DNA from: Caldifarciminota bacterium
GTDB lineage: Bacteria > Hydrothermota > Hydrothermia > UBA1063 > CAJXJZ01
Assembly (NCBI GenBank): GCA_026986775.1
Contig: JALSNX010000019.1
Coordinates: forward strand, 1 to 64,000
Reading direction: 5' to 3'
Length of the DNA: 64,000 bases
Shown here: positions 1 through 64,000 of the stretch, piece by piece
Layout: each line of letters starts with the position of its first letter
How positions within the stretch are numbered: position 1 is the first letter of the stretch
Program-made: the position numbers and the translations under genes
Notes under the pieces: model-generated
Seen by the model: the letters and a program-made list of their open reading frames with translations, nothing else
Told to the model about the DNA's origin: nothing
Database searches by the model: none

Positions 1-3
1 CCC

Positions 4-981
4 CTATTTAATGTATTTATTACCAAGAATTCGGTAAAAGTACACACCATTTCTGAATACAGACACAGGCATTTCAATTGCACCTGACCTTGCAGCCGTA
101 AAAGTGTATAGTATTTTGCCACTCCTATCATATATTATGACTTTCTCATCCCTCTCCATTCTTCTGAAATAAAGAACCTTTCTGAAAACGTTGAACCCAG
201 CATTATTTTTACCTGAGTTTTCGTTCACTTCATTAGCCTCAAAATCGCTTACTGCATCCACTATAAATTGAGCGAACTGGGGTCCTGCCACATTATTTGC
301 AGAATCATTCGGATGGGAATCAGTACCTGTATGACTGCGTTCGTATTCATACTTCAAGAAAAGATTATCGGAATCTGCAACTATGCCCCTGAAATCAAAA
401 ATATAAATGTTCGGATGTTCTCCATCTTCATTCAAAAAGGTATCTTTTACCCAGAAGGTGAAAGATCTCGCCCTTTCTGCATTTCCAATTGTATCCCCGC
501 TGGATGGCCCATATAGCCTGTGCCTCGGCGGTATTGTCCATACTATAAAGATTTTGTCAGGGAAACTGTCCATCTTACCTCTCAATAACCTGTAAATAGC
601 CTTGTAGTTTTCAATAGATTGATATGACGATGAAGGGTCAATATTGCCTGTATTCACATTTACATCACTTGCAGGATAACAGTGCTTCCAGACTATCACA
701 TCATAGTCCTGCGTTAAGGAATCAAGCCCTGTCCCATCTATCCATTCCTGATAGTAATCAATGGGCATATTATTGTCAGCAGGATACCATCTATCAGATA
801 TCTGAAAATTTGTGCCATGGGCGCTGTTATATTCAGAAAACCATTGAGGCACTCCTTTGGCAGGATAATTGTAAACATTACCCCCTGTTGAATGGTGAAG
901 GAAAATAATACGGTTATGTGTTTGGGCAAATAGCAACACGGGAAGAAACATCAGGATACCGTAAATTTTACTTTTAAACAT
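4..981 (-). CDS. Secreted protein with type IX-like C-terminal sorting domain
   Basis: I start this gene at the ATG preceded by AAAGGAGGGGGAG rather than 21 bases upstream. That gives 325 residues with an N-terminal signal peptide (MFKSKIYGILMFLPVLLFA, then Q). The body opens with an HHSTGGN motif after a hydrophobic strand, which recalls block I of some SGNH-type hydrolases, but I cannot confirm the catalytic residues. The last 60 or so residues have the pattern of a type A sorting domain (VIIYDRSGKILYTF, then GVYFYRILG), which in Bacteroidota-like bacteria directs proteins through the type IX system to the cell surface. It is transcribed away from the CRISPR island. The enzymatic role is uncertain; secretion is well supported. 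Confidence 0.75.
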   Translation of the reverse strand: MFKSKIYGILMFLPVLLFAQTHNRIIFLHHSTGGNVYNYPAKGVPQWFSEYNSAHGTNFQISDRWYPADNNMPIDYYQEWIDGTGLDSLTQDYDVIVWKHCYPASDVNVNTGNIDPSSSYQSIENYKAIYRLLRGKMDSFPDKIFIVWTIPPRHRLYGPSSGDTIGNAERARSFTFWVKDTFLNEDGEHPNIYIFDFRGIVADSDNLFLKYEYERSHTGTDSHPNDSANNVAGPQFAQFIVDAVSDFEANEVNENSGKNNAGFNVFRKVLYFRRMERDEKVIIYDRSGKILYTFTAARSGAIEMPVSVFRNGVYFYRILGNKYIK

Positions 982-1035
982 CTCCCCCTCCTTTTGCATC
1001 AATTATATAATACAAAGCAAAACCTGTCAATATAA

Positions 1036-1274
1036 CCACCCCACGCCTTTGTTACGTAAAGTCGCAAGGTCCCCGATAAAACACCCCATGTGAATGCTTC
1101 GCATCCCCATGAGGACCCCGAAAACCACCCCATGAAAATACTACGCATTTTCACGGGGACCCCGATACTTGAATACTTCCTCTCTATATGGCTGTATGAC
1201 CTGCCTGTCTTAAAAAATATTTATCTTTCGGCGGGGTCCCCATGGAAACCGTTAGTGTTTCCATGGGGTGCCAT
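1036..1274. repeat. Palindromic hairpin cluster at distal end of left array (element B, left copy)
   Basis: Four hairpin units lie here: about 1036-1075, 1082-1120, 1125-1164 and 1233-1270. Each has a constant frame, CACCCC at one end and GGGGACCCCG at the other, around a stem whose arms differ from unit to unit but remain mutually complementary (for example ATGGAAAC with GTTTCCAT). Bases 1107-1274 reappear, inverted and nearly identical, at 20983-21150 beyond the right array. The last unit abuts a truncated CRISPR repeat (1275-1298). No coding frame is convincing in this stretch. Confidence 0.85.
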
Positions 1275-1298
1275 TCTTAACCCTTTTTAGGCAAGGAG

Positions 1299-1413
1299 AA
1301 ATACCACCCCACGCCTTTGCTTCGCAAAGTCGCGGGGACCCCGAAAAAAAAACTTTCTTTTATCTTTCGGCGGGGTCCCCATGGAAACCGTTAGTGTTTC
1401 CATGGGGTGCCAT
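1299..1413. mobile_element. REPIN/MITE-like 115-bp element inside left CRISPR array (element A)
   Basis: This is a 115-bp insert made of two facing hairpins joined by a short AT-rich linker, with imperfect terminal inverted repeats of the form ATA(G/C)CACCCCA. It separates a truncated CRISPR repeat (1275-1298, positions 12-35 of the repeat in crRNA orientation) from a nearly complete repeat lacking only its last base (1414-1448). The same 115-bp element occurs inverted at 20771-20885 in the right array. It encodes nothing; any transposase would have to act in trans. REPIN-like is a structural description, not a demonstrated relationship. Confidence 0.8.
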
Positions 1414-2520
1414 TCTTAACCCTTTTTAGGCAAGGAGTTTATTCAGAGATGCAGATACAACAAAAGTACTGTATGCAACAGATACGGGAGACATACATGT
1501 CTTAACCCTTTTTAGGCAAGGAGTTTATTCAGAGGGGTCAATGCTGTTCAGGTTCACGGTCAAGGAGAGGCTCGGAGTCTTAACCCTTTTTAGGCAAGGA
1601 GTTTATTCAGAGTCGGCAACTACAAGAGCCACCTTACCCATCAAGGTAAGAGGCTCTTGTCTTAACCCTTTTTAGGCAAGGAGTTTATTCAGAGATGGTG
1701 GTGATTTATACATTGTAGATAATCAGGCACGGAAAGTTGTTGTCTTAACCCTTTTTAGGCAAGGAGTTTATTCAGAGTATTGTCCAGAGGCACATGTATT
1801 CGGTAGAACTTTCAGAGTTCAGGTCTTAACCCTTTTTAGGCAAGGAGTTTATTCAGAGACAACTCAAACTAAAGCCTAAGATTATGTTATTTGATACTGA
1901 TGGAGTCTTAACCCTTTTTAGGCAAGGAGTTTATTCAGAGGTTGCCTTCGAATTGTGCTGCTTCTGCATCAACAGTGGCCGTAAAGTCTTAACCCTTTTT
2001 AGGCAAGGAGTTTATTCAGAGGCTTGCAGAGACAACGATACCACAAGACGTAGATAGAATCAGGTCTTAACCCTTTTTAGGCAAGGAGTTTATTCAGAGC
2101 ATAGAGCAAGAAGAAACAAGCTCGCAAATAGAAGGCGAGTATAGCACGTCTTAACCCTTTTTAGGCAAGGAGTTTATTCAGAGACAGAACGGTGAACCTG
2201 TAGCAACGGAGGTTTACAGGCGTTCAGGCTGGGGCGTCTTAACCCTTTTTAGGCAAGGAGTTTATTCAGAGAATACAGAAAGGAACTTGACGAGGCAGAA
2301 AAGACTGCAATTGACGTCTTAACCCTTTTTAGGCAAGGAGTTTATTCAGAGGTTGCGAACGATATTTGTCGCTTCCGTGAGCCACCCCCGAAATCGTCTT
2401 AACCCTTTTTAGGCAAGGAGTTTATTCAGAGTGCAAAGGGCAGATGTGCAGGAGAGGATAAAACAGGCATACCCGGAAAATGCAGTCTTAACCCTTTTTA
2501 GGCAAGGAGTTTATTCAGAG
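1414..2520 (-). CRISPR. Left CRISPR array, 14 repeats and 13 spacers
   Basis: Fourteen 36-bp repeats are separated by 13 spacers of 42-53 bp. In crRNA orientation (minus strand) the repeat begins CTCTGAATAAAC and ends AGGGTTAAGAC, so the predicted 8-base crRNA handle is GTTAAGAC. Orientation is set by the conserved leader at 2521-2927, which makes 2485-2520 the first repeat. The most distal repeat (1414-1448) lacks its final base where element A begins, and a further truncated repeat lies at 1275-1298. All full repeats look identical by eye. No spacer is obviously shared with the right array. Most spacers read open with protein-like sequence on the plus strand, so their crRNAs would be antisense to mRNA. 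Confidence 0.98.
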
Positions 2521-2927
2521 GGCACCATTTTTTTGTCGTTGGGAGACAAGGGGTTTGAAGGTCAATTTTCGGCATCTCGTTTTTTGAACCTTAAATTCCA
2601 TGATTTTTTGTGAATATTTAAATGTTTATTTTCACAGATTCCCCGTCTCCCAACAGTTTATGACTACTTTCTCAAGTCATTTTCAGACTTTTTCTGTTAA
2701 CTTATTGATACACAAGAATTTAAACACTATTTTTGCACTTATGTTTATATTTGAAAACTCACAAGGAATTTTTAGAATTATTTTAAAACCTACCTGCTTT
2801 TACCTGCTATTTCTTGAAAAATCAGTTTTACGTCCCTTTACATAATTTTATTTTCACAACAAAGATTCTGGCCCCGTCTCTCTTATCCCTTCTCCCCCTT
2901 GCTCTTCCACATCTTTGTCAAAGAACG
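2521..2927 (-). promoter_or_regulatory. Leader of left CRISPR array
   Basis: This 407-bp AT-rich segment directly abuts the first repeat. It matches the reverse complement of 18514-18920 over the same length, with about 19 differences by eye, and homology stops abruptly on the cas side. It contains an internal inverted motif, GTTGGGAGAC at 2538 and its complement ending at 2654, about 100 bp apart; this could be a bent or looped site for Cas1-Cas2 or a host factor. A short open frame inside it is not supported as a gene. Confidence 0.9.
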
Positions 2928-2969
2928 AGTCCTATAGTTATTTTATTGTATGTCTTTTTATGTGTCCTG

Positions 2970-4022
2970 TCAAGTTAAAGTAATCTGCAACATTTTTCTT
3001 TCAAATTTATCGCGCCTTGTTAATTCGGAAAGCGTAATAATTGATATACCAAGTAGCTTCGCCCTGTCAAGTAATTCCATTCGTGTAGCATAACCGTCAG
3101 GTACAGGAACCACTGCATTTTTTCCTGTAGTTACGAGAACCCCTCTGCTGGCAATACCCATATTCTTTATCTTGGCAGCGAACTTATAAAGGTCTTCCAG
3201 AGAGTTCCATCTGGTCTTTTTTGTTTCAAACAGTATCAACCTGTTATTTGCAACAAGTGCAATGTCTATTTCGTTCTCCGTGCTCTGAGAAACAGTCTCA
3301 TGGCCATAAACTTTGAGATTTAACTGTATATCGTATTTTGTATCTGCTTTATCCAAAGTTTTCCTTAAGAGATAATATATGTACTGCTCAAACCAGAAAC
3401 CTTTTGAAAGTTCACCGTTTATACGCAGTCTGGTGTTTTTCTCTTCCAGTAACCTCAGGTATCTTTGCCACAATTTTATGGTCTGGGACTCTGAATATGC
3501 TGTATGCATATTTTTTACTGACTCCGCTATGTATCCATAAGCAAATAGATACTCTTTGACTCTAAGGCTATATTTTATTGGTGTTTTTTCTGTAGTTTCA
3601 ACATTCTCTATGTAGTTTTTATTGATTGGTATGTAAAAATACTCCGCTCTCAGTGTATTTTTTGAACTTAATTCTTTAAATACGTCATACACAGCAAGTG
3701 ACATCATTTTTGTTCCGCCGGTTAGATTGACGAGGAAATGACTCTGCTGTTGAGTTTTAGCTAAATTTCTTATTTTTTCTGTTACTATGCTCTTTATTTC
3801 CGTGAATTCATCATAGGGCACCTTTATTGCAGTGGTGTCTTTCTCCTCTATTCGGCACATTTGCATGATACGGCCTTTTTCGTTCTTTTGCTCCATCTGT
3901 TCTGTGGTGATGAATATGTATCGCCCTACGTTATGCGTATTCTGGATGCTCTTTATAAATAGGATGTTTGGTATTGGTTGCTCGCTTACTATGCTTACCA
4001 GTGTTCTCGCATTTTTATTCAT
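2970..4022 (-). CDS. Card1/Can2-like CARF nuclease, type III effector
   Basis: This 350-residue protein has the size and layout of Card1/Can2. An N-terminal CARF domain (about 1-160) carries the ligand-site motif NLTGGTK (99-105). A C-terminal PD-(D/E)xK nuclease follows, with E212 in a helix, ENEID around 249-253 and the E-x-K strand FETKK (E266, K268). In the family, cyclic oligoadenylate (usually cA4) binds the CARF dimer and turns on cleavage of supercoiled DNA or RNA. It is the last gene of the leftward cas operon, starts inside the end of the preceding gene (8-bp overlap) and has an AAAGGAG ribosome site. The ligand size cannot be read from sequence. Confidence 0.88.
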   Translation of the reverse strand: MNKNARTLVSIVSEQPIPNILFIKSIQNTHNVGRYIFITTEQMEQKNEKGRIMQMCRIEEKDTTAIKVPYDEFTEIKSIVTEKIRNLAKTQQQSHFLVNLTGGTKMMSLAVYDVFKELSSKNTLRAEYFYIPINKNYIENVETTEKTPIKYSLRVKEYLFAYGYIAESVKNMHTAYSESQTIKLWQRYLRLLEEKNTRLRINGELSKGFWFEQYIYYLLRKTLDKADTKYDIQLNLKVYGHETVSQSTENEIDIALVANNRLILFETKKTRWNSLEDLYKFAAKIKNMGIASRGVLVTTGKNAVVPVPDGYATRMELLDRAKLLGISIITLSELTRRDKFERKMLQITLT

Positions 4023-5808
4023 CGTCCTTGATATCTCCTTTATCGGACTCCTCTATAAACTTTATCTCTCCTTCTACAAATGGATTGTTTCTCTGCTCCT
4101 GTGCCGGACGTCGGTCTATGCAGACTATCACTTTGATGGGAAGGAGTTTGATGTGGTATTTAAAATATTCTAACAATTTCTGTAAATTGTACTGGAGAGC
4201 AGTAGTGCCTCCAGTTATATTGAAGTATATTTCTTTATTTCTTGAAAGTTTAATTAACCTATCCGAAGTGATAATCTTTTTCCACAAATCAAAATCTGTG
4301 TAGGGATCTTTTACCCTGAATACTTCTTTTTCCTCCACTCTTACCTGAGATTTTTCAATAATCTCCTCTATGGTATCACCTGAAATGCTCTCCGAGGTTA
4401 TTACAATTAGATTTTCTGGGTTTACCTTCTTCAGGGCTGTATAAAGCAGTCCTTTTGATAGTCCAAGAGGTGTAATTAAGAGTTTCCCCTGGTCAACTTT
4501 TTTCTTTTCCAGAACCTCTTTTACCGCACTTTTTATCTGGTCGTTCTCAAGCGCTTTGGCAATGTCTTCTATTAATTTGTGGTCATTTAGCCTTTTGAAT
4601 ATGTTTTGCGATTCTTTGTTCCTTCCTGCATGGTTAATCGCATTTCTTTTTTCTGCAATTCTGTTCCATAAACTTGTAAGGTCTTTGATGGCTTTTTTCA
4701 TTTCTTTTTTGTCAGTGATAAATTCTATGCCGCGACCCTGCTCTATAAAATTCACGTTTAAAAGTTTTTCGGCTTCAAGCCTTTTATTCCTGTCAAGATA
4801 TATGTCTTCATCCACCTCACCCAACCAGAAAAGTATAACAATATCAACAAGCACCTCTCTTAAAAGGGTGTAAAGGGGCTGATATAATCCTCTATTTATG
4901 TATTCTCTTGCTATGTGGAGGTCTTTTTTTATTAAATCTTCACTTAAAACAGTAGAATCTATTGCAATTTTCTTGAGGTCATCCTGTATCAAGGAAAAAA
5001 GGTAAACAATAGGTAGTGGTAAAGCCTGCTCTATCTCAGCATTTGTTTTTTCCATAATTTCTTCAAGGTCTTTGATTATAGTGCTGGCACCCGAAGACAT
5101 GTCAATAGTCTGAGAAATAAGCGCAGATTGGGCATAATTTTTTATATGAGAGGCAAGTTTGGAAATAGGATGGTAAAGCTGTTTTTTAACTTCTCTATCT
5201 TTTTCTTTAAGGGCCTGTGTTATAATTTCTGTATTATAAAATCTTAGAAAATTAATAACTCCATCTTTAAAATCAAGCACCCTTAATACAGGTAAAAGGT
5301 CAAAAACAGGCACAGAAGGCGGTTCATCGTCTGTTCTCGCATCAAAGGCACCGTAAATGACGGATTTTATTTTTATATTCTTCAGTTTTTCATAGAACCT
5401 GAGAACAGAAAATGCTAAAAAGGGTATTGAACGGAATCCGTGTGTTATATCAAATATAATCTCGTCGTTTTCTCCAAGTATTCCTCCCAATGTATTAAAG
5501 ATGTGCCAAATATCGTCAAAATATTTTCCTGGCTTTATTGTTTCTACGTGAACTTCTTTTCCATTTGTCTCCAATATACCCCTTATTTCTTTAAAATGTT
5601 CACTCCCCTGAACCTCCTTTGTGAGGAGAAAATAATATTCATCAAACTCAGGGTAAAAATCCATTATGGCTTTGGCTATATAAGGAGTTGCGGATGCTGT
5701 GTCCTTTACGGATGATTGTTTAGTATAAGGGTCGGTCATTACTTTATAATAGATTACATCACTGTATCTTCCCAAACCCAGTGAAGTTATAACTTTTCTC
5801 TTTTTCAT
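4015..5808 (-). CDS. CARF-HEPN-CARF protein (Csx1/TM1812-type effector with second CARF)
   Basis: I start at the ATG behind GGGAGG, two bases after the cmr6 stop, giving 597 residues. Residues 1-190 are a Csx1/TM1812-type CARF domain (DITHGFRSIP at 120-129). A helical middle follows with the HEPN motif RNAINH (388-393, R-x4-H). Residues about 441-570 look like a second CARF domain: an opening strand KLLITPLGLS, then IVITSES and the ligand motif NITGGTT (530-536). Csx1/Csm6 proteins are cyclic-oligoadenylate-activated RNases; a second CARF after the HEPN is not the usual layout. It could add a ligand specificity, degrade ligand, or set oligomer state. The domain reading is good; the role of the second CARF is inference. 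Confidence 0.82.
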   Translation of the reverse strand: MKKRKVITSLGLGRYSDVIYYKVMTDPYTKQSSVKDTASATPYIAKAIMDFYPEFDEYYFLLTKEVQGSEHFKEIRGILETNGKEVHVETIKPGKYFDDIWHIFNTLGGILGENDEIIFDITHGFRSIPFLAFSVLRFYEKLKNIKIKSVIYGAFDARTDDEPPSVPVFDLLPVLRVLDFKDGVINFLRFYNTEIITQALKEKDREVKKQLYHPISKLASHIKNYAQSALISQTIDMSSGASTIIKDLEEIMEKTNAEIEQALPLPIVYLFSLIQDDLKKIAIDSTVLSEDLIKKDLHIAREYINRGLYQPLYTLLREVLVDIVILFWLGEVDEDIYLDRNKRLEAEKLLNVNFIEQGRGIEFITDKKEMKKAIKDLTSLWNRIAEKRNAINHAGRNKESQNIFKRLNDHKLIEDIAKALENDQIKSAVKEVLEKKKVDQGKLLITPLGLSKGLLYTALKKVNPENLIVITSESISGDTIEEIIEKSQVRVEEKEVFRVKDPYTDFDLWKKIITSDRLIKLSRNKEIYFNITGGTTALQYNLQKLLEYFKYHIKLLPIKVIVCIDRRPAQEQRNNPFVEGEIKFIEESDKGDIKDDE

Positions 5809-5809
5809 C

Positions 5810-6916
5810 CTAAACCTCCCTGAAAAATCCATATCCCAGAGATGTTTTTGCTCCTATGCCCGTGTATTCTGTAAGAGCAAGTTTTAAATAGTTTTCTGCT
5901 TCATCTAACAGTTTGACATCTTTATCGCTATCTTCTGATATTATTTTATCCAAACTTATAACAAACCTGAAAACCGTATCTCTTACTGTCAAAAATGGTA
6001 TGGGAACAAGATTCTGATAGTCTGCTGGCGGCTTTTCCCCTTTGCTTCTATAATACTCTGAATAATGGGAATTCATAACATCAGCATCAAATTTTATTTT
6101 GCCTTCTGGATAGGCATCAAGGAATATCACTTTTCCCGATGCTTTCTGCGCGCCAAAAATATCCTGGACCAGGTGAAGATAACTATTTTGCCAGTTTTCA
6201 GCTATCTCACCTTCAATCTTCGTAATCACCTCTACGGGAAGATACCTTTTTTCACTTTTACTTCTTAGTGTGGAAATACCTGCAAGGTATTTAATACTAT
6301 CCCCACTTTCTTTCCATGCCCTGTAGTCAAATTTATCAATTATGTTGTCAAGACACTCAAGGTCTATGTTATCGTCATTAAGATATTCTGCCCACTTTAT
6401 AACGAATGCGGCCCTGGTTGCGCCTTTTAATGCACTTCCGGGTATATAAGGAATGCCAGTAAGAAAATCCAGCGTCATACCTATTTCATATACATTCGTA
6501 GCTCCCAGTCCAACCACCATTCTTCCATTTAATCTTACAGAAAACTCCTTTCTCGGCTCAATGTTCTTTTGCCATCCTGTATTTATAAATCGTGTTTGAT
6601 ACTCATCAATGCCCCTTTTTGCAACTTCTTTTATGAAATCCAGTTTGTGCTTTACTTCCTGAAGTATTTTCTGTCGCTGCTTTATGTCATATCTTTTTTC
6701 AAGGATGGGCATGCCAAATTTGTTGTAGAGAAGGTAAAAATTCTCAATAGCGTGTGGCAGTTTTATCTGAACATTTCTTCTATCCTGTGTTCCTTTTAAT
6801 TTTAACCCCTCAATCATTTGCGTATCAGCGGGAAGTGTGTGGTAAAATTTTATTTCAACTGGATTATTCTGATGTCGCCTGTTTTTAAAATTTCTGTTGA
6901 AATTTTTAGGAGTCAT
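5810..6916 (-). CDS. cmr6: Cmr6 RAMP subunit
   Basis: This 368-residue RAMP protein has Cmr6 hallmarks. PYIPGSALKGATRAA is the typical RAMP loop after the first fold; IFGAQKASGKVIFLDAYPE follows; the pattern PPADYQNLVPIPFL is characteristic of Cmr6; and the glycine-rich end GIGAKTSLGYG closes the second RRM fold. Cmr6 sits at the head end of the backbone near the 3' end of the crRNA. Its start overlaps the end of cmr5 by 11 bp and has an AAAGGAGG ribosome site. Confidence 0.93.
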   Translation of the reverse strand: MTPKNFNRNFKNRRHQNNPVEIKFYHTLPADTQMIEGLKLKGTQDRRNVQIKLPHAIENFYLLYNKFGMPILEKRYDIKQRQKILQEVKHKLDFIKEVAKRGIDEYQTRFINTGWQKNIEPRKEFSVRLNGRMVVGLGATNVYEIGMTLDFLTGIPYIPGSALKGATRAAFVIKWAEYLNDDNIDLECLDNIIDKFDYRAWKESGDSIKYLAGISTLRSKSEKRYLPVEVITKIEGEIAENWQNSYLHLVQDIFGAQKASGKVIFLDAYPEGKIKFDADVMNSHYSEYYRSKGEKPPADYQNLVPIPFLTVRDTVFRFVISLDKIISEDSDKDVKLLDEAENYLKLALTEYTGIGAKTSLGYGFFREV

Positions 6917-7325
6917 TCTTCTTTTCCTCCTTTAACATTCCCTCAGCAAATCTGCGCATCCAGTTTAAGAGGTTAATGATTTCATCTGTTTTTCTTATTA
7001 CTGTCAAAGAATCCCATTTAACCATATCTTTTATAAGTTGAAAATTACTGCTTTCATCGTTCTCATATCCCCAGAATCTGGCTATATGGTTCAGTAAGAG
7101 GCCATGTGCTTTCTTTTCTCCACCATTCTCTTTCCAGTTATCACCATTTGATTTTGCATATTCAAAACTCAGTGCGGCAAGAAGTCCATTGGTTTTAATC
7201 ATCACTGGAAATTTCTTTACATAGGAAAGATATTTGCCCTCAACGTCTTTATGCTCATTCTTAACCTCTTTCACATACTCAAATGCCTTCTTTGCAAATT
7301 CCTGTCTTTTATTTGCCGTATACAT
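6906..7325 (-). CDS. cmr5: Cmr5 small subunit
   Basis: This 139-residue, mostly helical protein begins with the helix RQEFAKKAFEYVKEV and has the conserved SYVKKFPVMIKTNGLLAALSF stretch typical of Cmr5 (quoted in parts: SYVKKFPVMIKTNGL, LAALSF). In the Cmr complex several copies form the minor filament that lies along the crRNA-target duplex. It is preceded by AAGGAGG, starts 11 bp after cmr4 ends and overlaps cmr6. Small subunits diverge fast, so position between cmr4 and cmr6 helps the call. Confidence 0.93.
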   Translation of the reverse strand: MYTANKRQEFAKKAFEYVKEVKNEHKDVEGKYLSYVKKFPVMIKTNGLLAALSFEYAKSNGDNWKENGGEKKAHGLLLNHIARFWGYENDESSNFQLIKDMVKWDSLTVIRKTDEIINLLNWMRRFAEGMLKEEKKNDS

Positions 7326-7336
7326 TATTCGCCTCC

Positions 7337-8200
7337 TTATTTAAACAATCTGAACATGGTAAAGCCCCTGCCAATGGTCCTGTTGCCGCCAATCTGTATG
7401 ATGTCAGGAAGATTATCCTCTATATGCTGCCTTACATCCTGTGCTTTAAGGTCTTTCGCCTCATTAAAAGACTTGTTATACCTGAAAACTGTATAGAACA
7501 CCGCATCTCTTGGAACATTCTCCTCATACCACAGTGCACTCTGTTTTACTGTCCCTTTTTCGTCATCAATCCTTGTTCTTGCCACCACCTCCGTGAAGTG
7601 CTTTGTAAATTCTCTGAAGACATCGTCAGGTAATATCACGACTTTTTCTGTAAGACCTTCGTAAATGTATGAATCTTTATTGTCAAGTTTTTTGGCAATT
7701 TCTTTAAGAATACCCTTTATTTTACTATCGGCGTCTTTCGCCTTAAATGTAAACTCTTCAAGCACAATATATCTATCGTCCACCTTCAATTTATTTGATA
7801 CCACAATTGCATTATCCTCACCTTCAAATTCAACTGATATCTCATCCTTATCACTCGCCCTCAAAAAATCGTTTAAAACTGAAGGGGATGTTGTGTATGC
7901 AAAAACCCCCCTTACAGACTTTACTGGAAAGAAAAGAATACGTGCATCCTGTATGGAAATACATGATGAATAATCAGCGCCACTCTCTTCTGGCCCAAAT
8001 ATGGTATTGAGCATGTCTTTATCAAATTTCTGGTTGTAGTAGTCTCTCAAAACACCCTTGAGTTCAGATGCCTGTATAATCGGAAGTTCTGTATGAACCT
8101 CCCTTTGAATGGGAAGATCCACGACAGAAAGACTTGAACCACTTCCTGCATGCAATGGAGTGAGTGTGTATAAGAGCACAACTGATTTTTCATCAAACAT
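7337..8200 (-). CDS. cmr4: Cmr4 backbone RAMP subunit
   Basis: This 287-residue protein is the repeated backbone subunit that also carries the target-RNA cleavage residue. It opens with TLTPLHAGSGSSLSVVDLPIQRE, a Cmr4 signature (parts: TPLHAGSG, VDLPIQRE), then LPIIQASELKGVLRDYY, with the thumb region following, and ends IGGNRTIGRGFTMFRLF, the glycine-rich loop. An aspartate near the start of the family is needed for cleavage every 6 nt; a plausible one lies in the SVVDLPIQRE segment, but this needs alignment. It overlaps cmr3 by 8 bp and has an AAGGAGGT ribosome site. Confidence 0.95.
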   Translation of the reverse strand: MFDEKSVVLLYTLTPLHAGSGSSLSVVDLPIQREVHTELPIIQASELKGVLRDYYNQKFDKDMLNTIFGPEESGADYSSCISIQDARILFFPVKSVRGVFAYTTSPSVLNDFLRASDKDEISVEFEGEDNAIVVSNKLKVDDRYIVLEEFTFKAKDADSKIKGILKEIAKKLDNKDSYIYEGLTEKVVILPDDVFREFTKHFTEVVARTRIDDEKGTVKQSALWYEENVPRDAVFYTVFRYNKSFNEAKDLKAQDVRQHIEDNLPDIIQIGGNRTIGRGFTMFRLFK

Positions 8201-9374
8201 TATGCACCTCCTTATTTTTCTTGTTTACTCCTACTATTGTGAGCCCAAAACCTGCATTTTTAAGGTTTTCATTCATTGCATGGTTTTTCAAAAAATATTT
8301 ATCAAATACTCTGTCAATGATTTCGTCGTCTGTATCTTTTAACCGAAATACATAATACGAGCCTTCAGGCACAGCCCTATAAGATAATTTTGATTTCTTA
8401 TCGGCAATGGACCAGCCGGATACCATAGTATAGGAACCTATGGCCATACCTTTAAGTTCCATAATGTTTTCGTCAAAATCAATCATATATCCCTTTTCAA
8501 AGACGCCGGGTGTAAGGAGTATGAGTTTAAACTCACCATACATTTTCACTTTCTCCTTTACCTTTTTTCTGTTTTGTACAAATATGCCGGTAAATGAATT
8601 ATTTGCTATGTAATAATTAACAGTCCGCATGTCACCGCCCAGAAGCATATTGCCTTCTTCTGGGAATTTTACAGCATCGTCTATCTCAATTTCAACAAAA
8701 TACCTTACCTCTTCTTTGGGCCTTATAAATTCTGTGGTGAAGAGTTTCCCTTCAATCACTGTATTTTTATCATCAGATATTCCGGTTCCCGTTCTTATTT
8801 CTTTATTGAATAGACCATCAAATTCACTGTATCTTTCAAATTCTTTTTTCTCTCCGATAAGATACAAGATAAAATCGTCGTGGGTTAGAAAAGAGTTAAA
8901 GTTTTCCACCTTCTGGGTACTCTGATTTTTCTCATTTTCTTCATCAACAATCACATTCACATAATACCCATCAATGGGTTTTGTATAAAACTTCTCATCA
9001 CTCATTTTACTGCTTAATCTTATATTGTCGTAATAGAAAACCTTTTTGCTATTTTTATTCTCAACTATATCAAGTGGAGCCTTTATCAGAAATGAATCTT
9101 TACCTTCATGGTATATACCGTATGACCTGATTTTGAGGCCGTAAATCTTTCTGTATATGTCTTCATCGGTTTTTCCACCGTTTTTTACAATTTCTCTGAA
9201 TTTAGGAAAAGAAAGACCGTTTGCCTCTATCAACATGCTCCATATAGCACCTCTTAAAGTAAGTCCCTTCGGTATGTTTTCTGTCCTTAAAACGTGCTCA
9301 AGTTCCGACTTCTGTGGTGAGCCTGTGCCAAAACGAAGCACATCATGGGGTTTTATAAAAATCATTCTATTCAT
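8193..9374 (-). CDS. cmr3: Cmr3 crRNA 5'-handle-binding subunit
   Basis: I choose the ATG preceded by AAGGAGGTCAAGTG, 11 codons inside a longer open frame, which gives 393 residues. The start MNRMIFIKPHDVLRFGTG followed by PKGLTLRGAIWSML matches the Cmr3 pattern (phospho-binding RAMP loop near the N terminus). The C-terminal RRM ends NAGFGLTIVG. Cmr3 pairs with Cas10 and holds the crRNA handle. It overlaps the cmr2 stop by 8 bp, consistent with translational coupling. Confidence 0.93.
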   Translation of the reverse strand: MNRMIFIKPHDVLRFGTGSPQKSELEHVLRTENIPKGLTLRGAIWSMLIEANGLSFPKFREIVKNGGKTDEDIYRKIYGLKIRSYGIYHEGKDSFLIKAPLDIVENKNSKKVFYYDNIRLSSKMSDEKFYTKPIDGYYVNVIVDEENEKNQSTQKVENFNSFLTHDDFILYLIGEKKEFERYSEFDGLFNKEIRTGTGISDDKNTVIEGKLFTTEFIRPKEEVRYFVEIEIDDAVKFPEEGNMLLGGDMRTVNYYIANNSFTGIFVQNRKKVKEKVKMYGEFKLILLTPGVFEKGYMIDFDENIMELKGMAIGSYTMVSGWSIADKKSKLSYRAVPEGSYYVFRLKDTDDEIIDRVFDKYFLKNHAMNENLKNAGFGLTIVGVNKKNKEVHNV

Positions 9375-12300
9375 CACTTGACCTCCTTGCAATGAATCTT
9401 GCAACATTTAAAAGGTCAAAAAATCTTTTTCTATTATGAATTATTTTTACTTTCTCATCTGCTGGATTATCTTCTTCAAAGGCATCCGGCTTTTCATAAA
9501 GATTCATTATTCCGCATGTAAGAAATTCCACAATATCTTTTTTAAGATTTTTAAAGTCTTTTCTGCCCTCTTTGTTCTGATAATTCTTCCTGAGGCTCAA
9601 TTTTCTTGAAAGCAGTCTTTTTATCTCCCATAGAAGCATTTCCCTGAAGCCTTCCTCACCTTCAGAAGATTCCATTATTTCAGAAAACTCCATCCACAGT
9701 TCAACAACAAACGAATCTGAGAGACTTAGTTTTGGCAGTAATTTTCTAATGTTATCCTCAATTTCCAGGAAAATGTCAATCTCTTTAAGCCTACCTTCTA
9801 TTTTTAAAGCATCATTTTCATTGTTCATGAGGTCGCTTAAAAGCATGAAGAACAAAAAGGCTGGAAATTGTTTCTCCCTGTCTTTATCAATTTCTTTTAT
9901 CCATTTATCACCCGTTTTGATATGCTCTCCGCTTCTCTTCAAAAGGTATATGCCAAAGGTGTTTCTGCCGAGAACCTCTTTAGCGTAATGCTCTGCTTCT
10001 ATTGATTTTTCAATTACCGTTGAAAGTGGTGTAAGATAGTGCGCAAGAACTATTCCAGCAGAAGCGGTTGCCCTCTGTCCCATGGTGGGTAAAATCCTTT
10101 CTATTTTATTGCCTTTCTTTATGCGAACAAAGGAACTATTTGATTCAAACTCTGCTGTTTCTGTTTTGAAAGAATACCCCTCTTCCTTTTTCCTGCCGCC
10201 CATTCCGCCGTAAAACATATATGTTCTGAAGGCAGCATCAAACACATGTTTTTCAGGCAAAAGGGCAAGGACATCATCTCCACCAGCATACACCAAAAAA
10301 CCATAGTGCTCTTTTATGATTTCAGACACTATCTCTTTTGCAAAGGTGGAAAGGGCATAACTCATGTAGCGGTGTATAGAGGGAGAAATATTCTGCTTTT
10401 CTTTGAGCACATCTTTATAGGTATTGTCAATTTCGTGGTCAACATCAGGATGCACATAATCCCATTTAGTGCCAAGGTTATCACCAGAAAGCCACTTCCC
10501 CATTTTATCTCCATCAAAGTTTATTATTCCATAATAGGGTTCAGGTGCGATATTGTATTCTTCTTTAATCTTTTTGACTATTTTAGCATAAACTTTTCCC
10601 GCATTTTCAATCTTTTTTTCAAGTTCAGCATTATCTTTTTCATACTCTTTTGCAAGCCTTTTATATCCGTTTACATCGTAAAGTTCACCGCTTAGTTTAA
10701 AACCAAGTGGAGTTTCTATCCCTATTCCTAATGTTTTCAGGTTCACCTTTTTGATTTTAGAATTTTCTGCAACTTTTTCTACATAAAAATCATCGGGTAA
10801 AATGCTTTCCTGAAAAGGTTTTATTGCTTCAACCCATTTTTTGAAATCTTTTACATAAGAAGGTGCAATTTCCCAGAACTTCTCAATAAACTCTGAAAAA
10901 GCGATTTGAGAAATAGATGGTGCGTGCTGGTATTTTTCAATTTTACTGTAGTCAATTTCATATTGTTTATTAAGTTTTTTTGCATATATTTCAGGAAACT
11001 TCCTTTTTAATATATCAAGCAGGCAGAGTTGTTCGTTCTCATTTTTGGCAAGAGTCGCATCATTTTCATGTATTTTACCCCACACATCTCTATAATCTTC
11101 CCTTTTTGTAGCCTCAAATGGCATAAACACACTTCTTTCTCCGCAGATGGTGCATTTTTCTCCTTTTTCTACAAACTGCTCAAACTCCCTTATCCTCTTT
11201 CTTGCTCCGATGGCAGATTCAGTTAAAGAATACTCATTTTTATAGGTGTTCCTGCTCAGTGCTCTATCCCACTTAATCCTGTTCACGACAAAATAGTATT
11301 CAAAAGAGGAATTTTTATGCCTTTCTTTCAAGTCATTCATGAATTTTTCATCAAGTTGTTCATTGAAGTTTTCGAATTTTTCTTTAATTTCTTTATATGC
11401 ATCCTCAAATAAAGCATCTTTTGCCTTGTTAAAGGCTTCTTCTACCTCTTTCACGGTTTCCTCAATGTCATCATCGGGAATAATGGCAAAGAACCTGTTA
11501 GGGATGGAAGGGATAAACAGCCTTCTTATGCTGTTTTGATATTCCCGATACAGGGCCTTTTTCACATGATAAAGTTGGTCATTCTCGTTTATGTCGTTCC
11601 AGTTTTTAAGTTCAGGGATAATATCTTCTGTGATTTTCAGGTCAAGTAAAGGTGAAGAAAGCATATTGGGGAAAATAATACTATCAGGTCCGTATTCTTT
11701 TATTACTGGTTCCATGGATCTAAAGATAAGGTAGGCAAGCATAAGACTACCGGAAAGAAAGTCGTTGGTTTTTCTTGCCTTACTGATGAACCTCTGAACA
11801 GGGCCTATGGTGAAAATAAAAAATCCAGCGCCATTTTCCGTATTAACGAGGGCTGATGTGGTAATGTTGTGGAGATATACCGAGTGATTGGGCAATCTCG
11901 TATCAGCAGGTAAAAGTTCCCATAAGTATCCAAGCCTGTTTTCATATTTTTCTTTATCATAAGTTTTGCTTCCCTCAATGGCCCTCAAAACAGGAATGGA
12001 ATACCGCCAGAGGAGGAAAAAGAGTTTTTTATACCTATCTTCCTTATTCTCATCTTCACCTATAAGTTGCAGGAAGAATTTTAACATGGTTTCAATGGTG
12101 TCCTTAGCGTGCTTTTCTATGGCATCCACAATTTGTATCTTCTCATCTTCAGAGAGTTTATCCCAATTAACTTTGTAGTTTTTAAGAACACCATATTTTG
12201 AGAGGTCATACTTATCTGCTGAAAGAGGGTGAACTATATAGGGTGACCTTACAAAGGAGACCTTTATGGGATTTCCGTTTTTATCTTTCAGTTCCTCAAA

Positions 12301-12522
12301 GAGAGACCTGTCAAAGGAGGCCGCAATACGGTCAAACTTCTTTATCCTGTCAATGAAGGACTCTTCTATGCCAAAAAGCAATAGTAGCTTTTTCGCATAA
12401 GTCTCGTGATACTCTTCATCCTTCCTTCCAAGCATAAGTGCCTTGTTTAATGGGTCATGCAAAAATGCAGCAATTTTTAATTTCCAGAAATCATTTTTGA
12501 AGTTACCATCTGTATTGTTCAT
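9367..12522 (-). CDS. cmr2: Cas10 (Cmr2): target-activated cyclic-oligoadenylate synthase
   Basis: This 1051-residue protein has the Cas10 layout. Residues 1-170 form an HD-like domain with FLHDPLNKAL (H22-D23). A large central part includes a small zinc-binding segment (C457, C460, with C500 a possible partner). The first palm residue lies in INFDGDKMGKW (about 668-677), and the catalytic palm has YAGGDD (745-750). An intact GGDD motif implies cyclic oligoadenylate synthesis when target RNA is bound, which fits three CARF-containing proteins in the same locus. The retained HD pair means DNase activity is possible but not certain, since Cmr2 HD domains are often weak. A GGGAGG site precedes the ATG. 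Confidence 0.96.
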   Translation of the reverse strand: MNNTDGNFKNDFWKLKIAAFLHDPLNKALMLGRKDEEYHETYAKKLLLLFGIEESFIDRIKKFDRIAASFDRSLFEELKDKNGNPIKVSFVRSPYIVHPLSADKYDLSKYGVLKNYKVNWDKLSEDEKIQIVDAIEKHAKDTIETMLKFFLQLIGEDENKEDRYKKLFFLLWRYSIPVLRAIEGSKTYDKEKYENRLGYLWELLPADTRLPNHSVYLHNITTSALVNTENGAGFFIFTIGPVQRFISKARKTNDFLSGSLMLAYLIFRSMEPVIKEYGPDSIIFPNMLSSPLLDLKITEDIIPELKNWNDINENDQLYHVKKALYREYQNSIRRLFIPSIPNRFFAIIPDDDIEETVKEVEEAFNKAKDALFEDAYKEIKEKFENFNEQLDEKFMNDLKERHKNSSFEYYFVVNRIKWDRALSRNTYKNEYSLTESAIGARKRIREFEQFVEKGEKCTICGERSVFMPFEATKREDYRDVWGKIHENDATLAKNENEQLCLLDILKRKFPEIYAKKLNKQYEIDYSKIEKYQHAPSISQIAFSEFIEKFWEIAPSYVKDFKKWVEAIKPFQESILPDDFYVEKVAENSKIKKVNLKTLGIGIETPLGFKLSGELYDVNGYKRLAKEYEKDNAELEKKIENAGKVYAKIVKKIKEEYNIAPEPYYGIINFDGDKMGKWLSGDNLGTKWDYVHPDVDHEIDNTYKDVLKEKQNISPSIHRYMSYALSTFAKEIVSEIIKEHYGFLVYAGGDDVLALLPEKHVFDAAFRTYMFYGGMGGRKKEEGYSFKTETAEFESNSSFVRIKKGNKIERILPTMGQRATASAGIVLAHYLTPLSTVIEKSIEAEHYAKEVLGRNTFGIYLLKRSGEHIKTGDKWIKEIDKDREKQFPAFLFFMLLSDLMNNENDALKIEGRLKEIDIFLEIEDNIRKLLPKLSLSDSFVVELWMEFSEIMESSEGEEGFREMLLWEIKRLLSRKLSLRKNYQNKEGRKDFKNLKKDIVEFLTCGIMNLYEKPDAFEEDNPADEKVKIIHNRKRFFDLLNVARFIARRSSDE

Positions 12523-12539
12523 GAGAGCCTCCCTTTACT

Positions 12540-13379
12540 TTAAGCAAGATTTTCAATAAATCTCTTAAATTTTTGTCCATCTATTTGAGAAGCATTGTTC
12601 TTTATACTGGTAGGCGGGGCAGCATTTACCATCACTAAAATAGGATAGTATTTATTTCCAATTTTCTTCACATTTACCCACACAGGCGAAGCGTAGCGAG
12701 GTTTTACATCTCCCAGTAATGGGGTATTATTCCTATGTGACTCCTTTCCTATTTTTTCAAGCAATTCCATTGCTGAATTCACAGGACTTCCAATCAGGAC
12801 CTGTTTAAGATAAGGGTATCTTGCGTTTTTACTTCTGTGAATTTCTATACTATTTTTCTGCACAGTAAAGCGAACATTAAAATATCTCAAAATTTCACTG
12901 CATTCTGAGATAAATTCCTCTTTACTCTTAAATGTTCTGTATTGTATAGAACCAAACCCCCTTCTTGCCCGCTGACCAAAACCTCCAAGTAAAGAAGCAA
13001 GTTTAAGAACATTTACAGCCAGCAATGTCACATTCTTATTTTGAGCCCTTATAGTTACCGAAAACTCCTTCCCGGAAGGAATTGCTCTTAATTTAAAGTT
13101 CCTATCGTCTCTGTGAGGAAGTGGTTTTACAAGGTGCGTGCTGGATAAAGGCGGGACATACAGAATAAAAGGGCTTTTTACTGCATCCGGATTTGTCCCT
13201 CCAAATACCTCCGTTTCTCTCTTCCGCAAAACCTCAATGGGCAAATCCATAACCGCTCTCCACCAGTATCTCATAAGCCCTTTAATGGACGATGCCCTGA
13301 GTTCAGCCTCATCTCTGGGTCGGGCTCCATGCATGAACATAGGCGTTATAATTTCAAATTTAAGTTGCATTTTTCCCAT
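12540..13379 (-). CDS. cmr1: Cmr1 RAMP subunit
   Basis: I start at ATGGGAAAAATGCAAC, behind GGAGGTGGGA; the frame is open for another 33 codons upstream but that part (MDCKRYMVK...) has no family resemblance or ribosome site. The resulting 279-residue protein begins KFEIITPMFMHGARPRDEAE, followed by RASSIKGLMRYWWRA, the Cmr1 RAMP signature, and has GGFGQRARRGFGSIQ in the second fold. Cmr1 caps the complex near the 3' end of the crRNA and helps target capture. It is the first cmr gene; 118 bp separate it from the small genes upstream. Confidence 0.93.
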   Translation of the reverse strand: MGKMQLKFEIITPMFMHGARPRDEAELRASSIKGLMRYWWRAVMDLPIEVLRKRETEVFGGTNPDAVKSPFILYVPPLSSTHLVKPLPHRDDRNFKLRAIPSGKEFSVTIRAQNKNVTLLAVNVLKLASLLGGFGQRARRGFGSIQYRTFKSKEEFISECSEILRYFNVRFTVQKNSIEIHRSKNARYPYLKQVLIGSPVNSAMELLEKIGKESHRNNTPLLGDVKPRYASPVWVNVKKIGNKYYPILVMVNAAPPTSIKNNASQIDGQKFKRFIENLA

Positions 13380-13401
13380 TCCCACCTCCATTTTCTTGTG
13401 T

Positions 13402-13430
13402 AGTTTAATGCAACATATTTGTTTGATCAA
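13402..13430 (-). promoter_or_regulatory. Possible sigma70-type promoter for cmr1
   Basis: On the minus strand TTGATC (13425-13430) and TAAACT (13402-13407) are exactly 17 bp apart in the 118-bp gap upstream of cmr1. If used, it would let cmr genes be expressed without read-through from the sigma54 promoter at 14301-14316. The match is moderate and by eye. Confidence 0.4.
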
Positions 13431-13497
13431 TAATTTAACATATCTACTAATCTTTACCATGTATCTTTTGCAGTCCATTTTTTACGAAAATCCTATT

Positions 13498-13701
13498 TCA
13501 AGATCTTGTAATTATGCATACAATTTCGCCAATGGCCTTTCCCGCTGTTTTGCCAATTTTTTTCCCTTTCTTTCCCATGACTTTTACTCCCACAGATTCA
13601 CCAATCTTACAAGATGCTTTTTTTATTGATGCGCACACACCATCAATAATTATGTCTCTAACAGGAGCAGGTATCTTCTTACGCTTAATAATCTTAGTCA
13701 T
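13498..13701 (-). CDS. Small cationic glycine-zipper protein, 67 aa
   Basis: This 67-residue protein is not recognised. It is strongly basic, has two cysteines near the middle (CASIKKASC) and a C-terminal half with glycines at zipper spacing (GKKGKKIGKTAGKAIGEIV) ending in a short hydrophobic run. A similar pattern closes the 80-residue protein of this cassette (GKATGKKAGEFIIKII). An AAGGAGGT site lies just before the ATG, and the start is 3 bp after the stop of the 30-residue gene. Such sequences can be membrane-active amphipathic helices, but no function can be assigned. It is the last of four small genes between the sigma54 promoter and cmr1. Confidence 0.75.
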   Translation of the reverse strand: MTKIIKRKKIPAPVRDIIIDGVCASIKKASCKIGESVGVKVMGKKGKKIGKTAGKAIGEIVCIITRS

Positions 13702-13704
13702 GTT

Positions 13705-13797
13705 TTACCTCCTTGTTACAATTATGATGATAATATCAATAATCTTTTTTGTAACTTCTCCTATAATTTTTACTTTTCTTTTATCAATTTTTTTCAT
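13705..13797 (-). CDS. Tiny membrane-helix protein, 30 aa
   Basis: This frame encodes 30 residues: a basic start (MKKIDKRKVK), then a helix that becomes almost pure isoleucine (IIDIIIIIV) and a TRR end. It fills the gap between two other small genes: its ATG is one base from the stop of the 70-residue gene and its stop is 3 bp before the next start. AAGGCGGTG, 4 bases upstream of the ATG, is a plausible ribosome site. A basic N terminus and one short hydrophobic helix suggest a membrane peptide. It is short enough that chance cannot be dismissed, but fit and spacing are good. Confidence 0.6.
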   Translation of the reverse strand: MKKIDKRKVKIIGEVTKKIIDIIIIIVTRR

Positions 13798-13798
13798 T

Positions 13799-14011
13799 TT
13801 ACACCGCCTTGTTTAAATTTTTCAGATTTTTCTGGGTATTGGAATGGGTATCCTGCCCGGTATTTTTTTTATCATGACATGTATGATGAAAAACACAACT
13901 TCCACACCAATTTTCCTTACGTCTTCCCTGGCCATTGTGGCCTTTATTTTTTCTTTCTATTTTTTCTTTCATTTTTTCTACTTTAGTTTTCTTTCTTCCA
14001 AATATTCTCAT
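13799..14011 (-). CDS. Small basic protein with possible zinc-binding CxxC-HxxxC motif, 70 aa
   Basis: This 70-residue protein is very rich in Lys, Arg, Asn and Gly. In the middle it has CGSCVFHHTCHDKK, in which three cysteines and flanking histidines could bind a metal or form a nucleic-acid-binding knuckle. It starts MRIFGRKKTKVEKMKEK, a charged helix, and an AAGGAGGTG site precedes the ATG. It lies 16 bp after the 80-residue gene and one base before the 30-residue gene. I do not recognise a family. Soluble nucleic-acid binder or regulator of its membrane-type neighbours are guesses. Confidence 0.72.
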   Translation of the reverse strand: MRIFGRKKTKVEKMKEKIERKNKGHNGQGRRKENWCGSCVFHHTCHDKKNTGQDTHSNTQKNLKNLNKAV

Positions 14012-14027
14012 TTTACACCTCCTTATT

Positions 14028-14270
14028 TTAAAATATTTTTGAAATAATTTTTATAATAAACTCTCCTGCTTTCTTTCCAGTTGCTTTTCCTGCTTCTGAT
14101 GCACCAACGGTAACCACATGCTTGGCAGCAGAGTCTTCACCAAAAACCTTATCAGACATCTTTTCAGCCGCAGCGAAAAATGTTGCTTCAACTGTAGTCT
14201 CCACAATGCTCATAATTATTACTTCAGTTGATTTAGCTATTCCCATTACAATGAAAGGCATAAAAAACAT
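14028..14270 (-). CDS. Small hydrophobic/glycine-zipper protein, 80 aa, first gene of sigma54-promoter operon
   Basis: This 80-residue protein begins with a hydrophobic helix (MFFMPFIVMGIA, continuing to about residue 35), has a short acidic linker (MSDKVFGEDSAAKH) and ends with an amphipathic glycine-zipper helix (GKATGKKAGEFIIKIISK). The end resembles that of the 67-residue protein. AAAGGAGGTGAG lies before the ATG, and the predicted sigma54 transcription start is about 20 bases upstream. Being first behind a promoter controlled by a CARF activator, it is the most direct output of the signal. A membrane-perturbing effector, holin-like protein or bacteriocin-like peptide are all possible; none is shown. 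Confidence 0.75.
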   Translation of the reverse strand: MFFMPFIVMGIAKSTEVIIMSIVETTVEATFFAAAEKMSDKVFGEDSAAKHVVTVGASEAGKATGKKAGEFIIKIISKIF

Positions 14271-14300
14271 AATCTCACCTCCTTTATTTACTTATAATAC

Positions 14301-14316
14301 TACAAACTGCATGCCA
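14301..14316 (-). promoter_or_regulatory. Sigma54 (-24/-12) promoter for small-protein operon
   Basis: On the minus strand TGGCATGCAGTTTGTA matches the sigma54 consensus TGGCACG-N4-TTGCA at all but two constrained positions (T for C in the -24 box, T for C at -12), with the exact N4 spacing. The predicted start is near 14290, leaving a 20-base leader containing AAAGGAGGTGAG. The adjacent TATTAT has no -35 box at sigma70 spacing. The GAFTGA-containing activator encoded next door makes a sigma54 promoter expected. Confidence 0.75.
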
Positions 14317-14365
14317 ATTTTTCTACTTTAGTGCAAATCTTTATTACACAAGCACTTATAAAAGT

Positions 14366-14425
14366 ATTGCCGGACTTTTAAGGCAGATTGCCGGTGGATT
14401 TTTCCTGTTTTTGGTGGACTTTTCC
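14366..14425. promoter_or_regulatory. Phased direct repeats, likely upstream activator sites
   Basis: ATTGCCGG occurs at 14366 and 14387 (21 bp apart). GGTGGATTTTTCC at 14393 recurs as GGTGGACTTTTCC at 14413 (20 bp apart). These periods are about two helical turns, so copies face the same side of DNA. They lie roughly 75-135 bp upstream of the predicted sigma54 start, the usual distance for enhancer-binding activators, and end against the -35 box of the activator's own promoter, which suggests autoregulation. Confidence 0.6.
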
Positions 14426-14454
14426 TTGATTTTATCATTTTTGAGCATTATAAT
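14426..14454 (+). promoter_or_regulatory. Sigma70-type promoter of the CARF-sigma54 activator
   Basis: TTGATT (14426-14431) and TATAAT (14449-14454) are 17 bp apart. The expected transcription start, 7 bases after the -10 box, is the A of the ATG at 14461, so the mRNA would be leaderless. No Shine-Dalgarno sequence precedes the ATG, in contrast to the strong sites of neighbouring genes. Confidence 0.75.
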
Positions 14455-14460
14455 TAAAAC

Positions 14461-16254
14461 ATGGAAGGGCAGGGCAATATTCTTATAACGACACTCGGTA
14501 TAACTCCTGCTATAATAACAGAGACCATTGATAAATTATACGCAGAAAAGATAATAGATGACCTTAAGGAACTCGTAATTGTCACAACGAGCCATAAAAA
14601 AGTAACGGAAAAATTGAATAAACTGTTAAAAAACGAGTTTGATGCAAGAGAATTAAAATACGAAGATTATGAATACCAGAATGAAGAAGAGGACTCATCT
14701 GACTTAAAGGGTTTCAAAGAAGGACCCGTTAAAATAGCATACACGCCATTTCCAGTAAGATACAATCACATAAAGGCATTAAAGCCACAAATCAAAATCT
14801 ATTTTCTTCCTTTTGAGGACATAAAAAACGATAAAGACAACGACCTTTTGTTCGGACTTTTGAATAAAATTTTTTCAGACAGACATAAAAACTCAAGAAT
14901 CCTTGTTTCCCTTGCCGGTGGTAGGAAAACCATGAGTGCGATTCTATATTTTGTAGCACAGACGTTCAGGGCGGACGGTATATATCATGTTCTTGTAGAT
15001 AAAGAAACAGAGTTATCAGGAAAAATGCACCCGGTAACGGAAAAAATAACCCTTGTAAAACTTCCTTCATCAGTTCCATCAAATAATCTGGTGAAAGAGG
15101 TTAAGAGTCTGGAAGAAGTAAATATTTTCAATGAAATTGACGGGAAAATTGAAAAGGGTATTTTCATAAACACAGAAGGAAAAATGCAGAAGATTTATAT
15201 AGAGGAAAAACTCAAAGAAAGACTCAAAGAAACACTATTTTCTCTGAAACGGAGCCTGAAAGGGAACAAAATAAAGGCTATTCTTCTCACTGGAGAAACA
15301 GGAGTGGGAAAGAGGGTAATGGCAGAGTTCATTCATTATGTTATTTTCAATGGCGAGGGAGAGTTCAGGGCATACACAATTGGGGGCCGTGAAAACCCCG
15401 ACATTATAAGAAGCGAGATATTTGGTCACAAAAAAGGAGCCTTTACAGGCGCTATTGAGGAAGAAGAAGGTCTTGTTGAGTCCATAAAAACAGGGACAAT
15501 ATTCCTGGATGAGATCGGTGATATTTCAGAACACGTCCAGACACAACTTTTAAATGTAATAGAAACCGGTGAATATCAAAGACTTGGTGAACATGGGGAG
15601 AAGCGGAAACTGAAGGGAAAAATCCTTTTTGTATTTGCCACAAATAAAGAAGATAAGGTTAGAGAGGACCTGAAATACAGAACAGAACACATAAAAATCC
15701 CACCCTTAAGAGAAAGAAAAGGGCATATCATAGAATACCTTGTGGATTCTCTGAGACAGGAAGAAGAAAAGCGAAAATTAAATTTAAAGCCCATTAAAAA
15801 GGCACTGGAAAGGCACATAGACAAACTATACATGTGTCAATGGAAAGGCAATTTCAGGGAACTTGCTAAATTCATTGATGAGATTGTCACGAGGTATGAA
15901 TATATGGCACATAAATTAAAAGCAACTGGTAAATCAGATGAGTTAAACTCAATAGCAGACTCCATCGTCAGAGAAAAATTAGCGGAAAGACTTTCACTAA
16001 AAGAAACCAATGATGAAATTGTAACCAAAAACGACTGCTTTAAATACATAATAACACAGGCGTTAAAAAACAATGCACAGACTCTAAAAGAGATACACAG
16101 AAGGACAGGTCTTGACGAGAAAACAATAAAGAAATACATCAGAAAAATTATAGATGAAGAAATAAAGAATGGCAGGAATTTACCAACCATAGCAAAAGGA
16201 CTCAATTTAAGTGAGCGAATTTTGAAGAAAATACTACAAGAAAACACTGAATGA
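14461..16254 (+). CDS. CARF-domain sigma54 enhancer-binding activator
   Basis: This 597-residue protein has three parts. Residues 1-210 are a CARF-type domain resembling the Cas_NE0113 group: ILITTLGITPAIITETI near the start, then ILVSLAGGRKTMSA (147-160), the ligand loop. Residues about 240-480 are a sigma54 AAA+ ATPase with Walker A GETGVGK (278-284), an intact GAFTGA sigma54-contact loop (326-331), Walker B IFLDEIGD (347-354), arginine-finger region PPLRERKGHI and WKGNFREL (461-468). The C terminus has two helix-turn-helix-like segments (about 541-563 and 573-592). RtcR is the known CARF-sigma54 relative. It likely couples cyclic oligoadenylate to transcription from the promoter at 14301-14316. 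It is leaderless and shares an ATGA overlap with cas6. Confidence 0.88.
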   Translation: MEGQGNILITTLGITPAIITETIDKLYAEKIIDDLKELVIVTTSHKKVTEKLNKLLKNEFDARELKYEDYEYQNEEEDSSDLKGFKEGPVKIAYTPFPVRYNHIKALKPQIKIYFLPFEDIKNDKDNDLLFGLLNKIFSDRHKNSRILVSLAGGRKTMSAILYFVAQTFRADGIYHVLVDKETELSGKMHPVTEKITLVKLPSSVPSNNLVKEVKSLEEVNIFNEIDGKIEKGIFINTEGKMQKIYIEEKLKERLKETLFSLKRSLKGNKIKAILLTGETGVGKRVMAEFIHYVIFNGEGEFRAYTIGGRENPDIIRSEIFGHKKGAFTGAIEEEEGLVESIKTGTIFLDEIGDISEHVQTQLLNVIETGEYQRLGEHGEKRKLKGKILFVFATNKEDKVREDLKYRTEHIKIPPLRERKGHIIEYLVDSLRQEEEKRKLNLKPIKKALERHIDKLYMCQWKGNFRELAKFIDEIVTRYEYMAHKLKATGKSDELNSIADSIVREKLAERLSLKETNDEIVTKNDCFKYIITQALKNNAQTLKEIHRRTGLDEKTIKKYIRKIIDEEIKNGRNLPTIAKGLNLSERILKKILQENTE

Positions 16255-17195
16255 AAGACTTTTTTAATTTAAACTATGTAAATCTTGATTTTAACCTGAA
16301 ATTCAAAGGGCCAGCAAAATTTCCCCCTTATAAAGGAACCACCATAAGGGGAGCACTCGGTATGGGATTTAAGAATACTGTATGCCTTTACAAAAAGCGT
16401 TCATGTGCAGAATGCCCATTTAAAGAAAAATGCAGTTTCGCATACAATTTTGAAACCCCTGTGACAAAGAATGCTCCAGTTTTAAAAAAATATCAAAACG
16501 CACCCCATCCATTCATAATAATACCTGACAGTGAAAAAAAACAGGAATTTTATGCAGGAGACAATTTTGCGTTTACAATCAGGCTATTTGAAAAAGGCAT
16601 TTTGTTCTACGCCTATTACATAGAGGCGTTCAGGCACATAGAGAAAAATGGCATAGGAATAAAAGAAAACAGGGGAAAATTCGTTCTAACAGAGGTCAAT
16701 TTGTGCAATAAGCCTATATTCAGGAATGGAGATTTCCTTATAGAAAACTTTTCAGAATGCGTTTTTAAACCGAAATTACTTAGAAGGCCTATAAAGAATT
16801 TGACACTTGAGTTTATAACACCTGCAAAGATAATTGAAAATGGTAAAGTTACATTAAAGCCCACGTTCAGAACAATAATAAAGTCTTTGTTATGGAGATA
16901 CAGTCTAATTAAGTTCTGGCATTCAGACCATGAGCCTTTTTCTTCCTTTTATAAAGAACTCATACACAAATCAGAGCAAGTAACAATATCAAATCTAAGT
17001 ATAGAGCCAGTTCGGATAAAGAGATTTTCTACCCGAAAAAAGGTATATATGGAACTATTAGGTTTTATGGGAGTTATAACATTTGCAGGAGAACTCTCTG
17101 AGTTTATTCCTCTATTACAAATAGGAGAGATTATAAACATAGGGCATAATACCTCTTTTGGCTTTGGCAGGTTTAAAATAATTAACATGCAATAA
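16251..17195 (+). CDS. cas6: Cas6 pre-crRNA endonuclease
   Basis: This 314-residue RAMP protein matches the Cas6 type found with type III systems. It opens with a beta strand and PYKGTTIRGALGMGF, then a cysteine-rich insertion (CAECPFKEKC) typical of this subgroup, PHPFIIIP, and ends with the glycine-rich loop INIGHNTSFGFGRFKI. Cas6 cleaves within the repeat to leave an 8-nt 5' handle, here predicted to be GTTAAGAC. The ATG overlaps the activator stop (ATGA), and cas1 begins 13 bp downstream. The catalytic residue is not fixed across the family, so I do not name one. Confidence 0.9.
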   Translation: MKDFFNLNYVNLDFNLKFKGPAKFPPYKGTTIRGALGMGFKNTVCLYKKRSCAECPFKEKCSFAYNFETPVTKNAPVLKKYQNAPHPFIIIPDSEKKQEFYAGDNFAFTIRLFEKGILFYAYYIEAFRHIEKNGIGIKENRGKFVLTEVNLCNKPIFRNGDFLIENFSECVFKPKLLRRPIKNLTLEFITPAKIIENGKVTLKPTFRTIIKSLLWRYSLIKFWHSDHEPFSSFYKELIHKSEQVTISNLSIEPVRIKRFSTRKKVYMELLGFMGVITFAGELSEFIPLLQIGEIINIGHNTSFGFGRFKIINMQ

Positions 17196-17208
17196 CAGGG
17201 AGGTTGAC

Positions 17209-18168
17209 ATGCCCACACTGTATCTTACAGAGCAGGGCAGCAAACTAAAAAGGTCCGGCAGAAGATTTATAATAGAAAAAGATGATGAAATAATAGCAGA
17301 CATACCTTTAATAAAAATAGAACGCATTTTTGTATTCGGTCATGTTCAGATTACAACACAGGCCCTTGAACTTGCATTTAACCATGAGATACCACTTGCT
17401 TTTTTCACGAAAGATGGGAGATTGAAAGGATTGCTTGAGCCAAGAAAGTCCAAAAATGTTCTATTAAGAGTATCTCAATACAGGCTTGCCACAGATAAAG
17501 CATACAGTACAGATACAGCCCGATTGTTCATAAAATCTAAAATTCTGAGTCAAATAAAGCTTATTAACTCATTTAAAAAGAACAATCCAGAAATAGATTT
17601 CAGCGAGGAACTTATCGGGATGAGCAGAAATGTTGAGAAACTTGAGAGGAAAAACAGTAAGAAAGGTATGCTTGGAGTGGAAGGAGTGTGTACACACTAT
17701 TACTTTAAAGCCTTCAGAAAAATGGTAAAGAATTCCGAATTCGCATTTACAAAAAGAAGTAAGAGACCACCAAGGGATGAGGTTAACTCTTTACTGAGTT
17801 ATGGATATACAATACTGACAACTGAATATACTTACACCTTGCTTTCTTACGGATTTGACCCATACTTTGGATTTCTTCACGAAATCTACTACGGCAGGCC
17901 ATCACTATCCCTTGATTTGGTTGAGGAAACACGGCATCTAATAATTGATAGAATAGTTCTGAACCTGATAAACAGAAAGATAATTCACAAAGCAGACTTT
18001 GAGCAAAAAGGTGAAGGATTTTTCATAAAGGGAGAGGGTAAGAAGCATTTTTTCAAATATTACGAAGATTCTCTCTCCCGGATAAAACAAATCATAACAG
18101 AGCAAATAGAGAATCTTCGCAGGGCAGTAGAAAACCGCAAGTATTACACCATCTACAATGAAAAATGA
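17209..18168 (+). CDS. cas1: Cas1 integrase
   Basis: This 319-residue protein is full length for Cas1. The metal-binding triad is visible as E158 (GVEG), H224 (FLHEIYYGR) and E239 (DLVEE). Cas1 integrates new spacers at the leader-repeat junction together with Cas2. GGGAGGT precedes the ATG, and its end overlaps cas2 by 4 bp. No reverse transcriptase is fused or adjacent, so acquisition from RNA is not indicated. Confidence 0.97.
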   Translation: MPTLYLTEQGSKLKRSGRRFIIEKDDEIIADIPLIKIERIFVFGHVQITTQALELAFNHEIPLAFFTKDGRLKGLLEPRKSKNVLLRVSQYRLATDKAYSTDTARLFIKSKILSQIKLINSFKKNNPEIDFSEELIGMSRNVEKLERKNSKKGMLGVEGVCTHYYFKAFRKMVKNSEFAFTKRSKRPPRDEVNSLLSYGYTILTTEYTYTLLSYGFDPYFGFLHEIYYGRPSLSLDLVEETRHLIIDRIVLNLINRKIIHKADFEQKGEGFFIKGEGKKHFFKYYEDSLSRIKQIITEQIENLRRAVENRKYYTIYNEK

Positions 18169-18446
18169 AGTTTTTTGTTGTGGTTTCTTACGACATAAAG
18201 GATGACAGAAGACGGAACAAACTTTCAAAGGAACTATTAAATTACGGAAAAAGGGTGCAGTTCAGTGTATTTGAATGTAATTTAACTCAGATTGAAATAA
18301 ACGATATGGAGAAGAGGATTAAAAAAATCGTCAATGTAGAGGAAGACAGTGTAAAAATTTACATATTAGACATGGCATCAAAACTCAGGTCTAAAAGTAT
18401 TGGAACTAAAAGATTTACAGAGGATGAAGATTATCTTATTTTTTAA
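18165..18446 (+). CDS. cas2: Cas2 adaptation protein
   Basis: This 93-residue protein has the Cas2 ferredoxin fold start FVVVSYDIKDDRRRNKL with the conserved aspartate (D10), then FECNLTQIEIN and a C-terminal segment suited to the edge-strand interaction with Cas1. It ends the rightward operon of activator, cas6, cas1 and cas2 and lies 67 bp from the conserved leader of the right array. Confidence 0.96.
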   Translation: MKFFVVVSYDIKDDRRRNKLSKELLNYGKRVQFSVFECNLTQIEINDMEKRIKKIVNVEEDSVKIYILDMASKLRSKSIGTKRFTEDEDYLIF

Positions 18447-18513
18447 AACTTGACTTTACGTTCTTGCAGCTATATATTTTAAAGTAATCCAAGAAAACAA
18501 ATAGGAAAGCGAG

Positions 18514-18920
18514 CGTTCTTTGACAAAGATGTGGAAGAGCAAGGAGGAGAAGGGATAAGAGAGACGAAACCAGAATCTTTGTTAAGAAAATAAAATTGTG
18601 TAAAGGAACTCAAAACTGATTTTTCAAGAAATAGCAGGTAAAAGCAGGTAGGCTTTAAAATAATTCTAAAAATTCCTTGTGAGTTTTCAAATATAAACAT
18701 AAGTGCAAAAATAGTGTTTAAATTCTTGTGTATCAATAAGTTAACAGAAAAAGTCTGAAAATGACTTGAGAAAGTAGTCATAAACTGTTGGGAGACGGGG
18801 AATCTGTGAAAATAAACATTTATATATTTACAAAAAGTCATGGAATTTAAGGTCCAAAAAGCGAGATACCGAAAATTGGCCTTCAAACCCCTTGTCTCCC
18901 AACGACAAAAAAATGGTGCT
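18514..18920 (+). promoter_or_regulatory. Leader of right CRISPR array
   Basis: This is the inverted counterpart of 2521-2927, the same 407-bp length, with about 19 differences by eye; the stretch matching about 2625-2785 looks identical. It abuts the first repeat at 18921. The internal inverted motif GTTGGGAGACGGGG (18787-18800) and CCCCTTGTCTCCCAAC (18888-18903) is kept. A 135-codon open frame on the minus strand lies across it but is explained by the duplicated DNA and is not called. Confidence 0.9.
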
Positions 18921-20770
18921 CTCTGAATAAACTCCTTGCCTAAAAAGGGTTAAGACCACAATCTTATCTCCTCTTTGCATATCCTTATGGCCTCATCTAC
19001 AACACCTCTGAATAAACTCCTTGCCTAAAAAGGGTTAAGACCAAACCAAATTCCTTAAACTCTCCCAGACCTTTGCCACATCAACAGCTCTGAATAAACT
19101 CCTTGCCTAAAAAGGGTTAAGACGAGCAGAGGAAGAACTGAAAGAGGCGCTCGGAAGAAATCCAACAACTCTGAATAAACTCCTTGCCTAAAAAGGGTTA
19201 AGACGCTGTTGGTGGTCCGAATGTGAGCTTGATGATAGCTGCACGCATAGCTATACCATTGCCTCTGAATAAACTCCTTGCCTAAAAAGGGTTAAGACTA
19301 TTGGGCAATGCACGAGCAGGCATAAGCATATGTATGAGTATTACTCTGAATAAACTCCTTGCCTAAAAAGGGTTAAGACGATAGTAAAAACGAATTTCCC
19401 GCACCCAATATACCCCGACCTCTGAATAAACTCCTTGCCTAAAAAGGGTTAAGACTCCTCTTTTTCCCAATAAATCCAACTTTCCAGATCCCTAGCCTTC
19501 CTCTGAATAAACTCCTTGCCTAAAAAGGGTTAAGACTATGCCAGTCCCTTCAAGTATAGATGACCTTTTGAAAATAACAGCTCTGAATAAACTCCTTGCC
19601 TAAAAAGGGTTAAGACCTGGGTGCTCTTGTAGCCTGCGGTCTGGGTGCTCCAGTGCCCTGCGGCTCTGAATAAACTCCTTGCCTAAAAAGGGTTAAGACA
19701 ACTCCTTTATCTTTTCTATTACTTTGTCGTAGTTTCCTAATTTCATGCTCCTCTGAATAAACTCCTTGCCTAAAAAGGGTTAAGACGTCTTCTACAACCT
19801 TCTGGGCTGTCTTGTTGACGATTTCCTTCTCTATCTCGTCCTCTGAATAAACTCCTTGCCTAAAAAGGGTTAAGACCTAAAAGCTGCTTTCCCTTACCTG
19901 TGATAATCCTACCCTTTCCATTATCCTCTGAATAAACTCCTTGCCTAAAAAGGGTTAAGACCAAGATAAGCCGTCCCAGACGTGGCACTTACAGCAGTAG
20001 TTTCGGTCTCTGAATAAACTCCTTGCCTAAAAAGGGTTAAGACGACACCAACAAGGCCAAGGCTCATGTACGCGCTAAGAATCCTATTCAGCTCTGAATA
20101 AACTCCTTGCCTAAAAAGGGTTAAGACTCAATGACACATATGCATTGCCTTTATTTACACTCCTGATATTTGTTAACTCTGAATAAACTCCTTGCTTAAA
20201 AAGGGTTAAGACGAGCTCTATGATCATAATACATACACCTCCTTTTATTATTTTTGTCTCTGAATAAACTCCTTGCTTAAAAAGGGTTAAGACGCTAAAA
20301 GAATTTGGATTTTCATTTTCATATTCATTTTGTCCTTCCTCTGAATAAACTCCTTGCTTAAAAAGGGTTAAGACTTCTTGTTCCTCTAAAATTGGGAAAA
20401 ATATTGCTTTTGTTCCCTCTGAATAAACTCCTTGCTTAAAAAGGGTTAAGACCTATTTTAGTTCATCCATTGCTTCTGCATAGAACCTTGCTTGTGTGTC
20501 TCTGAATAAACTCCTTGCTTAAAAAGGGTTAAGACTAGAGCAACTGTCGGCTTATACCCGAATTATCCTTTTATTTTCCTCTGAATAAACTCCTTGCTTA
20601 AAAATGGTTAAGACTTTCATACGCCTTACTACCTTTGGAGTACTCTTCTACCGTGCCACTCTGAATAAACTCCTTGCTTAAAAAGGGTTAAGACGCCTGC
20701 TTCGTGGAGGGTTTTTGAGAGTGCTCTCTGCGTTGCTCTGAATAAACTCCTTGCTTAAAAAGGGTTAAGA
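18921..20770 (+). CRISPR. Right CRISPR array, 23 repeats and 22 spacers
   Basis: Twenty-three 36-bp repeats have 22 spacers of 40-58 bp, transcribed rightward from the adjoining leader. Repeats 1-15 match the left array. Repeats 16-23 (20177 onward) carry C20T (TTGCTTAAAA), and repeat 21 (20579-20614) also G27T. The last repeat (20736-20770) lacks its final base where the hairpin element begins. Spacers include one at 20213-20257 whose complement contains AAAGGAGGTG and an ATG, and one at 19617-19663 with a 24-bp internal duplication. Most spacers read as protein on the strand opposite to the crRNA. Confidence 0.98.
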
Positions 20771-20885
20771 ATAGCACCCCATGGAAACGCTGACGGTTTC
20801 CATGGGGACCCCGCCGAAAGATAAAAGAAAGTTTTTTTATCGGGGTCCCCGCGACTTTGCGAAGCAAAGGCGTGGGGTGGTATTT
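20771..20885. mobile_element. REPIN/MITE-like 115-bp element inside right CRISPR array (element A)
   Basis: Same 115-bp element as 1299-1413, inverted. It consists of hairpin CCCCATGGAAAC/GTTTCCATGGGG, a linker (GAAAGATAAAAGAAAG and a T-run), and hairpin CCCCGCGACTTTGC/GCAAAGGCGTGGGG. It is flanked by repeat positions 1-35 on the left and positions 12-36 on the right, so 24 bases of one repeat appear on both sides. That is what insertion into a single repeat with a 24-bp target duplication would leave. No coding capacity. Confidence 0.82.
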
Positions 20886-20982
20886 CTCCTTGCCTAAAAA
20901 GGGTTAAGACCCCTCACCACAGCAGAAAAGGACATCTTCTCTGACTCCTCTGAATAAACTCCTTGCCTAAAAAGGGTTAAGA
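20886..20982 (+). CRISPR. Distal remnant of right array: truncated repeat, 37-bp spacer, repeat
   Basis: Beyond element A lie a truncated repeat (20886-20910, positions 12-36), a 37-bp spacer (20911-20947) and a repeat lacking its last base (20948-20982) that abuts element B. These repeats have C20, unlike the preceding eight. The left array has only a truncated repeat between elements A and B, so it lacks exactly one repeat-spacer unit here. Confidence 0.9.
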
Positions 20983-21150
20983 ATGGCACCCCATGGAAAC
21001 ACTAACGGTTTCCATGGGGACCCCGCCGAAAGATAAATATTTTTTAAGACAGGCAGGTCATACAGCCATATAGAGAGGAAGTATTTAAGTATCGGGGTCC
21101 CCGTGAAAATGCGTAGCATTTTCATGGGGTGGTTTTCGGGGTCCCCATGG
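20983..21150. repeat. Palindromic hairpin cluster at distal end of right array (element B, right copy)
   Basis: This 168-bp segment is the inverted, almost identical copy of 1107-1274. It contains the ATGGAAAC hairpin, a 60-70 bp linker (AGGCAGGTCATACAGCC), the GTGAAAATGC/GCATTTTCAT hairpin and half of a third hairpin, then homology ends. The remaining 21151-21274 has only a degenerate palindrome around 21231-21260 and no gene that I can support. Confidence 0.85.
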
Positions 21151-21274
21151 ATTTACCCGCCGTATGCTAAAAAATTGCTTGCACAAATTTTCAGGGAACT
21201 CTTTAATATAAAATAATCAATTTAAATTGAGGTCCTTATGACTTTGTGTGACAAAGGTCCAGGGATATAATGAG

Positions 21275-21305
21275 GTAAAAATATAAACCGTGGCTTATAC
21301 GGTTT
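21275..21305 (-). terminator. Rho-independent terminator of lon-region operon
   Basis: On the minus strand AAACCGT, a 7-base loop and ACGGTTT (21285-21305) are followed by ATATTTTTAC. It lies just after the stop codon of the S66 peptidase gene, the last gene of the operon. Confidence 0.7.
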
Positions 21306-21318
21306 CAGCCTGTATTTT

Positions 21319-22161
21319 TTAATTAAATAAAACTTTTTCTTTGTTTAATATGGTATCTTTATTCATCACAATCGGATAGTTCCTTCTTCCATGGCCTGCG
21401 GGAAAGCCTATAACAAGAGGTTTATTTAAAGGTGAAAGTATGTCTTTGTAAACCGTGTGGTTTTCTTCTCCACCAATTAAAAATGCCTTTGCTTTTATGA
21501 GTTTGCCTGCAAGTTTCAACTGTGTGAGCATCCTGTCTATGCGATAGTCCTTTTCAGATACATCTTCTAATAACACTATTCTGTCACTGAAATCGGGTTC
21601 AAATGGTGTTCCCATAAGAGAAATGATAAGTGAGAGGCAACCACCTGTAATTTTACCTTCAACACTCTTAAAATTATAGAGTTCTCCGTAAAGTGGCATT
21701 TCTTTCAATTTGCCCTTGAGAAGTTTAAAGAGTTCTTCTGTGCCCTCTATGCCCTGCCCTATTGATTCCACCATGGGACCATGTATGTATGCTATGTCAA
21801 CTTTTTTCTCCAGTGCCATAAAAAGCGCTGTTGCGTCACTGTAACCTATAATCCACTTGGGATATTTTTCAAGACATTGATAATTTATATGAGGTAAAAG
21901 GTGCATTACCCCATATCCTCCACGTGAAAATATAACTGCTTTGAGATTACGGGAGCAAAAGGCATTGTTGATTTCTTTTAATCTTACATCAAAGGGTGCT
22001 ATAGTGCCACGTTTTCCTAAACTGCTTCTTAGAAGAACTGGATGAAATCCAGCTTCCTTTATCTTTTTGATTCCAACTTCAACTAAATTTACATCAGGCT
22101 CCCACGAGGGAGTTATTATACCTACCTCATCTCCCTCTTTCAAAAAAGGTGGAATAATCAC
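21319..22161 (-). CDS. LD-carboxypeptidase-like S66 family peptidase
   Basis: This 280-residue protein has the S66 pattern: GDEVGIITPSW at the start, SRGGYGVMHLLP, the nucleophile motif IGYSDATAL, the glutamate region VLLEDVSEKDYRIDRML and the histidine in GFPAGHGRRN. Family members cut the L-D bond in murein tetrapeptides for peptidoglycan recycling, or cleave microcin-type peptides. The Ser-Glu-His triad appears complete. It is the last gene of the operon, overlapping the GlmU-like gene by 4 bp. Signal peptide is absent, so it is probably cytoplasmic. Confidence 0.9.
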   Translation of the reverse strand: MIIPPFLKEGDEVGIITPSWEPDVNLVEVGIKKIKEAGFHPVLLRSSLGKRGTIAPFDVRLKEINNAFCSRNLKAVIFSRGGYGVMHLLPHINYQCLEKYPKWIIGYSDATALFMALEKKVDIAYIHGPMVESIGQGIEGTEELFKLLKGKLKEMPLYGELYNFKSVEGKITGGCLSLIISLMGTPFEPDFSDRIVLLEDVSEKDYRIDRMLTQLKLAGKLIKAKAFLIGGEENHTVYKDILSPLNKPLVIGFPAGHGRRNYPIVMNKDTILNKEKVLFN

Positions 22162-23339
22162 AAATCTTCTTTAAGCCTTAATTCAAATATGTATTCAAAG
22201 AGTTTTTTATGGTATTCTGTAAAGTCTACCTTTCGCCTTGCCATCATTCTCTTTGCGGTGTCCACAGCCTTTTCAAGGTTGTACACATCTTCTCTGCCCC
22301 ACGAAAATGATGGTATGTACTTCTCCTGAAAACCAGCACCGTAAATATTGGAGGAAAATCCTACCACTGTTCCTGTGTTAAACATGGTCATTATTCCGCT
22401 TTTTGAATGGTCACCCATCAAAAGACCTAAAAAGGTCCTTTTTGTATCAATTTCTCTATCCTTTATCCGTATTTTTACACTTCCATAAGTATTTTTGAGG
22501 TCACTGTTTGTTGTCATTGCACCTAAATTGACCCACTCACCTATGAAGGAGTGGCCAAGGAAACCGTCATGCTGTTTATTGGAATAACCTAATATAATAC
22601 TCTCCTTCACTTCGCCTGCAATTTTGCTGACCTTTCCTATGCTAACTCCATCATAGACCTTTGAGTGCGGCTTTATTATTGAATTTTTACCGATATAAAC
22701 AGGGCCTTTTATGTAAGAAAATGGCATTATTTCAACATTATCATCAATGAAAACCTTCCCATCCGCACCATCAATCACAACAAACGGATGTAATATTACA
22801 TTTTTGCCGAATTTTATGTTCTTGCCGTCCCTTATCACAACATTTTTTTCATCAATAATTACTGGTTCATTTGAAGCATTTACCAGTTTAAACTCATAAT
22901 CTATCCTCTCTTTTATTATATCAATTACCTCAAAGAGGTATGAAATGCGTCTTATATCAACGGTTCTTTTCGTGAAATATTCAAAGTATGTCTTTGACTC
23001 GTAGGAAGCCTTATAGGCTACTATGTTGGTGTCTTTATCTACAAGTGCCTCTCCTTCTTTGAGGCCCTTTACCATATCTGCAAGTTCCACTGTGGGAAAG
23101 TAATGGGGACAGATTATAATATCACCTGCCTGTGGTCTTTTTAATTCTGCGATTTTGAGGCCTTCTACATATTCCCGCATGTACTCTCTTTCAGTATAGA
23201 CATAGACCTTTTCTTTTAACAGTTTTTCCCATAACTCTTTTATGGTGAAAACACCTGCTCTTATATCCCAGAGGGGATGGGACAGTGAGAATGGGTAGAA
23301 ATCAAGAAATGTATCCTGGCGTTCATATATTATATACAT
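22158..23339 (-). CDS. GlmU-like sugar nucleotidyltransferase/acyltransferase (TIGR03991-like)
   Basis: This 393-residue protein starts with a nucleotidyltransferase-like part lacking a clear GlmU pyrophosphorylase signature and continues with left-handed beta-helix hexapeptide repeats (about 165-330: IRDGKNIKFGKNVILHPF, KVFIDDNVEIMP, PVYIGKNSIIKPH). The GHSFIGEWVNLGAMTTNSDLK segment and GIMTMFNTG are typical of the alternative GlmU group found in Bacteroidota and relatives, proposed to make UDP-GlcNAc. It starts 13 bp after the SDR gene ends. Function is inferred from family resemblance. Confidence 0.8.
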   Translation of the reverse strand: MYIIYERQDTFLDFYPFSLSHPLWDIRAGVFTIKELWEKLLKEKVYVYTEREYMREYVEGLKIAELKRPQAGDIIICPHYFPTVELADMVKGLKEGEALVDKDTNIVAYKASYESKTYFEYFTKRTVDIRRISYLFEVIDIIKERIDYEFKLVNASNEPVIIDEKNVVIRDGKNIKFGKNVILHPFVVIDGADGKVFIDDNVEIMPFSYIKGPVYIGKNSIIKPHSKVYDGVSIGKVSKIAGEVKESIILGYSNKQHDGFLGHSFIGEWVNLGAMTTNSDLKNTYGSVKIRIKDREIDTKRTFLGLLMGDHSKSGIMTMFNTGTVVGFSSNIYGAGFQEKYIPSFSWGREDVYNLEKAVDTAKRMMARRKVDFTEYHKKLFEYIFELRLKEDL

Positions 23340-23352
23340 TGAGAGCCTCCCT

Positions 23353-24174
23353 TTATAGTTGAATACCTCTTTCTTTTAATAATTTTAAACTGTAATCCCA
23401 CAAAAAATCCTGCTCATTTTTATCATAAGTGATGCTCTGAGACTTTGCTGGTTTTCCTCCCATAACATATATGCCTGTCTTTTTTCTTAAAGCTGCATTT
23501 AATATGGGACTTGTGATGTTTTCTGCACCCACTTCTGGAGGACTGCCCACAGGACCCCACCCTTTTATCAGAAGCTTTGTATTTATAACTCCAGGATGAA
23601 CAGCATAGACGTGGACATTATATTCTTTAAGCATATCTGCGAGTTTATAGGAAAAAAGCACGTTAAACAGTTTTGATACGCTGTAGGCAGTATATCCGTC
23701 GTACCTGTTTTCTCCCTGAATGTTATTTTTGTCGTAATAAGAGGCATGAACCATTGAACTTACGTTTATTATGTATGAGGGTGCATTTTTCTTCAATATG
23801 TCAAGCAGTTTTAAGGTAAGAAGAAAATGTGAAAGATGGTTTATCTGAAAAGTCGCCTCAAAACCATCCTTTGTGAGCCTTCTTTTATCCTCAAACACAC
23901 CTGCATTGTTAATTAAAATGCTTATGTCATTATACCTTCTGTTAACCTCATCCGCCATTTCCTCTACCTGTCGGAGGTCTTCAAAATCAGCCACAATGCC
24001 CTCAATTTCACTCTTCTGAGTCATTTCCCTTATTTCTTCCACAGTTGTTTGAACCTTTTCCCTATTTCGCCCATGAACAATAACCCTGTAGCCTCTCTTT
24101 GCAAGCAGAATGGCGGCACTTCTTCCAATGCCATCTGTTGAACCTGTTATAAGCACTCTATTTTTGTTGTGCAT
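23353..24174 (-). CDS. Short-chain dehydrogenase/reductase
   Basis: This 273-residue SDR has the nucleotide-binding TGSTDGIG motif near the N terminus, the NNAG motif, a catalytic serine (INVSSMVHAS) and YSVSK with the catalytic Tyr and Lys. An arginine after the second strand (HGRNREK) suggests NADP preference. It resembles retinol-dehydrogenase-type SDRs (HPGVINTKL), but the substrate is unknown. It overlaps the phosphatidyltransferase gene by 17 bp, so it may act in lipid metabolism. Confidence 0.85.
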   Translation of the reverse strand: MHNKNRVLITGSTDGIGRSAAILLAKRGYRVIVHGRNREKVQTTVEEIREMTQKSEIEGIVADFEDLRQVEEMADEVNRRYNDISILINNAGVFEDKRRLTKDGFEATFQINHLSHFLLTLKLLDILKKNAPSYIINVSSMVHASYYDKNNIQGENRYDGYTAYSVSKLFNVLFSYKLADMLKEYNVHVYAVHPGVINTKLLIKGWGPVGSPPEVGAENITSPILNAALRKKTGIYVMGGKPAKSQSITYDKNEQDFLWDYSLKLLKERGIQL

Positions 24175-24715
24175 ATTCAGCCTCCACTTTTGTTAATAAC
24201 GCTGTTTTTGCATAATAAATGGCTGAAATGTAATACAGAATCAAGGTTATAAACATAACCGGATAAACCAGTTCCTCATAACCTGCAAGATATACAAGTA
24301 GTAGCAAAAAATAAAAGCCACCGGCCATTTTTCCATAGAATCGTGAGCTTAAAAGCTTCTTTTTCTTTACTCTTACAAAAATCCAGCCCAGAGCAAGGGT
24401 AATGTCCCTCAATATAAAGGCAAAAAATACATATGGGGGAACAATGCCGTGATAAAACAGTATAAACAGTGTGACCAATGCAAATAATTTATCCGTTCCA
24501 TGGTCAAGGACTATCCCGAGGTCAGAGGTACAGTTAAAATGTCTTGCCACATAGCCATCAAGTATATCAAGAAAAACAAAAGTCACAAGCAATATTATGC
24601 CAGAGAGCGTAATTCTATTATACAGGACATAGAAAAACATGAAACCCACCGCCACCCTCACAAAACTTATGAGGTTGGCGGGGGTAAACACCTTTTTCCT
24701 ACTTTCCAAAGACAA
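24158..24715 (-). CDS. CDP-alcohol phosphatidyltransferase
   Basis: This 185-residue membrane protein has several transmembrane helices and the family motif D-G-x2-A-R-x8-G-x3-D-x3-D, seen as DGYVARHFNCTSDLGIVLDHGTD in two parts (DGYVAR; GIVLDHGTD). Such enzymes join CDP-diacylglycerol to an alcohol; phosphatidylglycerophosphate synthase (PgsA) is the likeliest by size, but inositol- or ether-lipid versions cannot be excluded. It overlaps the end of lon by 17 bp. Confidence 0.87.
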   Translation of the reverse strand: MSLESRKKVFTPANLISFVRVAVGFMFFYVLYNRITLSGIILLVTFVFLDILDGYVARHFNCTSDLGIVLDHGTDKLFALVTLFILFYHGIVPPYVFFAFILRDITLALGWIFVRVKKKKLLSSRFYGKMAGGFYFLLLLVYLAGYEELVYPVMFITLILYYISAIYYAKTALLTKVEAEYAQQK

Positions 24716-27056
24716 TCTCTATTACCTGGTCAACGTTATCTACAAAATGGAATTTTATGTCATCTTTCACGTATTTTGGAATATCAATTAGATTCTTCTC
24801 ATTCCATTTTGGTAAAATTACTTTCTTTATGCCTGCTCTGTGTGCTGCTATGACTTTCTCTTTTATTCCCCCTACGGGTAATACCTTTCCTCTCAACGTA
24901 ATCTCACCAGTCATTGCAATGTCAGGCGACACACTTTTTTCAGTAAAGAGAGATACGAGTGAGGTAAATATGGTAATACCAGCAGAGGGTCCATCTTTAG
25001 GTATGGCTCCTTCCGGTACGTGTATATGGACGTCATATTTTTTATGAAACTCCTCATCAATACCGAGCTGCTTGCTTTTAGCCCGGACAAGGGAAAACGC
25101 TGCCTGTATGGACTCTTTCATTACTTCACCCAGTTGCCCTGTAACTGTGAGTTTACCCTCTCCTTTCATCTTGAGAGCCTCTATAAAAAGAATATCACCA
25201 CCAGCAGGAGTCCATGCAAGACCGGTCACTATTCCCGGTTCAAATACTCTCTCTTTCGTTTCTTCATAATACTTTGGTGGGCCAAGATACTTATGGACTT
25301 TTGATGGTGTAACCCTTATGTTCACTTCTTCTGGCTTTAAATCTTTTTCAACAATCTCCCTGGCAATTTTACGAAAAACGTTCCCTATATTTCTTTCAAG
25401 GTTTCTTACACCAGCCTCCCTTGTATATTCTCTTATTATACTGAAGATTGCCTTTTTAGCGAATGTTATTTTATAATCTTTGAGCCCTGTCTCCTCTTTC
25501 TGTTTTGGAATCAGGTATTTCCTTGCAATGTAGTATTTTTCCATGTCAACGTAACCGGGAAGTGTAATGACCTCCATCCTGTCAAGGAGTGCCGGGGGTA
25601 TGGTCTGTGTCGTATTGGCAGTTGCTATGAAGAGGACCCTTGAAAGGTCAAAGGGAAGGTCAAGGTAATGGTCAACAAAAGAGTAGTTTTGTTCGGGGTC
25701 AAGGACCTCCAGCAACGCTGAAGTGGGGTCTCCTCTGAAGTCAGCACCGACTTTATCAATCTCATCAAGCATGAACACAGGGTTACGTGAACCGGCATTT
25801 TTAAGGCCCTGTACTATTCGTCCGGGCAGTGCTCCAACATAGGTTCTTCTGTGACCTCTTATCTCCGCTTCATCCCTTATTCCCCCCAGAGACATACGAA
25901 CAAACTTTCTCCCCATTGCTCTTGCTATGGAACGGCCAAGTGAGGTTTTACCCACACCAGGTGGACCTACGAAGCATAAAATGGGGCCTTTTGTATCACT
26001 TCTGAGTTTTCTCACTGCAAGGAATTCAATTATCCTCTCCTTCACAACATCAAGATCATAGTGGTCCTGATTTAAAATCTTCCTTGCCCGTCTGATATCA
26101 AGGTTATCTACTGTTTCATCAAGCCATGGAAGTTCAAGAATCCAATCTATGTAATTACGTGATACAGTATATTCTGGAGAACCTGACATCATTCTTGAAA
26201 GTTTGTCTATTTCCTTTAAAGCTGCCTCTTTTACATAGTCAGGTACCTTTTTCTTTTCTAATTTTTCCTTTAATTCATTGATTTCCTGTTGCTTATCGTC
26301 AAGTATCCCGAGCTCTTTCTGTATGGCTTTCAGCTGTTCACGCAAAATGTACTCCCTTTGCCCCTTATCCAGCTCATCTTTCACCTTTGCCTGTATCTGT
26401 TCAGACACCTTAAGCACTTCAAGTTCTTTCATCAAAAGGTCAAGAATAAATCTGAGACGCTTTTCTACATCCGGCTCCTCAAGTATTTTCTGCTTATCTT
26501 CAACCCTGAAGTTCATATATGAGCCTATGAAATCAGCCACTTTTGATGGGTCCTTTATACCGGCTGCCACCTGTGCGAGTTCTGGCGGTAAGTAGCTTGT
26601 CCTTTTCACCACATCGGTGAAGTTATTGAGCACATTTCTCATAAGTGCCTGCGTCTCAAGGTTATCTGTTATAATATCCTCTACTGGCTCTATTCTGGCT
26701 TTAAGATATGGTTCCTTTTCCACAGGCTCCACTATGCGCATTCTTTTTATGCCCTGTATCATAACCCTGATAGAGCCGTCCGGGCTTCGCATCATTTTCA
26801 GAATCAGTGCCGCTGTACCAACCGTATATAATTCATCAAAATCAGGGTTCTCCTTTTTCTCATTCTTCTGTGTGACTGCCAGAACTATTCTATCACCTTT
26901 CAGAGCATCGTCTATAAGTTTCTTTGATTTTTCATCCGTAACTATAAGAGGTACAATTAGATTTGGGAAAACAACTCCTCCCTTTATGGGAAGAACAGGC
27001 ACAATTTCAGGTATATTAATACTATCAGGTGCGAAATCTTTGTTTTCTCCCTGCAT
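24699..27056 (-). CDS. lon: Lon ATP-dependent protease
   Basis: This 785-residue protein is the length of typical LonA. It has an N-terminal LAN domain (VPVLPIKGGVVFPNLIVPL), a coiled region, AAA+ ATPase with GPPGVGKTS and MLDEIDKVG, and a C-terminal protease domain with the catalytic serine in PKDGPSAG and lysine in GGIKEKV. It degrades damaged and regulatory proteins in the cytoplasm. It begins 3 bp after hsp20, so both are probably transcribed from the promoter at 27498-27526. Confidence 0.97.
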   Translation of the reverse strand: MQGENKDFAPDSINIPEIVPVLPIKGGVVFPNLIVPLIVTDEKSKKLIDDALKGDRIVLAVTQKNEKKENPDFDELYTVGTAALILKMMRSPDGSIRVMIQGIKRMRIVEPVEKEPYLKARIEPVEDIITDNLETQALMRNVLNNFTDVVKRTSYLPPELAQVAAGIKDPSKVADFIGSYMNFRVEDKQKILEEPDVEKRLRFILDLLMKELEVLKVSEQIQAKVKDELDKGQREYILREQLKAIQKELGILDDKQQEINELKEKLEKKKVPDYVKEAALKEIDKLSRMMSGSPEYTVSRNYIDWILELPWLDETVDNLDIRRARKILNQDHYDLDVVKERIIEFLAVRKLRSDTKGPILCFVGPPGVGKTSLGRSIARAMGRKFVRMSLGGIRDEAEIRGHRRTYVGALPGRIVQGLKNAGSRNPVFMLDEIDKVGADFRGDPTSALLEVLDPEQNYSFVDHYLDLPFDLSRVLFIATANTTQTIPPALLDRMEVITLPGYVDMEKYYIARKYLIPKQKEETGLKDYKITFAKKAIFSIIREYTREAGVRNLERNIGNVFRKIAREIVEKDLKPEEVNIRVTPSKVHKYLGPPKYYEETKERVFEPGIVTGLAWTPAGGDILFIEALKMKGEGKLTVTGQLGEVMKESIQAAFSLVRAKSKQLGIDEEFHKKYDVHIHVPEGAIPKDGPSAGITIFTSLVSLFTEKSVSPDIAMTGEITLRGKVLPVGGIKEKVIAAHRAGIKKVILPKWNEKNLIDIPKYVKDDIKFHFVDNVDQVIEIVFGK

Positions 27057-27059
27057 ATA

Positions 27060-27470
27060 CTAATCCTCCAGTTCTATTTCTATTTCTTTTGGGGTCTTTT
27101 TGGGTATTTCTATTATCAAAAAACCATTGGAATATCTTGATTTTACCCCATCCCTATCAATCATACCATGAGGAAATTCAATTTTCCGTTGAAAATGTCC
27201 ATAATGTATTTCGCTGTGTACAAAGGAAACTTCCATGTTTTCTTCATCACATACAGGATTCCTTGGTCTAAATCCCTCAATTTTAAGGAGATTACCTTCA
27301 AGGACAAGTTTAATGTTTTCCTTTGATAATCCGGGTATCTCAACTGTGACGACATACTTTTCACTGGTTTCCACCACATCCATTGGTGGACGATAGTATG
27401 TTGAAGCAAATCTTTTCTGGGAACCAGTATTAAAAAATTCCTCAAACTCCTCAAAGGGATTGTCAAACAT
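27060..27470 (-). CDS. Hsp20/alpha-crystallin small heat-shock protein
   Basis: This 136-residue protein has an alpha-crystallin domain from about residue 30: PPMDVVETSEKYVVTVEIPG at its start, GNLLKIEGFR, and the closing motif NGFLIIEIPK. Small heat-shock proteins hold unfolded proteins for refolding. The C-terminal I-x-I anchor appears as IEIEL. It is the first gene of the lon operon, preceded by AAAGGAGG. An overlapping 132-codon frame is its shadow. Confidence 0.93.
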   Translation of the reverse strand: MFDNPFEEFEEFFNTGSQKRFASTYYRPPMDVVETSEKYVVTVEIPGLSKENIKLVLEGNLLKIEGFRPRNPVCDEENMEVSFVHSEIHYGHFQRKIEFPHGMIDRDGVKSRYSNGFLIIEIPKKTPKEIEIELED

Positions 27471-27497
27471 TTTACTCCTCCTTTATTATCGGAATAA

Positions 27498-27526
27498 ATA
27501 TTACGTTTTTTTATGTGAACTCGCAA
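27498..27526 (-). promoter_or_regulatory. Promoter of hsp20-lon operon
   Basis: On the minus strand TTGCGA (27521-27526) and TAATAT (27498-27503) are 17 bp apart, upstream of the AAAGGAGG site of hsp20. I see no CIRCE element. Confidence 0.55.
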
Positions 27527-27596
27527 GGTTTTTGTATTTCCCCTTTGAATCAGGTTCAATGTATTGCCAATTTTCTCAAGTGGACACTCTTTTCAT

Positions 27597-27625
27597 TTGT
27601 TCAACTTCAATAATGGCCTTATAAT
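27597..27625 (+). promoter_or_regulatory. Promoter of rpmB
   Basis: TTGTTC (27597-27602) and a perfect TATAAT (27620-27625) are 17 bp apart, 28 bp before the rpmB start codon, which has its own GAGGAGGT site. Confidence 0.65.
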
Positions 27626-27653
27626 AAAGCACACACATAAGAGGAGGTATCTA

Positions 27654-27839
27654 ATGGCGGCAAAATGTGATATTTGTGGAAAAGAGGTTATGTTTGGTAA
27701 CCATGTTAGCCATGCACATAATAGAACCCGCAGAAAATGGAAGCCTAACCTTATAAAAACCGTAGCCATAATTGACGGCAAAAAGAAACGGGTTAAGGTA
27801 TGTAGCAAGTGCTACAAAAAATTAAGAAAAGCTATCTAA
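27654..27839 (+). CDS. rpmB: Ribosomal protein bL28
   Basis: I start at ATGGCGGC behind GAGGAGGTATCTA; the frame is open 30 codons further upstream but across the promoter. The 61-residue product begins MAAKCDICGKEVMFGN, continues HNRTRRKWKPN and has CSKCYKKLRK, so it is the four-cysteine, zinc-binding form of L28 of the large ribosomal subunit. The tamB frame overlaps its end by 31 bp. Confidence 0.95.
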   Translation: MAAKCDICGKEVMFGNHVSHAHNRTRRKWKPNLIKTVAIIDGKKKRVKVCSKCYKKLRKAI

Positions 27840-30800
27840 CTGACCTTCTTTTCTTTATTATCCTCTTTATCGGTCTCTGGGCTTTATACAGGTCCAGAGC
27901 TTTTTTATTATCCAGATTGCTTGGGAAACTCACTCATACAGAATTCAAAATTGGCCAGGTGACGGCCCATGGTCCTTTTAACCTGAACATATATAATGTC
28001 CGCTCATCGTTTATGACCATAGACACTCTGAGCATATCAGCCTCACCCCTTGAACTTATAAGATTTCGCCTCCAATTTCTACAGATAAAAGGCCTTGATT
28101 TATATGTGGATTCACTGCCATTACCATCCGAAAAACAGAAAAACACTTCGCAACAAGGTGAATTCAGGCTTCCAGAACTACCATTCTTTCTCGCCGCCTT
28201 CTCTGTCCAGAACATTACCATACACAACAAAGGTGATGCCTATCATATAAATGACCTCAGAATTGACTTTAAAGGCACAACCAGAAACTTTTTTTCCCGA
28301 TTTTCCCTTGAAGAGGCAAGGATAAAAGATTTCAGGCTTGAGTTTCTAAAGGCCAATATATACAGGATAGGAAACAGTATAAAAATAGCGAACGGCGAAC
28401 TGTGTAGCAATGTGCTTTGCATGGAGAGAATCAGTGCAGGCTACGACTCTTTGATTACAGCCACATTTTCCGGTATTTCCTTTAAAAATACAAATCTTGT
28501 TATAGAAAATGCGCAGATTGCAGCATCCCCGCTTCTTAAATATGGTAAAGTAAAACTTTACGGCATAGAATCCCATGACAGGATGTTAAAACTGGGTAAA
28601 ATAACCTTTAATAGAGAAGGACGTACTCTGAAATACAGTTTTGAAATAACTTCGGACTGGCTCAAAACAGAAGGCAATGGACGAATGAACTATAAAGGGC
28701 CATTATCGTACTCAATACACTTTAGCCGGATTTTATACGAGGAAAAGGATGCACATATTCGGGGTAAACTATTTGTAAATGGCCTGGAAAACAGATTAAA
28801 GGGTATTTTGAGGGTGGATGCTGCCACATACAGGAACAAAAATCTTGGAAGATTGACTGCATTCTTTAAATTGCAAGGCTTTTCTGTCCTTAATCTTGAT
28901 AGTGTATTTATCACCAACAAATCAAGTATAACTGAGGTATCGGGACTATTAACTCCTGATTCTCAATTCTTATACATACTTCCCGATATCTATGTGGAAG
29001 ATTATGATACCTCTATGGCTGGCCATATTACAGGTGAAATTGCTGCAATGGTGCTAAAAAACAGAAAGATCCTGCCAAATGTTCATCTTGACATTGATGG
29101 TCTTAAATCCTCATACGCTGATATAGAAAATACTCATATAACCATTCGCAGCATTTCTGAAGATTCACTTGATCTTAGAGTTATGGGAGAGAACATAGCA
29201 TTGAACAGGGGGCTTTCTCTTGACACTTTTTCCATTGAAGGCATATTAACAAATTTATCTGTCATGTCCTATGTCTTGAGCGTAAAAAGAGATAAGGAAT
29301 GGCTTTATCTTGCAGGTGACGCTTTTAGAGGATTTTCCGAGTATACCATTGACATAGACACTGTATATGGAATGATTAATAACATGCACGTTTTTTCAGA
29401 AAGAGCCTTATTTGCCTCTTACAAAAGGGGTACATTCTATCTTACCACAGGAAACCTTTACCTTGAAAAAGGGCGCATTAGAATACAGGGCACTTTCAAC
29501 AAGCAAAATGGCATTAATTTAATTTTACAGGCAGACTCTTTGGAACTACCTTATAAAAAGGCTCCGGGCCTGATTCTAACTACAACCACACAGCTTACAG
29601 GAAGCCTTGAAAATCCAGTCTTTGTTTCAAGAGGAGAAATTTATAACCCTGTGTTCAGGGGTATTTCTGCACAGAGTATTGTGTATTCTGTGAGTTTTGT
29701 GAAGCAAGTTCTGTCTATAGAATATCTGAAAATTTTAAGGGCTGGTGGCTTTATGACAGCACATGGAAGTATAAAGTTCCCTGCCAGGCTATATCCCATA
29801 TCAGGATATGACAGTATTTTTCCTGACATTGATGTTAAGTTTGAGAGGTTTGACATTACACCTCTGTTTTATTTTATACGAGATGTGTATAGCATTGAGT
29901 ATGCAGAAATTGATGGTCAAATAAACATTAAAAGTTCCTTCAAAGAACCATTTATTTCAGGAGGACTTCTCTTTAAGGGTCAAAATGGTTATCTTCCAGC
30001 AGTTGGCATAAGAACTGACAACATAAGGGGCTACATTCAGTTTGCAGGGAACAAAATCGTCTTAAAGAGCCTTAGAGGAGAGAGTGACGCAGGGCAGATA
30101 ATAGCTTTTGGTACAATAAAGAGCACCAATACTCTATTTGACAACCCTGATATAACAATTTCAGCGAGGGACGTGTATCTTGAAATAGGCCCTGAAATCC
30201 AGGCGCTGTGCGATGCGGACCTCTTTCTTAAAAAGGGTAAACAAACACCACTTTTGATGGAAGGAGATGTAAAGGTCAAAGAAGGATACCTTTATGCAGA
30301 ATTTAGTGCTCCACGAAGTGCAGCACGAGAGGAAAGTAATCCTGTAATGGCACTGAATTTATCAATTTCATGGGATGAAAATGTGTATTTAATTAATGAA
30401 ATTGCAGAAATTGAGTTTTCGGGGAAACTCTCTTATCTGTATGACAGAGCCGGAATGCTTATAAACGGGAACCTCACTGTGCTTGGAGGTAACTTTTCAT
30501 ACTTTGACAGACTGTTCAAAGTTGACGGTGGTAAAGTGGAGTTCAATAACCTTTCCCGCATAGACCCAGCACTCAATATCAGTGCGATTACTGACGTGGA
30601 TTCATACACAATAAGGCTAAACATTTCGGGCACCCTGACGGAGCCTGTAATAAACCTGAGTTCTGAGCCTCCACTTGATGAAGGTAATATTCTGGCCCTC
30701 TTAACCTTCGGCAAACTCCTATCAGAGACAGAAGCGGGTATTATCAGTGCAAATCTTCTGGAAAAGAAAGCGCTGGGCTTTGCACAGAGTTATCTTTTGA

Positions 30801-31051
30801 GAAATATAAGAAGGAGATTGGGTTTAAGAGAACTTGAGGTCTCTTCAGGTAGCCTTGAAGAAGACCCCCATCTTACAGTGGGATTTTATGTAACGCGTGA
30901 TATATACCTCAAGTACTACCATGATTTCCTTTCTGTTCAGTACGATAGATTTGATTTAAGATACAGGATATCTCGGTACTTCGGTCTAAATGCAACAAGA
31001 GACGAGGATGGACGATACTATTTTGGGGTATTCTTTGAGAAGAGGTTTTAA
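27809..31051 (+). CDS. tamB: TamB/AsmA-like translocation and assembly protein
   Basis: This 1080-residue protein has one N-terminal membrane helix (DLLFFIILFIGLWALY) followed by a long stretch of beta-rich AsmA-like repeats and a C-terminal DUF490-type domain (LNLSISWDENVYL, GKLSYLYDRAGMLINGNLTV, FDLRYRISRYFGLN, VFFEKRF). TamB-type proteins span the periplasm and move phospholipids or help assemble outer-membrane proteins. The start is a GTG within the end of rpmB with no clear ribosome site; coupling to rpmB translation is possible. It supports a diderm envelope. Confidence 0.85.
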   Translation: MLQKIKKSYLTDLLFFIILFIGLWALYRSRAFLLSRLLGKLTHTEFKIGQVTAHGPFNLNIYNVRSSFMTIDTLSISASPLELIRFRLQFLQIKGLDLYVDSLPLPSEKQKNTSQQGEFRLPELPFFLAAFSVQNITIHNKGDAYHINDLRIDFKGTTRNFFSRFSLEEARIKDFRLEFLKANIYRIGNSIKIANGELCSNVLCMERISAGYDSLITATFSGISFKNTNLVIENAQIAASPLLKYGKVKLYGIESHDRMLKLGKITFNREGRTLKYSFEITSDWLKTEGNGRMNYKGPLSYSIHFSRILYEEKDAHIRGKLFVNGLENRLKGILRVDAATYRNKNLGRLTAFFKLQGFSVLNLDSVFITNKSSITEVSGLLTPDSQFLYILPDIYVEDYDTSMAGHITGEIAAMVLKNRKILPNVHLDIDGLKSSYADIENTHITIRSISEDSLDLRVMGENIALNRGLSLDTFSIEGILTNLSVMSYVLSVKRDKEWLYLAGDAFRGFSEYTIDIDTVYGMINNMHVFSERALFASYKRGTFYLTTGNLYLEKGRIRIQGTFNKQNGINLILQADSLELPYKKAPGLILTTTTQLTGSLENPVFVSRGEIYNPVFRGISAQSIVYSVSFVKQVLSIEYLKILRAGGFMTAHGSIKFPARLYPISGYDSIFPDIDVKFERFDITPLFYFIRDVYSIEYAEIDGQINIKSSFKEPFISGGLLFKGQNGYLPAVGIRTDNIRGYIQFAGNKIVLKSLRGESDAGQIIAFGTIKSTNTLFDNPDITISARDVYLEIGPEIQALCDADLFLKKGKQTPLLMEGDVKVKEGYLYAEFSAPRSAAREESNPVMALNLSISWDENVYLINEIAEIEFSGKLSYLYDRAGMLINGNLTVLGGNFSYFDRLFKVDGGKVEFNNLSRIDPALNISAITDVDSYTIRLNISGTLTEPVINLSSEPPLDEGNILALLTFGKLLSETEAGIISANLLEKKALGFAQSYLLRNIRRRLGLRELEVSSGSLEEDPHLTVGFYVTRDIYLKYYHDFLSVQYDRFDLRYRISRYFGLNATRDEDGRYYFGVFFEKRF

Positions 31052-31053
31052 TA

Positions 31054-33228
31054 ATGTACTGTGATGTTGTCATACCACGTGCCGGTAATCGCATATACAC
31101 GTATCTGTGTGATAACACCGTGCAAAAAGGTGACATAGTGAGTGTACCTTTCGGACGGGGGACAGCACGGGGCCTTGTGCTCTCAATAAAAGAGGAAGAA
31201 GTTTTACATGAATTTGAAGTAAAAGAGATTGAAAACATAGTATTTCCTGAATTTTCACTCAGAAACTGGCGTTTTGATGTCTTTGAATTTCTCATGAAAC
31301 GTTATGCCGCATTTCCTGATGAGGTCGCATTATTATTTTTCCCTCCCGGCATACTGGAACGCTCAAAGAGCGAATGCAGAGCTCAAAAAACCGAAAATAT
31401 ATCTGATTCGCTTTCAGGAAAAAGAAAGGAAATTTTTCTTTATTTAAGAGAACGCTATCCGCGCTGGATTAAAAAAAACACACTTGCAAAATATTTTGGA
31501 AACGTATCATATATAATAACTGAACTTCAAAAACAGGGTTTAATTGTCTGTCGTGATACTCTAAGAACATCCAGGCCCAGACCGTTTAAGTTCAGCTATC
31601 AAATGCCAGAGACAAAGCAGGTAAGCGACCTTACAGAAGACCAGATGAGGGTCTATAAAGACGTTGTAACTTACATAGACGCAAAAAACCATAAAACCTT
31701 TCTTCTTTTTGGAGTAACGGGCAGTGGGAAAACTGCTGTTTACTATAAGCTATTTGAATATATTCTCCAGAACAACAAAAGTGGCGTCTTTCTCGTGCCT
31801 GAAATTGCTCTTACCGTACAGACACTTTCATATTTTCTTGGTAAATTCAAAGACAGGGTATTTGTTTATCATAGCGGACTATCCAGTAGTGAAAAAAACT
31901 GGATAGCAAGAAAATCTGCAACATCTGAATCTGTGGTTATCATCGGCCCACGTTCCTCCTTATTTCTACCAATTAATAATCTATCTCTTATTGTAATTGA
32001 TGAAGAGCACGATTTTTCCTACAAAGAAGAAGAGCGTATACCCATGTATGACACAAGAGAGGTGGCCCGCTTTATAGGGAAAAAACTCAATATCCCCATC
32101 TTATTGGGCAGTGGAACACCTGATGTTGTTACAATGTACAGGGCTGTGAGCAACGAGTACAGATTTCACGTACTTACGGAGAGATTTAAGGAGTATGAAA
32201 ATCCAGAAATCCAGATAATTGATATGAAAGCCCAGAGTTCAGGCTCCATTTTCTCCATGGCTCTTATAGGAGAAATAAATAAGAGTCTGTCCAGGGGAAA
32301 AGGTGTTATTCTTTTTATAAACCGTAGAGGGTATACTCCTGTTGTTCAGTGTAGAGACTGTGGTTATATTATTCACTGTCCCATGTGCTCTGTGCCGCTT
32401 GTGGTACACAGAAGAGAAATGGCACTAAAATGCCATATATGTGGTCACACAGAAGACATACCCGAGGTGTGTCCACACTGTGGTTCGTTTAACCTGAGTT
32501 TTGGTGGATATGGCACCGAGAGGATTGAAGAAGAAATAAGAAGATTTTTCCCGAATGCTCGTATTGCAATTTTAGACAGGGATACTGTTCAGAGAAAGGG
32601 TATGAAGGAAAAGATATATTCAGATTTCCTCTCAGGTAAAATAAACATACTCATCGGTACACAGATGCTTTCAGTTGGATTTGACTTTCCCCATGTGGAG
32701 ACCGTTGGAGTTATAAATGCGGATATTGGCCTTGGATTACCTGATTACAGGTCAGAAGAAAGAGTTGCACAGACACTTTTTCAGGTTGCAGGAAGATTGC
32801 GAAAGAAAGGTAAAGTTATCGTTCAAACCAGACAGCCAGACCATCCAATATTTGTATATCTTAAAAATCACGATTACAAAGCTTTCTTTCTCTATGAAAT
32901 TGATAATAGAAAACGATATAAATATCCTCCACTTATAAATCTTATCCAGATAATAACTCGCTCACAGGATGAAAATCTTGCAAAAGAAACGATATTTCAG
33001 ATGGCTTACAGGCTAAAAGACACTCTCAGCAATAGCAACGTAACAATTCTGGGTCCCTCTCCTCCACCCTATAGGAAAATTCGTGGAGAATACAGGTGGC
33101 AGATTGTACTCAAGGTCAATGATACTGAACTTGATAAAGTATTAAACACTCTTTTTGAAGAAAGAAAGAATACTAAAGACAAAAGATTGAAGATTACTAT
33201 TAATTTAAACCCACTCAGTATGCTTTGA
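31054..33228 (+). CDS. priA: Primosomal protein N' (PriA helicase)
   Basis: This 724-residue protein has the PriA order: N-terminal DNA-binding domain (FGRGTARGLVL), helicase core with Walker A GVTGSGKTAVYY and DEEHDFSYKEEE, a zinc region with paired cysteines (CRDCGYIIHCPMC, then CHICGH and CPHCGS), and helicase motifs GTQMLSVGFDFPHV and VAGRLRKKGKV. The usual QVAGRAGR motif is changed here to QVAGRLRKKG. PriA restarts stalled replication forks. It starts 2 bp after the tamB stop. Confidence 0.94.
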   Translation: MYCDVVIPRAGNRIYTYLCDNTVQKGDIVSVPFGRGTARGLVLSIKEEEVLHEFEVKEIENIVFPEFSLRNWRFDVFEFLMKRYAAFPDEVALLFFPPGILERSKSECRAQKTENISDSLSGKRKEIFLYLRERYPRWIKKNTLAKYFGNVSYIITELQKQGLIVCRDTLRTSRPRPFKFSYQMPETKQVSDLTEDQMRVYKDVVTYIDAKNHKTFLLFGVTGSGKTAVYYKLFEYILQNNKSGVFLVPEIALTVQTLSYFLGKFKDRVFVYHSGLSSSEKNWIARKSATSESVVIIGPRSSLFLPINNLSLIVIDEEHDFSYKEEERIPMYDTREVARFIGKKLNIPILLGSGTPDVVTMYRAVSNEYRFHVLTERFKEYENPEIQIIDMKAQSSGSIFSMALIGEINKSLSRGKGVILFINRRGYTPVVQCRDCGYIIHCPMCSVPLVVHRREMALKCHICGHTEDIPEVCPHCGSFNLSFGGYGTERIEEEIRRFFPNARIAILDRDTVQRKGMKEKIYSDFLSGKINILIGTQMLSVGFDFPHVETVGVINADIGLGLPDYRSEERVAQTLFQVAGRLRKKGKVIVQTRQPDHPIFVYLKNHDYKAFFLYEIDNRKRYKYPPLINLIQIITRSQDENLAKETIFQMAYRLKDTLSNSNVTILGPSPPPYRKIRGEYRWQIVLKVNDTELDKVLNTLFEERKNTKDKRLKITINLNPLSML

Positions 33229-33441
33229 TTACCTGCCCTTCATCCATAGTCCAATGGGCAACAGAACAACGAGACCAAGTACCATAAATATAACAGAGTA
33301 AGTAATATCTCCCATACCGGTAAGGACAAAACCGAGTATTCCAAGTAAAAGACCCGCTCCCTGCACAAAATAGGCCTTTTTACCGTAGGGTAAATAAATG
33401 TTCCCTTTTCCTTCCTTTGCTATTTTCTTCTGCTCTGCCAT
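33229..33441 (-). CDS. Small two-helix membrane protein (DUF3098-like)
   Basis: This 70-residue protein has a basic N terminus, the phrase LPYGKKAYFVQGAGLLLGILGF and a second hydrophobic helix (VIFMVLGLVVLLPIGLWM). The GKK-aromatic start followed by two helices resembles DUF3098 proteins of Bacteroidota, whose function is unknown. AAGGAGGAG precedes the ATG. It follows the periplasmic-binding gene by 1 bp and converges with priA, the stops being adjacent. Confidence 0.7.
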   Translation of the reverse strand: MAEQKKIAKEGKGNIYLPYGKKAYFVQGAGLLLGILGFVLTGMGDITYSVIFMVLGLVVLLPIGLWMKGR

Positions 33442-33442
33442 T

Positions 33443-34873
33443 TTACTCCTCCTTATACTCTACCACTCTGCCATTTTTAAAAGTATAAACCTTAATGAGT
33501 GAAGGGTCATCTCTGAACAAAAAGTACCCTGAAATTCCCTCGTAGACTCCCATGTTATACAGATAGTTTATCACGTTTTTTCTGTTAAACGTGTCAATCT
33601 CAGTTGCCATCTTTTTCAGTAGATTTCCCACGTCATATCCTCGCTGTGCAAAATACGAAGGATAAGTGCCAAACTGGGCATTGTACAAGTCCTGAAAACG
33701 CTGTTTACGAGATAGAAGGTCCAGCATCTTTCTCTCTCCGCTGTAATATCCAGCAAAAATTACCCCATTTAATCCCACATATCCTCCCTGAACCACCTTC
33801 CATTTAAAATCGGAGAATATAAAAACAGGGAGGTCTTCCACCTCTCTCCTGAATGTTGTGGCAAGTGTAAGTGCAAAATCACTTCTTCCAAGAACGAAAA
33901 CAGCATCCCAGTTCTCCCCTGTGGTAGAATCAATCTCTGAAATAATAGAGATTGAGTCTTCGGTGAAACCTGTTTCAAATGCTATATAAAGTCCTCTCTT
34001 TGAAAGCTCCTTTTCCAGAAAAAACTTTGCTGATAGAGCCACGGGGTCGTTTTCTTCATAATAAACAGCATAATTCATATAACCAAGTTTATCTGCAAAT
34101 AGAGCAACACCTTTGGTAATCTCCACTGCATATCTTCTATTTAATGGAAATAGAGGAAGCGTAAGAGTGAATCTCACATCCTCTGATAAAGGAAACAGGG
34201 TAGGCTCAAATATGCGTTGCAGATAAGCATAACTTTTTGCTACATTTTGCGAAAGCATGGGACCAATAAGCAGGGACGCATTTTTTATATCTTTAAGGCT
34301 CTTAATCTGCACATATGGAATACTCCCGGAAAGACCAAGGATAAACCCATTCATAAAATCACCTTGTACATCCTTTACACTATCAGAAATATCTATTATA
34401 GCCGGTCTTTGTGGTGTTAGGAGCCACTTATATGGTAGATTCTGTGGTAAATCGGACATACCTATGTAATTTTTGACAAAAGATTGTGCTCTATCTCTAT
34501 TTTTTGAGGAAGTGGCTGATTTTACTATGTAATAAATTGAAAGTGCAACATTATGCTGCTTCAGATATGCAACAGCAGTCATAAACATAACATCGGAGTA
34601 TTCCTGACTTTTCGCTGGCAGCCTGAAATCTTTAAATCTTCTGCTCAGCGATACTATAGAATCCCACATAGCCCTCTGATAGAGTGAGTACATAAGAAGA
34701 TGAAAAACATCTTTATCCTTATATCCTTCCTGAATAAGAGAATCTGCTATTCTTCCTGCCTCTTCGTATTTTTTTGAAGACAGATATTCCCTTGCCCTGA
34801 GGTAAGCTTCTGTGTTTGAAGCGCTTTTTTTGAAAAATGGCAATGCAATGAACCAGAGCAAGACTATTTTCAT
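33443..34873 (-). CDS. TPR plus periplasmic-binding-protein-like lipoprotein-regulator type protein
   Basis: This 476-residue protein begins with a short hydrophobic export signal (MKIVLLWFIALPFF), then helical repeats of TPR type to about residue 150, then a Leu/Ile/Val-binding-protein-type fold (GLSGSIPYV, ASLLIGPMLS, WDAVFVLGRSDFAL, GYVGLNGVIFAGYY). The combination resembles LpoA-like activators of peptidoglycan synthesis and branched-chain amino-acid receptors. No transporter genes are adjacent, so an envelope-regulatory role is more likely. It is divergent from the exopolysaccharide cluster. Confidence 0.7.
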   Translation of the reverse strand: MKIVLLWFIALPFFKKSASNTEAYLRAREYLSSKKYEEAGRIADSLIQEGYKDKDVFHLLMYSLYQRAMWDSIVSLSRRFKDFRLPAKSQEYSDVMFMTAVAYLKQHNVALSIYYIVKSATSSKNRDRAQSFVKNYIGMSDLPQNLPYKWLLTPQRPAIIDISDSVKDVQGDFMNGFILGLSGSIPYVQIKSLKDIKNASLLIGPMLSQNVAKSYAYLQRIFEPTLFPLSEDVRFTLTLPLFPLNRRYAVEITKGVALFADKLGYMNYAVYYEENDPVALSAKFFLEKELSKRGLYIAFETGFTEDSISIISEIDSTTGENWDAVFVLGRSDFALTLATTFRREVEDLPVFIFSDFKWKVVQGGYVGLNGVIFAGYYSGERKMLDLLSRKQRFQDLYNAQFGTYPSYFAQRGYDVGNLLKKMATEIDTFNRKNVINYLYNMGVYEGISGYFLFRDDPSLIKVYTFKNGRVVEYKEE

Positions 34874-34934
34874 ACCTCTAATTTTAAGGCTTTTATACTG
34901 TAAGGCGTACTACTTTCACTCTATACCCTGAGTT

Positions 34935-34963
34935 TTGTCCAAACACACGGCATCCATTAAAAT
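34935..34963 (+). promoter_or_regulatory. Promoter of exopolysaccharide cluster
   Basis: TTGTCC (34935-34940) and TAAAAT (34958-34963) are 17 bp apart. The predicted start near 34970 is only about 3 bases before the ATG at 34973, so the transcript would be almost leaderless. Confidence 0.6.
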
Positions 34964-34972
34964 AAACGGGAC

Positions 34973-37342
34973 ATGGAAGAAAAAGAAATAAATTTAGAGG
35001 AAATTTTTACAACTCTGAGACGCAGAAAAACAACCATATTTATTGTGACTGTACTATTTATACTGTCTGCTGTGTTTTACAACTACCACAAAAGACCTGT
35101 ATATAAAGCGATGGCAAGAGTGCGACTGCCCGGTAGTAATACCATTACCGTTACAACCCTTCAGGGCATAACAACTCCATGGAACGATGTCCCAACACAA
35201 CTCGCCATTCTTAAATCACTCAATATTCGGAAGAGGGTTATAGAAAAGCTTAAAATGGCCATCAGAATGAGAGACTCCCTGCATTTCATAACAATTGACT
35301 CCTTTGAGATTTCTCCAGAGATTAAACCCGGACATTATACAATGTACATAGACAGAGATAGCACCTACATTGTGAAAAACGATTCAACTGGGGCTGTAAT
35401 ACTAAACGGAAGACTTGGAAAATGGTCCCGGGGTAACCATATAGGTATTATAGCTCATCTTCCAGAAAATACAGCATTACCCACGAATATCAAGCTTCGT
35501 ATAAGGGATGTTAACTTCCTTCTTCGGAAAATAGGAGGCAAAATAAAAATCCAGCAGGAAGGGAACTCATTTATAGCCAAGATAGAAGCACGTGATTACT
35601 CTCCAGAGTTTGCAAAAAAATTAGCTGATGCATATGCTGAAGCCTATGTTGATTACACCCTTGAAGATGCACGATATTCAGCAAAGGTGCTGAAGGACTT
35701 TCTTGAGGCTCAGGTTGTGCGCATAGAAGAACAACTGAAAGCCAAAGAGGACTCCCTGTCTGCGATGGAAAGAGAATTTGACTATTTCTCAACCCTCATG
35801 GTAAAGGACGGAGAACAGACAAATAAAGAACTTTTGTCAAGATACCTTGAACTCATAACAGAAAAATATCAGGCTCAAATGAAACTTGAAGAAGCTGTGA
35901 CACTTTCTACCCTTTTAACAGAAAAACTTCGTATATCTTCTGATTCTCTTTTGAGAAGTGGTGAATTTGACAATATCATGTCTCATATTTTAGACCTTGA
36001 GAAAAAAAGAGCATACCTTATACTGAATTACTCATCTAACCACCCTGAGGTTAAGCGTCTTGACATGAAAATAAAGAAACTTCAAAAAAAACTTGCAGAA
36101 AAATTACACGGTGAAAGCCCCGATGCTGAAAAATCCATTTCACCAAAGATACTCTCTATTTTTGAAGAAAGTCAGGTAAACCGCATTATCTACAGTGCGA
36201 GACTGCGTGCAATTGAGGATGTAATCAAAGACTATGAGGGGAAACTGTCAAAAGTGCCCGAGATTTCGCTACGATATTTTAATCTCAAAAGGAAAATAGA
36301 TGCCCTCAAACAGATTTATGAAAATCTCCTTCTAAGACTGGAAGAAACAAAAATAGAACATGCATCACAGATTCCAGACGCCAGAGTTCTGGATTATGCT
36401 CTCGTGCCACGCAGTCCAGTATCTCCAAATAAGGTGTTAAACTTCTATTTTGCACTTGTTCTCGGATTATTTGTTGGAATACTTGTTGCCCTTGTGCAGG
36501 AACACCTTGACAGAAGTATAAAGGACCCCGAAATAGCCGAGAAAATTATTGATGCACCAATACTTGCCGTTATACCACATATAGACACTGTGTCCCCAAT
36601 AATTGAGCCACTTGGAAAATGTAAAGATGAAAAACTCATAGAAGCGCTCAACCGGTTCAAGATAAACCTTGAATTTATTAAAAAAACTGACCCATCCCTG
36701 AAAATATTTGGAATCAGCAGCACAGCAAGTGGTGAAGGGAAAACCGTTCTTTCCATAAATCTTGCCCAGATACTTGCACTTTCCGGGTACAAGATTCTTT
36801 TAGTAAACGCAGACCTCGTGAAACCAACTATGAACAGATTGCTCGGCGTATCAAAGGATGAGGAAGGCCTATCAGAATTTCTGTATACTGAATCGCACAA
36901 GGCAAACATTATCAAAACGGAGCTTTCAGGTCTTGACTTCCTTCCATCAGGTGAGAACAAAGGGTATATATCATCATATCTTTTTGGAGAACGGGTATCC
37001 GAAAGGTTCAGGGAGCTTGCACAGGATTATGATTTTGTAATATTTGACACTGCCCCGGTTGGTATTGTATCCACTACCCTGCTCTTTGCCAACTATCTCT
37101 TTGATGGCCTCATTCTTGCTATTAAATACAATTTCACAGATTCAGGGTTCTTGTCTGCTATGATAAAAGAGCTTGTGAGAAACAATGTGAACATTATAGG
37201 TGGAGTTTTCAATGACTTTAAAGTAGCCAGAGGTTATGGATACAAATACTATTATTACGGATACTATTACAAGGATACACATCATGGTATCAAACATACA
37301 CTCAGGAAAATTTTCAGGTTTAAAAGGAGAAAAGGAAGATGA
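34973..37342 (+). CDS. Wzz/BY-kinase: polysaccharide co-polymerase and tyrosine autokinase
   Basis: This 789-residue protein combines a Wzz chain-length domain (first helix about 21-41, long coiled-coil periplasmic part, proline-rich exit AQIPDARVLDYALVP, second helix about 475-495) with a C-terminal BY-kinase (Walker A SSTASGEGKTVLS, Walker A' LVNADLVKPT, Walker B DFVIFDTAP) and a tyrosine cluster (YGYKYYYYGYYY). In Walker A' the usual first Asp is Asn. The kinase cycles between phosphorylated and free oligomers to drive Wzy-dependent polymer export. It heads the cluster. Confidence 0.93.
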   Translation: MEEKEINLEEIFTTLRRRKTTIFIVTVLFILSAVFYNYHKRPVYKAMARVRLPGSNTITVTTLQGITTPWNDVPTQLAILKSLNIRKRVIEKLKMAIRMRDSLHFITIDSFEISPEIKPGHYTMYIDRDSTYIVKNDSTGAVILNGRLGKWSRGNHIGIIAHLPENTALPTNIKLRIRDVNFLLRKIGGKIKIQQEGNSFIAKIEARDYSPEFAKKLADAYAEAYVDYTLEDARYSAKVLKDFLEAQVVRIEEQLKAKEDSLSAMEREFDYFSTLMVKDGEQTNKELLSRYLELITEKYQAQMKLEEAVTLSTLLTEKLRISSDSLLRSGEFDNIMSHILDLEKKRAYLILNYSSNHPEVKRLDMKIKKLQKKLAEKLHGESPDAEKSISPKILSIFEESQVNRIIYSARLRAIEDVIKDYEGKLSKVPEISLRYFNLKRKIDALKQIYENLLLRLEETKIEHASQIPDARVLDYALVPRSPVSPNKVLNFYFALVLGLFVGILVALVQEHLDRSIKDPEIAEKIIDAPILAVIPHIDTVSPIIEPLGKCKDEKLIEALNRFKINLEFIKKTDPSLKIFGISSTASGEGKTVLSINLAQILALSGYKILLVNADLVKPTMNRLLGVSKDEEGLSEFLYTESHKANIIKTELSGLDFLPSGENKGYISSYLFGERVSERFRELAQDYDFVIFDTAPVGIVSTTLLFANYLFDGLILAIKYNFTDSGFLSAMIKELVRNNVNIIGGVFNDFKVARGYGYKYYYYGYYYKDTHHGIKHTLRKIFRFKRRKGR

Positions 37343-37929
37343 TATTGCTTTCCCTATTATTAACACTGGTCGTAAAGGGAGACATGTTTGTTGTGCGATA
37401 TCCGGTTTCTGACTCTCTGAGAGGAATGGTATATGCCCCACTTGACACTATTTACATAGAAGATTCCACAACACTGTTTTCTGTCAGCCTCGGATGCATA
37501 CATGGTAAAATATCAAGAGTTGAAGATGTGGAGAGAATGATACACAACATGTACTCAAAAATACTTCCGGATGCCACAATTAATGTGCAGAGATATATAA
37601 AAGTCTCAATTATAGGTGAAGTAAAATCTCCACAGGCCATATACATTAATGAAAGAGAGCCATTGAGTACTCTTATAGCACTTGCAGGCGGGCCAACAGA
37701 ATTTGCAAACTTAAAGAAAATCAAACTTTACAGGCACGGCACACATATTAAAATAAATTATTACAGAGCAACAGAAACAGGTACAACCCTGAAGGACCTT
37801 GATATTTCCTCCGGTGATGTCATAGAGGTACCAAGAAGGTTCAGAATTAACTTCTCCAACATCTCAGCTGCCATCAGTGCCATTATACTTTTATGGAGTT
37901 TTTATCAAACAAATTTTCAGAATAATTGA
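37339..37929 (+). CDS. Short Wza-like polysaccharide export protein
   Basis: This 196-residue protein has an N-terminal hydrophobic segment, a Poly_export-like part (DTIYIEDSTTLFSVSLG ... DATINVQ) and one SLBB domain (VSIIGEVKSPQAIYI, then LIALAGGPTEFANLKKI), ending in a membrane helix (ISAAISAIILLWSFY). Full Wza is nearly twice as long and has several SLBB domains and a lipoprotein cysteine, none of which I see. It overlaps the BY-kinase gene by 4 bp. It may work with a separate outer-membrane channel. Confidence 0.78.
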   Translation: MILLSLLLTLVVKGDMFVVRYPVSDSLRGMVYAPLDTIYIEDSTTLFSVSLGCIHGKISRVEDVERMIHNMYSKILPDATINVQRYIKVSIIGEVKSPQAIYINEREPLSTLIALAGGPTEFANLKKIKLYRHGTHIKINYYRATETGTTLKDLDISSGDVIEVPRRFRINFSNISAAISAIILLWSFYQTNFQNN

Positions 37930-37934
37930 CGGGT

Positions 37935-38903
37935 ATGAGAATACTTCTTACAGGTGTCGCGGGGTTTATTGGCTGGAAGACCGCAGAGTTTTTGTTAAAA
38001 GATGATTATGAAGTTACAGGAATTGATAACATCAATGACTACTATGATATAAGACTCAAAGAATACCGCCTTTCAAAACTGAAACCATTTAAGAATTTCA
38101 GGTTTATAAAGGGTGATATTGAAAACCACGAATTTCTGAAGGAGGTTTTTGAAGAAGCAAAACCTCAAGTTGTCATTAATCTTGCCGCAAGGGCAGGTGT
38201 AAGGGCCTCCATAGAGAACCCACATATATATTACACCACAAATGTTATGGGTAATTTAAACTTGCTTGAACTCTCTATAAAGTACAATGTTGAGAAATTC
38301 ATTCTTGCTTCCACATCATCACTTTATGCCGGTCAGAAAATGCCGTTTAAGGAAGATCTTGCCGTTAATACCCCTATATCTCCTTATGCAGCATCCAAGA
38401 AGTCAGCTGAAGTTACCTCTTACACATATTACTATCTCTACGGTCTTAATGTCATTGTATTGAGATTTTTCACCGTTTACGGTCCTGCATCCCGTCCTGA
38501 CATGGCACCTTTAAGATTTCTCAAGTGGATGTATGATAATAAACCTGTGACTATTTACGGCACTGGAGATCAATCAAGGGATTTTACCTATATTGACGAC
38601 ATTGTAAGAGGTATTATCATGTCAATAGAAAAAATAAACGGCTTTGAGATTATAAACCTCGGAAGGGGCAAAAAACCCGTAAGCATTATAGAACTCATCC
38701 ATAAATATGAAGCTCTGCTCGGTAAAAAGGCACACATAGTATTCAAAGCACCGAACAAAGCTGATATGGAGAGCACATGGGCAGACATTACAAAGGCGAA
38801 AAGTTTACTTGGCTGGGAGCCAGAGGTATACATTGATGAGGGATTGAAAAGAACTGTTGAATGGTATCTTAAAGAAGGAAAGGATATAGGATTTGAGTTG
38901 TAA
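37935..38903 (+). CDS. NAD-dependent UDP-sugar epimerase (UDP-glucuronate 4-epimerase-like)
   Basis: I start at ATGAGAATAC rather than the in-frame TTG 9 bases earlier, which overlaps the previous stop. The 322-residue extended SDR has the Rossmann motif GVAGFIGWKTAEFL (the second glycine pattern G-x2-G-x2-G kept), INLAARAGVRASIENPH, catalytic STSSLY and YAASKKSAE. The GVRASIENP stretch and the NDYYD after strand 2 are typical of UDP-glucuronate 4-epimerases. It supplies a nucleotide sugar to the polymer. Confidence 0.87.
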   Translation: MRILLTGVAGFIGWKTAEFLLKDDYEVTGIDNINDYYDIRLKEYRLSKLKPFKNFRFIKGDIENHEFLKEVFEEAKPQVVINLAARAGVRASIENPHIYYTTNVMGNLNLLELSIKYNVEKFILASTSSLYAGQKMPFKEDLAVNTPISPYAASKKSAEVTSYTYYYLYGLNVIVLRFFTVYGPASRPDMAPLRFLKWMYDNKPVTIYGTGDQSRDFTYIDDIVRGIIMSIEKINGFEIINLGRGKKPVSIIELIHKYEALLGKKAHIVFKAPNKADMESTWADITKAKSLLGWEPEVYIDEGLKRTVEWYLKEGKDIGFEL

Positions 38904-38904
38904 A

Positions 38905-39783
38905 ATGAAAGGTATAATTCTTGCGGGTGGAAGCGGAACGAGGCTTTACCCTGTTACAAGAGTAATATCCAAACACCTTCTTCCCATTTATGACAAACCA
39001 ATGATTTATTACCCACTTTCAGTTTTGCTCCTTGGAGGCATTCGTGAGGTTCTGTTGATCAGTACACAGAGAGATATTGAAAGGTTCAAAGAACTTCTTG
39101 GTGATGGTTCCATGTGGGGAATATCCATACAGTACGCCGTGCAGGAAAATCCAAACGGCATAGCTGAAGCCCTTATTATAGGAGAGGATTTTATAAAAGA
39201 TGACCATGTCACTCTTATACTCGGTGACAATATATTTTTTGGACATGGCCTCACAGAACTTATAAAAGAAAGCGTAGAAACCACCATGAGCAAAAACAAT
39301 GCAGTCATCTGGGCTTATACAGTTAAAAATCCAGAACAGTACGGTGTTATTGAGATAGATGAGGAAGGAAAACCCTTGAGCATAGAAGAAAAACCTGAAG
39401 ACCCACAAAGCAACTGGGCAGTTGTTGGTATCTATTTTTACCCTCCTGATGTAAAAGAAAAGGTTAAAAAACTCAGACCTTCTAAACGGGAAGAACTTGA
39501 GATAACAGATTTAAACAGGCTCTATTTAGAGGAAAAAAAACTTGATGTTAAACTAATGGGCAGAGGCTATGCATGGCTTGATACTGGCACATCAGAAAAC
39601 CTGCTTGTGGCATCACAGTTTGTGGAGACAATAGAAAAAAGAACAGGACTCAAAATAGCGTGTCTTGAAGAGATTGCATACAGAAACGGTTTTATATCAA
39701 AAGAGCAACTTACAGACATTGCAAATTCAATGAAACACAGTGCATACGGACAGTATCTTTTAAAAATAGCAGGAGAATTGTAA
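38905..39783 (+). CDS. rfbA: Glucose-1-phosphate thymidylyltransferase (RfbA/RmlA)
   Basis: I start at ATGAAAGGTATAATTC, the conserved MKGIILAGGSGTRLYP opening. The 292-residue product has the RmlA signature with ISKHLLPIYDKPMIYYPLS, LGDNIFFGHGL and WLDTGTSENLL. It makes dTDP-glucose, the first step to dTDP-rhamnose. The window has rfbC next but no rfbB or rfbD, so the remaining steps must be encoded elsewhere or the product diverges. Confidence 0.95.
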   Translation: MKGIILAGGSGTRLYPVTRVISKHLLPIYDKPMIYYPLSVLLLGGIREVLLISTQRDIERFKELLGDGSMWGISIQYAVQENPNGIAEALIIGEDFIKDDHVTLILGDNIFFGHGLTELIKESVETTMSKNNAVIWAYTVKNPEQYGVIEIDEEGKPLSIEEKPEDPQSNWAVVGIYFYPPDVKEKVKKLRPSKREELEITDLNRLYLEEKKLDVKLMGRGYAWLDTGTSENLLVASQFVETIEKRTGLKIACLEEIAYRNGFISKEQLTDIANSMKHSAYGQYLLKIAGEL

Positions 39784-40319
39784 TGGAGTTTATAGAACTT
39801 GAAATAAAGGGTGTCTTTCTTATTAAGCCTGTAGTACACCACGATGAGAGGGGCTATTTTTTTGAAAGTTTCAGACAGGATTTGTTTGAAAAACACATCG
39901 GAAAAATAAGATTCGTCCAGGACAACGAATCATATTCAAAAAAAGGTGTATTCAGAGGACTTCATTACCAGATACCTCCAAAGGCTCAGAGTAAACTTGT
40001 GAGAGTGATCAAAGGCAAAATTATGGATGTAGTGCTTGACTTAAGAGAGGACTCCCCGACTTTTTTAAAATACATTACTGTTGAATTGAGCGATGAAAAC
40101 AAACACTCCCTGTTTATTCCGAAAGGACTTGCTCATGGCTTTTATACACTTTCCGAATATGCCATAGTGAACTATAAAGTTGATGAGTACTATTCACCGG
40201 AACATGAGAGGGGGGTGAATGTAAAAAGTATAAAACTTAAATTCACCTCTTTACTAATTTTATCTCAAAAAGACAGTAAATTACCTTGTCTTGAAGAATG
40301 GGAATTTTCAGATTTCTAA
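39783..40319 (+). CDS. rfbC: dTDP-4-dehydrorhamnose 3,5-epimerase (RfbC/RmlC)
   Basis: This 178-residue cupin has the RmlC pattern: [27 protein letters not shown] with the catalytic histidine, [14 protein letters not shown] and [16 protein letters not shown]. It epimerises the keto sugar made from dTDP-glucose. Its ATG overlaps the rfbA stop, and its end overlaps the next gene by 22 bp. The C terminus lacks the usual DP..IPWP segment, with [13 protein letters not shown] in its place. Confidence 0.93.
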
Positions 40320-40885
40320 AAAGACTATTCCTCAGCCACAAGTACAGAGGCATCGGTCATATAGGAAAAAATGTAATACTTGAAGATGGAATAAAGCTCG
40401 GTAACAGAAAAAATATCTCTCTTGGCAATGGAGTTAAAGTAGGTAGATTTTCTAAAATAGTTGCCTCTCATCATCCAGACAGTATCAGAATAGGACAAAA
40501 CACCCATATCCATGATTTTTGTGTTCTGAATGCCTACGAGGGATATATAGAGATAGGAGAAAACTGTTCTCTTCATGAATTTTCTATAATAGCCGGAAAC
40601 GGTGGAGTGAAAATCGGAAACTTTGTTCGGATAGCATCTGGTGTCCGCATTTTCGCCTCACAACATGTCTTTAGCAGCAAGGGAATACCTATATATTTGC
40701 AGGGTATTATATCAAAAGGTATAATAATTGAGGATGATGTATGGATAGGAACAAATGTCATCATTCTTGATGGAGTTACTATAGGTAAAGGAAGCGTAAT
40801 AGGTGCAGGTGCTGTTGTAACAAAAGATATTCCACCATTCTCCATTGCAGTTGGAAACCCGGCTCATGTTATAAAAAAACGTTAA
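40298..40885 (+). CDS. Hexapeptide-repeat acyltransferase
   Basis: This 195-residue protein is built of left-handed beta-helix hexapeptides ([58 protein letters not shown]) and ends with the typical [23 protein letters not shown] histidine in ASQHVF is the expected catalytic base. Such enzymes add acetyl groups to sugars of surface polymers. It starts within rfbC and precedes the flippase by 6 bp. Confidence 0.87.
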
Positions 40886-40891
40886 CATAAC

Positions 40892-42340
40892 ATGTTCAAT
40901 AAGGAATCCCTAAAAAAGAAAACCATTAAAGCCGGAATATGGTTGTTCATCAGAAAATTCCTTGCACGCCTCATAAATCTTGCAGCCATTTATGTGCTTG
41001 CAAGGAAACTATCTCCGAGAGACTTTGGAATAGTTGCGCTCGCAATGGTGGCTCTGAGATTTGTAACAAGTGGGATTTCACAAACAACCTCCACATTTGT
41101 AATATACGATAATTCAAAAGAGTGGAAGGAGCGGGTAAATACTGCATTCTGGCTTAATATCATGCTGCTCATCATTCTTTTTATGTTTATAATGATAACA
41201 TTACCTTATCTTGTACGATTCTATAAGGGAGGAATACTCTTACGACGTATAATACTCTACTTTTTTATTGCATTTGTTTTTATAGAAATCAGAACAATAC
41301 CAGACGCTCTTTTGAAGAAAAGACTACTTTACAACAGGCTTGTACTGAAAGATACAGTTATGGATATACTTTCTGCAATCTTGAGCGTAGGCATGGCACT
41401 TGCTGGATATGGAGTATGGAGCCTTGTAATACCCATTGTCTTTGTCTCTATTCTGAATCTGCCGGTATCTTTCATCTTAAGCAGATGGTTTCCTTCAGTT
41501 CCTACCCTAAAAGAGTCATCTAAAATAATAAAATATACAATGCACGTGGTAGGTTCAAATCTCCTAACTTTTCTTGCCAATGAAGGGGATACTTTAATTG
41601 TGGGAAAACTTTTGGGCTTCAGAGAACTTGGCATTTATAACCGTGCCTATGCATCTGCAAATTTGATTATTCGCAATGTCAAAAGTGTAATCATAGATGT
41701 ATCTTTTCCTTCCCTTTCTGCGGTTAATCAGGATATGAAAAGATTGAAGGATACTTTCTTAAGAATGCTGGATGTTCTCTCAATAATCGGATTTCCTCTA
41801 AGCATTGGCTTAATCGTGCTTGCAAAAGAGTTTATTTTGATCTTATATGGATTAAAATGGCTTGAGGCGGTTCTTCCCATGCAGATTCTGGCTATTATGG
41901 CTCTTAGAAGAATAGTTGGCTCACCCACAGGAACTTTTTTTAATGCAATTGGGAAACCACAGGTAATGCTGAAATTCGGGATATTTTTTACCCCCATATA
42001 TCTTATCTCAATAGCAATAGGAGCAATGCATGGAATAATAGGTGTAGCTATATCTGTAACTATTATTCGTACTATAGGTGGAATGGTGATTTTTTACTTA
42101 CTTTCAAAAGAGATACAATACCCTCTAACAAAGATTTTTTCACATATGGTTCGCCCCTTAATTTTTTCCCTTGTTATGGGAGCAGTAATTTTATTTGCCA
42201 AATCAAGCCTGAGCATACATAACATCTATTTAGCATTCTTTACCTACTTCATGGTAGGTGTATTCATATACAGTATTTTCATCTTTACTTCTCCATACAC
42301 GCGTAAAATAATGAAGGAAATCCTTACAACACTTAAATAG
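40892..42340 (+). CDS. Wzx-type polysaccharide flippase
   Basis: This 482-residue protein has about 12-14 hydrophobic helices and belongs to the MATE/MVF-type polysaccharide transporters: it opens GIWLFIRKFLARLINLAAIYVLARKL (in parts), followed by SPRDFGIVALAMV, and has NEGDTLIVGKLLGFRELGIYNRAY in the middle. It would flip lipid-linked repeat units across the inner membrane before Wzy polymerises them. Confidence 0.9.
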   Translation: MFNKESLKKKTIKAGIWLFIRKFLARLINLAAIYVLARKLSPRDFGIVALAMVALRFVTSGISQTTSTFVIYDNSKEWKERVNTAFWLNIMLLIILFMFIMITLPYLVRFYKGGILLRRIILYFFIAFVFIEIRTIPDALLKKRLLYNRLVLKDTVMDILSAILSVGMALAGYGVWSLVIPIVFVSILNLPVSFILSRWFPSVPTLKESSKIIKYTMHVVGSNLLTFLANEGDTLIVGKLLGFRELGIYNRAYASANLIIRNVKSVIIDVSFPSLSAVNQDMKRLKDTFLRMLDVLSIIGFPLSIGLIVLAKEFILILYGLKWLEAVLPMQILAIMALRRIVGSPTGTFFNAIGKPQVMLKFGIFFTPIYLISIAIGAMHGIIGVAISVTIIRTIGGMVIFYLLSKEIQYPLTKIFSHMVRPLIFSLVMGAVILFAKSSLSIHNIYLAFFTYFMVGVFIYSIFIFTSPYTRKIMKEILTTLK

Positions 42341-42394
42341 TTGTCTGTTCCAGTATTAAAAATTAAAATCTATTTATCTGAAGACGAAGAACTC

Positions 42395-43600
42395 ATGGAA
42401 AGAAAAAGAAAATACATATTCATCATTGGAATAGATTGGCCACCTACAACTTTTATAATGCGAAAGCTAAAAGCACTGACTGAATCAAATGAATTTAACA
42501 TTATCGCTGGAATATCTTCTCCACGTAAAAGAACTGATTTCACCTTAAAATTTCCCAGTGTCAAACTCGTAAAATTAAGTCACACAGATGACCCAATAAT
42601 ATCAAGGATACTAATTCTTTTTATCAATATACTGAAATTGCTAATAAAGTCCCCGAAAAAGCTTTTTCAATTAATAACAATAGCGAGACAAAACTCCGGT
42701 AATCTAAAAGCTTTTTTCAACCTACTTATAGATTATAGTACCATAGCCTTGCAGCAATTTGACATTGCTCACTTTGAATGGGCTATATCAGCCTATAAAT
42801 ACCTGCCGCTTTTGCGCTATCTTAAAAAACCTTATACAATCAGCGCAAGGGGACGACAATTCACAATAGAGCCATTAATTAATGAAAATTATAGGGAAAG
42901 ATTGAAAGAAGTGTTGACATATGCAAAAGCTGTACACTGTGTATCAAAATCACTTGCAGAAGAAACGAAGAAGATTTACAAAAATAGTAATACAGTTATA
43001 ATATATAATGGTGTTGACCTCGGTATGTTCAAATGTAATTCCGATAAAAAATCCCGTGGATTAAATGTCATTTTCATTGGCAGTCTCATCTGGAGGAAAT
43101 CTGTAGATTCTGCCATCTACATTTTTTACAGATACTTTAAGTTGGGCGGACAGGGTCAAATGTTCATAATAGGAGATGGAGAGGAGAAACAGAAAATGTA
43201 CTCTACAATAAACAATCTGCACCTTTCTGACAAAGTAAAATACCTCGGAAAGAAGAATGAGCAGGAGGTAGCACAAATACTGCAAAATATGGATGTCCTC
43301 TTATTACCATCATTTGCAGAAGGTCTTGCAAACGTTATACTTGAAGCAATGGCAACATGTACTGTGCCGATCGTTTCGGATGTACATGGTAATTCAGAAC
43401 CGATCATTCACGGAAAGACTGGATTTCTTTTTCCCCTGCTCGCTTTAGACAAACCTGCAAAATATTTGTATCATCTTTATACTCATCCTAAAACGCTGAG
43501 AGAAATAAAAGAGCAAGCAAGAAAAGGGGTTGAAGAAGCATTCACCTTACAGCATATGCAGGAAGGCCACGTAAAATTTTACGAGAGACTCCTATTATGA
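42395..43600 (+). CDS. Glycosyltransferase family 4
   Basis: I start at ATGGAAAGAAAAAG; an upstream TTG abutting the flippase gene would add 18 residues. The GT4 part is clear in the C-terminal half: NVIFIGSLIWRKSVD, IIGDGEEKQKM, VKYLGKKNEQEVAQIL and the nucleotide-sugar motif LLPSFAEGLANVILEAMA. The N terminus (IGIDWPPTTFIMRKL) fits the acceptor domain. Sugar specificity cannot be read. Confidence 0.88.
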   Translation: MERKRKYIFIIGIDWPPTTFIMRKLKALTESNEFNIIAGISSPRKRTDFTLKFPSVKLVKLSHTDDPIISRILILFINILKLLIKSPKKLFQLITIARQNSGNLKAFFNLLIDYSTIALQQFDIAHFEWAISAYKYLPLLRYLKKPYTISARGRQFTIEPLINENYRERLKEVLTYAKAVHCVSKSLAEETKKIYKNSNTVIIYNGVDLGMFKCNSDKKSRGLNVIFIGSLIWRKSVDSAIYIFYRYFKLGGQGQMFIIGDGEEKQKMYSTINNLHLSDKVKYLGKKNEQEVAQILQNMDVLLLPSFAEGLANVILEAMATCTVPIVSDVHGNSEPIIHGKTGFLFPLLALDKPAKYLYHLYTHPKTLREIKEQARKGVEEAFTLQHMQEGHVKFYERLLL

Positions 43601-44826
43601 GAATAGTACTCTATATATACCATTTTCCAAGGTTTTCAGAAACCTTCATCGTTCGCCATTTTCTGCATCTTGTGAAGAATGGCATAGATGTATATGTTAT
43701 CGCTCACCGTACTGATGAATTACCGCTATTCCCAGAACTTCACCCGTACAAAGACCGTATCCGCTATCTATACCCAAGCCGTCCGAAATTAAAGGCGTTC
43801 TTCAATTTACTGGTGACTTTAATAAGAAGCACGATTTTACATCCGGTTCTTATGTTCAAATATTTCAAGGTAACTATACCGCTGTTAGGCCTTGTAAATT
43901 CTTTTAAGAAGTTCTACCTAGAATTCCCCATTTTTGATATCAAACCTGACATAGTTCACTTCGAATATCTTACACTTGCCAGAGACCACATACACCTTAA
44001 GAAAGTGTTTGGCTTTAAAGCAGTAACAAGCTTTAGAGGACATGATGTTATATACACCGGGATAGAGGATAAAAATTTTTACTCTAACACATTTATCCAG
44101 CTTGATTCAGTTCATACAATAGGAAATTATCTGGTAGACTACGCGAAGAAATTTCGTAACTTTCAGAACAACGTTCACGTTCGAAAGATTCCTCCTGCTG
44201 TATCCTGCGAGCTGCTTGAATTGGAAAAAAGATATTCAGGCTCAGATGGAATCAATGAACCGGTAAAGATTCTGACAGTAGGACGTCTTCACTGGACAAA
44301 AGGCTATGAGTATGTACTGAAAGCCTTATCAATCCTTAAAGAAAGGGGACTAAAATTTGAGTACCATATTGTGGGTGACGGCCCACTCAGAGAAATGATT
44401 ATTTATCTATCTCATGTCCTCAATATTAAAAAAAATGTCATAATTCATGGAAAGCTGTCTTTTTCCGAAACAATTCCACTCTACCTCTCTTCTGATATAT
44501 TTGTAATAGGTACTTTATGGGGCTCCCTTCGGGAAGGCTTCTCAAATGCAGTTTTAGAGGCACAGGCTCTTGGGCTTCCAGTTGTTGCAGGAGAATATCC
44601 TGAAAATGTAAAGTTCGTTCAGCAAAACAAGATAGCATTACCTGTAGAAAGACGTAATCCAGAAGATATTGCTAATAAACTTGAGTTATTGATTAAAAAT
44701 CCTTCATTGAGGAAAGAAATCGGTCTCAATGCTCGAAAATTTGTTAAAGAGGGGTTTACCCTTGATAAACAGGCAGAAGAATTTCTAAAACTCTATAAGG
44801 AAGTACTACAAGATGAAAAAGATTGA
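43597..44826 (+). CDS. Glycosyltransferase family 4
   Basis: This 409-residue protein starts VLYIYHFPRFSETFIVRHF, a common GT4 opening for colanic-acid-type transferases, and has TVGRLHWTKGYEYVLKAL, HIVGDGPLREMI, VIIHGKLSFSETIPLY and the donor-site E-x7-E in REGFSNAVLEAQALGLPVV. It overlaps the preceding gene by 4 bp and the next by 14 bp. Confidence 0.92.
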   Translation: MRIVLYIYHFPRFSETFIVRHFLHLVKNGIDVYVIAHRTDELPLFPELHPYKDRIRYLYPSRPKLKAFFNLLVTLIRSTILHPVLMFKYFKVTIPLLGLVNSFKKFYLEFPIFDIKPDIVHFEYLTLARDHIHLKKVFGFKAVTSFRGHDVIYTGIEDKNFYSNTFIQLDSVHTIGNYLVDYAKKFRNFQNNVHVRKIPPAVSCELLELEKRYSGSDGINEPVKILTVGRLHWTKGYEYVLKALSILKERGLKFEYHIVGDGPLREMIIYLSHVLNIKKNVIIHGKLSFSETIPLYLSSDIFVIGTLWGSLREGFSNAVLEAQALGLPVVAGEYPENVKFVQQNKIALPVERRNPEDIANKLELLIKNPSLRKEIGLNARKFVKEGFTLDKQAEEFLKLYKEVLQDEKD

Positions 44827-46423
44827 CCTGATTTATATAAGAGAATTCACAGATGATTTTAAGTGGAATGGGTCGATAATCACTTTGTCTGACCCATCGT
44901 TAGATAATATAAACAAACTGCTGGAAAAATCTCTGGCCAACAAAGAAAGTAATTATACTTTAATATGGCATGAATCCCTCGGTTTACCTGACATAGAAAA
45001 AATGCAGGAAATTTTAAACACAGCGGGAGATGTGTGGCATTCGGGCCTTTTGCTTGGCATGGCTAAAAAACCCTCTCTAATTAATTTTATTGCACCTGTA
45101 TGGATGTTCAACAGGGACCAGGATAAAATAATGCGTATTTCCTCTTTCAGGATGCACCTTTACGGCACTCTTTTCAAAAAAGAAGCCCTAAGGCATATAG
45201 GAATTTTAGATGAACAATTTATTACAATAGAAGGGGCAGCCCTTGACCTTGGCCTGAGACTTTTAAAGGGCGGGGCATTTATTGTATTTGAACCAGAGTT
45301 ATTGAATAACCAAATGTTCAATATCTCTGAATTAAAAATCCCTCTTATGGACGAAGTTAGAATGCTTATAAAACACTATTCAAAACAGCAAATAATATGG
45401 GCCCTTATAAGGAGTTTATCCTGCAAATACTCTATCTACGATGTGGTAAAAGGCTTTAAACTTGTTTTTAATAATAAAACCGAACCTCTAAAAGTATGGA
45501 AAAGGTTTTTGCCAGAGGATTACAGTATAGAAAATTCAATGAGGGTTTCCGTTATCATACCAACTTTAAGAAGACATTTCTATATAGAGAAGGTTCTAAC
45601 TGCGTTATCAAAACAGACCATTAAACCATACGAGGTGATAGTAATTGACGAAGACTACTTCCCTGAATTCTACTCTAAATTTCAGAATGCTTTAGATTTA
45701 AAGGTCTTTAAAGGTAGTAACATAGGACAGAGTACGGCAAGGAATATCGGAATTAAACACGCATCCGGAGAATATCTTTTGATTGTTGATGACGATATAG
45801 ACGAAATACCTGACAATTTTATAGAAACACACCTGAAATATATTAAGTATTTTAAAACAGATGTGTCCTGTGGCACTACAAGAGAAAGAGGCATAGACTA
45901 TAAAATTCATAAATTTCATAAATCGGTTAAACTGGCGGATTGCTTCCCAACAAACAATGTGTTACTAAAACGCAGCATACTTGAAAAAAGCGGATATTTT
46001 GATACTAATTTTGACAAAGGTATGCAGGAAGACCATGACCTCGGTATGAGGATTTATCTTTCAGGGTACCTTATGGGAGTAAATCCTTTTGTGGATGTAT
46101 TTCATCACAGGGCACCAAGAGGGGGGTTGAGAGAGAATAAGGCAAGGAAAATAACCTTCTCGGATTCCCGAAGGCGTATCTTTACATTCAATATTTTACA
46201 TCCATCAAGTATTTATCTTATTATGAAATATTTTGATAAATTTCAGTTAAAGGAGGAAATCCTGTTAAATCTAAGAGGAACCTTTGTGGTAAAAGGAAAT
46301 ATACCAAAGAAAATCATTAAACTTTTCTGGGCATCTATAATGTTGCCGATAAATGTGATAAGAATCAGGCAAAATTTGAAAGCTGCAAGTGAACTTTTAA
46401 AAAGATACAAGAAAACATTATAA
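44813..46423 (+). CDS. Two-part glycosyltransferase family 2 protein
   Basis: This 536-residue protein has a complete GT2 domain in its C-terminal half: VSVIIPTLRRHFYIEKVL, NIGQSTARNIGIKHASGEYLL and DDDIDE (metal-binding DxD region). The N-terminal 230 residues resemble only the later part of a GT-A fold (WHSGLLLGMAKK, then FKKEALRHIGILDEQFI and LGLRLLKGG) without a visible DxD, so it may be a degenerate second transferase domain. It ends at the stop of the converging GT gene. Confidence 0.8.
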   Translation: MKKIDLIYIREFTDDFKWNGSIITLSDPSLDNINKLLEKSLANKESNYTLIWHESLGLPDIEKMQEILNTAGDVWHSGLLLGMAKKPSLINFIAPVWMFNRDQDKIMRISSFRMHLYGTLFKKEALRHIGILDEQFITIEGAALDLGLRLLKGGAFIVFEPELLNNQMFNISELKIPLMDEVRMLIKHYSKQQIIWALIRSLSCKYSIYDVVKGFKLVFNNKTEPLKVWKRFLPEDYSIENSMRVSVIIPTLRRHFYIEKVLTALSKQTIKPYEVIVIDEDYFPEFYSKFQNALDLKVFKGSNIGQSTARNIGIKHASGEYLLIVDDDIDEIPDNFIETHLKYIKYFKTDVSCGTTRERGIDYKIHKFHKSVKLADCFPTNNVLLKRSILEKSGYFDTNFDKGMQEDHDLGMRIYLSGYLMGVNPFVDVFHHRAPRGGLRENKARKITFSDSRRRIFTFNILHPSSIYLIMKYFDKFQLKEEILLNLRGTFVVKGNIPKKIIKLFWASIMLPINVIRIRQNLKAASELLKRYKKTL

Positions 46424-47542
46424 TTATGCCTCTATCAAACTGATATATTTTTCAATGACTTTGTTCCATTTATGCTTCTCTGCCCATTTTCTGGCGTTTT
46501 CGCTATAAGTTTTATGGTTATCCATAATATCAGCAAGTGCATTTTGAATTTCCAGCGGGTCATGTGGATCAACAATCCTTCCTGTGATACCATCTTTTAT
46601 AGCATCTTCTATCCCACAACCTTTTGCACCAATAGCAGGCTTTCCAAAATAATTAGCCTCAAGGATGGCTATTCCAAACCCTTCTGTATCACCTTCTTCT
46701 GTTGTTTCACTCAGCATCACAAAAACATCTGCACTCTTGTAGAAACATGTAAGTATTTTATCCTCCACAGCCCCATGAACAATCACTTTATGTTGAACAC
46801 CATTTTTCTCAATAGATTTTAGAAAGATGGCATCATCTCTCGTAAGTCCAACCACATGATACATTACATCGGGAAATTTATCCATTATTGCAGGCAATGC
46901 ATTTACCACATTATGCTGTCCCTTCCTCTTACTTATACTTCCTACTGTTAACAAAGCAGGTTTCCCTTTAAGTGAAAACGAATCGCACGAATTGTATTTC
47001 TCAAATCTCTCTACCAAAATACCATTAGGTATAATTTCAACTTTTCCATTATAACCCAGTTGTTCTCTTAAAATCTTTGCAGTGTGACTTGAAACAGATG
47101 TAACCCTATCAAATAGCGAAATGGATTTCCTCAGCCATGTTTTTTTTAATTTTTTGCCATAAAGCTCACTTCCATGTACCACTACAAAAGATAATGGAGG
47201 TTTATTTCTAATATTAAGTATAAAAGGCGTAAAAAGCAAAGAAAACTTTCCCGATGCTATAATCGCATCAGGTTTAAATTGATTAATAATCCAGTTAAGT
47301 TTTGTCAATCTCTCAACATATGTTAAAACACGCGGTTTTTTATTGCTCACCCTCACAACAGAAAAAGGCTGATTTACATCCCATTCTAAATCGTTCCTGT
47401 TCCGCATATCTCTAAAATCCGACAGAACTAAAACCTCATATCCCTTAAGAGTAAGATGTAAAGCAAGACTATATGCATGATTTCCTATACCACCAGGCCC
47501 GGGTGGAAATTCACTTGTGAATATGAGTACTTTTCTGGACAT
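46424..47542 (-). CDS. Glycosyltransferase family 4, reversed within the cluster
   Basis: This 372-residue GT4 has the classic start FTSEFPPGPGGIGNHAYSLA, LLTVGSISKRKGQHNVVNAL, HVVGLTRDDA and SETTEEGDTEGFGIAILEANYFGKPAIG. It is the only minus-strand gene between 34.9 and 56.5 kb, its stop directly abutting that of the upstream plus-strand gene. It may have been inserted or inverted after the cluster formed, or be expressed separately. Confidence 0.92.
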   Translation of the reverse strand: MSRKVLIFTSEFPPGPGGIGNHAYSLALHLTLKGYEVLVLSDFRDMRNRNDLEWDVNQPFSVVRVSNKKPRVLTYVERLTKLNWIINQFKPDAIIASGKFSLLFTPFILNIRNKPPLSFVVVHGSELYGKKLKKTWLRKSISLFDRVTSVSSHTAKILREQLGYNGKVEIIPNGILVERFEKYNSCDSFSLKGKPALLTVGSISKRKGQHNVVNALPAIMDKFPDVMYHVVGLTRDDAIFLKSIEKNGVQHKVIVHGAVEDKILTCFYKSADVFVMLSETTEEGDTEGFGIAILEANYFGKPAIGAKGCGIEDAIKDGITGRIVDPHDPLEIQNALADIMDNHKTYSENARKWAEKHKWNKVIEKYISLIEA

Positions 47543-47607
47543 GTGTATATTTTAAAGCCACCATGAGGTTTTACAATCAGGGATTTTACATTAGAATACT
47601 TATCATC

Positions 47608-48831
47608 ATGAAGTTGCTTATTATATCTCCTACACCGCACTATAAAGATAAAACCTGGACAATCAAAGGTCATGGTCCCACTGTAAAGGAAATTGATTAT
47701 CTTGGCAGTTTATTTAAAAACATAGTCCACATTGCTCCAATGTATCACGGAACACCTCCTGATAGCTTTCTGCCCTATAACAAAGATAATATTAAATTTA
47801 TTCCCATAAAACCAGCGGGAGGAAACAGCTTAAAGGAAAAATTAGAAATTTTTACGAGGATACCTCACTGGATAGATGTAATAGAACATGTTTTAAAATC
47901 CGAGGAATTTGACCTTATACATATAAGGGTGCCCTCAAGTTTCTCCCTTGTGACACTTTCATATTTTAAATCACGACGAATAGAAATTCTCAAGTGGATA
48001 AAATTCGCAGGGAACTGGGAAACAAACTCAACAGAGAGCCTTGCCACTAAAATCCAAAAGCGAATACTTAAAGCGGGAATATACCGGTCATTTGTTACCC
48101 TCAATTATCTACAGAACCTTCCCAACAAAAATTTTGTTCCGTTTCCAAATCCATCTTTTTCCCTTCATCAATATCTCTTAAATGGTAAAATAGTCAAAGA
48201 AAAGCAGCTAACTTTTCCAGTAAACATTGCATACATTGGCAACCTGTACAGAACTAAAGGTATAATGGAATCCCTCGCAGTTGTCAGAAAACTTATTAAA
48301 AGTGGATATGACATTGTATTTCATATTGCTGGAAGTGGTCACATGGAAAAAGAAGCAAAAGAGTTTGTCAAAAACAATAATATGCAAAAGCATGTGGTAT
48401 TTTATGGTTCTGTATCACACGAAAAGGTTTTTAAGATTCTTGAGCATTCTCATTTCCTTCTCTTTCCAACCTATTTCAATGAAGGCTGGCCCAAAGTGTT
48501 GAGTGAAGCCATGAGTATGGGCACAATTCCGATAACGGGAAATGTATCAATCATACCAGACATCATAAAATTCTGTAGATGCGGTTACTCTGCACCTGCA
48601 AATAGAACAGATGAATTTGCCAGTATCATAACACAATACATAAAGAAAACTGATGGATGGAAAATGGCATCCTCTAACGCTTATAGATATGCGGCATTTT
48701 TTACTTACGAGTATTACGGATTAAAATTAGTTAAGACACTAAATTTGTTCGGAGCTGGTAAAATAAATACTAATGAACAGCAATTTGAAAACATCAGAAA
48801 AATTACAGGGCAAACTGAATTCATCCTATAA
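47608..48831 (+). CDS. Glycosyltransferase family 4
   Basis: I start at ATGAAGTTGCTTATTATATC; the frame is open 15 codons upstream, but a TTTACA/TAGAAT pair (47570-47597) puts a possible transcription start about 3 bases before this ATG. The 407-residue product has IAYIGNLYRTKGIMESLA, HIAGSGHMEKEA, VVFYGSVSHEKVFKIL and FPTYFNEGWPKVLSEAMSMG, the GT4 donor-site pattern. The next gene begins inside its last 59 bp. Confidence 0.87.
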   Translation: MKLLIISPTPHYKDKTWTIKGHGPTVKEIDYLGSLFKNIVHIAPMYHGTPPDSFLPYNKDNIKFIPIKPAGGNSLKEKLEIFTRIPHWIDVIEHVLKSEEFDLIHIRVPSSFSLVTLSYFKSRRIEILKWIKFAGNWETNSTESLATKIQKRILKAGIYRSFVTLNYLQNLPNKNFVPFPNPSFSLHQYLLNGKIVKEKQLTFPVNIAYIGNLYRTKGIMESLAVVRKLIKSGYDIVFHIAGSGHMEKEAKEFVKNNNMQKHVVFYGSVSHEKVFKILEHSHFLLFPTYFNEGWPKVLSEAMSMGTIPITGNVSIIPDIIKFCRCGYSAPANRTDEFASIITQYIKKTDGWKMASSNAYRYAAFFTYEYYGLKLVKTLNLFGAGKINTNEQQFENIRKITGQTEFIL

Positions 48832-50140
48832 TTCAGACACAAGAATAATTGATTTAACCCTGATACTCCTTATCGTTATCAATGTTGTCCTGGGGCTAAT
48901 CCTTTATAAAATGCGGCAGATTGCCACTATTCATGCTATACTCCTCCCCCTTGTAACCATACTATCTTTATTCAGACGTAAACCTCAACTGTCAGTTGCC
49001 CTATTATCTTATATTGCAAACAGCCATGTGCTATGGCGAATGACCAAGGCACACGTTTTCTGGGAATACAGTAAATATGCCAGCATCATTCTGATTATCT
49101 TAATTCTTATAAGATATGTGAAACATCTGAAAAATTTTATTTTGCCCGGGCTTTTTTTATTTTTCCTATCGCTATCTATCCCACTGACAATAAATTATTA
49201 CAGGTCCATTCAACTCATTAGAAGAGCAATATCTTTTAACCTTGCCGGTCCCGTATTATTGGCCTTCAGTACTATGCTTTTCTATAACATAAAAATCAAA
49301 AAATCAGAGATGCAGTGGATTTTACTGTCACTTTCTATGCCCGCTGTTTCAATATCATCCATATCACTTTATTCCTTGCTAACAAAGCGTATAGTTTTCA
49401 CTGAAACGTCAAACTTTATCGCAAGCGGCGGTTTTGGTCCCAATCAGGTGTCTGCAACACTCGGCCTTGGCTCTCTGATAATGCTTATACTCGCCATAAA
49501 TTACTATAAAAGGACAACTGACAAGATTGTGCTATATACTATTTCTCTGTGGCTCTTTATTCAATCTCTTCTGACGTTTTCAAGAGGAGGTGTATTTAAC
49601 TTTGCAGTGGCACTGACAGGATTTCTGTGGTACTCAATCAAGGACCACAAGACAAGACTAAAAGTACTGAGTGGAACGGTTATACTATCAATTTTTATTC
49701 TAATTACACTACCTAAAGTTCAACGCATTACACAGGGACAACTAAAAGAACGTTTTACAAACCTGAATCCTACGGGAAGGGACAAAATTGCACTCGCAGA
49801 GATACAACTATTTGAGGAACACCCTCTGTTTGGAGTAGGCCCTGGAGTTGGCATAGCAGAACGCACCGGCATTCTGGGATATTATATTGCTCCTCACACA
49901 GAGTTTTCACGTTTACTGGGAGAACATGGTATATTTGGCTTAATGGCTCTTATACTTCTAATGATAATGCTCTATATTCCGGTTAAAAATGTTATACCAT
50001 CAGACAAAAAAGGAGAAAACGTTGCCTTTATACTCTGGAGTGCTGCTGAGATGGCACATTCTGCCACCAGAATTGCAATAACAGGGTTTCTGCCGGGTAT
50101 AGCCTATCTTAATATTCACCGTGAGGATGATGAAGAATGA
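48773..50140 (+). CDS. Wzy/O-antigen-ligase-type membrane polymerase
   Basis: This 455-residue protein has about 10-12 membrane helices and, late in the sequence, the Wzy/WaaL loop pattern: FSRGGVFNFAVALTG, then EHPLFGVGPGVGIAER and HTEFSRLLGEHGIFGLMAL. The histidine of the PHTEF segment is the usual conserved residue. As the only such protein here it is the probable polymerase. It overlaps the preceding GT gene by 59 bp, unusually long; a later start is possible. Confidence 0.86.
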   Translation: MNSNLKTSEKLQGKLNSSYNSDTRIIDLTLILLIVINVVLGLILYKMRQIATIHAILLPLVTILSLFRRKPQLSVALLSYIANSHVLWRMTKAHVFWEYSKYASIILIILILIRYVKHLKNFILPGLFLFFLSLSIPLTINYYRSIQLIRRAISFNLAGPVLLAFSTMLFYNIKIKKSEMQWILLSLSMPAVSISSISLYSLLTKRIVFTETSNFIASGGFGPNQVSATLGLGSLIMLILAINYYKRTTDKIVLYTISLWLFIQSLLTFSRGGVFNFAVALTGFLWYSIKDHKTRLKVLSGTVILSIFILITLPKVQRITQGQLKERFTNLNPTGRDKIALAEIQLFEEHPLFGVGPGVGIAERTGILGYYIAPHTEFSRLLGEHGIFGLMALILLMIMLYIPVKNVIPSDKKGENVAFILWSAAEMAHSATRIAITGFLPGIAYLNIHREDDEE

Positions 50141-51165
50141 AGGTGCTGATAACTGGTCCTATTCTCGGGTATAACAGGGGCCGGGAAAAAAGTCAGGCCG
50201 AGTTTCTTATAGACCTCCTCTCTAAAAAGGGACTTGATATAGTCTGGGCAAGCAAATATCCAAACAGAGTAAAAAGAGCAGTTGATATTTACAGAACAAT
50301 TGTGAAAAACAAAGACGCGATGCTGGGAATTGTCATGGTTTACAGTTACGGAGCGTTTTTTTATGCAGACATGGCTTCATATCTATTGAAAAGTGCAGGC
50401 ATTCCCGTTATTTTCTGGCTTCACGGTGGTGCTCTACCCGAATTCACAGATAGAAAAACTAAATGGGTTATACGGGTATTAAAGCGTGCCGCCTTACTTG
50501 TAGCACCCTCTCTATACCTTGCATCTTATTACAGAAAATTTGGCCTTGATGTTAAAGTGATACCCAATATAGTGTTCAGTGAAAGGTATCCCTACCATGG
50601 TGAAGACCATATAGAACCCCGTCTATTATGGATGAGAACCTTTCATCCATTATACAACCCCAAAATGGCTATTCTGGCATTTAAAGAAATTTTAAAAGAA
50701 ATACCAGATGCAACTCTAACAATGGCCGGGGTGGACAGAGGTATAATGAATGAAGTCATAGACCTTTCAAAAAAACTCGGTTTATCAGATAGAATCATTT
50801 TCCCGGGTTTTCTGGATGAAAAGGGTAAATACAATGCCTTTAAGTCCAATTACATATATTTACATACCAACAACGTGGATAACACTCCAGTAAGCGTAAT
50901 AGAGGCCCTCACAAGTGGTCTTATTGTGATTGCAACAGATACAGGTGGCATACCTTATCTTTTAACTCATGGTAAAAATGCCCTGCTCGTTAAACCGAAC
51001 GATTACAGCAAAATGGCCCGATATGTGGTTGATATTGTAAAGGGAAACATAAACTATAAAAACCTGAGAAAAAATGGTAAAGAACTTGCCATGGAATCTG
51101 ATGGAAAAAAGATTGTAAATAAGTGGCTTTCTATAATTGAAAGTGTAAACAGAAAAGATGTTTAG
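50137..51165 (+). CDS. Glycosyltransferase family 4
   Basis: This 342-residue protein begins VLITGPILGYNRGREKSQAE and has the GT4 C-terminal domain: LLWMRTFHPLYNPKMAILAF, ATLTMAGVDRG, RIIFPGFLDEKGKYNAF and NVDNTPVSVIEALTSGLIVIAT. The final E-x7-E is present in altered form. It overlaps the Wzy-like gene by 4 bp and the next gene by 8 bp. Confidence 0.88.
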   Translation: MKVLITGPILGYNRGREKSQAEFLIDLLSKKGLDIVWASKYPNRVKRAVDIYRTIVKNKDAMLGIVMVYSYGAFFYADMASYLLKSAGIPVIFWLHGGALPEFTDRKTKWVIRVLKRAALLVAPSLYLASYYRKFGLDVKVIPNIVFSERYPYHGEDHIEPRLLWMRTFHPLYNPKMAILAFKEILKEIPDATLTMAGVDRGIMNEVIDLSKKLGLSDRIIFPGFLDEKGKYNAFKSNYIYLHTNNVDNTPVSVIEALTSGLIVIATDTGGIPYLLTHGKNALLVKPNDYSKMARYVVDIVKGNINYKNLRKNGKELAMESDGKKIVNKWLSIIESVNRKDV

Positions 51166-52507
51166 AAGACCACCAGAGATACAAAAACATATATACTTCC
51201 TTGTACAGAAACTCAGAGGCGAACCTGTAAAAGAAGCGTGGAAGGAAATAAAATCAATAGATCATTCTGACAGAAATGCACTCAGAAAAAGAATTGTAGA
51301 TAGAGGTGTTTCCCATTTAAATTACATTTTAAACAATGTTCCCAAATATATGGCACTTAAAAACCGTGGCCGTATCATCTCTCTTCTGAAAAAAGTAAGT
51401 ACCGTTGAGGAATTTGATGACTTACTCAAGGGATTTCCCATTACACATAAAAGAGAAATTATTGAAAATCCAGAAAATCTTACTTCAAGAGAAATAGACA
51501 GTATACCTGTCTTTGGCACTCATTCCTCTGGAACCACAGGACAGTCTGTCCGTTTCCCAAAAGATATGCGGGATTGGGCAAGGTCACATGCCAACATGTT
51601 TTATATACTATCCCTCTATGGCATAAACCCATTTTCACCTTACATATATTACTGGGCTGGTGACTGGAGCATTAAATCAAGACTTGAATATTTAAAAAAG
51701 GACATTGTACTTAACAGATTGCGGATTACATCGTATAACACCAGTAAATGGTATCTCTTAAGACAATACCGAAAAATTCTCAAATTCAGGCCTGAGTATA
51801 TATATGGAATACCGTCAGGCATTACAACACTTGCCTCTTATATGTTAAATAACGGTTTAAAACCACCATCAAAGATTCGGGGAGTGTTTACCACAGGTGA
51901 AATGTTGTATCCTTATCAGAGAAAAATTATTTCAAGTGCCTTCAATGTCCCTGTGGTAAATATTTACGGAACTGCAGAAGTGGGGGTAATAGCATTTGAT
52001 TGTCCACATGGGCATCTTCATGTGATGACAGATACAAATTACATGGAAGTTATTGATGGTGGTACCATTTTGATAACAAACTTCTTTCAAAAGGCATTTT
52101 CCATAGTACGGTATAGAATAGGTGATATTGCAGCATCAGTTTTAGAGTGGCAACACTCATGTAACCTTTCATATCCCACAATCAGCGGTATATCAGGAAG
52201 AGAAAGTGACAGAATTACACTGCCACATGGAAAGACACTTCCCCCCATGGCACCGACTTATATATTTGATAAAATTGCTCACACGAGGTCTGTAATAAAG
52301 TTCAGATACGAACTCTACAAAGATGAATTGATTCTCAAATTGGTTGTGAATTCAAGATTTAATGAACGTGTGAAAAAACTTATAATTTCAGAGAGTGAGC
52401 GACTATTTGGAATAAGGCCTTTTATAAAAATAGTTGAGAGTATTCCTCCACTGAAGGGAGGTAAAGAAAGATACTTTGTTGTAATGGATAAAAATCATGA
52501 AGCCTGA
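51158..52507 (+). CDS. CapK-like AMP-binding (phenylacetate-CoA-ligase-like) protein
   Basis: This 449-residue protein has the adenylate-forming motif HSSGTTGQSVRFPKD, then FTTGEMLYPYQR and VVNIYGTAEVGVIAFDCPHG, as in the CapK/PaaK group. Members inside capsule clusters are thought to activate or transfer an acyl or amino-acid substituent to the polymer, though the substrate is rarely known. It overlaps genes on both sides. Confidence 0.85.
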   Translation: MFRRPPEIQKHIYFLVQKLRGEPVKEAWKEIKSIDHSDRNALRKRIVDRGVSHLNYILNNVPKYMALKNRGRIISLLKKVSTVEEFDDLLKGFPITHKREIIENPENLTSREIDSIPVFGTHSSGTTGQSVRFPKDMRDWARSHANMFYILSLYGINPFSPYIYYWAGDWSIKSRLEYLKKDIVLNRLRITSYNTSKWYLLRQYRKILKFRPEYIYGIPSGITTLASYMLNNGLKPPSKIRGVFTTGEMLYPYQRKIISSAFNVPVVNIYGTAEVGVIAFDCPHGHLHVMTDTNYMEVIDGGTILITNFFQKAFSIVRYRIGDIAASVLEWQHSCNLSYPTISGISGRESDRITLPHGKTLPPMAPTYIFDKIAHTRSVIKFRYELYKDELILKLVVNSRFNERVKKLIISESERLFGIRPFIKIVESIPPLKGGKERYFVVMDKNHEA

Positions 52508-53501
52508 ATTAAGCATTATTATACCGTGCAGAAACGAAGAAAAATACATCCAAAAGATTATTGAAAATATTATCATTCACAATCAGGATATGTCTTTTGA
52601 AATTATTGTTGTTGACGGTATGAGTACAGACAGGACAAGAGAGATTGTAAGAGAATTTGAAAAAATGTATCCCGACATTGTTAGACTTATAGATAACCCT
52701 GCAAAATATGTTCCCCACGCACTGAATCTCGGCATAAAACATGCAAGGGGCGACATACTTATCCGTATGGATGCTCATGCCATATATCCTACTGATTATG
52801 TAAAAAAACTTGTAGAATGGTTGAAAAAGACAGATGCATGGAATGTAGGCCCTGTGGTTGAACCTGTACCAGCGGGTAATTCTGCAATTCAAAAGGCAAT
52901 AGCTGTGGCACAAAAAAGTCTCTTCGGAGTGGGTAATTCACTCTGGAGAATGGGAGTTAACAAACCAACATATGCAGATACCACATGGTGCTTTTGCATG
53001 AAAAAAGAGACCTTTAAACAGGTGGGTGAATTTAATGAAAAACTGATAAGAAATCAGGATGCTGAATTCAATGCGAGAATTATAAAAAATGGAGGTAAAA
53101 ATCTGGTAGTGCCGGATGTTAGAGTTAAATTAATAGCAAGAGGGAATTTAAAAGGAGTCGCAAAACAGTATTTTCAATATGGTTATTACAGGGCACTCAG
53201 TGCAAAGATATTAAAAAAGATCTTTTCTATTCGTCAATTTATACCTCCAATTTTCTTTAGTATTCTTTTATTTACCCTGTTATTAGCTGTAAAATTTACG
53301 ATTGCAGCTTATTTATTTGTTTTTTTACTTGCATCTTATACAGCAGGCTCTGTTTTATTCGCAGCCTATGAATCTATAAAACATAAAAGTATTGCTTTAT
53401 TATTTACTTTACCTCTGACATATCTTATAATTCATTCAGCATTCGCTACAGGATTTCTTTACGGTTATTTCAGGTTCTTTATCCTGAAAAAGAAAAACTA
53501 A
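52497..53501 (+). CDS. Membrane-bound glycosyltransferase family 2 (ExoA-like)
   Basis: This 334-residue protein has an N-terminal GT2 domain (LSIIIPCRNEEKYIQKIIENI, VVDGMSTDRTREIV, ILIRMDAHAIYP with DxD-type residues, and the catalytic-region NQDAEFNARI) followed by three hydrophobic helices (FIPPIFFSILLFTLLLAV onward). It resembles ExoA, which adds the second sugar in succinoglycan synthesis. Confidence 0.88.
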   Translation: MKPELSIIIPCRNEEKYIQKIIENIIIHNQDMSFEIIVVDGMSTDRTREIVREFEKMYPDIVRLIDNPAKYVPHALNLGIKHARGDILIRMDAHAIYPTDYVKKLVEWLKKTDAWNVGPVVEPVPAGNSAIQKAIAVAQKSLFGVGNSLWRMGVNKPTYADTTWCFCMKKETFKQVGEFNEKLIRNQDAEFNARIIKNGGKNLVVPDVRVKLIARGNLKGVAKQYFQYGYYRALSAKILKKIFSIRQFIPPIFFSILLFTLLLAVKFTIAAYLFVFLLASYTAGSVLFAAYESIKHKSIALLFTLPLTYLIIHSAFATGFLYGYFRFFILKKKN

Positions 53502-53502
53502 C

Positions 53503-54798
53503 ATGAATGGCAAAAGATTATTTTTAAGTCGTATTGCGTTCTATCTTTCAATATTTGTAGTTATTATTGTGCTTCAGATTATCTCTATATTTCTTTACAT
53601 AAAAAGTGTTGACCTGTCAATTGTATTTATAAAAAACCATATCTATCAGATTGGTCTCGTGATAATCCTCACATTCACGATGCTGTATGCTACAGGCATG
53701 GTTTCCTATTATAGAAGGCGACCGAAAGCGTGGACATCTTTCAATGTACTTCAGGCAATCTGGCTTTCCTTCCTTTCATTATCTGTAGCATATACAGTAA
53801 GCACACTGTTTTTCTACTCCACCAGAATAGGAAGAACCATATACCTTTATAATTTTATACTCCTTTCTCTTTTCTTTATACTAAATATAGAGCGTTTTCT
53901 AAAACATTCTATAAAAAAAACCACATCATACGTCTGGCTCTGTAGAAACATAACTCCTGAACGATTAAAAGCAGAGTATGGGATAAACATTTTCAATATA
54001 CGATATTCATTTTCCCCTGAGGACTCACCAGAAAACACCATACTACTTTACGATGACCCAAAAACTGAAGAAAAACCTGAAATAATTGAAAAGATAATAA
54101 GAGGATTTGCAGCCATGCCAATACCCTATCTCCTTGAACTGGAAACAGGACTTGTGCCTTTAATGTATGTAAAAGATTTCTATCATATTTCCGACTTCAC
54201 TTCAACCAAGTATTTCACCGATGGAGTTAAAGTGATTATGGATTATCTTTTTGCTCCCATACTGTTCATCCTGCTGTTCCCTATTTCATTTTTAGTTGCT
54301 GTTATCCATAAATTTGAGTCGCCCGGTCCTATATTCTACAGACAGTTAAGGTCAGGTAAATATGGTGAACCATTCTACCTTATAAAGTTCAGAACCATGA
54401 TAAAAGATGCTGAAAAAAGCGGTCAGAAATTCTCAAGCAAAGACGACCCAAGAGTAACCCGCATAGGACGAATAATGAGGAAATTGCGCCTTGATGAAGT
54501 GCCACAACTCATTAATGTGATGCGTGGGGAAATGAGCCTTATTGGTCCACGTCCCGAGAGGCCGGAATTTATAGAAGAATTCGGCAAAAAAATACCCTAC
54601 TACAAATTAAGACTGGAAGTAAAACCCGGACTTACCGGCTGGGCACAGGTTCACTACAAATATACAGGCCCGGACTTAAGCGAACAGATAAGACGACTTG
54701 AATACGACCTCTATTATCTAAAGAATAGAAGCGTTATTCTTGATTTTATAATACTGCTCAAAACAATTGGAGTGGTACTAAAAGCGGAGGGAGTTTAA
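53503..54798 (+). CDS. Polyprenyl-phosphate sugar-1-phosphate transferase (WbaP/WcaJ-like)
   Basis: This 431-residue protein has four to five N-terminal helices, a short cytoplasmic domain and the PHPT catalytic domain: SPGPIFYRQLRSGKYGEPF, LIKFRTMIKDAEKSG, LRLDEVPQLINVMRGEMSLIGPRPERPEF (in parts) and KPGLTGWAQVHYKYTG. It would load the first sugar phosphate onto the lipid carrier. Its stop overlaps the next start by one base. Confidence 0.95.
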   Translation: MNGKRLFLSRIAFYLSIFVVIIVLQIISIFLYIKSVDLSIVFIKNHIYQIGLVIILTFTMLYATGMVSYYRRRPKAWTSFNVLQAIWLSFLSLSVAYTVSTLFFYSTRIGRTIYLYNFILLSLFFILNIERFLKHSIKKTTSYVWLCRNITPERLKAEYGINIFNIRYSFSPEDSPENTILLYDDPKTEEKPEIIEKIIRGFAAMPIPYLLELETGLVPLMYVKDFYHISDFTSTKYFTDGVKVIMDYLFAPILFILLFPISFLVAVIHKFESPGPIFYRQLRSGKYGEPFYLIKFRTMIKDAEKSGQKFSSKDDPRVTRIGRIMRKLRLDEVPQLINVMRGEMSLIGPRPERPEFIEEFGKKIPYYKLRLEVKPGLTGWAQVHYKYTGPDLSEQIRRLEYDLYYLKNRSVILDFIILLKTIGVVLKAEGV

Positions 54799-56033
54799 TG
54801 GGTATTATGCTTATCCTTCTAATTTCATCTGTATTTAACTATCAAAGGATTTCCAGTATTCTGACATTCAGCGAAAACGCTTTTTATGAAGATTTTAATC
54901 CAGTACCATCTTTTTCAAAATATTCGTGGATTGACTTTGCGCCATCTTACACTGTTATAAGTTTTGGTAAAACCCTTGAATTAAAAAATGCTGAGGCTGG
55001 AATAAGTATACATCTAAAACGTGGAGATTCTACACTCTACCCTTCAAAACTCTGGAACAACCTCTTTGCTGCAGACTATAACGCCCTCTACCTTAGATAC
55101 AGTGTAGGTGCATTTGATCTGATTGTTGGAAGAATTCCTGTAAAGTGGAGTCCATCACCTCTGTCATCTTTAATATTCACAGGCTATGAACCCGGTATGG
55201 ACCTTTTTTACTATAGCATAACAAAAGAACCTTTTAAACTGGATTATTTTTTCTCTCCTTTATACGATAACAAGCCTCTTAGATACCTTGTAGCACACAG
55301 ACTTCTTTTCAGACCTTCAGAAAATATTCAGCTGAGTTTTAGGGATATAATTCTATATAAAACGTCATCAAACGCTCCAGATTTTTACTATTTTAACCCA
55401 TTTGCCATTTACTATTTACGTCAATGGGCACTGGACTCTTCAGGCTTAACAAACTCCATATTTGACTTTACAGGAGAATTAAAAAGAGGTAACTTTCACC
55501 TGTATGGAGAACTTCTGATTGACGATTTTCCTTACATAAAGGTTTACCATGAAAATCCAAGAATGGGCGTACTGGGAGGAATAGTTTATAGAAAGAATAA
55601 CTTTTCAATTCTTGCCGAATATGTCAGGGTTAACAGGTTTACATACTGCTACTATACCTTTGCACCATACATGGGATACAGGTACTTTAATATGCCACTG
55701 GGGCATATAAAAGGAAATGACTTTGATAGAATAGCACTTGTTTCTTTAAAAAGGACAGGATGGGGAGAACTTGGTCTCAAAATCGCATATCTAAGGCATG
55801 GAGAAGGCACACTTGACGAAACTTACAGGTCAACCAGCGAAGAATCCGAAAACTATTTTCTGAGTGGAACTGTTGAGCATGTGCTGGCAACATCAATAAT
55901 AGGGAGTGCAGGTGCCAGAAGATTTCGTATCTATATATCACCCAGTTTCCATTACATTAACAATTACCGTCATGTAGAAGGATATACCGCTACTCTTTTA
56001 GGATTTACATTATCTATGCAATTCTACCTATGA
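54798..56033 (+). CDS. Wzi-like outer-membrane beta-barrel protein
   Basis: This 411-residue protein has a short signal (GIMLILLISSVFN) and alternating aromatic beta strands typical of an outer-membrane barrel, with VGRIPVKWSPSPLSSLIFTG and the closing strand LLGFTLSMQFYL. The fold and location match capsule-assembly Wzi proteins, which anchor or help export the polymer. Sequence identity to true Wzi cannot be judged by eye. Confidence 0.72.
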   Translation: MGIMLILLISSVFNYQRISSILTFSENAFYEDFNPVPSFSKYSWIDFAPSYTVISFGKTLELKNAEAGISIHLKRGDSTLYPSKLWNNLFAADYNALYLRYSVGAFDLIVGRIPVKWSPSPLSSLIFTGYEPGMDLFYYSITKEPFKLDYFFSPLYDNKPLRYLVAHRLLFRPSENIQLSFRDIILYKTSSNAPDFYYFNPFAIYYLRQWALDSSGLTNSIFDFTGELKRGNFHLYGELLIDDFPYIKVYHENPRMGVLGGIVYRKNNFSILAEYVRVNRFTYCYYTFAPYMGYRYFNMPLGHIKGNDFDRIALVSLKRTGWGELGLKIAYLRHGEGTLDETYRSTSEESENYFLSGTVEHVLATSIIGSAGARRFRIYISPSFHYINNYRHVEGYTATLLGFTLSMQFYL

Positions 56034-56569
56034 ACGAATTTAAAAAACTTTTATATGACATAAAGCGTATCATAGGTAAAAGAAAACAAAGAGTTTTCAT
56101 TTTACCTTTTAATAGATGTTTTGTGGGCATTCTCCTGTACCGTATTGAAAGATTCCTGTTCAAAATATTTGGAAAATTTTATCCTGTTGTTCGGGTTCCT
56201 CTTGCTCCTATTTTCTCGTTAATGCAGGCATATTCTAATATAGATATACATTATCACGCAGATATCAAAGAAGGACTTTTAATACTCCATCCTTCAGCAG
56301 GAGTTGTAATATCCGGGAAATCACGTATAGGTCGTAATTTGACTCTGACAGGGGGAAATATAATAGGATTAAAACACGGATGTAACAAGTCACACTGCAT
56401 AGAAATAGGTGATAACTGTACCCTTGGCGCAAACGCCACTGTAATAGGTCCACTTAAATTGGGTAATAATATCTTTATTGGTGCCAATGCATGTGTGGTA
56501 AAATCATACAAGGAAGATAATATTATTTTGGTGGGAGTTCCGGCCAGAAAGCTGAATGAGATATCCTGA
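56030..56569 (+). CDS. CysE-like hexapeptide acetyltransferase
   Basis: This 179-residue protein resembles serine-acetyltransferase-type enzymes of polysaccharide clusters: an N-terminal helical region, IDIHYHADIKEGLLILHPSAGVVI (in parts), GKSRIGRNLTLTGGN, NCTLGANATVIGPLKLGNNIFIGANACV (in parts) and VGVPARKLNE. It probably acetylates a sugar. Its last 47 bp overlap the end of the converging membrane-protein gene. Confidence 0.85.
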   Translation: MNEFKKLLYDIKRIIGKRKQRVFILPFNRCFVGILLYRIERFLFKIFGKFYPVVRVPLAPIFSLMQAYSNIDIHYHADIKEGLLILHPSAGVVISGKSRIGRNLTLTGGNIIGLKHGCNKSHCIEIGDNCTLGANATVIGPLKLGNNIFIGANACVVKSYKEDNIILVGVPARKLNEIS

Positions 56570-57800
56570 AAAAGTAAGACAATGCATAACTGATAGGTAT
56601 AAACAGTAACCCTATAACAGGGGCCATGTACCGTACTATGGATAATACCAGCACTGTCATACACCATGTGTAAAGAACAATGCTCCATAATACCACCACA
56701 GCTTCTTTTTTCTTTTTCCAGAGTAAAAAAGAACCAATAATAGACAGCAGAAAAAATGGTACTTGAATCAAAAGAATGACCAACTCCTTTTTAGGATTTT
56801 GACTATCAGTCCCGAACAAAGCTCTAACAATCTTGATTACCACAAATCCAAGGACTCCAGATGGATTTTCTCTAAATTGTCCCCCCAGAAATTCTACTAT
56901 CTCCTGAAAGGAATTAAGTTTTGCTGAGTCCTGCAAATTCGCTGCCTGTAAAGATACCTTGTAAATTGGATAAGGCAAATTTAGTAGTCTTCTATAGTGT
57001 TTATAGCCTGAAAACGCTGTAATACCATCTCTGATACTGTAAAACCCGCCTTCGCTCAGAGTGATAATTTTACCCGTTTTATTGTATACATAAAGCTCCC
57101 ATGGCAGCACACTCATTAAGTTACCCGATAATAAAACAATTGATACAAGGAATATCCACTTATTTTTTCTCCTATCTGTTAAATATAACCATCTACCAAT
57201 CAATAGTAAACCGAATATGATTCCTAACAATATATTTATCGGCCTTATCAAGGATGATACACCAGTTAAAGCACCCGTAAATAATGCAAGGTATATATCT
57301 TTACGAGCATATTTTGTTTTAAAAAATAATCTTAGATAGAAATATATTGCCAGATATAGAAAAGGTATAAAAACAGGCTCACTTAATGGCCGGTTGATTA
57401 ACCATAAGTTCAAGGGATATAGTATCCACAAAAATGAGGCAATAAAAGAAGTAATGCTGTCTAAGAACAGATTACTTGTTTTAAAAATAAGCACTGAGCC
57501 CCAGCTCATGCTTAGTAAAATTATAATTTGCAATACTTTTTCAAACGGTATGTGAATATACCACCCAGTTATGTAACTAAATGCAATTACCAAAGGAAAG
57601 CCCGGAGGATAACGAGTTGCAATCTTTCCATTTTTCCATGTAATGCCATCTCCAACTGCTATATTTAATCCCACGGGTTTGTAAAAGGAATTGTAATCTA
57701 CTATTTCGTTATGCCATTTACCAGCAGGTGTTATTCTGTAACCTGTAAATATTAAGATTGATAAAAAGAAAACATAAATAGAACTTATTCTAAATCTCAA
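56523..57800 (-). CDS. GT39/PMT-like membrane glycosyltransferase
   Basis: This 425-residue protein has about ten hydrophobic helices. The first periplasmic loop (WKNGKIATRYPPGFPLVIAFSYITG, in parts) follows helix 1 as in GT-C transferases of the PMT/ArnT type, and RPLSEPVFIPFLYLAIYFYLRL continues. These use polyprenyl-phosphate sugars at the outer face of the inner membrane. It converges on the acetyltransferase gene with 47 bp of overlap, so one of the two ends may be imprecise. Confidence 0.78.
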   Translation of the reverse strand: MRFRISSIYVFFLSILIFTGYRITPAGKWHNEIVDYNSFYKPVGLNIAVGDGITWKNGKIATRYPPGFPLVIAFSYITGWYIHIPFEKVLQIIILLSMSWGSVLIFKTSNLFLDSITSFIASFLWILYPLNLWLINRPLSEPVFIPFLYLAIYFYLRLFFKTKYARKDIYLALFTGALTGVSSLIRPINILLGIIFGLLLIGRWLYLTDRRKNKWIFLVSIVLLSGNLMSVLPWELYVYNKTGKIITLSEGGFYSIRDGITAFSGYKHYRRLLNLPYPIYKVSLQAANLQDSAKLNSFQEIVEFLGGQFRENPSGVLGFVVIKIVRALFGTDSQNPKKELVILLIQVPFFLLSIIGSFLLWKKKKEAVVVLWSIVLYTWCMTVLVLSIVRYMAPVIGLLFIPISYALSYFFRISHSAFWPELPPK

Positions 57801-58264
57801 TTTAATAATTCCTTTAAGGATCTCAAGGAAAACTTTTCTCCATATTTCACATGTATTACTGGCACATTGGCCGATTTAAGAGCATTGTCAAGGAATATAT
57901 CTCTCTTTTTTCGGTCTTCTCTCGTATGTGTTTCATCGTCATACTCAATAACAAGCACAGGCTCATAATAGGGCTTTTTAAATACTACAAAATCCACTAT
58001 TTTCTTGTTAATCCTGTTGAAATGACGCCAGAATTCTTTTCCGCCAACAGATACCTCAATAACTCTTGAAAGCGGAACCTGGGGAAACACCGCATAAATA
58101 TCAGCGTCAATTTCTGAAAGTAGATGCTCGTAAAATTTTCTCTCAGGAATACTCATAAGATATTTTCGTCTCCTGAAAGGATATTTTTCCTTTTTTTTTA
58201 TACTTAGCAAAACAAAAAAAAGTAGTAAAACTGCAAATACATAAAGTAACATAAAATTACTCAT
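57797..58264 (-). CDS. Membrane-anchored DUF2726 protein
   Basis: This 155-residue protein has an N-terminal membrane helix (FMLLYVFAVLLLFFVLLSI) and a DUF2726 domain (MSIPERKFYEHLLSEI, FPQVPLSRVIEV, KIVDFVVFKKPYYEPVLVIEYDDETH). The D-x11-E-x-D arrangement resembles a PD-(D/E)xK nuclease core, but the family is uncharacterised. Its stop overlaps the start of the downstream GT39-like gene by 4 bp. Confidence 0.82.
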   Translation of the reverse strand: MSNFMLLYVFAVLLLFFVLLSIKKKEKYPFRRRKYLMSIPERKFYEHLLSEIDADIYAVFPQVPLSRVIEVSVGGKEFWRHFNRINKKIVDFVVFKKPYYEPVLVIEYDDETHTREDRKKRDIFLDNALKSANVPVIHVKYGEKFSLRSLKELLN

Positions 58265-58332
58265 CCCGGTGCCTTTTCTTTAAATTATAATTTACCTCTC
58301 TGGAAAATCAAAAGTTTTGAGTATTATTCTAT

Positions 58333-58361
58333 TTGCATATACTCTATTGCTAATTTAAAAT
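58333..58361 (+). promoter_or_regulatory. Promoter upstream of yacP-like gene
   Basis: TTGCAT (58333-58338) and TAAAAT (58356-58361) are 17 bp apart, 28 bp before the start codon, which has a purine-rich site (AGAAGAGAAG). It may also serve the broken gene and SIR2-like gene downstream. Confidence 0.5.
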
Positions 58362-58389
58362 ATGCTTAAGAAGATAAGAAGAGAAGAAA

Positions 58390-58848
58390 ATGAAATACAT
58401 AATTGACGGCTATAATATGCTCAGACACCCTCTATTTAATTCCTATCTTTCTGAAAACCCGGAAGATACCGTAAAGGCCATTGTTCCGGCACTTAAGGAA
58501 GAAGCGGGGGTTAACTTCATTATAGTATTTGACGGAAAGTTTGAGATTCCCCCAGATTTGATTAATTTCGTCAGAACCTCCGGGAAATCACAGGATGCAG
58601 ATTCTTATATAGTTAATCTTCTTTTAAGAGAAGGCACTGAAAATAAAATAGTTGTAACCAACGATGTTCACCTTAGCATGCGTATAAGGTCCATTGGTGG
58701 GCGTGTCATAAGTGTTGAAGAGTTTTTCCAGATTGTACGAAAAAAACGAAGCAGAATATCAAAACGCATTGTAACAAAGGACGGTATGAGCAAAAAGGAG
58801 ATGGACGAAATAAACCGTGAACTGAAAGAATTATGGGGTATAGAATAA
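58390..58848 (+). CDS. YacP/Rae1-like NYN-domain ribonuclease
   Basis: This 152-residue protein has the NYN core: YIIDGYNMLRHP at the start, NFIIVFDGKFE, SGKSQDADSYIVNLL and KIVVTNDVHLSMRI, with the expected acidic residues D6, D49-type and DAD. YacP-like Rae1 cleaves mRNA on the ribosome in Bacillus. The C-terminal tail is basic then acidic (RKKRSRISKR ... EINRELKELWG). Confidence 0.85.
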   Translation: MKYIIDGYNMLRHPLFNSYLSENPEDTVKAIVPALKEEAGVNFIIVFDGKFEIPPDLINFVRTSGKSQDADSYIVNLLLREGTENKIVVTNDVHLSMRIRSIGGRVISVEEFFQIVRKKRSRISKRIVTKDGMSKKEMDEINRELKELWGIE

Positions 58849-58937
58849 AAATAAAATCGATAAAATTCTTGCCATATCTAACTATACCGGCAGGTGCTCT
58901 TGCAATTTATACACTTTTGAAAAGAAGGAGGTCAAAT

Positions 58938-59366
58938 ATGTCAAAGTTAAAATTATATGGATATATTTATAAAATCAAACCTGAAAAAAGTACAGAAAAA
59001 ATCAGCATAGAAACCTGAAAAAAGTACAGAAAAAATCAGCATAGAAACCTGAAAAAAGTACAGAAAAAATCAGCATAGAAACCTGAAAAAAGTACAGAAA
59101 AAATCAGCATAGAAATAGAAGTACATAAAATCAGTTCAGATAATTCTCTGAACATCAATGGAATTAATATAACTAAGATAATAGAAATGAGATTTATTGT
59201 TGACTTAGTTTTAGAAAATGATATAAAAATTATCAACACAACATGTTTACGAGTAGGAGATAAGATTTGTGTAAACCTGAAAGATAATGGTAAAATAGAA
59301 GAATCAAAAGATAGTGGTAAAATAGAAGTAGAATCAATTGAATTAATATCGGAATTTACTGAGTAG
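58938..59366 (+). pseudogene. Small beta-rich gene interrupted by 34-bp tandem repeats
   Basis: AAGGAGGTCAAAT precedes the ATG at 58938. The frame reads MSKLKLYGYIYKIKPEKSTE, then meets TGA at 59016, at the start of the second copy of a 34-bp repeat. After the last copy the same frame is open again to TAG at 59364-59366 (EIEVHKISSDNSLNINGIN ... SIELISEFTE). With one repeat copy the gene would encode an unbroken 108-residue protein. Three extra copies add 102 bp, so frame is kept but each junction shifts through a stop. The frame is also open upstream to 58833 with a hydrophobic stretch, so a longer N terminus is possible. It ends 2 bp before the SIR2-like gene. No family recognised. Confidence 0.8.
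58977..59112 (+). repeat. Four perfect 34-bp tandem repeats
   Basis: Copies lie at 58977-59010, 59011-59044, 59045-59078 and 59079-59112, each starting AAACCTGAAAAAAGTACAG and ending TCAGCATAG, without a mismatch. The unit length is not a multiple of three. Perfect identity implies recent expansion, or an assembly error if the DNA was reconstructed from short reads. Confidence 0.97.
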
Positions 59367-59368
59367 CA

Positions 59369-61012
59369 ATGGACAGAACACTTATAATTATCGGTGCTGG
59401 ATTTTCCCATGGTATTGGGCTTCCATTAACTAAAGAAATAGATGAATTTTTCAAGCATCTTTGTGGAAGTGGAAAGATAAGGGAAAGAATCAAAAATTCT
59501 TCAGTCTCAAAATACCTTGATGAAGAATCTGTAAAAGACTTTGAAACAACATTGAGTATACTACTTGATGGAAACGGAGCAAATACCATACACAAAGCAT
59601 ATTTAGAAAGGGAGAAAAGGTTAAATGAGTATATTAATAGATTTACAAAAGAAATTGGAGGAAATGAAAGTATCAATTCAACCTTAAGACATTATCTCAT
59701 GACCATGGAACGTACATACGACTGGCTTGCTCTCAAATCTATCTGCGCAGCACTTGGATTTACCACAGGTAATAAAAAATACACAATCGTTGAAGTTTTG
59801 ACAACCATACAAAAGGCTCACTCTGATGGCGTATCAATCCCTACCAGAGAACTCTTTGATAAGGAAGAAAGGATTGGATATGAATTTCACTACAACAATA
59901 GATACAGGTTACATGGAGCATTGAACGCTTACAAATTGCTCGTTCTAAAACTCATAAAGCATATATATAGAACATATTCAGGCGATAATACCATTTGTAA
60001 ATACAGAAAATTCTTTAAAGATCTGCATGAAAAGGCTATATCCTTCTTTCCTGCTGGTAAACCTTTCTTGAAAGATAATTTTGTAAGTCCAATTGCATTT
60101 GTCACTTACAATTGGGATATTTTAAGTGTATTCTTGGCAATGAAGGCCAACAGAGACATAAACAAATCAACTTTTAAAAGAGAACTAACTTATATGGATA
60201 TTGGAGAAGGATTTTCTTTAGTTAAACTCGCAGGTGACTATACTGAAGAAAATGCAGCTCTCTTCTCTGCAACAGAAACGGTTGCTGCATATGTAAACCA
60301 AATGTTTTATGAAAAAAGCTCTGGCTTCAGATACAAACTTAATATCATAAAACATTTTATACCCCATGGACTCTTTAATGTGAGGATATGCCCCAGATGC
60401 CATTCAGCATTTATGATATGGCCAGATGATGTGGGAAAAGTAGAACTTAAAACCTTAAGCGAGGTACTTGCACTTGAACCAATTCCCTCAATTGAAGATG
60501 TAAGAAGGCTTTACAGGAAATTTCCAAAGATTCGCAGAACTTATAAAAATGGCTTTACTGATACTCTAAACTGTCCGATTTGCCATCATAAAACTGACTT
60601 TTCTCACACCTACTTAAATGTTCAAACTATAATAAAACCCGATATGCCACCTTCACTTGGTAATATATACTTTGACTATGCTGACACTTTTGGAAAGGCG
60701 AATCATATAATATTGATGGGTTACTCTTTTCCCGATGATGATCTGATAAATAACTACTTCTTAAAGATTCTAAGTATACAAAAAGGTAATCTATTACCTA
60801 AAAAGCTAACTGTTCTTACCCACAAAAAAGGGAAATTGAGAAAATGGTATCGCAAAATAGATATTGAACGTGACCCTGAACTTCAGGATGTAAATGCTAC
60901 CATTGAAAGAGTAAACAAAATAGTTCCTGTAGAAGATTACAGGATTAACTTCTTGGGATTTCCAGAAGTCCTTGGAAAACTTACCCCACATGAAATACTT
61001 ATGTTCACCTAA
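59369..61012 (+). CDS. SIR2-like protein with zinc ribbon, candidate defence NADase
   Basis: This 547-residue protein starts with the SIR2-type Rossmann motif IIIGAGFSHGIGLPL (6-20). VTYNWDIL has the family Asn (N248), and IPHG (H333) is a candidate for the SIR2 catalytic histidine. A zinc ribbon follows with C341/C344 and C402/C405, and the fold closes with HIILMGYSFPDDDLINNYF. SIR2-like proteins of this sort occur in anti-phage systems, where they deplete NAD+; others are deacylases. The start is 2 bp after the repeat-broken gene, so the two form one transcription unit. The defence role is inference from family and context. Confidence 0.78.
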   Translation: MDRTLIIIGAGFSHGIGLPLTKEIDEFFKHLCGSGKIRERIKNSSVSKYLDEESVKDFETTLSILLDGNGANTIHKAYLEREKRLNEYINRFTKEIGGNESINSTLRHYLMTMERTYDWLALKSICAALGFTTGNKKYTIVEVLTTIQKAHSDGVSIPTRELFDKEERIGYEFHYNNRYRLHGALNAYKLLVLKLIKHIYRTYSGDNTICKYRKFFKDLHEKAISFFPAGKPFLKDNFVSPIAFVTYNWDILSVFLAMKANRDINKSTFKRELTYMDIGEGFSLVKLAGDYTEENAALFSATETVAAYVNQMFYEKSSGFRYKLNIIKHFIPHGLFNVRICPRCHSAFMIWPDDVGKVELKTLSEVLALEPIPSIEDVRRLYRKFPKIRRTYKNGFTDTLNCPICHHKTDFSHTYLNVQTIIKPDMPPSLGNIYFDYADTFGKANHIILMGYSFPDDDLINNYFLKILSIQKGNLLPKKLTVLTHKKGKLRKWYRKIDIERDPELQDVNATIERVNKIVPVEDYRINFLGFPEVLGKLTPHEILMFT

Positions 61013-61027
61013 AAATAAAAACTTCTG

Positions 61028-61056
61028 TTGGGTCCGGATTTAAGGATTTATAATAT
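61028..61056 (+). promoter_or_regulatory. Promoter of tRNA-Ala
   Basis: TTGGGT (61028-61033) and TAATAT (61051-61056) are 17 bp apart, 15 bp before the mature tRNA 5' end. Confidence 0.55.
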
Positions 61057-61071
61057 AAACACTTTCCTCAT

Positions 61072-61144
61072 GGGGCTGTAGCTCAGTTGGGAGAGCGCCA
61101 GAATCGCACTCTGGAGGCCAGGGGTTCGAATCCCCTCAGCTCCA
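61072..61144 (+). tRNA. tRNA-Ala (anticodon CGC)
   Basis: A 73-nt cloverleaf is evident: acceptor GGGGCTG pairs with CAGCTCC and includes the G3-U70 pair that specifies alanine; the D arm has GCTCAGTTGGGAGAGC; the anticodon stem is CCAGA/TCTGG with loop ATCGCAC, giving anticodon CGC (codon GCG); the T arm is AGGGGTTCGAATCCCCT. The discriminator is A, and CCA is not encoded. A T-rich stretch follows. Confidence 0.97.
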
Positions 61145-61147
61145 TTT

Positions 61148-61717
61148 TTATTTTATAATTCCTGTTTTTTTGGTGGTAAGAGGTATGCTCTTTTCACAAA
61201 GAGGACAGGCTTCGGGCCTGTAAGTTCTGGCCGCAACCTCAAGCCCTGAAACTAAGGGAATGCCTGAAAAATCATTGGTCTTGTTTTCCCGTCTGTCCAC
61301 AAGAACATAAATACCCACAATTGAGGCCTTATCTTCCAGAACCTTCAGCAGTTTCTTTATTGAACTTCCGGTTGTGAGAACATCATCTGTTAAAAGCAGT
61401 CTTTTTCCGTATATCTTAAACCCTCTGCCTATGTAAAATCCACCATCACTGTCCTTTTCTGCATAGATGGCGGGAATTTTCAAAAGTGAAGCAAGTGCAA
61501 AGGCAATAAATGCACCTCCGAACTCTGGGCCTATTACAGCATCAAAATCAAACTCTTTTATCTTTGAGACATCGTCTTTAATGTACTCAAAAAGGACATG
61601 TGGATATTCCATCAACCTGAATTTTTCAAAATAGGTGTCTGAATGAAGTCCTGATGTTAAAAGGAAGTGGCCTTTTTTTACCGCGCCAAGTTCTTCAAGA
61701 ACCCTGAGTTTGTCCAT
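61148..61717 (-). CDS. pyrE: Orotate phosphoribosyltransferase
   Basis: This 189-residue protein has the PyrE layout: GHFLLTSGLHSDTYFEKF at the N terminus, VIGPEFGGAFIAFALAS, the lysine in IYAEKDSDGGFYIGRGF, and the PRPP motif LLLTDDVLTTGSS. It makes OMP in pyrimidine synthesis. The C-terminal CPLCEKSIPL recalls the longer archaeal-type and clostridial-type PyrE tails. It is 3 bp downstream of the HD-GYP-like gene. Confidence 0.94.
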   Translation of the reverse strand: MDKLRVLEELGAVKKGHFLLTSGLHSDTYFEKFRLMEYPHVLFEYIKDDVSKIKEFDFDAVIGPEFGGAFIAFALASLLKIPAIYAEKDSDGGFYIGRGFKIYGKRLLLTDDVLTTGSSIKKLLKVLEDKASIVGIYVLVDRRENKTNDFSGIPLVSGLEVAARTYRPEACPLCEKSIPLTTKKTGIIK

Positions 61718-61720
61718 CTC

Positions 61721-63085
61721 TTAGATAAAATACTGTGCAGGGTCTATACCATACTTCCATGGAGTATCAGACTTCATAATAAATTTTTCTGAAAAGGCAA
61801 GGTCAAGAACCTGTGGTTTTACATCATTACCGGCAGAATCCTTAATAATCTGTATTATGGGTTTGTCAAAATTTTCCTTACTCTTTGACTGTCCTATAAC
61901 TATTCCCCATTCTCCAGTATTAAGAAACACCAGTGTTCCCATGGGATAAATACCAACAAGATTCACAAAGTATTTGACAAGTACAGGGTCAAAGAGTTTA
62001 CCAGCGCCCTGTATAAGGTGGCGAAGCGCTTCTGAAGTTGACATGGGTATGGGGCTATAGACCCTCGGAGTGGTTACGGCATCGTAAAAATCTGTGATTC
62101 TCACAATTCTGCTTAAAAGACTCTGCTTCTCCATTTGAATAAATTCTGGATAGCCGGACTTATCATAATTTCTCTGGTGCTCCAGCGTGGCAACGATCAC
62201 AGGTGCAGATTCGTCTGTCACACCAAGTAATTCACACAAAAGTTCAGCTCCCCTGAGCGGATGTTGCCTTATTATGTCCCACTCATCCGGAGTTAAAACG
62301 CTTGGTTTGGTAACTATTTCCTTGGGTAGTGTTGACATGCCAATGTCATGTAATAAAGCAGCCTGCCCCAATGCAAGAAGTTCACTGGTCTTAAGCCCAA
62401 GTCTTACACCCATGGAAAGGGAAAGTATGGCAACATTGACAGAATGGTTGTAAAGATAGTTATCATAGTTCTTGACAACTGTAAGTCCAAGCAATAATTG
62501 TTCAGACGTTTTCAGAGTATCAATAAGATAATAAACCCCTACACTGAGTTTGGTCCGCATTTTCCGAACCTCTTTGGTCATGGCAATATTCTTAACAAGG
62601 CCTATGGTCTCAAAGTATACGGCCTTTACACGCTGCTTTGGGTCAAGTATTTCGCCTTTCTGTATAAGAGGTAAAATATTTATTTTCTCATCCAGTCCAG
62701 CGTTTGCAAGTTCTTTTTCTATATGCTCTTTTTTCAGGCCATCTGTATTCAGAATACGAAGAAAGTTTAGAAGCTGAAGTGTATCAAGTTCATCTTTTAC
62801 AACAAATCCACCGATATTTTTCCTTTTGAACATGTCAAGTACGGTCTTTACATAAGCAAAATTCATCGCGTGTATCCTCAGCCTCTCTCCATTTATATAT
62901 ATATACCAGTTTTTAACAGCAAAACTGAACTCACTATCCTCCTTAACAGCGTTATTCGCAATATCCATAAGCCTTTGCAGATTACCTTTGAGAAGTGGGT
63001 GACTTTCATCATAGAGTTTTGCACTTTTAAGTGTGGATACAAATAGTATTAGCAGATTATCAAGTTCACGTCCCGGCATTTTCAC
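61721..63085 (-). CDS. HD-GYP-like domain protein
   Basis: This 454-residue protein has a helical N-terminal half and an HD-GYP-type half: YNHSVNVAILSLSMGVRLG, AALLHDIGMSTLPKEIV, IIRQHPLRGAELL and HQRNYDKSGYPEF. The HD pair, the following histidine and GYP are present, but the usual HHE-x2-DG is replaced by EHQ and DK, so cyclic-di-GMP hydrolysis may be weakened. It is co-transcribed with the HEAT-repeat gene (20-bp overlap) and pyrE. Confidence 0.82.
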   Translation of the reverse strand: MKMPGRELDNLLILFVSTLKSAKLYDESHPLLKGNLQRLMDIANNAVKEDSEFSFAVKNWYIYINGERLRIHAMNFAYVKTVLDMFKRKNIGGFVVKDELDTLQLLNFLRILNTDGLKKEHIEKELANAGLDEKINILPLIQKGEILDPKQRVKAVYFETIGLVKNIAMTKEVRKMRTKLSVGVYYLIDTLKTSEQLLLGLTVVKNYDNYLYNHSVNVAILSLSMGVRLGLKTSELLALGQAALLHDIGMSTLPKEIVTKPSVLTPDEWDIIRQHPLRGAELLCELLGVTDESAPVIVATLEHQRNYDKSGYPEFIQMEKQSLLSRIVRITDFYDAVTTPRVYSPIPMSTSEALRHLIQGAGKLFDPVLVKYFVNLVGIYPMGTLVFLNTGEWGIVIGQSKSKENFDKPIIQIIKDSAGNDVKPQVLDLAFSEKFIMKSDTPWKYGIDPAQYFI

Positions 63086-64000
63086 TCCTCTTTTTATTTG
63101 AAAGTAAATCCTGACAGAGCCTTTTTATTTTCTTATTTCCATAAGACACACAGGCTATCAATATATCAAATGTGTTTGGAAAGTTAAGGTTACCAGCTGT
63201 TATGGCAAGTAGTTTTTCTGTTTCATGATACTTTTCATCACCAAGAATTACTCTGAAGATGCTTCTTTTGCGTGTAATAATCTGTTTGAGAAGTTCAGTA
63301 ATCTCAGAGTCATTAAGTGAAATTGCTGTGTTAAAGAGTATTTCCTTTTCCACAAAACTCAGGTCATCAAGCCCTTTTGAAGTAAGCTTTTCTTTAAGCA
63401 CCTTCTTCAGTTTGGATGGGTTATGCTTCTTAAAGAGTTGATAAGCCAGAAGTCTTACATTCTCATCTTCATCATCAAAAAAGCTCATAGCTGCATTATG
63501 TGCCTCTGTGGAATCAAGTTCAACCAGGGTCTCCAGCACTCTTCTACGTATTTCACTATCAGGTGAGTCTTTATAGGCTATTACTCTTGAGATAAGGTCT
63601 TTAAACTTCAGTCTGGAGAGCACTGAAAGTGCAGCAATTATGAGTGGCTTATTTTTGGGAGTTATTTCAAGTTTTAAATACTTCTCTATATGTATCGGTT
63701 TAAGTCCAGAAATTCTTGAAATGCCCACAACTATTGCATTTTTGAGCTGATTATCTTTCAGCGTGGCCATCTTTGCAATAAGTGTATTTACGACATCAGG
63801 ATGCAACATGGAAATATATTCAACCACAAATTGAGGCTTTACTTTGTTGTCGGGATTAAGTATATAGTCAATATTCTCTTTCTCTCCAAGTCTCTGGAAA
63901 ATCTCCTCAATATATGACGATTTTGTTATGTCCGACACCATATAGTTTTTAACAAACATCTGTAACAACTTTACAACCTTTAGAGCTTTCTCAATTTCAC
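63066..64000 (-). CDS. HEAT-repeat protein, 5' end outside window
   Basis: The frame stays open to the right edge (upstream residues EIEKALKVVKLLQMFVK), so the gene is partial and its start lies beyond 64000. The visible 311 residues are alpha-helical repeats of HEAT type, for example SEIRRRVLETLVELDSTEAHNAAMSFF (in parts) and DENVRLLAYQLFKKH. Such scaffolds bind proteins; the neighbouring HD-GYP-like gene is often paired with them. No catalytic motif is seen. Confidence 0.75.
   Translation of the reverse strand, partial: EIEKALKVVKLLQMFVKNYMVSDITKSSYIEEIFQRLGEKENIDYILNPDNKVKPQFVVEYISMLHPDVVNTLIAKMATLKDNQLKNAIVVGISRISGLKPIHIEKYLKLEITPKNKPLIIAALSVLSRLKFKDLISRVIAYKDSPDSEIRRRVLETLVELDSTEAHNAAMSFFDDEDENVRLLAYQLFKKHNPSKLKKVLKEKLTSKGLDDLSFVEKEILFNTAISLNDSEITELLKQIITRKRSIFRVILGDEKYHETEKLLAITAGNLNFPNTFDILIACVSYGNKKIKRLCQDLLSNKKRSENAGT

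Follow-up and report, generated by a model that had tools for sequence, protein, structure and literature searches.

Introduction

The cyclic oligoadenylate (cOA) responses of type III CRISPR systems known so far are mostly carried out by enzymes. Csa3, a CARF-wHTH protein that binds cA4, is a transcription factor. In the open-access literature that we searched, the transcriptional exceptions were Csa3 and the CalpL-CalpT-CalpS relay, in which a cA4 signal leads to sigma-factor-dependent transcription (PMC11229360). A CARF domain is also found in RtcR, a CARF-AAA+-HTH protein that activates rtcBA through sigma54, where it represses the protein to which it belongs; RtcR binds 2',3'-cyclic phosphate RNA and was reported to be unresponsive to cyclic oligoadenylates (PMC9650030). 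RtcR homologues have been described beside restriction systems and CoCoNuTs, not Cas10, and are predicted sensors of 2',3'-cyclic phosphate RNA (PMC4012209, PMC11090510), and defence superoperons are the predicted targets of their activation (PMC11090510). In Myxococcus, a CRISPR-associated operon is under Nla28, a sigma54 activator (PMC9765219). We found no description in the open-access literature of a type III locus that contains a CARF-sigma54 activator.

Here we analyse a 597-aa protein of this kind, hereafter the activator (14461-16254, plus strand), encoded in a type III-B locus within a 64,000-nucleotide stretch of DNA (the window). It shares with RtcR an N-terminal CARF, a central sigma54 AAA+ domain, a C-terminal helix-turn-helix (HTH) and a sigma54 promoter at the adjoining operon, but differs in having a type III signalling CARF with a GGRK sequence and in its place within a type III-B locus. 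As with Csa3, control of CRISPR genes would be gated by a CARF domain, although Csa3 is a plain DNA-binding regulator with neither AAA+ nor sigma54. The CalpL-CalpT-CalpS relay likewise converts a cOA signal into sigma-factor-dependent transcription, but there a SAVED-Lon protease cuts an anti-sigma factor and no CARF activator acts on sigma54.

Gene organisation of the locus

The activator gene heads the cas6-cas1-cas2 operon (16251-18446, plus strand; profile matches, PADLOC Cas6 1.6e-78) and overlaps cas6 through an ATGA. Beyond cas2 comes a CRISPR array (18920-20985) with some 24 repeats. Past the array end, at 20736-21151, there is an alternation of repeats, strong hairpins (CCCCATGGAAAC...GTTTCCATGGGG) and a common CGGGGTCCCC element, in two or three copies.

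On the minus strand, divergent from the activator, are four small genes followed by a complete cmr1-6 set and two CARF nucleases. The cmr genes comprise cmr1 (12540-13478, TIGR01894 4e-18, with a probable true start at about 13370-13379), cas10/cmr2 (9367-12522, TIGR02577 1.2e-69 and PF22335) and cmr3, cmr4, cmr5 and cmr6 (5810-9407; TIGR01888, TIGR02580, TIGR01881 and TIGR01898). The nucleases are a CARF-HEPN-CARF protein of the Csx1/Csm6 kind (4015-5832, PADLOC CARF2 CARF_HEPN_CARF 2e-87) and a Card1/Can2-like CARF-PDDEXK protein (2970-4022, PF23400 1.1e-33). A preliminary description of this DNA had placed the activator at the head of cas6-cas1-cas2, facing a Cas10 with an intact GGDD; the gene order is as it stated, and the GGDD cyclase motif is present in the translation. 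The second, C-terminal CARF of the 4015-5832 protein could act as an internal sensor or as a ring nuclease.

Between the small genes and cmr1 we detected no terminator on the minus strand, so transcriptional read-through into cmr would be possible.

Domains of the activator and its likely signal

The preliminary description had also recognised a CARF-like domain fused to a sigma54 AAA+ ATPase with intact GAFTGA, and profile searches agree with it. The CARF domain occupies residues 1-205 (14461-15075) and carries the motif SLAGGRKTM; residues 15-198 match PF09623 (Cas_NE0113) with E=1.4e-19 in the Pfam search, and TIGR03642 (Csx14) gives 61.9 bits, under its cut-off of 90. The AAA+ domain (residues 269-477, 15265-15891; PF00158 1.6e-34) retains Walker A (GETGVGK), Walker B (IFLDEIGD), WKGNFRE and an unbroken GAFTGA at residues 326-331 (15436-15453). 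The C-terminal HTH lies at residues 529-563 (16045-16149; PF08280 4.2e-5, slightly above the cut-off). The features of a sigma54 enhancer-binding protein (bEBP) are therefore all seen: Walker A, Walker B and GAFTGA in the AAA+ domain, a C-terminal DNA-binding HTH and, in the host genome, rpoN and a -24/-12 promoter. The Csx14/NE0113 proteins, of which there are many copies in other phyla, are the nearest CARF sequence family, but they end in a domain of about 200 aa without sigma54 AAA+; this family C-terminal domain is lacking here and the AAA+ stands in its place. A single-sequence AlphaFold model of the activator (pLDDT 41.5) was too poor for judging the ligand pocket and was not used.

The two halves of the protein point to different relatives. 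For the AAA+-HTH half (residues 272-562) the closest PADLOC profile is the AAA-HTH part of RtcR_PspF2 (1.2e-46), and the RtcR_PspF1/PspF2 CARF_AAA_HTH proteins resemble the activator also in heading defence operons, whereas their CARF part finds no match in it. In PADLOC, type III signalling profiles (Csx1, CARF5, CARF3; best 8e-29) are the sole matches of the CARF half. We considered and rejected the identification of the activator as RtcR, since fragments covering CARF and linker gave no RtcR, RtcR_PspF1 or RtcR_PspF2 match up to E=10; the whole protein scores 136 bits against NF038308 (RtcR), whose cut-off is 650 bits. The operon divergent from it consists of the four small genes and cmr, not rtcBA. 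By these profiles, the CARF of the activator is of the type III cOA-sensor class, distinct from the RtcR class, and it stands in a type III locus together with a GGDD Cas10. The comparison with RtcR made in the preliminary description holds as a mechanistic parallel only: RtcR itself was reported not to respond to cOA (PMC9650030).

A sigma54 activator of the small-gene operon might nevertheless sense some other signal, such as 2',3'-cyclic phosphate RNA ends, and so report RNA damage instead of listening to Cas10 directly. The overall CARF-AAA-HTH plan is that of RtcR, whose ligand is of this type (PMC9650030), and the 4015-5832 nuclease would yield RNA fragments. We consider this unlikely, although it is the strongest of the alternatives. 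Besides the profile matches of the CARF half, the activator keeps, as GGRK, the basic residue that follows strand 4 and is mostly missing in RtcR families (PMC4012209), and neither rtcA nor rtcB was seen in the examined part of the locus.

A predicted sigma54 promoter upstream of the small genes

Upstream of the small genes, the minus strand at 14301-14316 reads TGGCATG-CAGT-TTGTA (TGGCATGCAGTTTGTA), a predicted -24/-12 promoter with a start predicted at about 14290. It has one mismatch from TGGCAYG-N4-TTGCW and two from TGGCACG-N4-TTGCW. Within the 64-kb window alone such a match means little: sites with two or fewer mismatches numbered 10 against 12.3 expected, a chance level as in shuffles, and the site was therefore calibrated over the whole genome. 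With at most one mismatch, TGGCAYG-N4-TTGCW occurs 59 times in the genome against 9 times in a reversed control, the majority of the 59 falling within ORFs. The pattern TGGCAY-N5-TTGYW occurs 37 times against 2 in the reversed control, and ten located sites of this pattern are intergenic with an ATG 23-33 nt downstream, almost all of them followed by a clear ribosome-binding site. The 14301 site is among these ten, at 30 nt from the ATG. We estimate roughly that, if thirty sites were placed at random, well below one would be intergenic and before an ATG in this manner.

The -12 element of the 14301 site is TTGT instead of TTGC, a deviation which the host genome tolerates, since two of the nine other intergenic sites carry it as well. 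When a scoring matrix of the -24/-12 columns only was built from those nine sites, the 14301 site scored 17.1, the top of all positions in 64 kb, and the nine scored 12.7-19.0 when each was left out of the matrix; the pattern that chose the nine was wide enough to include the 14301 site, so there is some circularity, but the fact that they stand before genes does not depend on the pattern. Another matrix that included the spacer columns put the 14301 site 12th and was rejected as over-fitted to A/T-rich spacers.

The host genome contains a single rpoN (G000:C22:63045), whose absence the preliminary description had named as fatal to its reading. The sigma54 promoter which it proposed, two bases off the consensus, is thus upheld by the whole-genome count and the distance to the ATG, and this promoter-like sequence is significant when judged against the whole genome. 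The sigma54 regulon of the host is compact, with a very constant spacing from promoter to ATG (loci L093, L102, L110, L182, L188, L189, L190 and L192), and its genes seem mostly to encode secreted or envelope-type proteins.

Repeats between the divergent operons

Phased repeats some 75-135 bp upstream of the start had also been described, and we find them at 14366-14426. There are two copies of ATTGCCGG (14366 and 14387) and two of GGTGGAYTTTTCCT (14393 and 14413), with spacings of 20-24 bp, close to two turns of the helix. On the upstream side, 50-110 bp separate them from the -24 element, a distance usual for activator sites, and they are presumed to be upstream activating sites. Exact matches to the repeat 14-mer in the host genome are confined to these two places, one-mismatch matches are at background level, and the 14-mer is absent from all nine other sigma54-type promoters. 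About 1.5% of Markov shuffles yield an equally good repeat, so the repeats by themselves are moderate evidence. Taken together, the promoter, its spacing, the operator-like repeats and the domain make-up support the prediction that the divergent small-gene operon has a sigma54 activator of its own.

The last repeat copy abuts the -35 element of a sigma70-like promoter (TTGATT-17-TATAAT, 14426-14454, plus strand) of the activator-cas6-cas1-cas2 operon, so autoregulation of the activator is possible. Its TATAAT ends about 7 nt before the ATG (14454-14461) and no ribosome-binding site is visible, so the activator mRNA may be leaderless.

This arrangement could also mean that the activator works mainly on its own promoter, as a local repressor or autoregulator in the manner of TyrR or Csa3, with the sigma54 site being coincidental or belonging to another activator. 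A relative in another genome of the phylum (L085, see below), which lacks GAFTGA and has a sigma70-like promoter, would fit such a role. We regard this as improbable, because the activator has kept GAFTGA and every AAA+ motif, and the geometry of the 14301 site is that of the other sigma54 promoters of the host genome.

Four small genes

Four consecutive small ORFs follow the predicted promoter on the minus strand, each preceded by a strong, well-spaced ribosome-binding site. Gene A (14028-14270, Shine-Dalgarno sequence AAAGGAGGTGAG) encodes 80 aa with a hydrophobic N-terminus. Gene B (13799-14011, Shine-Dalgarno AAGGAGGTG) encodes 70 aa with a net charge of +13 and a Cys-His motif, WCGSCVFHHTC; gene D (13705-13797, Shine-Dalgarno AAGGCGGTG) a cationic-hydrophobic peptide of 30 aa; and gene C (13498-13701, Shine-Dalgarno AAGGAGG) an amphipathic protein of 67 aa, also with a net charge of +13. 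In shuffle tests C resembles both A (p=0.007) and D (p=0.002). None of the four has a family match in Pfam or PHROGs, and protein A has no convincing relative among 147 genomes of the phylum. They are mostly cationic, with an amphipathic or hydrophobic character, and from this composition we would guess that they are membrane-active or otherwise growth-arresting peptides. A real switch with the cmr operon as its only true target, the small ORFs being non-genes or without immune function, would agree with this lack of relatives, but it is the least probable of the readings considered, given the ribosome-binding site at each of the four successive ORFs and the mutual similarity of three of them.

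A model for the locus

The explanation that we favour, and think probable, is that the activator specifically serves the type III-B locus as a sigma54 activator gated by a ligand: it is fired by cOA and switches on the small-gene operon. A basal amount of activator would be made with Cas6, Cas1 and Cas2 from the sigma70-like promoter and would occupy the repeats that separate the two divergent operons. Recognition of a target RNA by Cmr would prompt Cas10 to make cyclic oligoadenylate, which would bind the CARF domain and lift the repression of the AAA+ ring. Through its GAFTGA loops the ring could now open the complex of sigma54 and RNA polymerase at 14301-14316, giving a switch-like burst of the four small proteins and, with read-through, extra Cmr and CARF nucleases, that is, positive feedback on cmr. 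Perhaps the switched promoter also lies upstream of Cas10 itself; Cmr would then need a basal source, which counts against the model, and none was identified. It also counts against the model that RtcR, the closest relative in architecture to have been tested, is not activated by cOA (PMC9650030).

The transcriptional arm of a type III response proposed in the preliminary description agrees with the promoter, its spacing, the repeats, the domains, rpoN and a CARF of the cOA-sensing class. Probably, therefore, detection of a virus by this immune system leads to the switching on of genes as well as of enzymes. A bolder version is that cOA directly fires sigma54 through the CARF-AAA+ protein, releasing membrane-active or growth-arresting peptides and amplifying Cmr, so that abortive infection would come from an inducible peptide arm and not from CARF enzymes; we put this forward tentatively, at rather less than an even chance. 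A CARF sensor tied straight to sigma54 activation would link cOA to a promoter in the most direct way, and small proteins of no known family would be flagged as candidate inducible defence effectors. The activator and the 14301 site offer a test system of one protein and one promoter.

Distribution of the CARF-sigma54 fusion

More than 1,200 genomes were surveyed, and the fusion was found twice, both times in the same phylum and in a type III locus. The 147 genomes of the phylum contained one further fusion (G121:C43, L085 9708-11198), a protein of 496 aa from a genome in a different family of the phylum. It heads a type III-A operon in the order CARF-AAA, csm1-5, cas6, cas4-cas1 and cas2 (names from order and sequence). 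In this protein GVATDV replaces GAFTGA although rpoN is present in that genome, suggesting that it probably no longer drives sigma54; by eye, its promoter is a near-consensus sigma70-like TTGACA..TATAGT. It is probably a former sigma54 activator that was converted to another kind of regulator. The preliminary description had proposed a survey of other genomes for this gene arrangement; a second CARF-AAA+ fusion does head a type III operon, but that copy is without GAFTGA.

The activator gene was not found in genomes of the same genus, and the survey gave no close homologue of the whole locus. In other phyla, sets of 395, 297, 8 and 379 genomes were searched with CARF profiles. Csx14-type proteins were numerous there, and the matched proteins that were inspected all lacked an AAA+ domain; inspection covered the best matches only, so that the rarity of the fusion is an estimate and not a proof of absence. 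Searches of plasmid and viral collections gave no matches. A scan of genome contigs with the full protein was set aside, as it returned ordinary sigma54 activators, none of which (0 after a motif filter on those loci) had a CARF domain.

A different combination was noticed in another genome (G019:C151), where a protein encoded at L004 1294-2187 on the minus strand joins an NE0113-type CARF to a LuxR-type HTH. An rpoN search of that genome was without match. No cas genes were noticed near this CARF-HTH gene, whose neighbours are a penicillin-binding-protein-like gene and Hsp20/Lon-like genes.
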